Assembly (NCBI RefSeq): GCF_033568475.1
Contig: NC_133122.1
Span: 149,496,861-149,560,860, forward strand
Direction: 5' to 3'
Length of the DNA stretch: 64,000 nt
DNA from: Henckelia pumila
Lineage: Eukaryota; Streptophyta; Magnoliopsida; Lamiales; Gesneriaceae
Under the pieces are notes generated by a model, which saw only the letters and a list, made by a program, of their open reading frames with translations, ran no database searches and was not told the DNA's origin. The position numbers and the translations under genes are program-made. Position 1 is the stretch's first letter. The number at the start of each line of letters is the position of its first letter. Shown in pieces: positions 1 through 64,000 of the stretch.

Positions 1-900
1 ATATTGAGACAAATGTTATAATTAAATGTATTAATATAAATAAGACAATGATAACTATTGATCAAAAAAAGCATCATATTGAATCTGTAAAGTTCTATAT
101 ATACTATTTTAATATAAATACAATAAATTAAAAAACTATTTTGATATAATCACTTTATTATTATTAAAATTATTAACCTATTTCTCACTATCACAATAAA
201 AATTACTTTTTTTTTTTTTGCAATATTTACATTTAGAAAAAATTTGTGCCAAACAAATATATGATAAATTAAAATATTTGACAATATAAAAATATTTTAC
301 CTCATTTCTCCAAATTAAATTATAGTAAAAAATAAAATTTGTTTCAAACAAATATATGAAAAATAAAAATATTTGACAATATAAAAATATTTTAACTCAT
401 TTTCCAAATTAAATTATAGTAAAAAATAAGGCACAAGATTGATATCAACTTAAAATAACATGTCATTTAACATAAAAAATATTGATAAAAATGTTATAAT
501 TAAATGTATTGAAATAAATAAGACAATAATAAGTATTGATCGAAGAGAGTGTCATATTATATTGAATTTGTAAAGTTTTTTTTATAAAAAAATTTGTAAA
601 GTTAACCTTTTATACTATTGTAATATAATTTATTTTAATTTATTTTCAAAACATCATATTGAATTTGTAAAGTTCTCTCTATTACAATCAATTAATAATC
701 ATTTCAAAAAAAAAACAATCAATTAATAAACTATTATGTTATAACTTCTTTATTATTATTGAAATCATTAACCCTATTTCTCACTATGACAATAAAAATA
801 ACTAATATTTTTTTGTTGCAATATTTACACTTAAAAAAAATTTGTGTCAAACAAATATATTAAAAGTAAAATATTTGAAAATATAAAAATATTGTAGCCA
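1..900. repeat. Degenerate direct duplication in AT-rich spacer
   Basis: Two related blocks lie in tandem, about 1-420 and about 478-900. Both contain the same ordered landmarks: a stretch around 'aagacaat' (positions about 43 and 523), 'catattgaat' followed by 'tgtaaagtt', 'ctatttctcacta' (about 178 and 774) and 'caaacaaatatat' (about 250 and 847). The second block is about 115 bp longer in the middle. Inside the first block a sub-unit of about 85 bp is itself duplicated (about 240-325 and 326-425). No coding potential is seen. This is probably an old repeat or a duplicated spacer. Confidence 0.6.
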
Positions 901-2295
901 AATATTATTTGTGAAATTTTATATTATATATTAAACATTGACTGTAAAAAAAATTAATTTTGAGATGATAATTGAATATAAATGATAATAAATACACTTC
1001 CATTACTCAAGATGCAATAAATTTTTCATTAAAGATGACTAAAATTCTAATCCCTTTTTGCCCTTGTTTTTTACCTCATTTTTCCATTATTGCCTACACA
1101 TATTTTTTTATCCATATACAATTTGAGGGCAAAATTATAAATTCACAATGAAAAACTTTGTCCATCATTCATACTTTTATAGTAGAAATAGATTATTACA
1201 AGTTGGTTCAATCGCAATCTAGAAGGTCCAAATGCTTGGGGTCTCCTCTTCGATGTCAATGAAATTCATCCATCCAATCGCAACTGAATGATCCTCGTAG
1301 TACTTATTTGCGGATACTCGTTCAATCTTGATCTAATGATTCTTATGGCATCCACACGATTCCTCGTTAATTCACTCGAAAACTTAACGCGCTCCCACGC
1401 ATATATTGAATATGTTCAACACTCTCAATTCACTCCAAACCATCATGGTTGCATTTCTATACGAAGAGAAAGACTCCTATGTTCCGATCAAGATCTACTG
1501 GTTCTGGTTGCGGGAACATGGAATGCGCCAATTTAATCGACCCTACAGTGTCATTCCATGTACATGCTAGTTAAACTATTTGCCACATAACCAAAGCACT
1601 TCAAACTATCCTTGCCCCATTTCTATATAAAGAAAAACTCCTCAACTTCTCCAAGTGATGCGAAGTGCCAAGTGTGCCTCTAAAACACCCAATACTAACA
1701 CGCCTAAATTAGTGAGCGAATTCAGGTCATATCAATTCCCAACACTATTATTGTATAAAATCAGGTTTAGTTTTATGTAAATGAGAGGATATTCCATGGT
1801 TCATAATTCAAGTTGATGAAATGCTTGATGGCTTAAAAACTGAGTGGGATCAGATGCGATGTACATTCAATTAGTATAACAGAAAGTGCAACTGTGGATG
1901 AAGCAGATGCTCACAAACTAACTATATCATGTGTAACACTGAGTACAGTAGAAGATGTCCAGAATCACAGGTGTCGGAGGATCCTAATGAAAGAAAAGAC
2001 GGCGATACCACATGTACAAGCTTTCGCTAGTTTCTAACGTAATCTAGGAACTTAACACACCAACCAATGATACCTTCAATTAGTTTGAAACCATTAAGCT
2101 TCTCTAGTAAATCTTGAAACCTATTTACAAAAACTTCAAGTCAGCCAAGGATTCGCCCCTGCAACGACAAAATCGCGAGAGCAAAATAACGTTTCATATA
2201 TGCACAATAAGCTAACAAACAAGTACGCTAGATAGGCATTTGGCAACAAGTTGAACTATTTACACAAGTGATGGTTCAGAAAAGTACCTTGAAAA
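901..2295. other. Intergenic and probable 3' UTR; no gene recognised
   Basis: Only short, unconvincing reading frames occur here, for example 1288-1536. The right part, roughly 2050-2295, is likely the 3' UTR of the minus-strand gene that ends at 2296. No repeat boundary or RNA gene was recognised. Confidence 0.4.
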
Positions 2296-5200
2296 TCATT
2301 CACTGCCAAAATCTTCAAAGCTTAAAGCCTCTGATATAGTGTCCAACCTCCTCATGTCTGCTGAAAACCGAAACACAACTATTTGATTTGTTTCGTTTTC
2401 TACTTCTTTTTTTTTTCTCAGGAACCATGCCTAGGGCGTAAAAAAAAAAAAGAGAAGTGGGAAATAAGCTTACCTTGCTGGTCATCCCTGAGACGAGGGC
2501 CCATGAAATTTGCATCGGTTCCCAGGAATGGAGATTTCGAATAGTTCTCCAGTATATCTGCAGAGATTTGGTAAAACATATAAGCCATAACACATGAAAA
2601 TCAACTACTCGACGAATTGGAGTTCATCAATGCAGAACACTAACCCGTACTGTTTGAAAAATCAGCTGTCAGGTCTGATAAACTGAAGTTTCGGGGGATT
2701 TGCCCCAAGAATCCAAAAGTATTCATCTCTGGGTCTAATATACTCTCATTCAGAGTGTGTGAACTGGGCTCTACCCCATCAAAGTGAGGAACAGATCCTT
2801 CTCCTATCACAGTACGTGATTCAAGAAGATTGCTCTCCGAACCAAACATAAATGGGGAATCACCTCCATAGCCGACTTCTGATTTGATCATACTCCCATT
2901 CATGCCTCGCAACATTACCGTGTTTGAGCCCTGAACCGACATCGTGTTTGATGGCATATCAATCCTTCCAGTATCACCCATCATATTGACAGCAACTGGC
3001 ATGCATGGTTGCATGGTCAGTGCCCCATTAGTGTAAGCATTAGGTACAACATTCATTGCTTGGAGCCTGTTTTCTGGCTTTATAGATAGTCCAGTAGGTT
3101 GTGGGGCTTGATATGCTTAAATATTGTATCATGCAAAACAAATTTTACTTCTCAAGTCAGAGCAGTTATATGATTGCTGATAAATATAATTACTCGTCAA
3201 AGCAATATTGAAATTCCAATATAAAGGTATACTATCAGCGAAAAAGTATTTCATTCATGTAAAGCACCTTAGCTCCAGGCATCAGACTCATTCGCGCATG
3301 TGTGTGTGTGTTATATGCATGTATATGCGTGTAGACAGAACATAAGAATAAACAAATATCAAGCAAACCCGCAATAATACTTCGAATATAATTTGAGTAC
3401 ATTATAAAAATTAAAAATTTAAAACCAACACATAATATGATAGTTCCAAGCATTGTAATTTGTGCATATCCAAATCCAAAAATAAAAATTATGATTCAAT
3501 TTTACACTCCAAACATAAAAGTAAACAACACATAAAATTCAACAATCTAACAATTTCACTGTCCATATGTATAGTAATTTATAGTCACTATGTTAACTAA
3601 CTATTTCAAAAATGACTTCAAATCAAAATTGTCAAGAGAGATATTACCGTCAACAGATTCAAATTCAATACAAACTTGTTTTTTTCCCTCAATTCTAGTT
3701 TTTTTTTTCTAATTTTAATAATTTTAAATTAAAAAAACTTCAAATTCTCAAAAAATTAAAAAATTAAAATAACCAATGCAATCAACACATGCCCATCAGC
3801 CAAGTCAAATACATGATCCAGATTTTTCTATTTTAATTCCAAAAACTCCAATTGAAGCATTTAGATACACACCTCTCCCAAGTATCTGTAGCAGCCGACA
3901 TGATACTTTGCCATGTTTTAAACTATCCGTGCATCATACACAAAATTTTTGATTAAAATCAGACTTACTTGATTGAACATTAGTTCCATTTGACGGAGGA
4001 ATACGAGTTGCTCCGGATGAACATATTTCGTGCATTAGTTCAACTTGTCTTTCCAGCAGCTGATTGAATCGTAAGATCTGGTCCTTAATTATCAGCCTCA
4101 GATGATATGCCTTGAAAAAATCCTGATTTTCTGCTTCAAGTTTCTGCCACACTGGAACATGGCCCAGATGATAATACAATGAGTTAGCAAACTAAACATC
4201 CAATTATGGAAGGGTATGAAGAATAAAGACATAAAAATCCCCTATAACATACTCAAATAATTTTTCGAAATAAATGGTATTTCAATCACCAGAGAAGCTA
4301 TCTTAGATAGAATAAAGTTGTGGGTTGTGATCTATTTACTAGAATTAAGTTAAGACCGCGTAACTGAAAGAATAGAAACAACTTAAGGCCCCCATAACTC
4401 AAATATTCTTTCCTGCTTTTAAGACATAAGAAATGCTATAAGGAGTATATTTGAAGGTTGAGCTTGTCTTTTCATGTCTGAGACCCTATTGTGAAAGCCT
4501 TGAGTCCTTACTTTGAGATTTTTCTTGTCTCAGTAGAACATGTTGATGGGCTAGCGGCCTATTGAAACAAAATACACTTATCAATACTAAGTGCTACAAG
4601 CCCATCAGATGTCAACCAAAACTTTGCAATTTGAAGAACAGAAATATCACAGAGCTGGGGAATCCAGATAGCTTTAGACCATTATGATTGGGTTAAGGGA
4701 TAAAGGAACTTTGGACCACGTCCCCATCATATATGCGCTAATCCTGATGCTCTAACTATGTCTTAAATGAAAGAGAGATTGATTCCTTTCCCAGGAGTAC
4801 AGGACTTTAATTCCTTTGTATGACCTTGAGAACAGTGAATGTCTTTTAACTTTGTGAGTGCTTGTAAAGTGTCGAGTTAACAACAATGTAAAAGGCTGTA
4901 GCAGTGACGAGAATGTGCAGATTCGTAGAAGATGAAGACAAATGAAAAGAATTGCAGAGAATGAATTATTGTAACATGCAGGTCTGTGACAGTTAAAATT
5001 TAAAAATATTCAGACAGAAGGTCACAAATTTGAACATATTCAGAAGAGGGCCATTTTTTTCAAAATTTCTCTGCAACTCCACAGTCTCCTTAATGTGAAT
5101 AATAACGTTACGATAAGAATATTTACCAACAACTAGACGCAGCAAAAATGATTCTCAAGCACGATGCTTAAATCAACTACCTAAAAACAAGCATAAACCG

Positions 5201-6361
5201 GAGGATGAAAAAGTTAACAAGAAGAAAGGAAATGAAATACCAAGTTCAGTGAAACCGGGCTCAATTTTCGCCTGCTGTAAAAGGGTACTCATAACTTCAC
5301 CCTGACTCATGTAAAGCTGAAGGCACCTTTCTATGAGATTTTGAACCTGTTACCATAGAGAGAACATGAGGTTTGCAGAAATGGTTACACATTGAAGTAC
5401 CAATTAATATAGCTTTAGATTCGGTGCTCAAACCTGACTAGACAAAACCATTCATCACACACCAAAACAGGTAAAAAAAGTCGACAACTCAACTTTACAA
5501 AACAATTTTATGAAGCCCAAGACAAAAAATCCATTCCATATCGAATATGCCTACACAGTACACATCACAATGTCTGAGTAACTACTAAAATTCTCTCTCA
5601 TTTACCTTGCATATAATCATTGTCATGATAAAACAAACCAAAATTCTCTGCACAAGCAACTCATCTACCTTCCATTTCAGAATATATGTTTCAGATTGTC
5701 CGTGCACTGACTTCAGTTGCTTATCAGAGAGAATGAATTATTCTGTCTACCAACACTCAAATATTCTCAACTTAAGAAGTTTCGAATCTCTAGCATTGTT
5801 TAAAAACCTCCCATATCATAAAGAAAATTTTTTAAAGTGCAACCATGATATGCTTGTCCTTTCAGCTTTCAAGGTGGTTTTTTTGCTCCACTTTTCTTTA
5901 TCAGTCATAGGGATCTATCCTATATCAAATATTCCCACATTGCTATGATTCGAGAACTTATCTTGTATTAGGACTGAATACCAAACAAATTATATAAATT
6001 ACAATACAGTTGATAGGGTAGCACAAAGATTTGTATAGGAATTTAAGGTGAAATAAAGGAAAAATATCCACTTCTAGAGTTACAACCATAAACTTTTTTA
6101 GTAACAATTGACGTACTGCTCACAGCTCACCCACATGCTATTCAGCTATTGTACACCCACACGGCCACACTCATGTTTATCATTAACATAATAACTCAAA
6201 GCACATTCCTGAACATATCATCCATCTCTTCCACGAAAAATGAGAACAGTTTACCAAAATACAGAGCAAAATCACAAACACAATAAAATTATAGCAATGA
6301 AATAGAACCTTACAAGCTGTATATCTTGTACTGAGACTCTTCTAACATCTCCATTAGACAT
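2296..6361 (-). CDS. Plant-specific A_thal_3526 (TIGR01589/PF09713) family protein, six exons
   Basis: The coding exons on the minus strand are 6314-6361, 5241-5346, 3969-4151, 2645-3115, 2474-2557 and 2296-2360. They total 957 nt, giving 318 residues plus TGA, and every junction is GT...AG. The N-terminal 90 or so residues carry the plant-only domain of unknown function: a DVRRVSVQDIQLVQNLIER start, then a cysteine-containing LQLYMSQ segment, IEPGFTELVWQKLE, and a helical part ending near QLLERQVELM. The rest is low-complexity, rich in Asn, Ser, Gly and Met, with acidic Asp/Glu patches and a C-terminal LSFEDFGSE. The start is the ATG directly after the 5' UTR intron acceptor. Exon 4 could begin at 3115 or 9 nt later, since both acceptors keep the frame. 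Family function is unknown to me. The disordered, acidic C-terminal part might suggest a nuclear or regulatory role, but that is inference. Confidence 0.9.
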
Positions 6362-6373
6362 TTTGCAAGTTCA

Positions 6374-7442
6374 CTGAGACAATACAATTAGGAGGCCAAT
6401 ATATCATGCCACAACAGCTCAGCCACAGAACACGATAACTTCGACTTTGTTTATCAATCTTGATGTGAAATCTACACTGCCTGGAACCATTGTTCAATAT
6501 ATTAGGAGATTAAGTACAGCAAACCTATGGATAATAATACAGTAAGAAGAGGCAATTCTACCAATATACAATGCATGAGCAGAAGGTCTCAGGAGCTCGA
6601 GCTTGTGCCTTGGTAGGACAAATGATAAATAACATAGTATCAATCAAGAGTATCATGGCATAAAACTCTTGGTTTGCAAACCCTTTAAATTATGTTAAGT
6701 TGGCATCGTGTGTGTTTTTTCGCTTTAGTCACCCGATCCTACTCCTCCATAAGCTATATCTTTTTAGAAAAAAACTGGTTTTTACCAAAAGGAAGAAGAC
6801 AAACACATTCGTGCTTAGAAGTACAAAATATCAACATGTACGGTTGGAAATCCTGGTTATTCAAGAATGTGGTCTTACCAAATTCCTACAAAGTAAAGAT
6901 CATCTAGTTCTAATAATTCATAGCGCACGCTCACAAATTTATCTGGATATATTTCAAAGTTATTTCTTAGTTGTTTCCACCCTTTTTCTCTCTTCGTAAT
7001 AAAAGCTTTCAAGAAAATTTAATCCAACAAACCAAGAAAAAGACTCATTTCCCAATATCGACCCCCTTACCTGAATCAGATAGCCAATATGAACATCATT
7101 CACAAGTTAAAATAAGAATGCATTCTACAAATAAGGGTTCACCCTTCAAAACTAAAACCAGCTGAGAAAAAAATCATCACAAAAAAAACTTCGTAAAATT
7201 TCAACACCGCCACCATAAAAATTCAAAATCAAGATCACAGAATCCCTTTAAACTCGGATATGATCCCGTAAACGATAAACGCAAAAAATTAATCTCCAGG
7301 GGAAAAAGATCATGAAAAACAGAAAAAGAATCACGCATGCAAATCACACAATCACAGAAGAAAGTGGATGGAAAAAACGAAGATTAAACCCTCACAAACA
7401 CGTGAAAGCACAAATATTTACAAATTGGCAAATTCAATTCAC
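6374..7442 (-). other. Probable 5' UTR intron of the A_thal_3526-family gene
   Basis: Read on the minus strand, a CAG|GTGAAT donor lies at 7442. A pyrimidine-rich stretch ending TTGTCTCAG gives an acceptor at 6374-6375, only 12 bases before the ATG at 6361. Transcription would then start upstream of about 7443, near 7450-7600. The reading frames inside this span (5607-5948 is in intron 1; 6692-7165 is in this intron) are not genes. Confidence 0.6.
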
Positions 7443-7599
7443 CTGAAAATTGTTGGGTTTTCTCGCTTTTTTCCTCACACGGCAATTTCGGTTGCAAGCG
7501 AATATTTTTCGGGGAAGAGGAAGTGATGGGCTTTGCTCAAATGGGTCGCGTTTCGATGTATTTTAATGTTTTTTTCACACAGTAATAATTCCAGCGAAG

Positions 7600-8326
7600 A
7601 ATATGTTGTTGCCAAATAAACGTACAACGCTTAATCCGCAACGTACAATAAATAAAATCCAATTGCATACACTGGCATTTAAAAAATTCCCCTGGCGTTA
7701 TCTATAAAGGAAAAAGTACAAATGCCAACTATATATTAAATATGGCTGCGGTTAGTCAAAACACAAACTTCCACACTACTTTTTCTTTAATTGTCACGTT
7801 TGTTTTTTCATATTCAATAAAATTAAAATTATGGCAAAACTCTTGTGAGATAATTTTATAGATTAATAATTTTGTGAAATGAATTTTATATTTAAATTGA
7901 TTTATTAAAAATAATTTTTTTATGTTAAAAATATTATTTTTTAATATAAATAAGAGTCGGATCGATTTGTCTTATAAATATAGATTTGTAAAATCGTTTC
8001 ACAGAAATCTTATTCTAAAACTATATGTATAAATAAATCACCAATAAATATTGAACATTTTGTAAAAATTTGTTCAACGTTGATGTCAAAGTTTGTCACG
8101 TGTGGTATACCAACTTTTATGAATTTATCTATATTAATTTCGGGATTTTCCCTAAGTTAAATGGCTCGATAGCTTCAAGTATTAAATTTAACTTTTAGTT
8201 GTGATTTTTTTTCCATATTTCGAAATGAAAAAAATCTAGATAAGAATTAAGGTTCTGATATAGGAACTATGAAGTAAATGAGTTATTCTATTATCGATCG
8301 TATCTTTATATTTCAACGTAAGTTGA
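7600..8326. other. AT-rich spacer with a dispersed-repeat fragment
   Basis: No gene is seen. About 7830-8010 contains the phrase pattern 'ttttgtgagat ... ggatcgatttgtct ... ttcacag', which recurs in other spacers of this window (about 15515-15935, 24395-24520, 27880-28050, 49070-49215, 50390-50510). It is probably a small non-autonomous transposon family. Confidence 0.35.
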
Positions 8327-8479
8327 TATAATGTAGTACCCTGATTTTTAAATAAGCTAATCAATTGTCTAAAAAAGTTTAATTAGTCAAAATATGATTA
8401 AAAAATCCTCAATTGGGTTTAATGAGTTGAAAATAAGATTCAGGACGATAAAAAATGATCCAGAGGGCCCCAAGTGTCT

Positions 8480-8822
8480 GGACAGTTCGGAAGCTCCAGA
8501 GAGTAGATCAGAAGCTCCGAATTGGTTCGGAAGTGGATGGTGAAGATCATATGTACCGAGCAGTTTGGACGTTTTGAACTACAGATCGGAAGGTTTGATC
8601 TCCTTCCAACAAATAGTTATGGGTTTTCTGATTGGTTATTAGACGAGGGTGAGTTCAGAAGCTCCGATCCCAAGTTCAGAAGCTCCGAACTCCGTCGGCA
8701 GCTTGAGTTGTCTAATCACAGGATACACGTTCGGTGAGCAGAGATCGGAAGCTCCGATTAAAAGATCAGAAGCTCCAAACGCCGATCGAAATGTTCGATC
8801 CCCAGTTCGAAAATTCTGAACT
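8480..8822 (+). repeat. Array of near-palindromic GATCGGAAGCTCCGATC-like motifs
   Basis: About nine variants of (A/T)GATC(G/A)GAAGCTCCGA(T/A)C occur, near 8488, 8508, 8583, 8653, 8673, 8743, 8764, 8784 and 8804. Most are nearly self-complementary. They lie immediately upstream of the TATA box at about 8828 of the solo LTR, that is, in its U3 region. Position and symmetry suggest repeated protein-binding sites, but that is inference. Confidence 0.7.
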
Positions 8823-8825
8823 CCG

Positions 8826-8839
8826 CCTATAAATATAGG
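8826..8839 (+). promoter_or_regulatory. TATA box of solo LTR
   Basis: CCTATAAATATAGG, itself palindromic, is followed about 30 bases later by TTCAAATTCTCATTTCC and a CT-rich tract typical of an LTR transcript start. Confidence 0.65.
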
Positions 8840-9881
8840 CCGAGGCATGCATTTTCAAATTCTCATTTCCAAGTTTCCTCTCTCATTCCAATCTATATGT
8901 AAGGGCTTCTAAGCGTCGTCTTGAGGTCGGACAATAACGAAGCGCTACCGGGATCATAGCGAAGCTGTGTCTGGAGTTTGAGGTCATCGCCAATAGTGGG
9001 TTGACGACAGACACATGTATAAGTCTAGACTCTAATTAGATTTTGAGAGCAATTATCAGTATAATTAAGTTTTTTAGTATGCAATTAGTGATATGATAAT
9101 TACTTGCTTATAGATTTAGACTTGTGAGCCAGAGTTGCTAGGTTGGTTGATTAGAGGTACTAACATACTATCCGAGATATCCTGTTTGAGTATGCATGTT
9201 CTATGTTTATATGTTATATGTCATGTTTATGTACATATATTATGTCATGATTATTATGATGCATACATTATTGTGTTGAACTTGTACTTTGATATAACCC
9301 GTAGTGGGGTCGCCCAGCCCCGTATTATTGAGTATATGGTTGGACCCGTTAGTACGTGATCAAGTCACCGATATCCACAGATTCTTTCTGGTGTGTGAGC
9401 CACCTCATGATGCGACGGCACAGAGTGTTACATACAATGGCGCCACTTGACTGAGCAGAGTTTTACCATGGTATGTAACATTCATAGCATGTGTATACTT
9501 ATACTTTCGTATATTTGTATTAACATTCATAGCATGTGTATACTCATACTTTCGTTCTGAACGTTGTTATCACTCACGTCTTCGGTTTTGTCTTGGACAC
9601 CCCATTCCACGAAACATAACTTAGGTTGGACAGACTCGAAAAGAGCGGTCGTTGAGGTTGCAGTTGTTCTTTGGGTAGGGTTTGTTTCCAGTCTCAGGTT
9701 GATAGTATTTCAATACTGTCTTCGATGGGGTTGTATAAACTATATTTCACCTTGGGTTTTAGGACCGGTTGATCTGTTGTAAGATTACTTTCCACTGTTT
9801 TAATTCGTATTTTTACTTTAAGATTTGATTGTATGTTATTATTGTTATGTAGATGATCCGAGAGCTAGTCACTACATATAA

Positions 9882-10232
9882 CATGTTAATAGATTCCAAG
9901 ACTAAAATTTCATCCTAGTATAATAGGAGAAAACAATGAATTATAGGGAAAACAGTGAATTATGAAGTTGATATAACGTAAGTTGAATGATAGTAATTTT
10001 CATGATTTATTTTATTTTTTTTAAAAAAAATAAAAATAAGAGCATTGGCCGTCCCAGATATGGTTTACATAGCACAATTGACAGGAAAAATCGGATCTAT
10101 CCTAAACATAACAAATGGGTGGGCTCTTAAGGCCGTTACTGAATGGCAAGACCTTGGCCCGTCAGGATAAAAGTTGAAGGCCCGAGTTCTCTTCCAGGCC
10201 CAACTACACCTCATTGTCTATAATAATCATTG
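9882..10232. other. Short spacer, nothing recognised
   Basis: Mixed-composition DNA lies between the solo LTR and the next element. There is no convincing reading frame or repeat boundary. Confidence 0.4.
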
Positions 10233-10237
10233 ATGAC

Positions 10238-11598
10238 TGACTGCTTAATTCGGTATTTACTAGCAAGTACACTAGGTCAAGTTATAGTAAATAGACAGAG
10301 AGTCCAAGTATCGATCTCACAGGAACTATTGTCAATTCTCAAGATTTGATTATTTTACTTAATCTAGACAAAATAATAGAAAAGAGTGCGAAGAATTAAA
10401 TAAAAATTTAATTACTAAAAACGATAATAAAAAATAGCATAAATAATAAATTTAATTAAAATAAGACAACCAAGATACACGAAGGTACCAAACAAATTAT
10501 GCAAACAAGTGGCAAATCAAGGATTCAGATTTAATCTTAAATCACGACGAATTCTCCTAATTTATAACAGTCTATTTCTAAAACAGATAAACTTATTCAA
10601 ATATTGACGGATCAATCTTTCATAATTTAAATCAAATTCAAATGCATTAGGAATTATAAGAATTCAGTTTTCACCTAAAACCGCACAATGAAATCGAATA
10701 CTATTTCTAGTCAATTTAACCTTGTGTTGATTAATGAAGTGATAGAAATTTATTCCTCCTCTGTTGACTTGGAATCAATTAATAAACAAGCAAAAAATTG
10801 ATCAGATTATTCACAAGACAAATTTAAATCCAAAAATCAATAATCTAGATGAAAATCAAAAAATCCCAAATCAAAATCCACATGTTCAACATGAAATTAT
10901 TCGGCCCAATCTCGCCGTCTTGGTCGAAGAAAAACTATTCAATAATTGAAAATAATAATTCAAAAATAAAATAAAAAATTAGAAGAAACTAGAATGGAGT
11001 GTTTTTCAAATCTTCAACCTCCGCCCTAGCCGTCTCACGATCTCTGTGTGCGATTCGAACCCTTCTCATGTATGTTAATCTTCTATTTATATGGCTTGAA
11101 AAGCCCACGAAATAAATCCCGGCAAAATAATACTTTTAGTTTCCGAAAATTCTATTTTTCTGATTCTGCGACATGCACGGACCCTGGACATGGGTCCGTG
11201 CATAGGTCCATGTATTAAATTTTCGTTGCCAAAATTTTATCCGAACCCATGTCTGGGGTCCGTGAATGTGTCCTTTCCAATGTGCAACATTCTTGAAAAA
11301 ATCATATCTCGAGTTCTAGCCGTCGGATCAAGCCGAATTTGGACAGAGACTTTAAAACATCTTGAACTTTAATTTGAACGATGGAGATCGGATTTGGATC
11401 TCTTTATCATTAAATAAATTTTTGACCATTGCTGCTCTGTAATTCATTTTTCAAAAATCCATTTTCCTACAAAATTAACCCGGAGAGTGAAATGACATAT
11501 AAACAATAAATCACCTAAAAACACACATAAAACAATATGACTGAATGCAAACTAGACATAAAATTACACAAAATAATGCACACAAAATGTGGTTATCA
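10238..11598 (-). repeat. 3' LTR (left) of the Athila-like element
   Basis: 1361 bp, TG...CA ends. It is homologous throughout to 14092-15478. Shared landmarks include 'ttctatttatatggcttgaaaagccc' and a GGACCC-rich stretch near 11170-11270. Short reading frames inside it (10764-10949, 11190-11372) have broken counterparts in the other LTR and are not genes. Confidence 0.85.
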
Positions 11599-11640
11599 AT
11601 TCCCACATACTTAACTCTTGCTCGCCCTCGAGCAAGACAA
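11599..11640 (-). promoter_or_regulatory. Polypurine tract and adjacent 8-bp-stem hairpin
   Basis: Read on the minus strand, the tract ends TTAAGTATGTGGGAAT directly before the 3' LTR. Just upstream, 11617-11636 forms a perfect hairpin: CTTGCTCG and CGAGCAAG arms around a 4-base loop. A 'TGCTCGAGGxCGAGCAA ... TTAAGTxTGGGG' arrangement is, to my knowledge, typical of Athila/Tat elements at this place. Confidence 0.65.
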
Positions 11641-11984
11641 ACAATGCAATAATCACACAACAAAACAAAAAAGTAAGAAAAATTCATGGGAATTTGCCTC
11701 AGATAAGTATTATGCCAAACTTAAAACACCCTCAACTCTTCACAATACACCCTTAGTTTAACGTGAACATGTGTGTCTGCGATGTCATTCCAGTTCTATG
11801 CAACTTAGACAGAATCCGTTTGAAGATTGCTTAGCGACCTATTAACACATCAGTACAAAGGTCACTCGCATGCTTCCATTCCTCCCAATTACCTCTAACA
11901 AAACACACATTCCTTGAGATAAATTATTACGCACCGCCGAATTTTGCACCCGAAAATTTTAAATCCCCAATAATTACCCGCAAA

Positions 11985-12260
11985 CTTAGTTATATTTGTG
12001 ATAGGATTTGAATTTCAATCTCTTCGTCTATAGCCCGGATGAAGCATTAACCCCATTGAATCCGCAAACTTAGTTTCAGACTAGGCGATTAGGATTTCAA
12101 TCCCTTGCCCGAAACCCGGATGGAGCTGTTATTATTTTTTTCCAACAATTAAATTTTTAATTTTTATAGATGTGCAACCCCATTTATTCCGCATACTTAG
12201 CCTAAGAAAAGGTAATTAGGATTTCAATTCCTCGTCAATGACCCGGATGGAGTTGAATTT
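11985..12260 (-). repeat. Three-copy imperfect tandem repeat inside Athila-like element
   Basis: Three units begin at about 11987, 12060 and 12188. Each has CCGCA(A/T)ACTTAG, then a variable stretch, GATTTCAAT(C/T), and CCGGATG(A/G)AG. Spacing grows from about 73 to about 128 bp because of A/T-rich insertions. The repeat lies in the non-coding part between the gag-like frame and the 3' LTR. Confidence 0.65.
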
Positions 12261-12981
12261 TAAAAAAAAAATCGATATCAATTTTATCGTTTTTAAAAAT
12301 TATTTGGTGCTTCCAAGATCATAAGTGAATTGTCAGAGGATCATTAGAATTCAAAAGATACAATTAATATTACTAAACACCTAGTGTCGTGCAATGATCA
12401 AACATACACAAAATCAATTGTATCGCTACACTTCACTGGTCTAACATAAGTGCGTAAAAGGATTCACGGGTCAACCTACAGTTTCTCATGTCAAGTCAAG
12501 GGCAAACATTTTTAAAAAAAATTCATTTTTCTAACTTCATATTATCATTGGCTCCCAATTATCATCCTACTCAACACACATGCAAACAATTACTAAAACG
12601 AACTATATGCAAACAAACTAAAATATGACAGATGCAACACAAACACAACACAAATAAAAACATAAAAACTAGATTATCCTCTCATACTTATCCAAAGCAT
12701 TGCCCTCAACAATAAATAAAATGTAGAAATGAACAAACACATGCAAGACGAACAAAACACAAGAAACAAAATAAAAATAACACTCCCCTGGTCTATGATT
12801 CGTCCTCTTCCTCCATCTGCAAAATTCCAAAGAAACTTCTCTTATCGGGGCAACCTATTGAAAATAGAAAGCGACGGGTAAGGCGGTGGATTAGCAAAAG
12901 ATAATAAAAATAAAAATAACAATAAAAAAATAATGAAAAGAGAACACTGAGTTGTCTCCCAATCAGCACTAAATTTATAAT

Positions 12982-13965
12982 CTATAGCCCGACTATATAG
13001 TAGCAACCATCAAAGAGCGGATGCCGCCCATAGTAAGAATCATACGACTCTACGTATGTGTTTTGATTTTCTACGCCCTCAAGCTTGGCATGATATTGGC
13101 ACGGTAAGCTCGTCGGTCCAACAATACTCTTCAAAAAATGATTATTTTGGAAGGAGACTCCGAATCTAGGCTGAAGCTCATGGAAGATATGATATTTTGG
13201 AGTTGGCGTCAATGGAAAAAATGGATCTTCAAGTGGTGCACATTTGAAGATCATTGACGAGGTCAAATCCTTCGCCTTGTATATTTCTTCCTCCTCCACT
13301 GTCACTTTTGGCTCATCTTCGCATTCAAATTCATCTAATAAAATTTCCTCTTGATTTGGCTCAATTACGGTTGCAGGATCACATTCCCATACAAATTGAT
13401 CAACACAGATCGCTTCATTCTCTTGGTTGATATCAGGAATGGATTGCATCATAAGCTTCATTTGTTCATCCAAGAAACTCAAAGAATTTATGTGAGTTTC
13501 GGTAAATTTCTGGTTGATCTATGACTGTTTATTAACAATGTTCTGCAACTTATTCAAAAATTCATTAGAGTATGCTCCACTCTCCACGTTATGCTCAAGA
13601 TGTTGATTTGAACATTTTGGGTAGTGAGGTTTTGGAGGATATTGGTGATTTCAACCCTGCTGTGAAGGATCACAATGCCAATGATAGTCGAAATCTGTCA
13701 TATCATTTAACAAGTACATCGCACTGATGTAATCTTTGTTGAACGAGTGACTGTCAGTGGCCAAAGCTCCATAATCTACCCAAATTCTTGTTTTCTCATC
13801 CAATCCACCATAGAAAATCTGAGTTAGCATGTAGTTTGACAAATCATGGTATCGAAATCTGTTTGTCAAGTCATTGAATCTCCCCCAAGCAACATAAAAT
13901 GGCTTCGAGTATTGCTGATCAAACCTTATGAACACCTGTCGATAATCCATCTCCAAGCACCTCAC
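12982..13965 (-). pseudogene. Broken gag-like frame of the Athila-like element with unrecognised C-terminal part
   Basis: One frame runs from 13965 down to 12982 (about 328 codons), interrupted by a TGA at 13651-13653 and a second stop near 13520. The first 104 codons resemble the retrotransposon gag domain of Athila elements: YVAWGRFNDLTNRFRYHDL, QIFYGGLDEKTRIWVDYGA, then an alanine/leucine part ending YHWHCDPSQQG. The rest begins with a probable coiled segment (SFLDEQMKLMMQSI). It continues with a very acidic stretch (EEILLDEFECEDEPKVTVEEEE) and ends with an aromatic, histidine- and proline-rich segment (about 13250-12982) that I do not recognise. No zinc knuckle or enzyme motif was found. 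The start used is the first ATG of the open stretch; the true gag start may lie upstream. Confidence 0.6.
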
Positions 13966-14067
13966 AAGTAAAAAATAATAAAATTAAAATTAATCAAAAT
14001 TAATAAATAAATAGCAATAAAATGTCTAGTCTCAAGCAAATAATATATTCTAATATTAACTAAACAG

Positions 14068-14085
14068 TCCCCGGTAACGGCGTCA
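14068..14085 (-). other. Primer-binding site of the Athila-like element
   Basis: TGACGCCGTTACCGGGGA on the minus strand, seven bases inside the 5' LTR. It differs at a few positions from the tRNA-Asp-type site TGGCGCCGTTGCCGGGGA that I know from Athila elements. Confidence 0.75.
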
Positions 14086-14091
14086 AAAACT

Positions 14092-15478
14092 TGACCGCTT
14101 AATTCGGTATTTACTAGCAAGTGCACTAGGTCAAGTTATAGTAAATGAATAGATATCAGTCCAAGTATCGATCCCACAGGGACTGTTGTCAATTCTCAAG
14201 ATTTGATTATTTTATTTAATATAAATAAAATAATAGAAAGGAGTGCAAAAATTTAAAAAAAATTAATTACTAAAAGAAATAAGAATTAAAATAGCTTAAA
14301 GAATAAATTTAATTAAAATAAGAAAACCAAGACACATGAAAGTATTAAACAAATTATGAAAACAAGTGGCAAATCTAGGATCCAGATTTAATCTAAATCA
14401 CGACGAATTCTCCTAATTTATTTAACAGTCTATTTCTAGAACAATTAAACCTATTCAAATATTGACGGATCAATCTTTCATAATTCAAATCAAATTCAAA
14501 TGCATTAGGAATTATGAGAATTTAATTTTCACCTAAAATCGCACAATGAAACCGAATACTATTTCTAGTCAATTTAACCTTGAGTTGATTAATGGAGCGA
14601 TCAAAATTCATTCCTCCTCTGTTGACTTGGAATCAATTAACAAACAAGCAAACAATTGATCAGATTATTCACAAGACAAGTTTAAATTCAAAAATCAATA
14701 ATCTAGATGAAAATCAAAAATTCCCAAATCAAAATCCACATGTTCAACATGAAATTGTTCGACCCAATCTCGTCGTCTTGGTTGAAGAAAAACTACTCAA
14801 TAATTGAAAACAATAATTCAAAAATAAAATAAATAATAAAAAACTAGAATGTAGTGTTCTTCAAATCTTCAATCTCTGCCCTAGCCGCCTCACGATCTCT
14901 ACGTGCGATTTGAACCCTTTCTCATGTCTGTTAATCTTCTATTTATATGGCTTGAAAAGCCCACGAAATAAAGCCTGACAAAATAAGACTTTTAGTTTTC
15001 GAAAATTCTAATTTTTTTGATTCTACGACATTCACAGACCCTGGACATGGGTCCGTTCATAGGTCCGTGTATTAAATTTCCGTTGCCAAAATTTTACAAA
15101 TATGAACGGACCCTTATCCGGACCCTTGTACGGGGTTCGTTCATGTGTCCTTTCCAACGCGCAACATTCTTGAAAAAATCATATATCGAGTTCTAATCGT
15201 CGGATCGAGCCAAAATTTTGACAGCAGCTTCAAAAGATCTTGAACTTTAATTTGAACGATGAAGATTGGATTTTGATCTCTCTATAATTAAAAATAAATT
15301 TTTGAGCATTGCTGCTCCGTAATTCATTCTTCAAAAATCCATTTTCCTAAAAAATTAACCCAGAGAGTGAAATAACATATAAACAATAAATTACCTAAAA
15401 ACACACATAAAACAATAGGAATGAATGCAAACTAGATATAAAATTACACAAAATAATACACACAAAATGTGGTTATCA
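14092..15478 (-). repeat. 5' LTR (right) of the Athila-like element
   Basis: 1387 bp, TG...CA, the counterpart of 10238-11598. It ends at the ATGAC target duplication (15479-15483). Confidence 0.85.
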
Positions 15479-15483
15479 ATGAC

Positions 15484-15579
15484 ACTAGTAAAATAGGACT
15501 TGGTAACATAAACATAAAAGAGCAAGTTTTTTGTGAGATTGTTACGTATTTTTATCCGTGAGACATGTCAAATATGTTC

Positions 15580-15668
<89 letters not shown>

Positions 15669-15970
15669 GGAATAGGTCTCTTAAGACGGGTCAAATATAC
15701 TCATATTTATAATAAATAATAATATTTTTAACATCGAAGGTAGTATTTTTTTATTGGTGACCCAATTAAGAGATAATTCTCATAAAATTTACTCTTGAGA
15801 TCGTCTTACCGGATATTTTGTGCAAAAATTAATGATTTTTATATTTAAAAAATAATAATTGTTCATGAGTGATTCAAATAAGAGATCAATATCATGAAAT
15901 TGACCCGTGAGACCGTTTTATATGAGTTTTTGTGAATAAAAAATAAAAAATAAAAATTGAAATTACTTTT
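15484..15970. repeat. Dispersed small repeat with (TAA)n tract
   Basis: An AT-rich spacer contains phrases 'ttttgtgagattgt', 'gtgagacatgtca', 'gacgggtcaaatatactcat', 'gagatcgtctta' and 'gacccgtgagaccgttt'. Related phrases occur in several other spacers here. About 15585-15664 is a nearly perfect TAA microsatellite of roughly 27 units. Confidence 0.5.
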
Positions 15971-16640
15971 TGTTGGAAAAATTAGGTTGTGTACCCATTT
16001 AGAATTGATAAAATATTTGTGATAAAATTATTTCTCGATTATCCATTAGGGTGAATGAGAAATTAATAAAGTGTTCACAAATAATTGTTCGGATTTTATC
16101 GAGTGAAAAGATTGAATAAAAAAATATTATATAATATATATTATTAAAAGAAAAGAAAAATGAAGAATGCAACAAGTGGTAAAAAGGCCACCGAAACCCC
16201 TTGAAACAAACCAATTGGATTTGTTAATTTGAAATTGAAATTGAATTCAATATTCAAATTTGAATTCGGTTGGCAATTCAAATTGGAAAAAACCCATGCA
16301 GCCGAATGGTTATATGTGAGGGGTATTTATGCTTGCTTGACATCTCTTGATGAAAAGTTTCAATTGATGTGTTGCACCTTTTCATTTAAGACTTTCAATC
16401 TCTATAAATATATCTCATATGTTTGAATGAAAAAATGTTAGACATTGAAACTCGAAAAAAACACTGATTTTCGTCCATACATATTACTGCATCTCAGATT
16501 TGTTCAAAATTTTTCAAAAAATTCAAAAAGCATCTTCAAAGTTCGTCGGGTTTTGTAATTTGGAGTCCTCCTATTACAAAACGAATTCGTTGTATCTTGG
16601 AAGACGATTGTCATATTTCATTAGCACCGTGTGTGGGGCA
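15971..16640 (+). mobile_element. LTR-like fragment, family uncertain
   Basis: It begins TGTTGGAAAAATT, carries a TATA box (TATAAATATATC, about 16404) and ends in a 'gtgtgtggggca' segment. This layout is common in plant copia-type LTRs. No matching target duplication was found, so the ends are uncertain and it may be truncated. No protein domain adjoins it. Confidence 0.4.
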
Positions 16641-17180
16641 AATTTGTCTTATGGACATATAGTCTGACTCTAGCTTTAACTTATGGTTTTTTTGTTCCTG
16701 TCTTGTCTCAAGTCGTGTTGCAACATCACCCAGAACGCAAACTGAACAGTCTTATTTTGCACAGTACTCTGAATCCAACACTTTTGTAGCATTTTAAAAT
16801 TTGCCTTGAAGATAATATATAGTTCTATAATAGTATAATTATACGTGGTCCAACTTTTGCTCCTATACATTCGGTTTTTAACAAAATAAATTGGCATTCC
16901 AAAGAAATAATTATTAATTAAATAATAAAAATGTGTCATCCAATTACAACTTTAAGTAGTACTATTGGGATCGGAGGAAGAAAAATAAAACATTAGTTTA
17001 TCAAATAAAAATAGAATAATATAGTAGTGGAGTGAGGAGTTGGATAGAAATTTTTAAAAATTTATCATGTATTGAGGAGTTGTATAGAAATTTTTAAAAA
17101 TGTATCATGTATTGAGTAGATTTCGACGATATGATGAGATTTTTTGTTATTGTATCTATATTACACACAGAATAAAGTAT
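16641..17180. other. Spacer, nothing recognised
   Basis: AT-rich with a short local duplication (tgtattgagga/gtagattt and 'gtatagaaatttttaaaaa' repeated near 17040-17110). No gene. Confidence 0.35.
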
Positions 17181-17185
17181 GAATT

Positions 17186-17769
17186 TGTAAAGACTAATAT
17201 TGACTTGGCATTAAGTTACTATCAACGACTGAGATCAGTCAAATGGAGTCAAACTTTGATCCAAGGGATGAGATTAGTTCACAGTTAGTTAAGGCAGTTA
17301 ATTAGCTCAGATTAATCTTTAAAAGGAGCTGGATCTGGGAATAAGTATGGGACTTCGAAAACTCTGAGTGAACATCTGATTTTCTTCTTGACTCGTTCAT
17401 ATCCTCAAAGAACTTACAAAGGCATTCTTCTGGATTGAAGATACAAGATCGAAGGGCTTCTAAATTGAGCTAGAACTTCGAAGATTTATTTTTGTCAGCT
17501 TGTTCTTGTTTATGTTAATCACAAGTTTTTGATTAGCTTGTGATTGTCATTTCTTGGGAATTGTATTGAACGTGATATTGATCGATTTCTAGTGAATTCA
17601 TATGGGTAAAATCCCAGAACCTAGGATGTAGGATTTGGTAATCCGAACCAAGTAATTCTTCTGTGTTCTTATTGTTTTCTTTCTAGTTCTTTGTTTCAAT
17701 TCTTGAGTGCATGAATATTGTGTTTTCTGTGCACTGGTGTTCGGGCGTCTTGTGCTCTGAGGTTTAACA
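17186..17769 (+). repeat. 5' LTR of first copia element
   Basis: 584 bp, TG...CA, followed after two bases by the primer-binding site. The match to 22007-22589 is continuous. Confidence 0.92.
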
Positions 17770-17771
17770 AG

Positions 17772-17783
17772 TGGTATGAGAGC
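17772..17783 (+). other. Primer-binding site (initiator tRNA-Met type)
   Basis: TGGTATGAGAGC, one mismatch to the usual TGGTATCAGAGC, two bases inside the 5' LTR. Confidence 0.85.
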
Positions 17784-17884
17784 CTGAGATTTAAAATCTT
17801 GGGCTCAAGGGTTCGATCTTGCTGCATCAATTCTTCTTATTCACTAGTGATCTCTGTCTCGACTCTCTTAGAGGATACTTTGAG

Positions 17885-20800
17885 ATGTCTACTGGCCAGG
17901 GGCATTCTCTAGCAATGTCTACTTCGAGATTTGAGGTGGAGAAGTTTGATGGAAAGAACGATTTTAATCTGTGGCGAGAGAAGATGATTGCTCATCTTGG
18001 AAATCTTGGATTAGATGATGCATTACAAGGTGAATCCAAACTTCCAAGAACCATTGAAAACAAGACTGAAGTATTGAAGAAAGCAAGAAACACTATTGTT
18101 CTAAGCTTAAGCGATCAGATTTTGAGAAAAGGTTGTTAGGGAAAAAAATAGCTGCTGATATGTGGCTAAAATTGGAACAACTGTATATGACAAAAGCTTT
18201 ACCTAACAGGATATACCTAAAGCAGAAATTCTATAGCTACAAGATGGATGAGAATAAGTCAATTGATGAGAATCTTGATGAGTTCACCAAGTTACTGTCA
18301 TATCTTGAGAACATGGATGTATAGATCGATGAAGAAGATCAAGCAATATTCTTACTGAATTCCTTACCAAGAGCCTATGATCAACTAAGGGATACATTGA
18401 AGTACGACAGGAAAACAATCACACTTTAAGAAGTAACAGGGGCTGCATATTCTAAGGAATTGGATTTGAAAGCCAATGGTAAACTTCAAAAGCCTTCTGG
18501 TGAAGGTCTAAATGTGAGGGGAAGGTCTGTTGAAAGGAAGAATTCTACTAACAGATGGAAGTCAAGATCCAGGTCTAAGTCAAAACCAAAGAGAACATGT
18601 TGGTCTTGCAAGAAGGAAGGTCATATCCGAAGGTTCTGTCCTTTAAGGAAAATCAATCAAGGCCCAGAACCAGCCTCTGTCACTGATGCAGCAAATGTGT
18701 TGGAAGGGTATGAGGAAGCAGAGGTCCTAACCATTTCCAATGATGACCCAAAAGAAGAGTGAATTCTAGATTCAGGATGCACTTACCACATGTCTCCAAG
18801 AAGGGACTGGTTTACAAATTTTCAAGAAACACAAACTGGTTATGTGCTACTGGAAAATAATGAATCATGTAAAATTGAGGGTGCTGGATCAGTTAAGCTT
18901 AAGATGTGGGATGGATCAGTGAAGATCTTATATGATGTCAGGTATATTCTTGATCTAAAAAGGAACTTGATCTCATTAGGTACTTTGGATCCGAAGGGAC
19001 TAAGCTACAAAGCTCAAGGAGGCATTCTTAAAGTGGTAAAAGGCTCACTAGTTGTTATGAAGGCAATCCTGAAACAAGGTCTCTATGTACTACAAGAAAA
19101 CACCTTATCTTCAAAGATCAATGTGTTTATATCAAAAGGGAAAGATACAATGTTATGGCATCAGAGACTTGGCCATATGAGCCAAAAGGGTCTTCAAGAG
19201 CTATGTAAACAAGGTCTGCGCGACTCCAAACAAATCAGAGAGTTGGATTTCTGTGAAAATTATGTTCTTGGCAAGACTCATAGGTTAAGTTTTAGTACTG
19301 CAACTCACAAGACAATGTCACCACTGGAGTATATACATGCAGACCTCTGGGGATCTTCTCAGGTAACTCAATCCCTATAAAAATGCCAATATTTTCTTTC
19401 TTTGATTGATGATTATTCTAGAAAGATTTGGATATATTTTTTGAAAACTAAGGATCAAGCTTTTGATAAGTTTGTAGATTGGAAAACCATAGTTGAGAAC
19501 AAATCTGGAAAGAAAATTAAGACATTAAGAACATATAATGGATTGGAGTTTTGCAACCGTGAGTTTGATAATTATTGTGCTAAGAATGGCATTGCTAGAC
19601 ATAGGACTTGCACATACACACCACAACAAAATGGAGTTGCAGAACACATGAATAGGACTATAATGAATAAAGTTAGATGCATGCTCAGTGAGAGTGTACT
19701 ACCACCTAAGTTTTGGGCAGAGGCAGCTTCTACTGCCTGTTACCTGATCAATCTATCACCTTCTTCTGCTATTGAGTTCATGGTTCCAGAATTTAAGTGG
19801 TCTAACTTAAAACCAAATTATAAACATCTAAGAACTTTTGATTGTGTTGTATAAATTCATGCTAACCAAGGTAAGTTAAAACCTAGAGCAAAGAAGGGAA
19901 TTTTCCTTGGTTATCCAACTAGAATAAAATGGTACAAGGTCTGGATTTTAGATGAACCTAAATGTGTTATCAGTAGAGATATGGTTTTTAATGAATCTGA
20001 ATTTTACAAAACTAACAAACATGTGTTAGAAATCGCCAGCTTTAAACAAGCTGAGAAGAATTTGAGTGACAAGGAATAGCCTCTGAATTGCAGCAATGAG
20101 AATAAGGAAGAAGGTGGAGCTGCTCTTAATTTACCCAAATATTTCAGTGAAATTAAACATGATGGAACTCAGATATCTCATCAAGCTTCTGATATATTGG
20201 ATGCAAACAGAGATGAACAAAGTGATTATCTTAGTAATGACCAATATCTAGAGGATTATATTCTCGCAAGAGATAGGGTCAGAAGGGAGATCAGATTACC
20301 ATCTAGATTTGCATCATCTGAATTTACAGCCTTTGCACTAAATGTGGAAGAATTGATGGATCTAGAAGAACTATCAAATTATGAAGAGGCAATGAGAAGC
20401 AAGGGCAGTGCTAAATGGTTGAAAGCTATGAAAGAAGAATTTCAGTCATTAATCAAGAACAACACATGAGTATTGATTGATAAACCTAAAGATAAAAGGG
20501 TGATTGGCTGTAAATGGATATTTAAGAAGAAATCTGGTATTCCAGGAGTGGAAGGACCTAGGTACAAGGCAAGATTAGTGGCTAAGGGATTCTCTCAGAC
20601 AGAAGGAATTGATTACCATGAAGTATTTTTTCCAGTAGTGAAACACTCTTCTATTCGAATTCTATTGTCAATCACGGCAATACAAAACTTAGAACTTGAA
20701 CAATTAGATGTCAAAATAGCTTTCTTACACGAAAACCTTGAAGAAAAGATTCTGATGACTCAACCAAAGGGATTTGAGACTGATACTCAGACTAGTAAAG

Positions 20801-21936
20801 TGTGTTTGCTGAAAAAATCACTCTATGGTCTAAAGCAGTCACCGAGGCAATGGTACAAACGTTTTGATGACTTCATGCTACAGAAAAAATATTGTAGATC
20901 AAAGTTTGACAGCTGTGTGTATTACAGAAAGTTGCCAAACCAGTCTTTCATCTACTTGTTGATCTAAGTTGATGACATGCTCATTGCTTGTAAAGATCTT
21001 ATGGAAATTCAGAATTTAAAGCATCAACTAAACTTTGAATTTGATATGAAAGATCTTGGTACAGCCAAACAAATATTAGGGGTTGAGATAAGAAGGGATA
21101 TAAAGCTGAGAACTTTGGCTTTGTCACAAGAGAAGTACATAAATAAAGTTTTAAATATCTTCAAAATGGAAGAAGCTAAATCAGTTAGCACACTCATTGG
21201 TGCTCATTTTAAATTGAAAGCAGTAGATGGAGGATCAAGAAGAGTTAGAGGCTATTCATATGAAGAACATTCCATACTCAAATACAGTAGGAAGTATCAT
21301 GTACATGATGATTTCAACTCGACCAGATATTACCTATGGTTTGGGTCTTGTAAACAGGTTCATGAGCAAACCAAGCAAAGAGCATTGGAAGGCAGTACAA
21401 TGGTTGTTGAGATACTTAAACGGAACTTCCAAGCTAAAGCTAAAGTACTCCAAATCCACTTCAAACACATGTGAGATCACTGGTTATTATGACTCTGACT
21501 ACGCAGCTGATTTAGATAAGAGAAGATCGATTTCAAGATATGTGTTTACTGTTGGAGGAAATGTGGTGAGCTGGAAATCAAACTTGCAAAGTATGGTTGC
21601 ATTATCCACCATTGAAGCAGAGTATATTAGGCTAACTGAAGCAATAAAGGAAGGACTTTGGATCTCTGGATTTGTTTCTGAACTGGGATTTGAACAGAAG
21701 GATATCACAGTATTTTGTGATTCATACAGTGCAATACACTTGTCCAAGAATTTTGTTTTCACGAAAGGACAAAACATATAGATGTAAGGTTGCATTTTGT
21801 GAGAGACATCATATCTAGAGGTTTGATAAAAGTTCAGAAGATTGATACTATGACAAATCCAGCAGATATGTTGACAAAGGTGATACCTATGAGGAAACTC
21901 AATAAAGCATTGAGCATGCTCAAGATGGTGGAGTAA
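17885..21936 (+). pseudogene. Broken copia gag-pol polyprotein
   Basis: Gag starts at the ATG at 17885 (KFDGKNDFNLW...). It carries a CCHC knuckle, CWSCKKEGHIRRFC, at about 18598-18640. Protease has DSGCTYHM at about 18769. Integrase has the HHCC-type start (WHQRLGHMS) and IDDYSRKIW with later Asp and Glu of the catalytic triad. Reverse transcriptase has KWIFKKKSG...YKARLVAKGF and SLYGLKQSPRQW. RNase H has YYDSDYAADLDKRRS and STIEAEY. Breaks: frameshifts near 18128, 21225 and 21770; stops at about 18322, 18427, 18760, 19378, 19852, 20078, 20467 and 20965. The last stop falls exactly where the tyrosine of the YVDD catalytic motif is expected. Two TGA stops stand where tryptophan is usual. The element cannot be autonomous. 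Confidence 0.9.
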
Positions 21937-22006
21937 TCTAGTACAGATTATAATGGGATCTCATTGAATTCACTGGATAGCAACCGAATCAGTCAAGGTA
22001 GAGATT

Positions 22007-22589
22007 TGTGAAGACTAATACTGACTTGGCATTAAGTTACTATCAACGGCTGAGATCAGTCAAATGGAGTCAAACTTTGATCCAAGGGATGAGATTAGTT
22101 CACAGTTAGTTAAGGAAGTTAATTAGCTCGGATTAATCTTTAAAATAGCTGGATCTGGGAATAAGTATGGAACTTCGAAAACTCTGAGTGTACTTCTGAT
22201 TTTCTTCTTGACTCGTTCATATCCTCAAAGAACTTACAAAGGCATTCTTCTGGATTGAAGATACAAGATCGAAGGGCTTCTAAATTGAGCTGAAACTTCG
22301 AAGATTTATTTTTGTCTACTTGTTCTTGTTTATGGTAATCACAAGTTTCTGATTAGCTTGTGATTGTCATTTCTTGGGGATTGTATTGAACGTGATATTG
22401 ATCGATTTCTAGTGAATTCATATGGGTGAAATCCCAGAACCTTGGATGTAGGATTTGGTAATCCGAACCAAGTAATTCTTCTGTGTTCTTATTGTTTTCT
22501 TTCTAGTTCTTTGTTTCAATTTTTGAGTGCGTGAATATTGTGTTTTTTGTGCACTGGTGTTTGGTTGTCTTGTGCTTTGAGGTTTAACA
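22007..22589 (+). repeat. 3' LTR of first copia element
   Basis: 583 bp, preceded by a weak purine tract (AAGGTAGAGATT, about 21995-22006) and followed by the GAATT duplication. Confidence 0.92.
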
Positions 22590-22594
22590 GAATT

Positions 22595-23057
22595 TCATTA
22601 AGCTTTTTAAAAAAAAAATTAGTATAGTCAGTCATGCTGCATATAAATTTTTGAAAATCATCATGTAGATCTTGGTACGTAATCCAATTAGTTAAATTTT
22701 GTCCAAATAATAAAAAATATTTTCTACATATTTAATTCAATTTCTTTATTCAAAGTACATTTCCTTATCTACATACCTTAAATATGTACGCTGGAATTTA
22801 AATTTTGGACCGAATTTCCCAACAGCTTCAAATTCCAAGCAACTATACTCTCCGGTTCCATTGTAGATATGTGAGGGAAAAAACATTAGAACGAGATTGA
22901 CTAAATAAGAATTTTGAAAACAAATGGTGAACAAATAGTACACGTTTTGTATAATACAATTTCAATTATAAGAGAGTATATTGATAAAGGAGTTATTGCT
23001 ATGTGAAAAAAATATATATAAAAAACATTGTTCAGCGTGGACTGTTATCCACATTGA
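22595..23057. other. Spacer, nothing recognised
   Basis: AT-rich sequence between the copia element and the SINE. The 65-codon minus-strand frame at 22746-22943 has no family features. Confidence 0.35.
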
Positions 23058-23076
23058 GCTTATATAACCTTTTTTT

Positions 23077-23324
23077 GAAAAGGGTTACCTCGAAGGGGAC
23101 TCATCCCACATGAGTCAGAAACCTATTGGTTCATGCGGGGGTTAAATCGAGGGATGTGTATGAGCGACAGAGACTTGATGGAGGGAGCAACATGATCAAC
23201 TCTCAGAGCATACCCCACAATATTTCAGCAAAAAATATGGCCCACACGAGGATCGAACTCGCAACGCTGAAAATTTTGTTTTCATGTCACCTCAAACCTT
23301 ATCAACTCGCTTATTCCCATGTGG
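23077..23324 (-). mobile_element. tRNA-derived SINE with long target duplication
   Basis: On the minus strand a box-A-like TAAGCGAGTTGATAAGG (about 23302-23318) is followed about 45 bases later by a box-B-like GCGAGTTCGATCCTCG (about 23246-23261), as in tRNA-derived SINEs. The 3' end is CCCTTTTC plus A-run. GCTTATATAACCTTTTTT occurs on both sides (23058-23075 and 23325-23342) as a target-site duplication. Length is about 250 bp. Relatives are at about 41722-41790 and 61425-61560. Confidence 0.75.
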
Positions 23325-23714
23325 GCTTATATAACCTTTTTTTTGGGCTCAATGTGGTCAGTTGAGTCACCTATGTCCCTATTGTCCTTATATTTTATGA
23401 AATTTATTAAAGATGGAGAAAATGAAAACGAAAAGCGTTTAATCTATTTTGGAGTGTAAGTATCACTAACTCATATATTTTTTAAGAATGATACATATCT
23501 ATATATCCTATGGTACAGAGATATGATTATGTCTCTAAAATTTAGAGTATTAATTTGTTAATTTGCTTTTATCTGAAACTTTTGTCTTTGCCACTTTAGA
23601 CGAAAGTATATACCATTGCACATGATAGCTAGGGAAAAAGAACCCTTTATATATTGATCCTCCTAATCTAATTCTATGTACACATATCTTCCATTGTCAA
23701 TGGAAATTAAAACC

Positions 23715-25744
23715 TTAACCAAAGATCAAGAAACACAGAGAAAACACTAGAGATAATAACAAAGTAATTATGACAGTGAAACCACTGTATTTTTGCTTTA
23801 ATCTGTCTAGCAAAAGCCCTTCACCTTCACTAGATAATTTCCTCGTGATATTGCTCTTATTTAATCGAACTTTTCGCTGTTTCTGTGCATGTATTCCAGA
23901 TTCTTCCTCCTCCTTCGACTCTTTCGTTTCTTGATTTCTCATGATATTCTTGGATTTGGTTCTCATCAAATGGGGTTTAAGTTTGTTTACATCCGACAAC
24001 CTCACAGGCTTGAGGAAGAATTCTTCTGCTCCTTCTTCTAAGCATCTGTTAATCGCGATTAACCGTTAAGTATATATGAACACTTAATTCTTACATTAAA
24101 AAACATATAATGAAAATTTTAACTATGTTAAAATTACCTGTTGATTCTCGAGGGGACATGCTCAGAAGACATGATGACTACTGGTATGTTTCTCAAATAT
24201 GAAGACTCCTGCCAAATTAAATCAAATCAAATCCCATTTTTTGTCATATAATGAAAAATTTAACGAAATTAGATTTAAAAATGAAATTAAAATTTTAAAA
24301 TAGCGCAGGCGGAAAGATTATATACTTTTTCCATGTCGTATATAAAAATATATAAACCTATATAAATGAAAGAAAAGTTCACAAAAAAGGTTCCATAAAA
24401 CAAGATAATTTTGTGAGACAGATATTCGAGTCAATAACTCAAGAAAAAATATTGTTCTTTATTTATATATATATGAATCGATCCATGTCATCTCACTTGA
24501 GACCTGATCTAAAAAGTTATAAGACTTGACTTAATGATTCGTATGACTTGAAAAAGAAAAAGAAAAAGAAAAGAAAAGAAAAGAAAAAGGAAAAGGAGAA
24601 AAAGGAAAAGAAAAATAGCATACAAGAATAGGATATTGGAAATGCGGGATCCGCAAATGCGCTGCCGAAATCTTGTTCTTGGATGGGGCCAGGATTAATT
24701 TTGCCAAAGATTCTTATTTTAAAAGTCAAATGAAACTATTTGAGAAATTAAATTTATATATTGTCATACAATATAATATATATAGTATATGGGGTTGGAA
24801 CATATGTAGACAGGGCAATATTTTCCAGGAAATGGGCTCGATTGTGTTGGGAAATGGGAATATTATATTCCACTTAATGTATGCAATAGGCTGTAAGCCT
24901 ATAACCTCTTGTGTACACGTTTAATTAAAAGGAATATTTTATATTTATTTGTCAATGATATTGATACGTATTCCATCTGACATTCCAAGATTTGATCCAA
25001 CGATGAATTCGACGTCTAATTTTAACGAACCTTTAATTGGCTATAAAATATATTTATCACAAAAGATAGGATTATATATAAGGGATGTGTATGATATTGT
25101 AAAGGAAATTACAGAAAGGACGTGAAAAAAAAATATATACCTTCATTTTCTTGAGTAAATCGTATCCTGTCATTCCAGGCATGCAATAGTCCGTAATGAC
25201 AAGGTTTACTCCCACTTCCTTCAAGAAACATCAAACAAAGAATAAGGTTCATGTGACTCAAATTAAAATATTTTATATAATTAAAAAAAAATTAAAAGAG
25301 AAATGAACCTGATGAATGTTGGGAGAAACATAAGTTTCAGTTGGATTGCTTCTTTCTTCTTCAGACCAACCAAGAAACTCCAAAGCTTTGCAGCCAGAAT
25401 CAACTGTACTGACTGTCAAATACATTCGACTCGATTAAGTTTTTGAGAGTTGTATATACAGATTTGGACGATCGTACTTGTCCCCTCAGTACTCCAAACT
25501 GATATCGGGGGATTGACAAAAGTGTTGTGTTTAGAATTGCCCAATTGTAGATCAAAATCCTTAAACATTGAAATTCAAGAAAACAGATCATATGGGGTCA
25601 AATTAACATGTACACGTAAGTACCTTGATAAGAAGATGTTTTGAGCAATTTCTCGATCAATTTTCTGTCGATCAAGCTATCATCAACGGCCAAAACATGA
25701 AAACGAGACGAGTACTCTGATGCAGCAGCAGCAGCCATGCCCAT
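23715..25744 (-). CDS. Type-A two-component response regulator (ARR8/ARR9-like) with hydrophobic C-terminal tail
   Basis: The exons on the minus strand are 25624-25744, 25309-25412, 25141-25218, 24138-24208 and 23715-24045. They total 705 nt, giving 234 residues plus TAA, with all GT...AG junctions. Residues about 15-140 form a complete receiver domain: acidic pair D21-D22, phospho-acceptor D85 in [16 protein letters not shown]117/S118 in VIMSSE and conserved K137 in FFLKP. The domain is expected to accept phosphate from histidine phosphotransfer proteins and to dampen cytokinin signalling. No DNA-binding (GARP) domain follows, so it is type A. The C-terminal part is basic and Ser/Glu-rich (about 150-205). 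It ends in an uninterrupted hydrophobic stretch at 214-233 preceded by RLKQKY, like a tail anchor, which I do not expect for this family. A second in-frame ATG (codon 3) could also start translation. Confidence 0.93.
24544..24616 (-). repeat. Purine-rich (AAAAG)n tract in intron 3 of the response regulator gene
   Basis: About 70 bases of A/G only on the plus strand (pyrimidine on the transcribed sense), with AAAAG/AAAAAG units. It lies in the 932-bp intron between exons 3 and 4. Confidence 0.8.
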
Positions 25745-25767
25745 TGCTACTCAAATAAGAAGAATTA

Positions 25768-25771
25768 AATT

Positions 25772-25807
<36 letters not shown>
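25768..25807. repeat. (GAAA)n microsatellite in the response regulator 5' leader
   Basis: About ten GAAA units lie 25-65 bases upstream of the start codon. On the coding strand this is a (TTTC)n pyrimidine tract, probably in the 5' UTR. Confidence 0.8.
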
Positions 25808-25869
25808 CGTTTGAGATGAGACTCAAGTGGGGGCTTTGGGAGAGAGATGAAGCGAATTAGAGGGGGCTA

Positions 25870-28390
25870 GCTAATCTATGAATGGAGAATGAAATTAAGG
25901 CCCACCAAAATCCACAACCCACAAAGCAAGATCTGACCAGATTTGTTCCAAAGATTTTCTCCAACTTGGGATTGAATTTATGCTACCCAATTATTACCAT
26001 GTTAAATGACATGGGGTCGCATTTATGATACCCTCTCGAGGTATGTGTTGTTATGTTTACAATATATATTGTGGAAGGAAAGTATAGTTTGAAGAGTATC
26101 ATTTTGGGATTTCAAATGAGAAATATGATATTGTACATTTGTTTATAGATTTTTTTTTTCCTAAAAAAAAAAAAAGAAAAGAAAAACTTTAGATGGTATG
26201 TAATAACATGATCTAGGTTAGGCATTGACTATGAATTTGATTCGGAAAAAGGATTTCAAAAATAAATTGAAATTCATCTTAATTCACATGCAAGATTATA
26301 TAAATATGTAACTATTAAACTTAAAGTTTATGATTTTACTTTTTTAAACAACAAAAATACATTTGAAATTTATGAATCTGAAATTCTTCCATCTAACTGC
26401 AAACTTGGGGGATGGATTTGAAGTTCGCTTACTTATTTACACATTAATACTATCAAGTTGAATAAATTTCAAATTACACCGTTATTGAGTGCATTTGAAA
26501 TATACCCTAATTAAATATGAAATCTTATATAACGATGTAAATGGTGGATTTGAAGTTTATAAATTATAAACTTACTTCTTTAAATAACAAAAATACATTT
26601 GAATATGGTAAACGAATATATTTGAAATCCATAGAATCGAAATTTATCATTCCAAACACAATCATGTATACATGTTTTGATTGATTCATTCGAAATTTAT
26701 AATTTCAAATTTATTTTCATTATTAAATAAATTAAACGAAACTCAAATACATCCTTTACTTATTTACTATAACTATGTTAATCACAGTGAATTTCAAATG
26801 ATTTCAGTATTTTAATGATTTGGAATTCATTTTGATTCATATAAATTTCTTTTGTGTAATTTATTTACTACAATTATTAATTATATTAATGGCAATGAAT
26901 TTCAAATGACTTCACTATTCTAATGATTTGAAATTTATTTTGATTAGTGTAAAAAAAAATTTGTGTGATTTATCTAAAGATACATTTAAATCCATAGTTT
27001 TCAAATCTTTTCGTCCAAATACAACTTGAAATTTTATATTAATCAAAGTAGAAAAATTTGAAATATCTCATCTCAAATTATTCATCAATAAAGCACAACT
27101 TTAAAAAAAGGAACTGCCCTTTCAAAATTAAAAAAATGAATTGGAATAATTTTCAAGTCTTATCTAGTTCTTGTCTCCTGTCTAGTTTTGGTCACGTATT
27201 TACTTATCTTAAACAAAATGTTTTCAGTACGTGACACCTAGCAAATTATTGGTATATTAAAATGTAGATAAAAATTTATACCGTCCAAAATATAATCCTA
27301 ACATTTTTTATAGATAGTTATTTAATTATTGATTTAAAAAAAGTGGCTTTTTTATTTTTTTATTTTATAACATTGATGGTAGGTGGTTTCTGCAATTTTC
27401 AAACCATAGCGAATAAAGTAAGTAAAGTCGTGCGTTATGAATGATATCCTAGAAAAAGTCAGAACGTTAAAAAGCGACATTTTTCCTGAGTAAGAAATTA
27501 TTTATTTTTAGGCCTTAAAGTTCCTTTTTTTTTCCTTTTTTTTTTTTTTTTAAAGAAAAGCTGTTTTGAAGTTTTAAGGTAATGTATTTTTGGTATGAAA
27601 GTAATATATTAAATATATAGAAAATAAAATTAGAAAGAAGAAAAGAAAGAAAGATTCATTGGACGATTTTGATTGATTGAGGTACCCATTCAAAATCTAT
27701 AGAATTTGATTCTAAAATTTGTTGACCGATAATGATACGGTGATCTACCTAGCTAAAATATTCAACTATATAGAACGAATGAGAATAATTACTTTGTGAA
27801 ATTCATATTCAAATTGTATTTAGAAGAAAAAAGGAAATTAAAAAAATGGTTTGTAGTATTTTATATTTTTTCACCGAAACTCTTAAAGAGACGTTTTACG
27901 AGTTAATTTTATGATATGTGTCTTCGATTCAATTCAAACTATGAAAAAATATTGTATTTTATGTTAATTTGTTATTTTTCACTGCATGTATATATAAATC
28001 GATTCGATCCATATCACGAATATAAATCTGTGATACCATCCCACATAAGACCTAATATTTATATTTATATATAAGCAAAATCCACTCACAAACAATACGC
28101 ATGTATGCATATGACAACTAATTATTTTTTCTAGTTAAATAGAATTCTTAATATATTGTTCAAAAAATACTAATTATGATACTATCTCTGCAACAAACAA
28201 TATTTACAAATTATATGCAATGAACTTTCCTCCACAGAGATCCATGTGTTTATTTATATATATGCATGCCTCGTGCATGAGATCTGGTCTAGCTTTGATT
28301 TTAATTTTTTATATTATTGTTATTATGAACTTAATTATTGCATATTTTGTATTAACAAATATATTTAATAAAATATAATGCAAGTGTATA
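25870..28390. other. AT-rich intergenic region with tandem repeat
   Basis: No gene is seen. About 26757-26985 holds two copies of a roughly 110-bp unit: 'ttatttacta(c/t)aa...aatgaatttcaaatga(t/c)ttca...tctaatgattt(g)gaa'. Similar wording recurs at about 61740-62100. About 27880-28050 carries the dispersed repeat with 'cgattcgatccatatcac'. Confidence 0.45.
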
Positions 28391-28399
28391 TTTCTATCT

Positions 28400-28604
28400 A
28401 TTTATTGAAGGAAGTAATTAAACCTTAATTTATATATATACATATATCTTATCTTATTTTAATAATGTCTTCACCCTTTAGAAAAACTACTTTTGGTTAT
28501 AAATGTGTATAGACATAAATACCCTTGATATTTTAAAATAGTATGCATTTTTAATTAAAAAATATAAAGTTTACACATGCAACGCGTGTGCTCCAATGAC
28601 TAGT
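28400..28604 (+). mobile_element. Probable Helitron 3' terminus (fragment or non-autonomous copy)
   Basis: CACATGC-AAC-GCGTGTG (28574-28590) can form a short hairpin. It is followed after 9 bases by CTAGT ending at 28604, the usual Helitron CTRRT end. The host base after it is A rather than the expected T. The 5' end (TC...) was not fixed; 28400 is only an approximate left limit. Confidence 0.45.
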
Positions 28605-29970
28605 ATATATATAAAACGCATGGCTTATTTTCAGCCAAACTACGAAGGAATTAAAATCAACTGTTTAGAAGCATGAAGCTAGTGAGATATTTTTATGATA
28701 ACTATGTCATTAATTTTTATACCAAAATACACTTATCAATAGCTTATAATTTATTTGACAATAAAATCTTATATAAATTTGATACGATATCGGTTCAAAA
28801 ACAATTGTAACAAACTTCTCTCCCGGACTAGTCTTTCTTCTATTTAACATCCTTAATTTCCATAATAAATTTCATTTCTATGGGAAACAACGTAGATATT
28901 TTAAACTTGATTAATCTTCAATGATATATATATATATCATCTTTTAGACAAATTTAATTAATATAATGTTATTACCATTATATTTTGAATCATATAATAT
29001 TATCAATGTAACCAATTAATATCGGGAATATGATATTTTGGAAAAAGAGAATTCAAAAGAAACATTAGCTAGGAATGGTCCCTAAATATGGGATGATCTT
29101 TTGGGGTTTAATTAATAGCTTGAGTTGTCAAATGATGGATATTGCCGGCGGGGGCGTTGTATTGTATATTGTTGTGTGGGGGCAGCTTTTGCATAGAAGA
29201 ACATGGGCGAATGGGGTTGAGTTGTCAATTTCTTGTTTTTTGTTATTTACTGAGGTACATTGATTTTAGATTTTTAATGATTTTTGTGGAGTTACAAAGT
29301 CAAGAGGTATTCAATCTAAACTTTTATATACTCCATCAAAGTTTAGTGGTATTCAAAATGAGCATTTGTAGAATTTTAAAAAGTTATGTCGTATTCAAAC
29401 TTGACTTTTAAAAACTATACAAAAGTTTAGAGGTATTCAAAATGTCAATAGACTTTTAAAAACTCCATGAAATTCTATTAAGTATAATAATTAAAGCCTA
29501 AATTACAACAATAAAATGTCAATAATTGTCTTTGATTCAACCTAAAAATTTAGATGGACATTTTCACACACATTTTTTTTTTCATTTCCATTAAAATACT
29601 AGCCTCATATAAATACTAGTTATATTAAAAATAATATATATACAAAAATATTTTTTTTTCGATTTCTAAGAACCAATACATCCCCCTAAAATAAAATAAT
29701 TTTTTTTATCATTCATAATTTTTTGAATTTTATTAATTACAAAATCTCACGAGATTTAAAATCATATTGATTAAATTTTTAAATAAAAAATTATTATACT
29801 ACATGACAAAGACTAATAATATTTTATTGGTCATAAATTAAAAATAACAATAATTATTTTTTTTATGATTAATACATTATTTATTATAAAAAATTTCATG
29901 TTTTAATTATTTTGTATATTTTTTTAATATGTAGCTTAATTTTTTATTATAACTCAAAATTTACATTTTA
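28605..29970. other. AT-rich intergenic, repeated short phrases
   Basis: No gene is seen. At 29290-29470 the phrase 'agtttagaggtattcaaa' recurs three or four times with variation, possibly the inner part of a small DNA transposon. The reading frame at 29075-29411 has no family features. Confidence 0.4.
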
Positions 29971-30003
29971 TTCACTTTAATATATATATATATATATATA
30001 TAT

Positions 30004-30136
30004 AAATTTGATATTGTGAGCACCCATGATGTGCACTTATGTGTGCACCGCTGACGTGGCATCCTCTACATCCAATAGGTGAATGACACATCAGCAGGTG
30101 CACACATAAGTGCACATAATAGGTGCTCACAATATC

Positions 30137-30142
<6 letters not shown>
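30004..30142. mobile_element. Fold-back MITE in a (TA)n tract
   Basis: The first about 47 bases (AAATTTGATATTGTGAGCACC...) are the inverted repeat of the last about 47 (...GGTGCTCACAATATCAAAATT), with only a few mismatches. A loop of about 45 bases separates them. Both flanks are (TA)n runs, so the target duplication is probably TA. There is no coding capacity. Confidence 0.8.
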
Positions 30143-30176
<34 letters not shown>

Positions 30177-30179
30177 ATG

Positions 30180-30295
30180 ATCCTCTGCACTCTAGGGTGC
30201 AGAAAATTTGTGAGCGACCACTAAAATTCGCCGGGTTTTAGTGGTTTTTTTTTATTTTTTTGTACCACTAAAACCCACAGGGGATCAAAATTACA
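30180..30295. repeat. Compact cluster of hairpins next to the MITE
   Basis: CTGCACTCTAGGGTGCAG (30184-30201) is a hairpin. ACCACTAAAA...TTTTAGTGGT (30217-30245) is another, and ACCACTAAAACCC recurs at 30264-30276. Flanks 'gatcctctgca' and 'acaggggatca' are roughly complementary. Possibly a second fold-back element. Confidence 0.5.
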
Positions 30296-31187
30296 CACAC
30301 ACACATATATATATATATATAATAAAATATATATGAGTGATATATATTGACTTGATATATTGACGTAGTTTTAAAAATTTATTAACACGAATATATATAT
30401 ATTATATAAATATATAAATAGTGATACTATATAAAATTAAATATAATCAAATTTTATAGAGTTATATTAATTTCTTAACTACAATAAATTTAATACTACT
30501 TATTGATTTTTGTAAATTAAATTGATAAGTAAAAATTATTTATATGATAGATAAAAATATTTTAAAGAAAAATAATTATTTTAAAGAAATATAAACATAA
30601 GTTATTGACAATTGATTAATAATTCGAATAAATAAATAAAAATAAAAATCATGAATTATAAAACTCATATGGTCTACAAAAAAGTTTACAAATGTCAATA
30701 AAAGTCATGAAAAACAAATCTGCAAGATTCTGTGAAAGTCATTAAAAGTTTGTGAGATTCTATAAAAGTCTGTAGAAATCTATCAACTCCACCTGTCATT
30801 TATAAAAATTCAGTAAATCTCTGCACGAATACACCCTTAAACGTATTCCATATCACCTTTATATATATATGCCAAGTAATTTGGTCTTTATATATTTCAG
30901 ATCTAATTGTAAAAAATCGACCAAAAGACATGAAGTTTAAACTCATCCGACGGGTGCCAAGATGGATGTACTAGTTTTAATTTTATTCATAAAAGTTATT
31001 ATGAGCTTTATGCGTACTGCATGAATACATCATAATTAATGCAAATTGCTCAAAAATTTCCAATACAAACATGTTTTGCTCTGCACTTTCTAGCCACTTT
31101 TTTGTACCACAATTTTTGTTAATTTGTATAACATCTTGTATGATTTTGTACCACATATTGTATTGTTTTGTATCACATTTTATGACT
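30296..31187. other. AT-rich spacer
   Basis: It contains (CA)n/(TA)n at 30293-30325. About 30670-30835 has repeated 'aaaagtctgtgagattctataaaagtc' phrases ending in GAATACACCC, which may be a MITE fragment. 31080-31180 has three variants of 'ttttgtaccacatattgtat'. No gene. Confidence 0.4.
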
Positions 31188-31192
31188 AAGGA

Positions 31193-33846
31193 TGAAACGA
31201 CCCTAACTCTCTAATAAATAAATATGCGGAAATTTTTTTTTTTTTTATACTACTAAATAAAATATGTACATATATGCCCATACATATATGCACAGAATAA
31301 AATAATTAAAATAAATACACGACTAAATAAATAAACAATTTAAATACTTAAATAAAATGCATTCTTTGAAATAATTAAACATCTGAGTCAACCCTAGAAT
31401 TAAAAATATACTGCATAAATAAAATAAATAAAAATGTGCATGCACTAAAAATATTTAATAAAATATCCAAAAACATCAACCCTTAAAAATATTCCAAATG
31501 TATCATATGACATCATGTACGGTGACTCAGAGGCTGTCACGGTCACGGGGCTACTGCAGCACTGCTCATACATCCTCACCACCGGTAGGAGTAACCTGCT
31601 CCTCTACGTACTCACCTGCACCATATCAGTGTAGTGAGCCTAGAGGCCCAACATGCATACTAACAAGGGTTTAAAATAATTTAAATCAATTTAATACTAA
31701 TACATACATATACATGAATGAGCATGCTTAAAAATTACATAACGTAAATTACATAAATAAACATACATAACATACATAATATCATACATACATAAGTTGT
31801 TGAGCATTTATTTTCTGAACATCGAGTGGTCCTATCCGTAAGTGTGACCCATAGTGCGACTGATCAGTCTAAGAAACCATCGTACGAGGCTGGTGGCGAA
31901 CCACCCATACATAAATGGCAGAAAACTGCCCATACATAAATGGCAGAAACTGCTCATACATAAATGGCCACACTACTTCAATTTCCACCTAAAATATTTT
32001 ATTTGCTCAACCATAGAAATTAAATCATAGCGTAAAAATTGATTTCATGAATGCATGTACTTAAATAAATTGTGTGTCCTTCATATATATTTAATTTAAT
32101 TTTCTTACTAACATATAAATATTAAAATAACTTAAATGCATAAAAATAATTAAATATATAATCAGGACACATGCAATTTTCTCATGGATGGTTCTGGACT
32201 GATGGCCCTACACTCAAGCCCATTAACTTAAGACTTGGCCCATAAATCAAATCAAGCCCAATAAGACTAATTTAGGCCCAATAACACTGTCCCTGGCCCA
32301 ATGGGCACAATAGCCCAATAACAGGCCCAATAACTTTCATGGGCTCCCAAGCCCATAAAAATTTCTGGCCAACTTAGAAATTTAAATAAAAATTATTAAA
32401 AGCCCAAAAATAAATAAAATAACCCAAAATAATTTAATGGACCCTAAATAAATTAAATGATACTAATTAAATTTTTGAGAATTTAATTAGCCCATTTAAT
32501 TCCTAATTAACTTAAAAACTTAAAAATAAAAATACCCGAGCCCAATTAAAATAACCCGGACCGGACCCACTTAACTTAACCCATATTATTTTAGACCCGA
32601 CCCGGACCCAAGACCCGACCCGGAACCCACTAGAAACCCTAACCCGAAACCCTAGCCTAGCTTACCTTTCTCGGCCGCCGAAGGGCTTGTGCAGCAGGCC
32701 TTCCCGAGCTCCGGCCGCCGTGGCCGGAGCCCCGCCGGCAGGACCTCCCCAGGGTCCTGCCGGTTCGAACCATACCAAGGTCCCAACCCCATGCTTACCC
32801 TACATCGAACCGAAGCCCCTCAAACCCAAAACCCTAACTGCTACTCGGCCGAACCCTTTGCTGAACAAGGTGACCACCTGGGCTCGTTTGGCTCGAACCA
32901 CTCGAGCCACTCGAGCCCAGACCACGTTCCCACACTCCCGGAGACCTAGCCATCAGCCGAACCATGCATGGATAGGAAGAAGACGTGAACATGCTATGAA
33001 ATTCGAAGGCAATGCACCAACAACAAACTTCAAACGATTTTCTGAAAAGTTTCTAAAAGAATTTCCATGCCTACCTTAACCTACATAATATATACTGATA
33101 TGATGTTAAAAACAAGAAGAAAATCATGCCTTTCACCGTAAGTATGGATTTGACACGCGTAGGAAGGACTCCGGGACGACGGGACGACTTCGGCTTGCTT
33201 GGAACCTTGAAAACCGACCTCCTATGGTGTTTTAGGGCTGAAGACCGATTGGAGAAGATGATGAATGGTTGGGGTGGGTGTCGGCTGATGGAGGAGGAGA
33301 GGCGTAGGGTTTGATAGTTTAGGTTTAGCTTTTTAGGTTAATTAGAATTTAATTAGGATAATAACTTAATTAGGATTATATTATACCATAAAACACTTAT
33401 TTAAAAAAATCCTTAATAACAAAAGTAATCTGATGGGAAAATTAAATCCCGAAATATTAGAGTAGGGAAATTTTAAAAATACTAAAAAGTCAATATTTTG
33501 ACTAATTTTGGATAAAAATGACCCCTAAAATTAAATAAAATTAAATACTTAAAATTTTGAGATAATAAAACTCAAAATAATATTTTAAGGCTCCAAAAAG
33601 GCTCATAAAATAATTTGGGTGGAAAGTTGTCATCTCGTCCGTCCACGGTCCCGTCTACGCGATTAAACAATAAAAATACTAAAAAAAATCATAAAAATCA
33701 CTAATTATGGGTTAAATGCTTAAAAATAAATTAAATCATGCATAAATAATTCACATAATTATTTAACCCATAAATCATAAATTTAAATAATTAATTATCC
33801 TAATTATGCAGGCGGATTTATGTAATTAAAAATACCGGGTGTTACA
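31193..33846 (-). repeat. 3' LTR (left) of the Tekay-like element
   Basis: 2654 bp. It contains a GC-rich part (about 32640-33000) whose reading frames are also present in the other LTR and are not genes. The region with many GGCCCA/AGCCCA words lies at 32200-32420. Confidence 0.95.
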
Positions 33847-33862
33847 ATTCTCCCCCCCTTAA
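33847..33862 (-). other. Polypurine tract of the Tekay-like element
   Basis: AAGGGGGGGAGAAT on the minus strand directly adjoins the 3' LTR. Confidence 0.9.
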
Positions 33863-33891
33863 ATTGAATTTCGTCCTCGAAATTAAAGTAC

Positions 33892-36800
33892 TTACCCGAA
33901 CAACTTCGGATAGCGAGTCCTCATATCCTCCTCGGTCTCCCAAGTAGCTTCCTCCTCCGAGTGATTCAGCCACTGGACTCTGACCATCGGTATGACCCGC
34001 GTCCTAAGCCTCCGCTCCTCTCTAGCCAAGATCCGCACTGGTCTCTCCTCGTAAACAAGATCTGGTGGCAACTGTAAGGGCTCAAAATCCAATACATGCG
34101 ACGGATTGGAGACATATCTCCGAAGCATGGATACATGGAAAACGTTGTGCACTGCCGCTAGCCCTGGAGGTAGAGCTAAACGATAGGCCAACGTGCCAAC
34201 TCGCTCCAAGATCTCGAATGGCCCTATGTATCTCGGATTAAGCTTGCCTCTCCGCCCAAAACGCGCTACTCCCTTCATAGGTGACACCTTCAAGAATACG
34301 TGATCACCTACCGCGAACTCCAAATCGCGCCGTCTGGCATCCGCATAACTCTTCTGCCGACTCTGCGCAGTCCTCATCCTCTCTCGAATCTGCGTCACGA
34401 TGTCAGCTCTCTGCTGCACAATCTCTGGACCCAACAAAATCCGCTCACCAACCTCATCCCAATGCACAGGAGATCTGCATCTCCTCCCATACAGTGCTGC
34501 ATATGGAGCCATACCTATAGATGACTGAAAGCTGTTGTTATAGGTAAACTCCATTAATGGCAGTCTAGTCTCCCAAGATCCTCGAAAATCGATGACACAA
34601 GCTCTCAGAAGATCCTCGAAAACCTGGATCACTCTCTCAGACTGATCATCTGTCTGGGGATGAAATGTTGTACTGAACAAAAGTCTAGTCCCCAAAGCTG
34701 TGTGCAGACTCTTTCAAAACGCTGAGGTGAACCTCGGATCCCTGTCTGACACGATAGACACTGGTATGCCATGCAGTCTAACAATCTCTCTGACGTAAAG
34801 CTCTGCATACTGTGTCAAAGTGTAAGTAGTTCTTACCGGCAAGAAATGAGCTGACTTGGTGAGTCTATCCACAATCACCCAAATCGCTGTACACCCTCTG
34901 GTACTCCTCGGTAAGCCAACCACAAAGTCCATCGTAATATTCTCCCACTTTCATTCCGGAATAGGGAGAGGTCTAAGAAGTCCTGCTGGACGCTGATGCT
35001 CTGCTTTGACCTGCTGACAAGTCAAGCACTCTGACACCACTCTCCCGATGTCACTCTTCATCCCGGGCCACCAATACAATAACTGTAAGTCTCGGTACAT
35101 CTTCGTACTTCCGGGGTGAATGGAGTACGGAGATGCATGAGCCTCTGCTAGAATCTCGGCTCTCAACTGACCAACGTTCGGTACCCACATCCTCCCACGG
35201 TACTGAACGATGCCATCCTCCAGTGTATACAAGAGATTACCTCTGGCCTCATCTCTCTGTCTCCATCGCTGTAGCTCCTCATCAGTGGACTGTCCCTCTC
35301 TAATCCGATCTCTCAACACTGGCTGCACCGTCAACACTGACAAACTCGGTGCATGGCCACTCGGATAGCACTCCAAACCAAATCTCTGAATCTCGGTCTG
35401 TAGTGGTAACTGTACAGTCAAACATGATACCACTGACGACTTTCGACTCAAAGCATCTGCCACTACATTAGCCTTACCCGGATGGTAGCTAATGTCACAA
35501 TCATAATCCTTAACAAGCTCAAGCCATCTGCGCTGCCTCATGTTCAACTCCTTCTGGGTGAAGAAGTACTTGAGGCTCTTGTGGTCGGTGAAAATCTTGC
35601 ACTTCTCGCCGTAAAGATAGTGCCTCCAGATTTTCAACGCGAATACCACTGCTGCAAGCTCCAAATCATGCGTCGGATAGTTCTGCTCATGAATCTTCAA
35701 CTGTCGCGACGCATATGCGATAACTCTGCCACACTGCATAAGTACTGCGCCCAACCCAAGTTTGGACGCGTCGGTGTACACCACTAACTCCTCATGTGGC
35801 ACTGTCATAGCTAACACAGGTGCTGAAGTAAGTGCATCCTTCAGCTGATCAAAGCTCCTCTGACAATCTGGACTCCAACTATACTTCGCGTTCTTCTTGG
35901 TTAAGGAAGTCAAGGGTACTGCAATAGAGGAAAAACCCTTGATGAACTTCCTATAGTATCCTGCTAAACCCAAGAAGCTACGAATCTCCGAAGCATTCTT
36001 TGGAATCCCCCAATCCCTCACTGCCTGCACCTTGGACTGATCCACTGCAATCCTATCTCTAGAAATAATGTGGCCTAGAAACGCCACCTGCTCCAACCAA
36101 AACTCACACTTACTGAACTTTGCAAACAGTCGATGCTCTCTCAAAGTCTGCAAGGCTGTATGCAAGTGCTGTGTATGCTCCTCAATGCTCCTCGAGTAGA
36201 TCAATATGTCATCAATGAATACAATGACAAACTGATCTAGATACGGCTGGAAAACACGATGCATGAGATCCATAAAAACTGCTGGAGCATTGGTCAACCC
36301 AAAGGGCATCACCAAAAACTCATAGTGCCCATACCGTGTCCTAAAGGCAGTCTTAGACACGTCTGAATCTCTGACTCTCAGCTGATGGTAACCAGATCGC
36401 AGATCGATCTTGGAGAATACCGAAGCTCCCTGCAACTGATCGAATAAATCCTCTATCCTCGGTAGTGGATACTTATTCTTCACTGTGACTCTGTTGAGCT
36501 CTCGGTAGTCAATGCACAATCTCATGCTGCCGTCCTTCTTCTTCACAAACAACACTGGAGCTCCCCATGGAGAAAAGCTAGGACGAACAAAGCCCTTCTC
36601 CAACAGCTCCTGAATCTGCTCCTTCAACTCTCTCATCTCTGTAGGAGCAAGTCGATACGGTGCCTTAGAGATAGGCACAGTATCCGGCAACAACTCAATA
36701 CTGAACTCCACCTCCCTCACTGGTGGAACTCCTGCAACATCGTCAGGAAAAACATCTGGATAGTCACGTACCACCTCTATATCTGATAACGATCTGCTAG

Positions 36801-37265
36801 AAACATCTGAGGTAGTGACCACACTAGCCAGAAAACCCTGACATCCACTGCGCAACAGTTTCCTCGCACGGACAAGTGATATCATCTGAGGAATACTGCT
36901 AGACTGAGATGCAAAGAAAGTAAACATCTCACCTCCTGCTGGCTTCACTGATACTGTCCTACGTCGGAAATCAATCGAAGCTCCATTAACTGATAGCCAG
37001 TCCATACCCAAAATCAAGTCAAACCCAGTCAATGGAAGAACCACTAGATCTGCTCGAATGGAGTGTCCCTGCAACTCCAATGCCAGATCCCTGATGACAC
37101 TAGTGGTAGTGATAATCTGTCCGGATGGCATGGTAACATCGTAACCACTGTCTACAACCTCCGGTGAAATGCCTATCCGTCTGATAAAATCTCGGGAGAT
37201 AAACGAATGCGTGGCTCCTGAATCTAGCAACGCAAACGTGGAGTTGCTTCCAACTAGAATTCTCC
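33892..37265 (-). pseudogene. Tekay-like pol exon (protease-RT-RNase H-integrase-chromodomain) with two stops
   Basis: One frame runs from the intron acceptor at 37265 to the TAG/TGA-type end at 33892. Protease has [11 protein letters not shown]. Reverse transcriptase has [29 protein letters not shown] and the FIDDILIYS catalytic motif. RNase H has [14 protein letters not shown] and TDHKSLKYF. Integrase has the HHCC finger ([11 protein letters not shown]...WWPGMK...CLTCQQ), D in [12 protein letters not shown] in SDRDPRF and E in QSERVIQVFEDLLR. The C-terminal part resembles a chromodomain (VRVQWLNHSEEEATWE...YPKLF). Two TGA stops break it, at 34951-34953 and 34714-34716, both in integrase and both where a tryptophan codon is usual. 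The three open stretches share one frame. Confidence 0.9.
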
Positions 37266-37461
37266 CTGCACGCAGAAGATTCCCAACAATTCACACCACT
37301 ATGCTCCCAAGGTTAAAACACTAAAATCCTTAATTCTAATCACAAAGAAACAAAATTCCTAGTCTAGCATGCTGATAATTAAACTCATGAAACATGCATT
37401 CAGATATGATTGCAATTAAACAAAAGCAAAGTATTGAAAAAGTTCTAGGGGTTAGGTATAC
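37266..37461 (-). other. Putative intron between gag and protease
   Basis: On the minus strand the donor is ACCG|GTATACC and the acceptor CTTCTGCGTGCAG|GGAGAATT. The 196 bases between contain several stops and no gag or pol residues. Gag and pol are in different frames (codon phase 2 versus 1). Removing 196 bases (one more than a multiple of three) brings them into one frame and gives the family-typical transition DTSLITG to RILVGSNS before LDSGATHS. Confidence 0.75.
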
Positions 37462-38497
37462 CGGTGATCAAGGAGGTATCTGGGTCTGCCTCCTCTGCCT
37501 GCATCACATATACTCGCCCACTGACATTCTGCCTCTGCGGGCAGTTGGCAATCTGATGCCCTGGCTCCTTTCAGCGATAGCAGACTCCTGCTCCCAATAG
37601 ACACTGCCCGGAATGCATCTTCTGGCACTTCGGACACACTGGATATCTCCCTGGAGTAGGGGCCCCGCCCCTAGTCTGCTGCTGTGGCTTCCCCTGAGGC
37701 CTCTGCTGATTCGGGCCCTTAGATGGCCCTGTAGACTGCTTCTTCGCAGGTGGCTGCGAAGATGGTCGCTGATACCCTGTCTGCACAAACTGCCTCTTAC
37801 CTTGCTGCTCTCTCTGTATCTCCCTCCGTCCCTCCTCGGAACGCAAGGCCCTGCTGACTGCAGACTCATAGGTAAAGAAGTCTGCCATACGTACGTCATG
37901 TCTAATCTCAGCCCTCAGGCCCTCAACAAACTGTCGCAGCTTCTCCTGCGGACTATCAGCAATCATGGGCACAAAATGACAGCTCCTCTCATACTGGCTC
38001 ACATACTCAACCACAGCTCTGTCCCCCTGACGGAGACTCATGAACTCTCGGATCATGCGACTGCGCACGTCCTCAGTGAAATACTTGGCGTAGAAGATAC
38101 GCCTGAACTCAGCCCACGTCAGTGTAGGTAGATGGACTCCTCGAACTGCACCCTCCCACCATAGGGCTGCATCGCCTCGCATCATGTATGTAGCACAGCT
38201 CACCCTGTCGGCGTCTGTGATCCCCATATAGTCGAAGATGGACTCAAGAGAGCGAATCCATCCCTCAGCCACCAACGGATCGGTGGTCCCCAAAAACTCC
38301 TTAGGCCCCTTCTTCTGGAACCTCTCTGCGACGTCCTCCTCGTGGGACAGTCTGGGACGGGCAGCCTGCTGCTCCAGCAAGGCAGTAATACCCGCCATCA
38401 TCGTGGCACTGGCCTGCTCCAGTGCTGTCATGGGGTGCTGCTGAGGTGGCGGTGGAGGTGGAGGTCTCCCACGTCGGTTCACTTGTCTGGGAGGCAT
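37462..38497 (-). pseudogene. Tekay-like gag exon with a stop in the zinc knuckle
   Basis: It begins MPPRQVNRRGRPPPPPPP, with the ATG only two bases after a strong splice acceptor. The retrotransposon gag core follows: FLGTTDPLVAEGWIRSLE, YMMRGDAALWWEGA, FRRIFYAKYF, EFMSLRQGDRAVVEYVSQYE. Then comes a Gln/Pro/Lys-rich linker and a first Cys pair (CPKCQKMHSGQC). A TGA at 37571-37573 sits where the second cysteine of the CCHC knuckle is expected. The frame is open again afterwards (KEPGHQIANC) up to the intron donor at 37462. Confidence 0.85.
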
Positions 38498-38498
38498 T

Positions 38499-38610
38499 CT
38501 GCACCACCACATATTTATTTACGTAAATCGCCATGCATAACTAAGTGTTTAAAATTAAGGCTAACTTTAAATTCTAGAAATTAAATCATACTATAAACAT
38601 TAAAACTTAC
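38499..38610 (-). other. Putative leader intron of the Tekay-like element
   Basis: On the minus strand CCGGTCT|GTAAGTTTTA is a consensus donor and TATGTGGTGGTGCAG|AATGCC an acceptor placed directly before the gag ATG. The intron would be 112 bp, about 60 bases downstream of the primer-binding site. Confidence 0.6.
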
Positions 38611-38668
38611 AGACCGGTAGCGTGGATTTCTGAGCTTGCATAGCAGTAGTGACCCCTCCAAGGACCGC

Positions 38669-38680
38669 GCTCTGATACCA
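38669..38680 (-). other. Primer-binding site (initiator tRNA-Met)
   Basis: TGGTATCAGAGC on the minus strand, two bases inside the 5' LTR; an exact match to the common plant retrotransposon site. Confidence 0.95.
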
Positions 38681-38682
38681 AC

Positions 38683-41349
38683 TGAAACGACCCTAACTCT
38701 CTAATAAATAAATATGCGGAAATTTTTTTTTTTTTTATACTACTAAATAAAATATGTACATATATGCCCATACATATATGCACAGAATAAAATAATTAAA
38801 ATAAATACACGACTAAATAAATAAACAATTTAAATACTTAAATAAAATGCATTCTTTGAAATAATTAAACATCTGAGTCAACCCTAGAATTAAAAATATA
38901 CTGCATAAATAAAATAAATAAAAATGTGCATGCACTAAAAATATTTAATAAAATATCCAAAAACATCAACCCTTAAAAATATTCCAAATGTATCATATGA
39001 CATCATGTACGGTGACTCAGAGGCTGTCACGGTCACGGGGCTACTGCAGCACTGCTCATACATCCTCACCACCGGTAGGAGTAACCTGCTCCTCTACGTA
39101 CTCACCTGCACCATATCAGTGTAGTGAGCCTAGAGGCCCAACATGCATACTAACAAGGGTTTAAAATAATTTAAATCAATTTAATACTAATACATACATA
39201 TACATGAATGAGCATGCTTAAAAATTACATAACGTAAATTACATAAATAAACATACATAACATACATAATATCATACATACATAAGTTGTTGAGCATTTA
39301 TTTTCTGAACATCGAGTGGTCCTATCCGTAAGTGTGACCCATAGTGCGACTGATCAGTCTAAGAAACCATCGTACGAGGCTGGTGGCGAACCACCCATAC
39401 ATAAATGGCAGAAAACTGCCCATACATAAATGGCAGAAACTGCCCATACATAAATGGCCACACTACTTCAATTTCCACCTAAAATATTTTATTTGCTCAA
39501 CCATAGAAATTAAATCATAGCGTAAAAATTGATTTCATGAATGCATGTACTTAAATAAATTGTGTGTCCTTCATATATTTAATTTAATTTTCTTACTAAC
39601 ATATAAATATTAAAATAACTTAAATGCATAAAAATAATTAAATATATAATCAGGACACATGCAATTTTCTCATGGATGGTTCTGGACTGATGGCCCTACA
39701 CTCAAGCCCATTAACTTAAGACTTGGCCCATAAATCAAATCAAGCCCAATAAGACTAATTTAGGCCCAATAACACTGTCCCTGGCCCAATGGGCACAATA
39801 GCCCAATAACAGGCCCAATAACTTTCATGGGCTCCCAAGCCCATAAAAATTTCTGGCCAACTTAGAAATTTAAATAAAAATTATTAAAAGCCCAAAAATA
39901 AATAAAATAACCCAAAATAATTTAATGGACCCTAAATAAATTAAATGATACTAATTAAATTTTTGAGAATTTAATTAGCCCATTTAATTCCTAATTAACT
40001 TAAAAACTTAAAAATAAAAATACCCGAGCCCAATTAAAATAACCCGGACCCGGACCCACTTAACTTAACCCATATTATTTTAGACCCGACCCGGACCCAA
40101 GACCCGACCCGGAACCCACTAGAAACCCTAACCCGAAACCCTAGCCTAGCTTACCTTTCTCGGCCGCCGAAGGGCTTGTGCAGCAGGCCTTCCCGGCCTG
40201 CTGCAGCCCAGCTCCGGCCGCCGTGGCCGGAGCCCCGCCGGCAGGACCTCCCCAGGGTCCTGCCGGTTCGAACCATACCAAGGTCCCAACCCCATGCTTA
40301 CCCTACATCGAACCGAAGCCCCTCAAACCCAAAACCCTAACTGCTACTCGGCCGAACCCTTTGCTGAACAAGGTGACCACCTGGGCTCGTTTGGCTCGAA
40401 CCACTCGAGCCACTCGAGCCCAGACCACGTTCCCACACTCCCGGAGACCTAGCCATCAGCCGAACCATGCATGGATAGGAAGAAGACGTGAACATGCTAT
40501 GAAATTCGAAGGCAATGCACCAACAACAAACTTCAAACGATTTTCTGAAAAGTTTCTAAAAGAATTTCCATGCCTACCTTAACCTACATAATATATACTG
40601 ATATGATGTTAAAAACAAGAAGAAAATCATGCCTTTCACCGTAAGTATGGATTTGACACGCGTAGGAAGGACTCCGGGACGACGGGACGACTTCGGCTTG
40701 CTTGGAACCTTGAAAACCGACCTCCTATGGTGTTTTAGGGCTGAAGACCGATTGGAGAAGATGATGAATGGTTGGGGTGGGTGTCGGCTGATGGAGGAGG
40801 AGAGGCGTAGGGTTTGATAGTTTAGGTTTAGCTTTTTAGGTTAATTAGAATTTAATTAGGATAATAACTTAATTAGGATTATATTATACCATAAAACACT
40901 TATTTAAAAAAATCCTTAATAACAAAAGTAATCTGATGGGAAAATTAAATCCCGAAATATTAGAGTAGGGAAATTTTAAAAATACTAAAAAGTCAATATT
41001 TTGACTAATTTTGGATAAAAATGACCCCTAAAATTAAATAAAATTAAATACTTAAAATTTTGAGATAATAAAACTCAAAATAATATTTTAAGGCTCCAAA
41101 AAGGCTCATAAAATAATTTGGGTGGAAAGTTGTCATCTCGTCCGTCCACGGTCCCGTCTACGCGATTAAACAATAAAAATACTAAAAAAAATCATAAAAA
41201 TCACTAATTATGGGTTAAATGCTTAAAAATAAATTAAATCATGCATAAATAATTCACATAATTATTTAACCCATAAATCATAAATTTAAATAATTAATTA
41301 TCCTAATTATGCAGGCGGATTTATGTAATTAAAAATACCGGGTGTTACA
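38683..41349 (-). repeat. 5' LTR (right) of the Tekay-like element
   Basis: 2667 bp, 13 bp longer than the other LTR. The largest difference is a 14-bp insertion near 40195 (GCCTGCTGCAGCCC) that extends a GC-rich hairpin with the preceding GCAGCAGGCC. Confidence 0.95.
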
Positions 41350-41354
41350 AAGGA

Positions 41355-43352
41355 CCCCAAAGCAAAATATGTTTGCATTTGGGGATTTTTGAGCAAATTG
41401 CCCCATAATTAACACCTAACACGTACCCTCGAGACATCTGAAGAAGTGGAGTAGGTGAACGGTTGGTCTATGATCATGAGCTCGATCCTTCATAACCACA
41501 TTTCTTATGACGAGTCTGTTGCATAAGCTCTTTTCAGTGCGATTTACTTGACTAGCGTAATTTGCAGGTTATCATATGGATCCAAGAGTTTACCCAGACT
41601 CTCCGCACATACAACACACCAAAAGATATGTAACAGTTACATATCCATAATCAAAATAATAATATTAATACTACTACTACTACTACTACTACTACTAATA
41701 ATAATAATAATAATAATAATATTGTCGCTCGTACACATCCCTCGATTTAACCCCGCATAAGTTAATGAGCCTTTGACTTATATGATAAATAACCCTTAAT
41801 AAGCACATACTTCCAGACTCTCAGTCAAAATAACTTTACTTTGTTTTGTTTTGTTTTTAATCTATGTAACTATGAAGGTATATATTGGTCTCCTTCGTTG
41901 GCAATTATCTCATTCATAAAAATAAATTTATTTCATCTTTTGTTTATCTGGGTGTGGTAATTAGAGTTTAGGGACTAATTTTTCATTTTTGTACATAATT
42001 GGAACACTTCAAAACTGTAAAATTATAATTGATGATAATATTGCAACTAATAAATTAATTTTAAACCATAAAAACAACACAAGTATTATGTTTCGACCAC
42101 TATACCGTTAATAACCATCGTTGCTTCCCAAGTTCCCAACATATCTAAATTTTAACTCACGTTTAAACTTGTATTGATAATATATATAGTGTGGGATGAT
42201 TTCTACCAAATAATACATACATAGCAGATAAAATGAGGGGCTAACAACGCACTAAAAATATAATTAATTACTAATTAAAAAAATAGAATTCAGACATTGT
42301 TGGCCAACTAGATTATTCCGTAACGGAGGTGGTCTTTTTTTTGGACGAGATTAAGAGATGGTGTTTTTAATTAATATTGTTCTAAGTGTGCATAAAATAT
42401 TTGATTATACATAAGTTAAATCAGTGGTTGAGATGTCGTGAAACACGTTAAAACACGATTTAAATGATACTTTTATTTAATGAATGTGAAATCATTTAAT
42501 GAACACATGGTCACATATTATTCATCCAATACTCCTTGGATGGACATTGCTGAAAATATACAACCCATCCAAATCTTTTGGTCACCCATAAAATCTTTTG
42601 GCTCCTCTTGTTTTATTCTTTGTTTTAATTTTCTGTCTTGACCTAACTCAACTCAAAAGTTAGCTTAAAAAGAGAATTGTCCAAGATCATATATTAAATT
42701 TTCAAAAATTCTATCCAATCGATATGAGATATGTCTTAACATTGTCGATATCCTAAATGTTAGACGAAAATTTCGGTTGAAATTGGGTAGTATTCAAAAG
42801 TTCGGATTCATTTGGAGTCATGAAGTCTAAAACATGTTTAATCAACAACTATAACTGGTAATATTAAACCATTCATTCATGTATTCATGTTTTAGAGGAT
42901 TTATTTGGTTCGTTTTTTAGCAAGTTACCTGGTGTAATCAATATATCTGAAAAATGTGTACCGGTGACACATAATTTAATCTCAAAACCATTCATCAAGG
43001 ATAATGTGCGATAAAAGGATGGTTTTGAAATTAAACTCTTCTTGGGTTCGAATTTTAGCAAATAACCTACCATAATCAAGATGAGGAGGAGGATGCTATT
43101 ACGGATCTATGATCTTGAAATGGTCGATCGAATCGTCTATATTCGGAGCGGAAACTAATATTGTTACCCAAAATATGTATACAGAGTTTGAAGCTAATGT
43201 TACAAAACATGATTAGTACTGTACTTGTTATTATCGGCGCCTATTTCATCGAAAGTATACAAAAGCACAGTCCCCTGTCGGGCATTTCTAGGACCCGTTT
43301 CATTCAAATTTGTGGGAAATTCGATCAGTATAATTTCAATTAACCAAAACCC
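41355..43352. other. Intergenic; microsatellite and SINE fragment
   Basis: 41672-41720 is (ACT)n followed by (AAT)n. 41722-41790 resembles part of the SINE at 23.1 kb: 'gtcgctc(g/a)tacacatccctcgatttaaccccgcat' matches, followed by diverged sequence. The remainder is AT-rich without gene features; 43100-43352 is probably the promoter and leader of the next gene. Confidence 0.55.
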
Positions 43353-46300
43353 ATGAACTCGAAGCTCATCCTAATTGCTGTAGCGTTGCCACTGCTCGCG
43401 GTGGCGATTACCTTCGCCAACACCGGCTTGTTCACGCCGCTGCCAATTCGGGGGTCGCACGACGTCCTCAGCCAGGCGGATAGGATCCACTTCGCCGGAG
43501 CAGTGGGGCCGGAGAGCTTGGTCTTTGATTCCAGCGGCGGAGGCCCTTACACTGGCGTTGCCGATGGCCGAATTCTCAGGTGGGACGGCGGAGATTGGGT
43601 TGAATTCGCTACTACCTCATCTAAAAGGTAATTAAAACACTCCCCGCCACCTCTACTATGTGTTTATGCGTGTTTTTTTAACTGGGTTTTTGTGTAGATA
43701 GCTTTCGTTTCTACGTTTGTGAGCAAAAATGCACGACCTAAAGTCGGACGATTGGCGGAGGAAATTTGGTTAGAGAGAAAGTGAAACCCGATTGAATTTT
43801 ATCTTATGCTCCATTCTAGTCTCAGTTGTTAGTACTGTATGATTGTGGCACTTGTAAACGCCTTAACTATTCTTCGGTTATTGCATAAGATAGCTAGTGC
43901 TCATCCCATAACGGCCACCGAAATCCGCGTAGATCCTATATATGCTTCAAACTTTTGGCGTTGGAGAAAACTTACTCAACCTCGACTTTATTTCATTCCA
44001 TTATGAATTGGGCTACAATTTGGCGCTTGTTATCCTGTTTCATTACTACTTTTGGAATTTATGTAAGAAGAAAGATTCTAACTTGCATTTCTGCATTGCC
44101 ATTTGAGATATAGTAAGTGCATTAGCTATTTTTTACCATAATTTCAGTCTCATTTGAGCTGACAAGAACCAGGTTTTTGCCTATCCTTGGGCTAGTGGGA
44201 GCATTGTTTTTGCATTTGGTTGTAGAATGTAGGACTAATTGGCCTTTCTCGATCTTTGATGTTTCTCTAGGTGGAAAAAGTGCCGCTTGGTTTAGATATG
44301 TTATGAGTCCGTCATTGTTCCATGATCAATGATTGAATTGATACTTAAGGTTTGGATGTTTTGTGACATCATAAATATTAAATTAATCTCCTGAGTTGAG
44401 CTATCTCGCTACTGATGCTTTTACTAAGAGTTGGTGCAGCAGTCAAAACTATTTTAGAAAGATTCACGTATATCGAATATGTTTAGGAATGTGGTTGCTT
44501 GAAGTATGTGCTTAGTATAGAAATAGGTGGCAAACTCACGGTGGCCATGGGTATTGGCTCCTGGTAAGGCAGATAATATTAAACATGCACATTGGCTCCA
44601 TAAATAATTCTATTATACTACTCAAACTTTGCAAGTTCTTAAATCTAGTAGAGTAGTTGTTCAGATCAAACTCTCACGTGAACCCTAAATTCGAACAATA
44701 TGGAGACACATTGATGTGCTGACCCTGAAAAACAAGATTCATCCTTCATGGCTTTTTTATCAGAACCACAATGTTTAGGTTGCATCAATCCGATCTTGAA
44801 TGTTGAGGCTAGCCTTGTCTTCTTAGTGTCAAATGTCAATAGTGTGGAACATGCTCACATTACAGGCTATTAAGTGCATCTGTCAAATACAAAAGTGTAA
44901 GGAAGGCATATATATTATGTCGTTGATGTCAACTTCTCAAATGTTAGAAACTATTATATTTGTCTTTTGGGTTGAACTTTTTTGTGAAGCTTATGTTTGA
45001 ATAATATGGAGATGTCATAGTGCGGTTTTCTAAATATCATGATTGATCCTCTGTGTTTTACTGATCAAAACTCAGTTGATTAGGGTCTCTGTTCCAGAAT
45101 ATTGAAACCCTCATACTGTTTATTATTGCATTGGTAACATGTAGAAGATTGTTTAGACGATGGCAATTCCGAATTTGGGTTTTTATTATCCGGAGCGACA
45201 CAAGTATTTTATGCTGAAATGTATTTCTGTATTTCTATTAGTAAATTTCATCTGAAAAGCAGATCTCTTTGCCTGTACTGAAGGGAGAAATGTTCTCAAC
45301 CATTCAATCCAGCAATGGAGAACATCTGTGGCAGACCATTGGGACTGCGGTTTCATGCAAAAACTGGAGATCTTTATATTGCAGATGCTTACTTGGGACT
45401 CCAAGTGGTTGGGCCAAATGGAGGAATGGCTTCGCCGCTAGTAACAGAAGTAGAGGGCCAGCCTTTACGCTTCACCAATGACATGGATATTGATGAGGAT
45501 CAAGATGTGATTTACTTTACAGATACTAGCACGGTATTCTACAGAAGGTATTTGGTTATAAAACTCTAAATTATTTGCTTATAATATGTTTAAGAAATGA
45601 CCCTTTTCTTTTGTAACACGAGATTATGATTAGACGGCCTGAAGTAGTGATATGGATTGACATTGGATAATGACTAGGGTAGTCTTTCTCGATCCAAAAT
45701 CGTACAAGTGTTGTTTTGAAAATTAATAGGAATAAATGCCATGTCGTCCTATTAGTCTGTTTTCTAATGAGGGCAGAAAAGGGGGAGTTCATATGGTTCA
45801 TGCGAATTTTTTCTTTTTTTTCCACTTGGTTTTCGATGCATATAGATAGGGATCGCCTTCAGGATGGTTCCAGCAGGCCCAATTTTATTGGATCTGCCCT
45901 AACTCATGGTATTCGAAGGAATTTAACAAGCCTTTTGTGTTTCATGTAAGGCAATTCATACCATCAATCTTGACCCAAGACAAGACCGGCAAGCTGATGA
46001 AGTACAATATATCAAGCAAAGAAGTCACAGTTTTACTTCGAGGCCTTGCTTTTGCCAATGGCGTGGCCCTGAGTAAAGACCGTTCTTTCCTCTTAGTAGC
46101 TGAAACAACAACATGCAGAATACTGAGATTCTGGCTTCATGGCCCTGATGCCGGAAAACATGAAACTTTTGCGGAACTCCCAGGTTTTCCAGACAATGTA
46201 AGAAGAAACTCGATGGGTGAGTTTTGGGTTGCTCTCCACTCAAAAACTGGACTTCTTTCTAAATGGGCAATTTCTTATTCGTGGTTCGGAAATACGCTTC

Positions 46301-46518
46301 TGAAACTCCCCCTCACGTTCAAGCAATTACACTACTTGTTAGTTGGAGGCAAGCCTCACGCTGTTGCAGTAAAGTTAAGTAACGAAGGAGACGTTCTGTG
46401 CATTTTAGAAGACACTAAAGGGGAGACATTGAAGTTTATCAGTGAAGTAGAGGAGAAGAATGGTAAGTTATGGATCGGTTCTGTGCTTATGCCATACATT
46501 GGGATCTATACCTTGTGA
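43353..46518 (+). CDS. Strictosidine-synthase-like protein (SSL), copy 1
   Basis: The exons are 43353-43627, 45284-45547 and 45951-46518. They total 1107 nt, giving 368 residues plus TGA. Both introns are phase 2. The N-terminus (MNSKLILIAVALPLLAVAI) is a signal peptide or signal anchor, so the protein should enter the secretory pathway. The six-bladed propeller family is evident from GAVGPESLVFD, GPYTGVADGRILRW, CGRPLGLRFHAKTGDLYIADAYLGL, VIYFTDTSTVF, KTGKLMKYN, FANGVALSKD, ETTTCRILRFWL, FPDNVRRN and GKLWIGSV. In true strictosidine synthase a Glu in a GEHFE segment near the C-terminus is catalytic. Here the aligned segment reads GETLKF, with Lys at that place, so Pictet-Spengler activity is unlikely. 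Its own reaction is unknown; it is paralogous to the gene at 48040. Confidence 0.93.
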
Positions 46519-46629
46519 AAGAGATGTACTCACGTTCATGGATTTGGTTCAGTTGGATCAAATGAAATGTGTGTAATTGACATGAATATGTAGGTTGAAA
46601 TTTCCATTGGGGCGTATGCTTAAAGATTT

Positions 46630-47000
46630 GAGTTGCATCAATCTCATCGGCTATAGTTCTTCGTAAAGCGGTAAACACTTGGTCACAAAGTGGTATTAGA
46701 GTCAGTGTCACGGGTTCGATTCTCATGGATTGCAAGGAATGCAATTCTGAGTTGAAGATCTTTGGACTGTTATACAATTTAAATTATTTGAGTTATATCG
46801 TTACTGTTAGTTGTAAGATGTAATTTTTGGTAAAACTGTAACATTCGGTGCTACAATTTCTATTTAAAAAGGTGGGGACATGCTTCACTATTGAGTTGTA
46901 TCGTTATTATCAGTTGTAAGTCGTAACTTTTGGTAAAACCGCACATTTGATGTGCTACAATTTCTATTTAAAAAGGTGGCCACACGCTTCACTATTGAGT
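46630..47000 (+). repeat. tRNA-like segment and about 105-bp tandem duplication
   Basis: 46693-46735 reads 'gtggtattagagtc...tcacgggttcgattc', resembling tRNA-derived SINE or primer-site-like sequence. 46788-46890 and 46891-46997 are two copies of a unit with 'ttgagtt(a/g)tatcgtta', 'gttgtaag(a/t)(t/c)gtaa', 'tttggtaaaac' and 'gctacaatttctatttaaaaaggtgg'. No coding content. Confidence 0.6.
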
Positions 47001-48039
47001 TTTTATATTATTTATTTATTGTGAATAAAATATTTTGAAACTCACTTATTGCTGATTTGAGGAAACTACGTTAGGAGGAAACATTTTTAAATCGAAATTA
47101 TAAGAAATCTTTAATGTATGAGACGCCTATAATTTAAACAATATATGGTAGCCTCAAAATTTCAGCACCTCTATTCTCAAGACAATTATAGGGCTACAAC
47201 AATTTCAGGCAATTTAATTTATTTTTCGAAATAACTTGGCCCATACCATAAAATTACACCACTCATATTTATTTGTTTGGACATTTTGTAATTTGTATGC
47301 GAGCGCATTGTTCTTTTCCCAGTTAGAAAACAAGCCACATACAGAGAATATCTCTTCAAAAATATCTCTTACCAATTCCATCCAAGTGACGCTATGTGTC
47401 CGAATTGCAATCATCCTTCCTCCGGCCCCTCACTTTCCCAAGAATATAAAAATTCGAGCAAATGACAAGTCAAGGAATTAATCTAATGGGATAAATTAAA
47501 TTATTGATCCAATAACTTACACATTTTTCATTTTCGATTTATCGACATGATCTTGTCATTTAATTTACACTTTCTAATTTCCTCTTTTTAGTATTTTTTC
47601 ACGTTAATACTAATATCACATCGGACATCTCAGCTATGGCCGGCCTACATCAGCAATTTCCGGTGACGTACAGTAGGCATTTCCAATAATATTTTACTAA
47701 TAGCAGAACTTTTTTTTTTTAAAAAAAAGATGTACTTTTCTCAAATGTGTGGATTTCAATATGATATCCATTAAATTGAGATATTTTAACAATATATATT
47801 TAATTTAATATAATAAATCAGCTGCTCTTGGATGTTGAGGCTTACTCACTCGTAACCCTACATAATTACGTACAAATTAATTGTGTGCGCCACATTTTCA
47901 AGAGAGATGTTAGGCCAACCTAGGGACACGACGTACGTTTTAAAGAGCCCCCATACTTTAGCTAGCCTTGCCAACTTATTAGGCTTTAGCTCACAATATT
48001 TCAAGATTCAAGTCAATATATATATATATATATGATACC
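47001..48039. other. Intergenic and promoter of SSL copy 2
   Basis: AT-rich spacer, no gene. A (TA)n TATA-rich stretch lies at 48016-48033, immediately before the ATG at 48040; a start of transcription further upstream is therefore likely. Confidence 0.4.
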
Positions 48040-51000
48040 ATGGCCAGAATCCCACCAAGTTATTTAACCAAACGTCCAATGACCAGCTTAAAGCTCCATT
48101 CAATTGCAACGGGGATTGTTTTCGTAGCAACCCTTTTAGTGACATTCGACAATGTTAAGATTTGGAGCAAAAGTTCACTGATCAAGAATACTGTGTCGCC
48201 GGGATATAATATTGATGGATTTGTTCCGGATTACGAGCTGATAGGGCTACCCGGCGGAGCCGTCGGGCCGGAGAGCTTCGCGTTCGACGCCGACGGCAGC
48301 GGCCCCTACACCGGCGTGTCGGACGGGAGGATCATCCGGTGGCAAGCAAACGAAAGCCGATGGGTGGATTTCGCGGTGACTTCTCCCGACAGGTATGAGT
48401 AATTAATGTAATATTATTATGTGATCATGATATGTTAATGTCCCATACGTGTTGTACGTGTTGTATGGTCATGAGTTTTGCATTTCTTGAAGATTTAGTA
48501 TATATATATATATATATATATATACGTGCAAGTTGATTGATTCATTGGCGTATGCAATGTGCTTTCGGATGAGTCAAGACAAGAGGCATATATATAGAAT
48601 TAATCTACATGTTTGATACATTTTCATAATTATAGTTAGAAAATGGTATGAGCGTGAAAAACAAAACATAGATAGTGGAGAGCAGCAGTCCATTGTATGT
48701 CTTGTGATAGAAAAAACAAATTAACAACGTTAAGGAGCTAGGAGAAGTGGGCATTCTAGCTCGATCGAATCCATTTATATATCGAATTCAGTTTTTTTTG
48801 TAAGGATTTCATGTGTTATAAATTATAATATGGTGAAAGAAATAAAGATGCAATCACCAGTATATATGATAAATTCAAAATTTGTACAAGCATTATGAGT
48901 TAACTTCGAAACTATTTGGTGCAGAGAAATCAGCTAGCATATCAGAAAAACAGATCTTTCTTATTGAAAAAGCTAGCTGCATGAAAACGAAATTAGATAG
49001 GCATATAATAATAACTATTATAATAATAATTATAATAATAATAATAATAAAAAACAAGACAATCTTATAGTCAATTTTGTGAAAATGTTCCATCTCACCA
49101 ATGAAAAAATATTACTTTTATGTCAAAACTATTATTTTTCATTGTGAAAATGAGCTAAGTTGATTCGGCTCACAGATATGACCGTGTCATAGCCGACTCA
49201 TAGGAGACCTGCTATCATTTATAATATATATGTATGTATGGGAATTGTTGCATTAATAAAGGATAGGAACTTTATTAATTCTCTTAACAATTATGAGGTG
49301 ATTGGGATTTTCAAAGTTCTAGTTGTGATATATATGTCACTAATTAAGATTTAGCATTTGGTTTCTTGTTGGAAGTCGAATGGCAAAAATCCATTATTAA
49401 AATGTGTTAAAAGTTACAACATAATATATATATATTATTTTAATTTTTTGGCAAAACAAAAAACAGAAAGATATTTTTAGGAACTCCTTTTCATTACCCT
49501 CCCAATTTGGCCCATCTCACGTCTATTCTTGTGAATGAGGTTAGGGCCACATTCTAAAGTTCTTTCAACAATTTACAATATGATAATCAGGACAAGATCG
49601 GACAAGATCACAGCTTGGAAATTATTTTTAAAAAATAAACTTAAATTTCATTTAATTTTACATACATAGTAATTTATATCTAAAATTTTATAACTATCGG
49701 CCACTGTTTGTAGAACTATATACTATATTTCTAATAATATTATTTATTATAATCTATTGATTAATCATCCCTATATTAAAAATCCGACGAGTTAATATAT
49801 GATATGCGTATATTATTATCCCCATGTTAAAAATCGGACGAGTTAACATATGATATGTGCATCTTGTTGTCTGACGATAACTAAACAATACACCAATTTT
49901 GCCTCATAAATTCTAATATATGATCTTTTCAACCCCTATGCATAATTTAATTGTTTTATTTTATTTTATTTAGATTAAACCTAGTTTATAAAATGTCCAC
50001 AATAATTAATAGATATGGATGCGAAGGGCCAAAGGATCACTCGCTGATGGAGCATATTTGTGGGAGGCCATTGGGCCTTCGGTTCAACGAACAAACAGGC
50101 CATCTCTACATAGCCGATGCTTATATGGGCCTAATTGAAGTGGGCCCAAATGGTGGGCTTGGCACCCCAATTGCAAAACAAGTGGATGGAGTAGATTTTG
50201 GGTTCACAAATTCATTGGACATTGATCAGAGTAATGGGCTTGTGTATTTTACAGACAGCAGCACACGTTTTCCACGAAGGTAAGATGGGAACAAAATATC
50301 ATAAATATTTAATCTATACAAATATAATTCGATGAGATCCAATTTTAATCTTCAATTATTTTATCTCATATTTATATATATTTTTGAGTAACTATAAGAG
50401 AGATGCGAGTTCCGACCCATATTTATATTGAAAAGTAATACTTTTATAAATCGGATCGAATAAAAGATCTGTCACACAAAATTGATTCATAAGATCGTAG
50501 TACAAGAGTTTTGTGTATTTGTAGCATGAAATAGTGTAGGATTCATTCCATATAATTATTTTTATTACTTTTTAAAATATGTATTAATGTAAACTTAATT
50601 TTCCGCACACCACATCTATAGGGACCATATTCCCGTGCTTTTAAGTGGTGACAAGTCGGGGAGATTGATGAAATTTGATCCCAAAACCAAGGAAACGACC
50701 GTCCTTTTGAGCAATCTCATGTTTCCAAATGGAGTTGCATTGAGCAAAAACGGAGATTTCCTACTCTTCGTAGAGACGACTACTTGTAAATTATTCAAGC
50801 TTTGGCTAAAAACGCAAAAATCCGGTATTCTTGAAGTCTTGACTCAGTTCTCCGGATTCCCGGATAACATCAAAAGGAACAAGAAAGGCGGATTTTGGGT
50901 CGGAATCAATTCACGAAGAACTAAATTCTTGGATTTTGTTATATCAAATCCTTGGATTGGAAACCTCCTAGTCGATTTTTCCGTGGATTTGACAAAATTA

Positions 51001-51225
51001 CACGTGCGCCTGGCTCGGTTTATAAGGAGCCCGGGAATGGGAATTAGGTTGGATGAAAATGGGAATGTGATGGAGGTACTTGATGGAACGATGGGAAGCA
51101 AATGGAAATTTGTAAGTGAAGTTGAGGAAGAACGTGGGAACTTGTGGATAGGATCGGTGACAAGGGCTTTTGTTGTTAAAGAAAAGACGTTGAGGGCTTC
51201 TACAGATCAATATGAAGTTTTTTAG
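48040..51225 (+). CDS. Strictosidine-synthase-like protein (SSL), copy 2
   Basis: The exons are 48040-48392, 50013-50279 and 50622-51225. They total 1224 nt, giving 407 residues plus TAG. Both introns are phase 2 at the same places as in copy 1, so the two are tandem duplicates. A signal anchor lies at about residues 20-37 (HSIATGIVFVATLLVTF), about 20 residues further in than in copy 1. Motifs are GAVGPESFAFD, GPYTGVSDGRIIRW, EHICGRPLGLRF, LYIADAYMGL, LVYFTDSSTRF, SGRLMKFDPKTKETTVLL, FPNGVALSKN, ETTTCKLFKLWL, FPDNIKRN and GNLWIGSV. As in copy 1 the position of the catalytic Glu of strictosidine synthase is Lys (SKWKFVSEVEEE). It is likely a secretory or ER/vacuolar protein; substrate unknown. 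Confidence 0.93.
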
Positions 51226-51923
51226 TGATGTTTAAAAAAAAATAAACAAACAAATAAATGTTTTCTTTTTAGGATATAAAAAAATGTATTAAATATAATA
51301 TAATATAATATAAATTTGAGTGGTGAGAAAGTTTGTTGATATTTAAATGTATTTTTCAATATTGGAAAAAATGGCTTTATTGGGGATTTAATTTACATTC
51401 AAGGAGGGTGAAAAATACTGTTGGAAGTTGGAACGTAACCATTACTATGCATCAATTTATGTTTTTATTTATTATAACCTCTCATTTATAAGCTTTTTGC
51501 ACTAGATTGATCAAGGGCAGATTTATGGCTAGGATTTTCATGACGGACTCTAAGACCAGAATTGTTAAGTTGAAAAAGAATAAGATAGGAATGAAATAAA
51601 CTTTGGAATTAAATAAGATTGTGAATGAAATGATTGATATATGTATTTCATTCCAACTATTGGTATCAATAAAAATGAAAAATAAATTGAATGTAAATTA
51701 TTTTTAATAATATAATTATATTTTAACTACATATATCAAAATAATAGTTATTTATATACTTATTAATAATAATTATTATTATTATTAATGATGATGATAA
51801 TGTACTAATTATAAAATTATTATTATATAGTTTAAACTAATCTAAATTTATATTTTATCATAATTATTGTTTTATTATAATAATAACAATTATAACAATA
51901 TTTTTAATAATAATAATAATATT
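51226..51923. other. Spacer with ATT/AAT-rich low complexity
   Basis: About 51640-51923 consists largely of TAA/ATT units and is the insertion site of the next element. No gene. Confidence 0.5.
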
Positions 51924-51928
51924 ATTAG

Positions 51929-52202
51929 TGTTGAAAAATATTATTATTATTAATATTATGTTGAATATTGAATGTTGAATGTTGAATATTGAGTTGTAAA
52001 ATGTGAAAAATTAGTGTGTGATGATGTAGATGATGATGTATTTATTTTTGGACTAATCTCAAATGTGGATCTATAAATAGGTCTTCATTTGTGATAAAAA
52101 TACAATTGAGTTGAGAAAAAAATATTATAAAGTGTAGAGTTTGATATATTTTGAGTTTTGGAGTTTTTACTTTTTACCACAAATTTTTACTTTTTCACAA
52201 CA
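51929..52202 (+). repeat. 5' LTR of second copia element
   Basis: 274 bp, TATA box CTATAAATAGG at about 52071-52081. It is followed by CGTTATCAGCACGA, the presumed primer-binding segment (52203-52216). Confidence 0.93.
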
Positions 52203-52283
52203 CGTTATCAGCACGATCGCTCGAAGGTTCTCTATATTTTCCGACGCTCCAAAATACAAGAAGAAGTCAAAAATATTCAACAA

Positions 52284-53178
52284 GTAAGAATTTTTATTTT
52301 ACTGTTTATATATTTTTATTGTGTATATATTAATATATAATATCATGTTATGAAAAAAATAGTTTTTTTCAAAACTTGTTATAAATCCTGGGAGGATGTT
52401 AAGACGACATCCTACACTCCCGGTAAGGGATACGACAAGTATAAAAGCCTCTAAGGTTTTTAAACAATAACGTGATATATATTTATTATGTATATATATT
52501 AACTGTATCAATATATAATTTCATGTTATTATATAAAAGGTTGTCTATGGCACTGACCTTATAATAACGTGATATGATATAAATTATTGTGTATTTATAT
52601 ACTAACCATATTCGTATAATCTCATGTTATTATATAAAAGGTTGTCTACGACACCGATCTTATAATAATGTGATATGATATACTATACCTGACTTTATAC
52701 TAACTATATTGGTATAATTTCACAATATTATATAAAAGGTTGTTTACGACACCAATCTTATAATAATGTGATATGATATACATAATTATTTAATTATGAT
52801 TATCATTATATGCATTGCATCATTATCACAAATTTTATTCAACACATACTCAATTTTTTCCTTACCCCCAACGGTCACAAAACGGCTAGTTTTTTGCCTA
52901 TAAATATGTTCACTCAAACTCATTTTCAATCACACCAAAATTTATTCTTTCTCTCAAAATATTTTCTCGATTTTTCGAAGATGAAGATGATGGCATTTAT
53001 AAGGCTATTTTTCATAACGGCTATGATCATCATGTTCACGAGTCTTGTACTCACCAACGATTTTCCACCGCACACATTTTATCTATTTTTAAACATACTT
53101 GTACTCGTCGTTTATCCATTATTTTGTATTGTCATATTAATGGAAATTAACTAATAAAATGCATTGTTGTTTTTCTAG
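52284..53178 (+). other. Leader with putative intron, tandem repeats and second TATA box
   Basis: A donor-like CAA|GTAAGAATTTTT (52284) and a pyrimidine-rich acceptor TTGTTTTTCTAG (ending 53178), eight bases before the gag ATG, could remove 895 bases of leader. Inside, three units of about 100 bp (from about 52484, 52584 and 52684 to 52780) share TATTATATAAAAGGTTGT, (C/T)GACAC and CTTATAATAA(T/C)GTGATATGATAT. A TATA box CCTATAAATA lies at 52897-52906. An ATG at 52981 opens a 57-codon, very hydrophobic frame. Confidence 0.5.
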
Positions 53179-53185
53179 TACCATC

Positions 53186-53710
53186 ATGTCAAATTTGGCA
53201 AAACTTAAATTAGTTGCTCTCGATATCACTAGAAAAGAACAACGAATTGTTAATAAGAAATCATCAATCCCGACCCACTGGATCAACGACATTTTCTGAA
53301 GCAAATGTCGTAATGAAAACCAAAATCAAAGGCATAAACAAGATTTTGGTCGTGGTCGAGGAAGTGGATGTGGTCATGAACGTGGATGTAAAAATGATCG
53401 CGGTCGTGGTTACGGCCGTGGATATGAAAATAATCGAGATAGTTACTTCAATAACTAATCTCAAAAGAACGTCACGAACCACCCAAAAGGGCAGCATGAA
53501 AATATGAGTGAAAATAAAAATCATTCAAAAAGATATGAGAGTGCTTATTATAAATGTGGCACTCCAAGAAATTGGTCATGTACCCCTGAGCACTTATGTA
53601 AGCTCTTTAAAGTATCGATAAAGGGAAAAGAAAAAGAGACCAATTTTGTTGAAATCAGTAACCATTTAAGTGGTTCAACTTATTTCAATGCTGCCGATTT
53701 TTTCAAATGA
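53186..53710 (+). pseudogene. Remnant of copia gag
   Basis: It starts MSNLAKLKLVALDI, the family-typical gag start, then loses almost the whole gag core by deletion near 53225-53330. What follows is the Arg/Gly-rich linker, a frame with stop near 53456, and a CCHC-knuckle remnant (YYKCGTPRNWSC). The segment ends FNAADFFK at 53710. The frame is not continuous. Confidence 0.7.
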
Positions 53711-53884
53711 TTTCGAGAGCATTGATTAATATATTGGTGGGACTAGAATGTAACATGCTATATTTTTCATGCATTCTTATGAAACATGATATATTTTGCA
53801 TATATATATTATCCTTGATTTTTCTTTATTATATTTTTGTGAAGTTTGATATGAAAATGCTATGAGCAAACATGGAAATAATAT

Positions 53885-56800
53885 CATGAAAATTTGCATA
53901 CCAGATAGTGGTACATACAACGCACACTATTCTGCGAGATAAAAGATATTTCTTGGAAATAAAACCAACAAAAGAAATGGTGAATACCATATCAGGTCCT
54001 GTAGACTTGATTGAAGGTTGTGGTAAAGCACAATTTTTGTTACCAAATGGTACAAAATTTCTGATAAATGATGTTTTATATTCACCACAATCGAAAAAAA
54101 ATTTGTTGAGTTTTAATGACATATATTCTCATGGATATGATACTGAGACGATAACTGATGAAAATCAGAAATATATGTGTCTTACCACATATAAATCAGG
54201 AAAGAAATATGTGGTTGAAAAATTATCAATGCTCCCTACTGGATTGCATTATACACATATAAGGCCAATCAAATCAAATATGCTGGTTAATAGTTCTTCA
54301 ATATTAACCAATTGGCATGATCGATTGGGACATCCTGGTTCAATAATGATGCGAAGAATTATTGAAAATACGCATGGTCATCCATTGAAAGACCAGAAGA
54401 TCTTTCAGAATAATAAGTTTCAATGTAAAGCATGTTCTCTTGAAAAACTTATTATAAGACCATCGCCAGCTAAAATCCAAACAGAATCACCCATATTTCT
54501 TGAACGTATTCAGGGTGATATTTGTGGGCCAATTTATCCATCATGTGGACCATTTCGATATTTTATGGTATTGATTGATGTCTCCAGCAGATGGTCACAT
54601 GTATGCATATTGTCAACTCGAAATGTGGCATTTGCAAGACTAATGGCTCAAATAATAAAATTGCGGAATCAATTTTCCGATTATACAATCAAGAAAATAA
54701 GACTTGATAATGCTGGAGAATTTACTTCCCAAACTTTCAATGACTATTGTATGTCAATGGAAATTACTATTGAACATCATGTTGCTCATGTTCATACACA
54801 GAATGGATTAGCTAAATCATTGATTAAACGTCTACAACTGATTGCTAGACCAATGATTATGAGAACAAAACTCCCTATTTCTATATGGGGACATGCAATT
54901 TTACATGCTGCAGCATTAATTCGCATCAGACCAAGTGCATATCATAAATTCTCCCCATTGCAGCTTGCATTTGGTAAAGAACCAAATATTTCTCATTTGA
55001 GAATTTTTGGATGTACGGTGTATGTGCCTATTGCACCACCTCAACGATAAAAAATGGGTCCTCAAAGAAAAATCGGTATTTATATCGGTTATGATAGCCC
55101 ATCAATCATTCGATATCTTGAGCCTCAAACAGGCGATGTGTTTACAGCACGTTTTGCTGATTGTCATTTTAATGAAGAAATCTTCCCAATGTTAGGGGGA
55201 GAAAAGAAACACATCGAAAAAGAAATCACATGGTATGTACCATCATTGTTACATTTGGATCCAAGGACCAAACAATGTGAGAAAGATGTACAACAAATTG
55301 TACACTTGCAAAGAATTGCAAATCAAATGCCAGATGCATTTGCAGACACAAAAGGAGTAAAAAAATCATATATACACGCTGTAAATGCCCCTGCTCGAAT
55401 TGAAATTCCAAAGAAACAAATTGAAGACACTCATGATGTCATAAAACGCTTGAAGCGTGGAAGGCCAGTCGGTTCCAAGAATAAAAATCCTCGGAAAAGA
55501 AAAGGCATAGAGAAACACGATGATCATAAAATAGAAAATGGTGTTCCAGAAGAAACACCAGATGATGAAAATGTTCTGTCAGAACCACAAACTGACGAGA
55601 ATCGTGAAATCTCTATCAATTATATTAATACTGGAAAAATATGGAACCGAAAAGATATAGAAGATATTGATGAGATATTTTCTTATAATGTGGCATGTGA
55701 CATCATAAATGAAAACGAGGATCATGAACCAAAATCCTTTGGTGAATGTAAAACTCGTCATGATTGGGAAAAATGGAAAGATGTCATCCAGGTTGAATTG
55801 GATTCGCTAAATAAACGCAATGTTTCTGGACCTATAATCCTCACACCTGAAGGTGTAAAACCTGTTGGATACAAATGGATTTTTATTCGAAAGTGAAATG
55901 AGAAAAATGAAATAGTCAGATATAAAGCTAGACTTGTTGCACAAGGTTTTTCTCAAAGGCCTGGAATTGATTATGAAGAAATGTATTCTCCTGTTATGGA
56001 TGCAATTACGTTTCGATATTTGATTAGTTTGGCAGTCTCTGAAAATTTGGAAATGTGTCTTATGGATGTTGTTACAGCTTACTTATACGGATCACTTGAT
56101 AGTGATATATACATGAAAATTCCTGAAGAATTTAAGATGTCTGAAGCACAAAGTTCAAAACCCAGAGAATTTTATTCTGTAAAATTGCAAAGATCACTAT
56201 ATGGGTTAAAGCAATCCGGCCGAATGTGGTATAATCGGCTAAGTGAGCACTTGATGAAAAAGGGATATGTAAATGATCCAATATGCCCTTATGGTTTCAT
56301 CGAGAAAACAACATCCGGATGTGTAATTATTGCTGTATATGTTGATGATTTAAACATCATTGGAACGAATAAAAAAATTCAAGAAGTTATGATGTACTTG
56401 AAGGAAGAATTCGAAATGAAGAATCTTGGAAAAACCAAGTATTGTCTGGGTTTGCAAATCGAACAAAAAGAATGTGGAATTTTTATTCACCAGGAAAATT
56501 ATACATAAAAGATCCTTAAACGTTTTAATATAGATAAATCAAATCCATTAAGTACTCCAATGGTTGTAAGATCATTAAACATAGAAAAGGATCCATTCCG
56601 TTCATGTGGAGATGATGAAGTTATTCTTGGTCCAGAAGTACCATATCTAAGTGCCATTGGTGCCCTTATGTATCTTGCAAATTGCACTATACCTGATATA
56701 TCTTTTGCTGTAAATTTATTGGCAAGATTCAGTTCATATCCAATAAAGAGGCACTGGAACAGAATTAAACATATATTTCGTTATCTACGAGGAACAACAG

Positions 56801-57336
56801 ATTTGGGACTTTTGTACTCAAAAGACACCAATCAAAGTATCATTGGTTATGCTGATGCTGGATATTTATCTGATCCACATAAGGCACGTTCTCAAACCGG
56901 ATATGTATTTACTCGTGGAGGCACCGCAATTTCTTGGCGTTCACAGAAACAAACACTCGTAACAACTTCATCAAATCACGCTGAGATTATTGCGCTACAT
57001 GAAGCAAGCCGTGAATGTGTTTGGCTAAAATCAATGACACAACATATCCAAACTTCTTGTGGATTATCAATAGACAAGAAGCCTGTGACGTTGTATGAAG
57101 ACAATACTGCATGTATTGCTCAAATGAAAGAAGGATACATCAAAAGTGACAGAACAAAACATATACCCCCAAAGTTTTTTGCCTACACTCAAGAACTTGA
57201 GAAGAATAAAGATATTGATATCTGTTATATTCAATCAAGTGAGAACTCATCAGATCTCTTCACAAAGACACTTCCCACGACGATATTCAGAAAGCATATA
57301 TACAACATTGGGATGCGCAATCTGCGGAATATGTGA
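53885..57336 (+). pseudogene. Copia pol with three stops and a frameshift
   Basis: The protease start (CIPDSGT) is at about 53894; a small insertion at about 53912 shifts the frame into the long open stretch 53908-55050. GAG-preintegrase/integrase follows: WHDRLGHPG, CKACSLEKL, GDICGPIYP, D in LIDVSSRWSH, D in RLDNAGEF. The usual integrase glutamate in the ANGLAE-type motif reads NGLAKS, so that catalytic residue is replaced. Reverse transcriptase is in 55858-56508: KWIFIRK, YKARLVAQGF, TAYLYGSLDSDIYM, SLYGLKQSGRMWY and intact YVDDL. RNase H is in 56560-57336: GYADAGYLSD and TSSNHAEIIALHEA. Stops: 55048 (TAA), 55894 (TGA), 56506 (TAA), all in one frame. Two of the stops look like C-to-T changes of Arg or Gln codons. 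Confidence 0.9.
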
Positions 57337-57501
57337 AGAATCACTCATGTTAACATGAGGGGGAGTTTACGTGGCTGCACTCTTTTTCTCTTACTATGGT
57401 TTTTATCCCACTGGGTTTTTCCTAGTAAGGTTTTTAACGAGGCAGTATAAAACACGTAATGAAGACAGTCATTATATCACGATCATCATCACAAGGGGGA
57501 G

Positions 57502-57775
57502 TGTTGAAAAATATTATTATTATTAATATTATGTTGAATATTGAATGTTGAATGTTGAATATTGAGTTGTAAAATATGGAAAATTAGTGTGTGATGATGT
57601 AGATGATGATGTATTTATTTTTGGACTAATCTCAAATGTGGATCTATAAATAGGTCTTCATTTGTGATAAAAATACAATTGAGTTGAGAGAAAAATATTA
57701 TAAAGTGTAGAGTTTGATATATTTTGAGTTTTGAAGTTTTTACTTTTTACCATAAATTTTTACTTTTTTACAACA
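57502..57775 (+). repeat. 3' LTR of second copia element
   Basis: 274 bp, the counterpart of 51929-52202, ends at the ATTAG duplication. Confidence 0.93.
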
Positions 57776-58326
57776 ATTAGTATTATTATTGATACAATAG
57801 TTATTATCAATGATGCTAGTCACAATTTCATCATTATCAAAATAATTTCAACTATTATTAATTTCTATATTTATTAAAATAATATAAATATGTAATAATT
57901 ATAGTCAATATTTTCATAATTGAATCGGTGATCGAACTGATTTACTTTAAAAAACGATCTAATCGGTCAGACCATTTTAATCGGACGGTCGAACCGGAAA
58001 AATCGTTTATATAATATAATATAATTAATAATATTTTAAAATTTAAAAATCTAAAAATTATATATAAATAGACAAAAAAATATATTTATCATAGTTTGAA
58101 AACTAAATAACTATATAAATATATTCAAAATATTAATTATAGTTATATATTTTTAAAAATTAATTAATTAATTAAAAAACCCTAATATTGCTGAAATAAT
58201 ATTTTTAGCGATATATTATAATAATGATCATAATTATATAGGTTAATATTGGTTTAAATAATCTAAAAATAGAAGAGATCCGCATATAAACATGAGAGGT
58301 GGGAATAACCATTCTTTATGGTCATT

Positions 58327-58749
58327 CCTCGGGGTAGTATACCGTACCGTATCGTATCGAAAATTGTATACTGTACCGAAATTATGGTATAAGAAAATAT
58401 TATATCGATACCGTACCTAAATTCTCGGTATACTAAAATATTCGGTACATATAAATAGCATACCGATCATACCGAAATTTTACGGTATATCGAAATTTCG
58501 ATACGGTATTGGTATATACAATTTTATACCGAAAAAAACCTTATATTTTTAAAAATTTTAAAAATATATTGATTATAAATATTATATATTTTAAAATATT
58601 TTTATATTATTTCGGTATTTTGGTATACCGGTATATACCAAAATTTAATGTTCCATACAGTTACCGTAACGAAATCTTCGATATACCAAAAATTCGATAA
58701 ATTTTGTATTTTTTCGGTACGATAAATTCGATATTTTTTCTCACCCCTA
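58327..58749. mobile_element. Possible hAT-like MITE rich in GGTATACCG words
   Basis: It begins near CGGGGTAGTATACC and ends TCTCACCCCTA, roughly complementary ends. The inside is made of short inverted words (GGTATACC, CGGTAT/ATACCG, TTCGGTA). A matching relative is at 59843-60059. Flanking 8-mers (GGTCATTC and AACCATTC) agree at 6 of 8 bases. Confidence 0.5.
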
Positions 58750-58779
58750 ACCATTCTCATCCAAAATAGATGAAATGAC

Positions 58780-59299
58780 TATTCACATGGACTTTTAGAA
58801 ACGATTTAGTCCAAATAAATTTTATTGCCTGAACTTTTAGAAATTTACAAAAATGATTTGTATAAACCGCACCTAAAAGTATTTTAGAAGAATGATCTAA
58901 AAATCGATCCTACAAAATAAAGCAATAAAAATGGTATACAACAACAACTGAATAATCGTTGTTAAAAGTACTCATTAGAAGCGGGTTCAAAACTGTTCCT
59001 AAAGCCTAGCAGAATAGGAGCGAATTATAGCAACGTTTACAAATAATTGTTGCTATAATTATTCAGTAGACCAGTATCAAGAGTGCTCCTAAATATTATA
59101 TCAATAAAAACGGTTGATAGGAGCACTTTGTACAAACCGATGCTACACGTAATCCATAGTACCGGTTTCAAAAACGCTCTTAAAGGGCCAGACAACACAA
59201 ACAGTTTGATCAAAACCGATCCTACTATGCAATTTTCAAGAACGATTTTGGAGCCGCTCTTAAAAAATCGCTTTTAAAAGAGGTGTTTTTTTTGTAGTG
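58780..59299 (-). mobile_element. CACTA (En/Spm) terminal fragment
   Basis: On the minus strand it begins CACTACAAAAAAAACACC (from 59299). It continues with repeated sub-terminal words: GAGCG(G/T)TTTT, ATCGGTTTTGA, ACCGGT and AACGGTT variants at about 59270, 59230, 59205, 59165 and 59105. No second CACTA end or transposase was seen, so this is a truncated end. Confidence 0.55.
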
Positions 59300-59842
59300 A
59301 TTCTCATTACCATACCAAACCAATCATATGTATAAAGAATGATATGAGAATGATCATTTCATTCATACGTCATTCTCTCATACCAATTATGTCTTAAGAA
59401 TTCACTTAAACTAGAAGTTAATACAGTGTGGTTCATTGATTTTTTAGTGGACCCTACATCTATTAATTAGATACATTCTTAAGACATGTGATTCGATATT
59501 TTCTCTTTTAAGACATTGAAAAATATTGGTTTTTAGCATTTGTCTTTCCCATCTTCTTTATAACAAGTTAATATTTCAATATAAAAAGTTTCATAAAATT
59601 TTTACCTCCATCCTAATTATATAGTTATTCTTTTATTTTTGTCTATTGTCCCAAATATATACTTCAGTTTCTAAGTTTCACTTTTCTTGCTTTTACTAGT
59701 ATATTCTTGCTAACCAATCTTTAAAAAATGTGCAACTGTTTCTGAATGAAGTATATAATGATAAAAATATGAAATTCATTTCTAAACTTTGTTATTCCAA
59801 TAATTTTTTAAATCTATGTAAAAAAAAATAACTATTTAAGAC
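59300..59842. other. AT-rich spacer, nothing recognised
   Basis: No gene or clear repeat boundary. Confidence 0.35.
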
Positions 59843-60059
59843 TAGGGCTGAGATACCGAACCAAAATACCGAATTTTCGGAATATCGTACCGAAGTTTTT
59901 TCGATATATATACATTTTTTTAGTATATCGAATTTTTTTCGGTATCTATATTAATGTGGGTTTTTTTCATACCAAAATTTTGGAATTTCGATATTGGTAT
60001 CGGTATGAATTTTTTTCATACCAATATTTTTAATACGGTATACCAAAAATCCACCACTA
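59843..60059. mobile_element. hAT-like MITE with 8-bp target duplication
   Basis: TTTAAGAC flanks both ends (59835-59842 and 60060-60067), the size expected for hAT elements. The ends are TAGGGCTGAG... and ...TCCACCACTA, imperfect inverted repeats. The inside is rich in CGAATTTTCGG, ATACCGAA and GGTATACC words. Confidence 0.7.
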
Positions 60060-60067
60060 TTTAAGAC

Positions 60068-61420
60068 ATAGCAATCAACAAGTACCCAATCTTAGAATTA
60101 TTGTACAAAAATATCAAAACAAAACACAAAGCGTAACGTTTTGATAGGTGAAATGTCAATAATTGAGTTATTTGAGGATGCAAAAATTTGAATTTCAAGA
60201 AATGGGACCCCTGCTTATCTTGAAGTTTCTGCACATATGCGTGTATTTGATTCGTTGAAGGGGAATTCGAGGTTGTAATTAAAAAAAGGGGCCCCTAAAA
60301 ACATATGCCACAAATTTGGGCAGCCTTTCCTCCATATATTAATTTGACTTTGTCCCTCTACAAAACTTGTGGTCTTCTTTTGTACATCTAAGTTATTGGA
60401 CCAATTTGGACCACTAGAAAGACGAATCAATTACAGATTTGTTCGAATTTATCTTCGCTTTTTTTTTTTTTTTTTTGTCAAACACGCATTTGGAATAAAT
60501 TTTACTCTAGATGTGAATTTTGTGTAATTTTTTTATTCAAATGTTCGTTAAATAATATTATTAGTTACACAAAATTTAAACTGTCGTATGCATATGAATT
60601 ATGATGTGTGCCAAAATGTCACTATGATATTAGATGGCATTATATATGAAATTTGTGTTGAGAAAACAAGAGTTTCATTACAAAAACAACACCATCACAA
60701 TGATCTGGGAACTCCCTTAAAATAATAATGACTTATTTTACATTCATCAAAGAAAAGACATCTATAAATTTATATTAAATTAATCTCGTCGTATTAGTGT
60801 TGGAATCATTATTTTTTAATTATATTGCGATGGGGTTTTTTCGTTATCACCTTAGATCAAAATCAAAGTTAAAAGTTTGTGTCACTGCATCATAAATAAT
60901 ATGTTGTATTATCTTCTAATAAAACTAATTATCATTTAACTCTGCCAAAATATACGAATTATACAATACCAGCAAGGGATATAAATTTTGAAATATGTAT
61001 CACCAATTTCTAAAAAAAAAATTGTAAGAAAGCAGAATATATGAACATAAGATAAAATTCTATAGTAAAAAGAGAAATTCCTGACATTTTTATTACGATT
61101 TCATCAAACATATACACATTTTTTTTTAAAAAAATAAATAATATTTTTCAATAAATATATTTTAATCTAGAGTAAAAAATCGTTACAGCCGTGACCCTTG
61201 AATTGTTTGAATAGCCACAAGTGCTCCTCTAACATAACCCAAAAAAAATGCCACGAATGACCGAACAAAATGCGTGATACTGATTGGCCATCCTCATCAT
61301 CACAAATTTGTGCCAACTCTTTCGTTTTCGATAAGAATAAAAAATTAAAATTAAAAAACTTCTCTCAGCACTATTTTTTTTTTTTTTTTTAAAGGAAAAG
61401 AAAAGAAGAGTTTATTTTTT
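60068..61420. other. AT-rich spacer, nothing recognised
   Basis: There are several poly-T runs (60457-60476, 61377-61393). Short frames such as 60215-60430 have no family features. Confidence 0.35.
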
Positions 61421-61424
61421 TTTT

Positions 61425-61570
61425 TAAAAGGGTTGACCCCGAAGGGAACCCCATTTTACATGAGTCAGAGGTTATATAGTCTATAGACCAATAATTTGAA
61501 ACATAGTTTAGAAAATCAATATTTAATTTTTTTTTAACGTGTGAACCCGCAGCCACTATTTTTTGGTGGG
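61425..61570 (-). mobile_element. Diverged SINE copy
   Basis: AAAAGGGTTGACCCCGAAGGG and 'acatgagtcagag' correspond to the 3' part of the SINE at 23.1 kb, in the same orientation. 'cgtgtgaacccgcagcc' may be its box-B region. A T-run before it would be the A-tail. Confidence 0.45.
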
Positions 61571-62443
61571 CTCTGTTCTATATGCATGCATGGTCAAATT
61601 AACTTAATAGTGCATATTACAATTTTCAATCAACTACAACTACTTATAAAAAATAATTAATTGAGATCCGAAATCCATTGTCAAGTAGATAACCCAAATA
61701 GATCGTTGGATTTGTTTTTATGGAATTGAAATCCTCATGATTGTATTTCGAATTTGGATGGAGTAATTTGAAATTCATGATTTCAAATTAATTTTATTTG
61801 TTAAACAATTTACACAAAAAAAACTCAAATTCATCTCGTACTTACTTACACAATAAGTTATAATAAATTATAATTATACAAACCACAATGAATTTCAAAT
61901 GTCTCTAATATTTCAAAAAGATGAATTCCATGACTGACAAACAAAAGGTATACAAATAGAGAGATGAATTTGAATTTCTTTGTTTAAGTTATTTAAATAA
62001 TAAAAATAGATTTTAACTAAATAGATTTCAAATAACTTAATTGAAATGCACGGTAAGTTCAAATCTGCCAATCCAAATATTTGAATTAATGTATATTTCA
62101 AATTATAATTTTGTTTTGTTTTGTTTTTTTTATATTTTATTGAATTAATTAAACAACCAAAAAGAAAGTAATTGTGTAAAAAAAAAATGCGCACATTACA
62201 TAACAGCCTTCTAAATTGACTCCAATTTTTACGTGAAATTGATTCGATGCAATAAAAAGATAATCAATCAGGGGCAAAAAAGTAATTTAACCTGTCAACG
62301 AACATCTTTGTATTTATCCCCTTCACTGTCCCTGCTTTAACAAAATTCTCGGCTATACATACATACATACATACATACAGCCCATTCCTTGGAGTGGTAC
62401 ACAGCTCAATGTAGGATCACCTTCGATTCCATTACCAGGAAAA
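61571..62443. other. Spacer and promoter of the HAD-like gene
   Basis: About 61740-62100 repeats wording of the 26.4-27.0 kb spacer (for example 'aatgaatttcaaatg'). A (CATA)n microsatellite (62355-62379) lies in the presumed 5' UTR about 65 bases before the ATG. Confidence 0.5.
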
Positions 62444-63318
62444 ATGGCTTCATCAGCAAGAACCAAGATCAGCAAACTCTTCAGTATCCCTAGAACGCGG
62501 CGTTTTCAGCTGCCATGGGAGGCCCGATCGTCGTCTTTCTCGACCTCCGCCGCTGTTGCGGTGGATCTGCGGCCGCTGCCGCCTCCGGCGGAGGTGTTGA
62601 ATGGGTCGAGGATTCTGGGTTTGGTTAAGGAGTACGAGGATTATAGGAGGAATCTCTACAATGGGTTGACGCATAAGGCTTTGTTTGTTGATGCTGTGGG
62701 CACTCTTGTTGTTCCTGCTCAACCCATGGCCCAGGTTTCTTTCTCTCTTTCTCCCTTTTTTTTTCATTAATTTGTCGCAATTTTATGTGGCATGTGTGCT
62801 CTTTTTTTTTTTTTTTTTTTGGTGGGGATGTGATTTATAATTCATTTAGTTCGAGACATGCATGAGATGCTTTAGCAAATCAACTATATTGTGTGATGAA
62901 TCATGATTGTTGTTGGGGTTGAAGGGTAAATTTTTTTTACTCAATAAATGATTTTCATTTTTTTTTAATGTCAACTTTATATGGCAAGAAGCTACTTCCG
63001 CTTTCCTTGATTCCTTTTAGCACTGTTGTACGAATATATGCACATGATTTGCTTTTGATGTTTTGGGCGAATTTTTTGTTCAATCCTTCGTATCTACTAA
63101 TTCATGCTACAAATAGTTTCTGATGGGTATTTTGAGTGGACTTTTGGCTGCCTCCATTTCATATTTGGATTTAAGTTCCATATTTTACTGAAATTTCTTG
63201 TTGCGATCCAGATTTATAGGGAGATTGGTGAAAGGTATGGAGTGGAGTACTCAGAAGTTGAGATACTGAACAGATATAGGCGTGCTTATGGTCAGCCTTG
63301 GGGTAAATCTCGCCTCAG
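62444..63318 (+). CDS. HAD-superfamily hydrolase, HDHD3-like (5' part; continues past the window)
   Basis: Exon 1 is 62444-62734 (97 codons) and exon 2 is 63212-63318 (107 nt). The first junction is CAG|GTTTCT...GATCCAG|ATT; exon 2 ends at AG|GTCC (63319). Residues 1-45 are Ser/Arg/Ala-rich without early acidic residues, like an organelle transit peptide. HAD motif I appears as ALFVDAVGTLVVP (about residues 80-92), with the nucleophile Asp. Exon 2 gives the start of the cap helix (IYREIGERYGVEYSEVEILNRYRRAYGQPWGKSRLR). The remaining HAD motifs must lie downstream of the window. The start ATG is the first after the leader and is followed by an open frame. Substrate unknown; phosphatase-type chemistry is the family expectation. 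Confidence 0.88.
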
Positions 63319-63634
63319 GTCCTATTCTCTTCTCCATTAATTGTAATGAAGTTTCAATATTTTGCAATTTCCCCTTATCGTAAGCGACACATCGGCCAGC
63401 CTAGAAGGGTGTTGATTAATTCTGTTGTCTTGTTTGAACTAAATATTGCAGCTTTGTTATTATCATAATTCGGGGTGGATTCAAGAATTGGGTTAGGTCT
63501 AGGTGGAGAGTTAGGGATAAACCTTTACTTTAGAAAAATTGTACTTGAATTTCAAGATTTGAAAACCGAGAACAGTTATCCTCTCCCTGGCTATGATCTG
63601 GTTTACGGATGTTCATTCCTGGGCGTGTGGGAGG

Positions 63635-63759
63635 TGTATTGAAATATTGTCCCACATCGGAAGGATATAATTCCTGGGAGCCCTTAATATAGACAAGGGC
63701 AACCCTCACCTCTTGAACTAGCTTTTGAGGGGAGTTAGGTCCAAATCTTATTTCTAACA
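63635..63759. mobile_element. Short LTR/TRIM-like repeat in intron 2 of the HAD-like gene
   Basis: TGTATTGAAATATTGTCCCA...TATTTCTAACA has TG...CA ends and contains GTCCCACATCGG and GGAGTTAGG. These words are, to my knowledge, common in short plant solo LTRs (TRIM type). No target duplication was found, so the ends are provisional. Confidence 0.45.
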
Positions 63760-64000
63760 CCTGTGTGTAAACTAAATATCTGAGAACAAACTGAATCTTT
63801 TTCACCATTCGGTTCATTTCCTGTGTCTTTTGTTCTCCTATTCATTCAAGCTTCTATTTCCACGCTTAATGTTGTGAGGCTTGCACACGATCTTGCTATC
63901 TTTTGTTGCATGGTTTTAGTTTAGATTACTTATGCTAGTTTTAAATATTTCTTAGCCCATTGATTCCAATTTCTTTCTGTGCACCATAACATCGATGGAT

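What the first reader, a model, noticed from the sequence alone, without database searches (positions are those of the whole stretch)
37266..37461. Intron at the gag-protease boundary of a Ty3/gypsy chromovirus-like element
The gag and pol frames differ, and the join is covered by 196 bases with a clean donor (G|GTATACC) and acceptor (GTGCAG|GG). Both coding ends match the residues expected on each side. Splicing gives one gag-pol frame, while the unspliced RNA would make only Gag. This would be a splicing-based way of setting the Gag:Pol ratio instead of frameshifting or readthrough. Introns in pol of Ogre/Tat elements are known to me; I do not know of this one in Tekay-like elements.
Basis: partly seen in the sequence, partly recalled or inferred. 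Interest (0 to 1): 0.75.

Follow-up and report, generated by a model that had tools for sequence, protein, structure and literature searches.

The report
Spliced gag–pol junction in plant retrotransposon
A plant jumping gene appears to carry a small intron between its shell-protein gene and its enzyme genes, and the same splice start may also jump to an exon hidden in the element's end repeat, so splicing choice could decide how much shell versus enzyme is made.

Summary
On the minus strand a T-rich, 196-nt GT–AG segment (37461→37266) sits exactly between gag and protease of a chromovirus-like element with 99.3% identical LTRs. All three frames contain stops. Gag models of Henckelia, Primulina and Zingiber break at the same residue (…LIT|G): of 65 with the anchor, 22 join protease directly and 10 run on a few residues and stop, as intron retention would give.

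New here is a third outcome: 15 of 65 join a D/E-rich tail of 12–25 residues. For the closest relative that tail is identical, 16 of 16 residues, to a translation of this element's own LTR (31616–31569); 5 of 15 tails match this LTR, 10 do not. So one donor may have a near acceptor (Gag-Pol) and a far one in the 3' LTR (Gag only). Two models also cross a leader intron (38610–38499). No RNA or host genome could be examined; gene models are indirect evidence; this copy has three in-frame stops. My literature searches found no such report for a plant chromovirus.

The parts
31193..33846 (-). 3' LTR (2654 bp, TGTAACA...TTTCA)
   Evidence: 99.3% identical to 38683-41349 over 2669 columns
38683..41349 (-). 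5' LTR (2667 bp)
31188..31192 (.). target site duplication AAGGA (left)
41350..41354 (.). target site duplication AAGGA (right)
38669..38680 (-). primer binding site TGGTATCAGAGC (initiator-Met type; the assignment is recalled)
   Evidence: sequence
33847..33860 (-). polypurine tract AAGGGGGGGAGAAT next to the 3' LTR
   Evidence: sequence
38499..38610 (-). predicted leader intron (112 nt, GTAAGT...TGCAG, 26.8% GC, 41.1% T); a possible alternative donor at 38614
   Evidence: Henckelia models P0125 and P0124 skip it; composition
37462..38497 (-). gag exon (PF03732/PF19259, zinc knuckles); broken here by an in-frame stop at 37573-37571
37266..37461 (-). gag-protease intron (196 nt); its 5' end is the shared donor, its 3' end the proximal acceptor
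33892..37265 (-). protease-RT-RNase H-integrase-chromodomain exon; in-frame stops at 34953 and 34716 (Pfam's integrase core model was not hit in the two pieces searched)
31566..31615 (-). candidate distal exon in the 3' LTR: completes the junction G, then EYVEEQVTPTGGEDV and TGA; acceptor TGCAG ends at 31616
   Evidence: P0121 tail 16 of 16 identical; acceptor rank 24 of 502 AG between donor and element end
39056..39105 (-). the same sequence in the 5' LTR; begins CAG|GTGAGT, ranks 4 and 5 (the two LTR copies) of 669 donor matches

Best explanation
The 196-nt segment is a spliceosomal intron at the gag-protease boundary of a chromovirus-like LTR retrotransposon, and its donor is an alternative-splicing switch. 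Three RNAs come from one transcript: (1) unspliced genomic RNA, which can encode Gag plus five residues; (2) RNA spliced to the near acceptor at 37266, which encodes Gag-Pol; (3) RNA spliced to an acceptor in the 3' LTR at 31616 (a 5,846-nt intron, all of pol removed), which encodes Gag with a short acidic LTR-encoded tail. Choice among the three sets Gag:Pol. Shown: the sequence, the exon ends, the frames, and that database models use these joins in relatives. Inferred: that the models reflect real RNAs, that splicing is partial, and that it serves the Gag:Pol ratio.
For: Protein P0172 (Henckelia pumila) aligns to 37888-37460 (143 residues, 97% identical) and then to 37275-37042 (91%), the two stretches overlapping by four residues at the junction; it reads LITGRILV with nothing from the segment between. 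P0156 and P0200 do likewise. Of 169 proteins examined, 65 carry the gag C-terminal anchor: 22 join protease directly at this residue (21 by script, P0203 by eye), 15 join a D/E-rich tail, 10 run on for 3-13 residues and stop. P0121's tail is 16 of 16 identical to this element's LTR translation; four more Henckelia clusters match the same place at 62-75%. Of 21 pairs of tails compared without their first residue, Henckelia P0121 with Primulina tabacum P0223, and P0223 with P. eburnea P0144, are matched by 0 of 1000 shuffles. P0124 and P0125 are labelled isoform X4 and X5 and skip a leader intron. No Met lies between the last intron stop and the protease motif LLDSGAT in the pol frame, so separate initiation would not make a whole protease.
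Against: No RNA data. Annotation pipelines also stitch open pieces of dead elements (P0226, P0281 and P0160 look so to me), so repeated models need not mean transcripts. Of the five tails that match the LTR exon, only P0121 and P0127 do so strongly (E 3e-5, 8e-4); P0149, P0123 and P0122 are weak (0.02, 0.13, 0.75). The other 10 of 15 tails gave no hit in this LTR. The Zingiber tails are not significantly like the rest (no pair under 54 of 1000 shuffles). The donor is weak. Whether protease-joined relatives have the intron in their DNA could not be seen. A sunflower survey found no Tekay elements in its expressed set (PMC7730604, passages), so this lineage may often be silent.
Confidence: 0.58

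Rival explanations
1. Only the near intron is real: unspliced RNA gives Gag and genome, spliced RNA gives Gag-Pol; the LTR-tail models are annotation artefacts that recur because copies share the same sequence.
For: Intron evidence as above; the LTR acceptor is not outstanding (rank 24 of 502); 10 of 15 tails do not match this LTR; models that look stitched from broken copies exist.
Against: The same LTR site is used in five Henckelia clusters; similar tails in Primulina; the isoform-labelled P0124 ends VQVSA, which I read as a neighbouring frame of the same LTR site (by eye, no tblastn hit).
Confidence: 0.3
2. The segment is a decayed spacer or insertion in this family; Gag-Pol is not made and the elements move with Pol from relatives.
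For: This copy has three in-frame stops and is still a recent insertion (LTRs 99.3%).
Against: The ends are exact intron ends, restore the frame, and the same boundary is seen in models of three genera.
Confidence: 0.06
3. Gag-Pol is made by recoding or re-initiation across the segment without splicing.
For: Recoding is common in other retroelements (established knowledge).
Against: Stops in all three frames; no Met before the protease motif; protease-joined homologues have no residues from the segment.
Confidence: 0.02
4. The protease-joined relatives are intronless genomic copies, and the segment is an insertion private to some copies.
For: Their genomic DNA could not be read; more distant relatives read continuously from gag to protease on records that I take to be unspliced (P0048, P0081, P0094).
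Against: Run-on Gag ends at the same place in Henckelia, Primulina and Zingiber put a segment there in all three.
Confidence: 0.04

Closest known systems
Ogre/Tat Ty3/gypsy elements (intron between protease and RT)
   Same: A short intron between two ORFs of a plant Ty3/gypsy element, spliced from a subset of transcripts to give the full polyprotein (PMC6317226, passages).
   Different: Ogre is a non-chromovirus; its intron lies between GAG-PROT and RT; no LTR exon in what I read.
BARE1 (Ty1/copia, barley)
   Same: Alternative splicing near the gag/protease border to change Gag:Pol; U-rich GT-AG intron (PMC3735527, abstract and one section).
   Different: Reverse logic: the genomic ORF is continuous and splicing makes Gag only, through a shifted frame.
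EVADE short GAG RNA (Ty1/copia, Arabidopsis)
   Same: Subgenomic Gag mRNA made by splicing (as told in the review PMC12786077, passages; the primary paper is not held).
   Different: Copia superfamily; splicing removes protease and a stop follows shortly; no LTR-encoded tail in what I read.
Cer1 CERV (C. elegans)
   Same: A spliced mRNA joins gag-region exons to a far exon (PMC10309623, passages).
   Different: CERV shares only some gag peptides, has a large C-terminal half and acts in RNA export; here all of Gag is kept and the tail is short.
Bianca (Ty1/copia)
   Same: Two ORFs separated by about 172 bp, read as a regulatory device (PMC6317226, passages).
   Different: Copia superfamily; no splicing evidence in what I read.

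Membership tests
Ty3/gypsy chromovirus (Tekay-like) | domain order gag-protease-RT-RNase H-integrase | tested here: met
   PF03732/PF19259, RVP_2, RVT_1, RT_RNaseH, Integrase_H2C2, SH3_Tf2-1 in order over three separate pieces; the integrase core model was not hit
Ty3/gypsy chromovirus (Tekay-like) | chromodomain at the integrase C-terminus | tested here: met
   PF00385 25.6 bits, cut-off 25.1: just above
Ty3/gypsy chromovirus (Tekay-like) | falls in the Tekay clade in an RT tree | not tested
   no reference RT set was aligned
Ogre (Tat) | intron between protease and RT | tested here: not met
   the intron lies before protease; protease-RT is one open frame
Spliceosomal (U2-type) plant intron | GT-AG ends, U-rich against the flanking exons, joins the frames | tested here: met
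Spliceosomal (U2-type) plant intron | absent from cDNA, present in DNA | not testable with these tools
   no RNA held; the host genome search did not answer in 15 tries (last)
Subgenomic-Gag splicing (BARE/EVADE kind) | spliced RNA that encodes Gag without Pol | tested here: inconclusive
   gene models only: gag joined to an LTR exon

The most novel reading that the evidence does not exclude
A plant Ty3/gypsy chromovirus lineage found in Gesneriaceae and ginger uses one donor at the end of gag with two acceptors, one before protease and one inside its own 3' LTR. The LTR thus holds a short coding exon, and the same LTR site (CAG|GTGAGT) is an acceptor in the 3' LTR and a near-consensus donor in the 5' LTR. 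Gag, Gag-Pol and genomic RNA are apportioned by splicing, and Gag carries an acidic LTR-encoded tail that Gag-Pol lacks.
Probability: 0.37. Interest if true: 0.82.

Novelty: new variant of a known kind. Interest (0 to 1): 0.65.

Why it matters
Retroelements need more Gag than Pol, and how plant Ty3/gypsy elements achieve it is poorly known. A 2025 review says that plant LTR elements generally lack introns and names Ogre and EVADE as notable exceptions (PMC12786077, passages). A splice switch in a chromovirus, with a coding exon in the LTR, would be a further plant solution, directly testable from RNA-seq, and would mean that LTR sequence can also be protein-coding.

Tried and rejected
The host genome could not be searched: one and the same genome search was answered 'busy' fifteen times. 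Other copies for comparison: blastn of LTR, intron, gag and protease-RT pieces found no second copy of the element in the window; none was confirmed in viral contigs or prokaryote genomes. Recoding was rejected because of stops in all frames. No Rfam family reached its threshold in 31000-41600. The primary papers on EVADE and Ogre are not held.

One search printed 37454 as the end of the gag frame because I started that scan one frame off; the right stop is 37447. The list of pairs is not changed, since no GT lies between. The script rule put P0203 under 'protease_other'; by eye it joins directly.

That a chromovirus intron of this kind is not in print rests on listings, in an open-access library that lacks most subscription journals, and on the passages read.

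Full report
What is there. The finding lies in an LTR retrotransposon on the minus strand. Its LTRs (31193-33846 and 38683-41349) are 99.3% identical; it is flanked by AAGGA on both sides and has a primer binding site and a polypurine tract. In three separate pieces Pfam finds a Ty3-type capsid, protease, RT, RNase H, integrase zinc-binding and SH3 domains and, just above its cut-off, a chromodomain. The closest Gag protein is from Henckelia pumila, Gesneriaceae, at 98%, so the window is probably from that species or a near relative. This copy is not intact: one in-frame stop in gag and two in the integrase region. Related proteins run through the place of the gag stop.

The intron. In the gag frame it would end Gag after five more residues. 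The donor is weak (rank 56 of 669), the acceptor good (rank 17 of the 502 AG between the donor and the element's end). A weak donor would fit partial splicing, which the element needs if unspliced RNA is its genome; that is inference.

Relatives. Three protein searches gave 287 proteins. One search lists the best 120 of 7,979 hits, its 85 hits, another the best 120 of 390, of which 82 were new. I looked for the gag C-terminal anchor in 169 of the 287: P0121-P0287, and only the two Primulina proteins P0010 and P0038; the other 118 were left out of the count. The anchor was found in 65. Twenty-two pass straight from the junction into protease (21 by script, P0203 by eye; P0010 and P0038 are among them, so 20 of 63 without them); in a few of these the junction G itself is changed. 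Three reach protease by a shifted join (P0145, P0251, P0271). Ten run on for 3-13 residues and stop; the junction residue is G in seven, C in two and D in one. In nine of the ten the first run-on residue (N, I or T) has a codon that begins with A, as a GTA donor after a GGT glycine would give; this is inference from protein, and P0189, with D, does not fit a GT there. Fifteen end in a tail of 12-25 residues counted from the G; my rule asked for at least 20% D/E. Eight stop before the junction (P0143 perhaps because its contig ends), five are other joins, and P0124 and P0125 have other tails. The anchored proteins are from Henckelia, Primulina, Zingiber and unnamed contigs. More distant relatives read continuously from gag into protease on records that I take to be unspliced (P0048, P0081, P0094), so the intron may be a gain in one lineage. 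No tree was made.

The LTR exon. The tail of P0121, GEYVEEQVTPTGGEDV, is 16 of 16 identical to a translation of this element's LTR, at 31616-31569 and again at 39106-39059, in the phase that the gag donor requires; the first G is shared with the gag side. The LTR sequence just upstream ends TGCAG. Four further Henckelia clusters (P0122, P0123, P0127, P0149) match the same place at 62-75%; of these only P0127 is strong (E 8e-4; the others 0.75, 0.13, 0.02). The other ten tails gave no hit in this LTR (five, five). Compared with each other, 2 of 21 pairs of tails are matched by 0 of 1000 shuffles (P0121 with P. tabacum P0223; P0223 with P. eburnea P0144), four more pairs by 13-47, and the Zingiber tails never by fewer than 54. 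So an LTR origin is shown for the Henckelia group only, and is likely but not shown for Primulina. If real, the join removes all of pol in a 5,846-nt intron and gives a Gag-only mRNA.

The LTR site itself. The exon begins CAG|GTGAGT; its two LTR copies rank 4 and 5 of 669 donor matches. In the 5' LTR it could serve as a leader donor. That one site could be an acceptor in one LTR and a donor in the other is a speculation worth a test.

The leader. P0125 joins residues encoded at 38660-38610 to the gag start, and P0124 does so from what looks like a donor 4 nt upstream. They are labelled isoform X5 and X4. In NCBI's pipeline such labels normally come from transcript evidence; that is my recollection and comes from no call. 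The 112-nt leader intron is 26.8% GC. From the primer binding site on, six ATGs precede the gag ATG at 38497; five of them lie in this intron. One of the five, at 38512, is in frame with gag and is where the ORF tool began it. In the spliced leader the remaining short ORF ends in a TAA that overlaps the gag ATG.

How it probably works. The best reading is a three-way switch: no splicing for genome and some Gag, near splicing for Gag-Pol, far splicing into the 3' LTR for Gag. I hold the near intron at about 0.9 and the far exon as a real RNA at about 0.6. Its purpose in setting Gag:Pol is inference.

Comparison. Ogre has a partly spliced intron, but after protease (PMC6317226, passages). BARE1 makes a Gag-only RNA by splicing a continuous ORF (PMC3735527, abstract and one section). 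EVADE makes a short GAG RNA (PMC12786077, passages). Cer1 splices gag exons to a far exon to make CERV (PMC10309623, passages). In what I read of these, none has an intron at the gag-protease border that must be removed to make Gag-Pol together with a coding exon in the LTR. I rate it a new variant of a known kind.

Noticed in passing
38682-38497 (minus): From the primer binding site on, six ATGs precede the gag ATG at 38497; five lie in the predicted leader intron, one of them in frame with gag. After splicing, a 10-codon upstream ORF ends in a TAA overlapping the gag ATG (TAATG).
   Followed up: partly
40154 and 32665 (minus): Strong donor match AAG|GTAAGC in each LTR (ranks 2 and 3 of 669), upstream of the CAG|GTGAGT site: the 5' leader may hold a further intron.
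   Followed up: no
P0136, P0153, P0185, P0201, P0217 (Primulina, no locus): A Gag group that ends in ...LH just before the junction, in three Primulina species; P0136 stands for 26 sequences. How it would make Gag-Pol is unknown.
   Followed up: no
43353-46518 and 50635-51225 (+): ORFs with strictosidine synthase-like domains at two places in tandem, probably two genes or fragments.
   Followed up: no
18598-21474 and 53908-55050 (+): Pieces of Ty1/copia-type elements (Pol_BBD, gag_pre-integrs, RVT_2, rve domains) spread over several ORFs.
   Followed up: no
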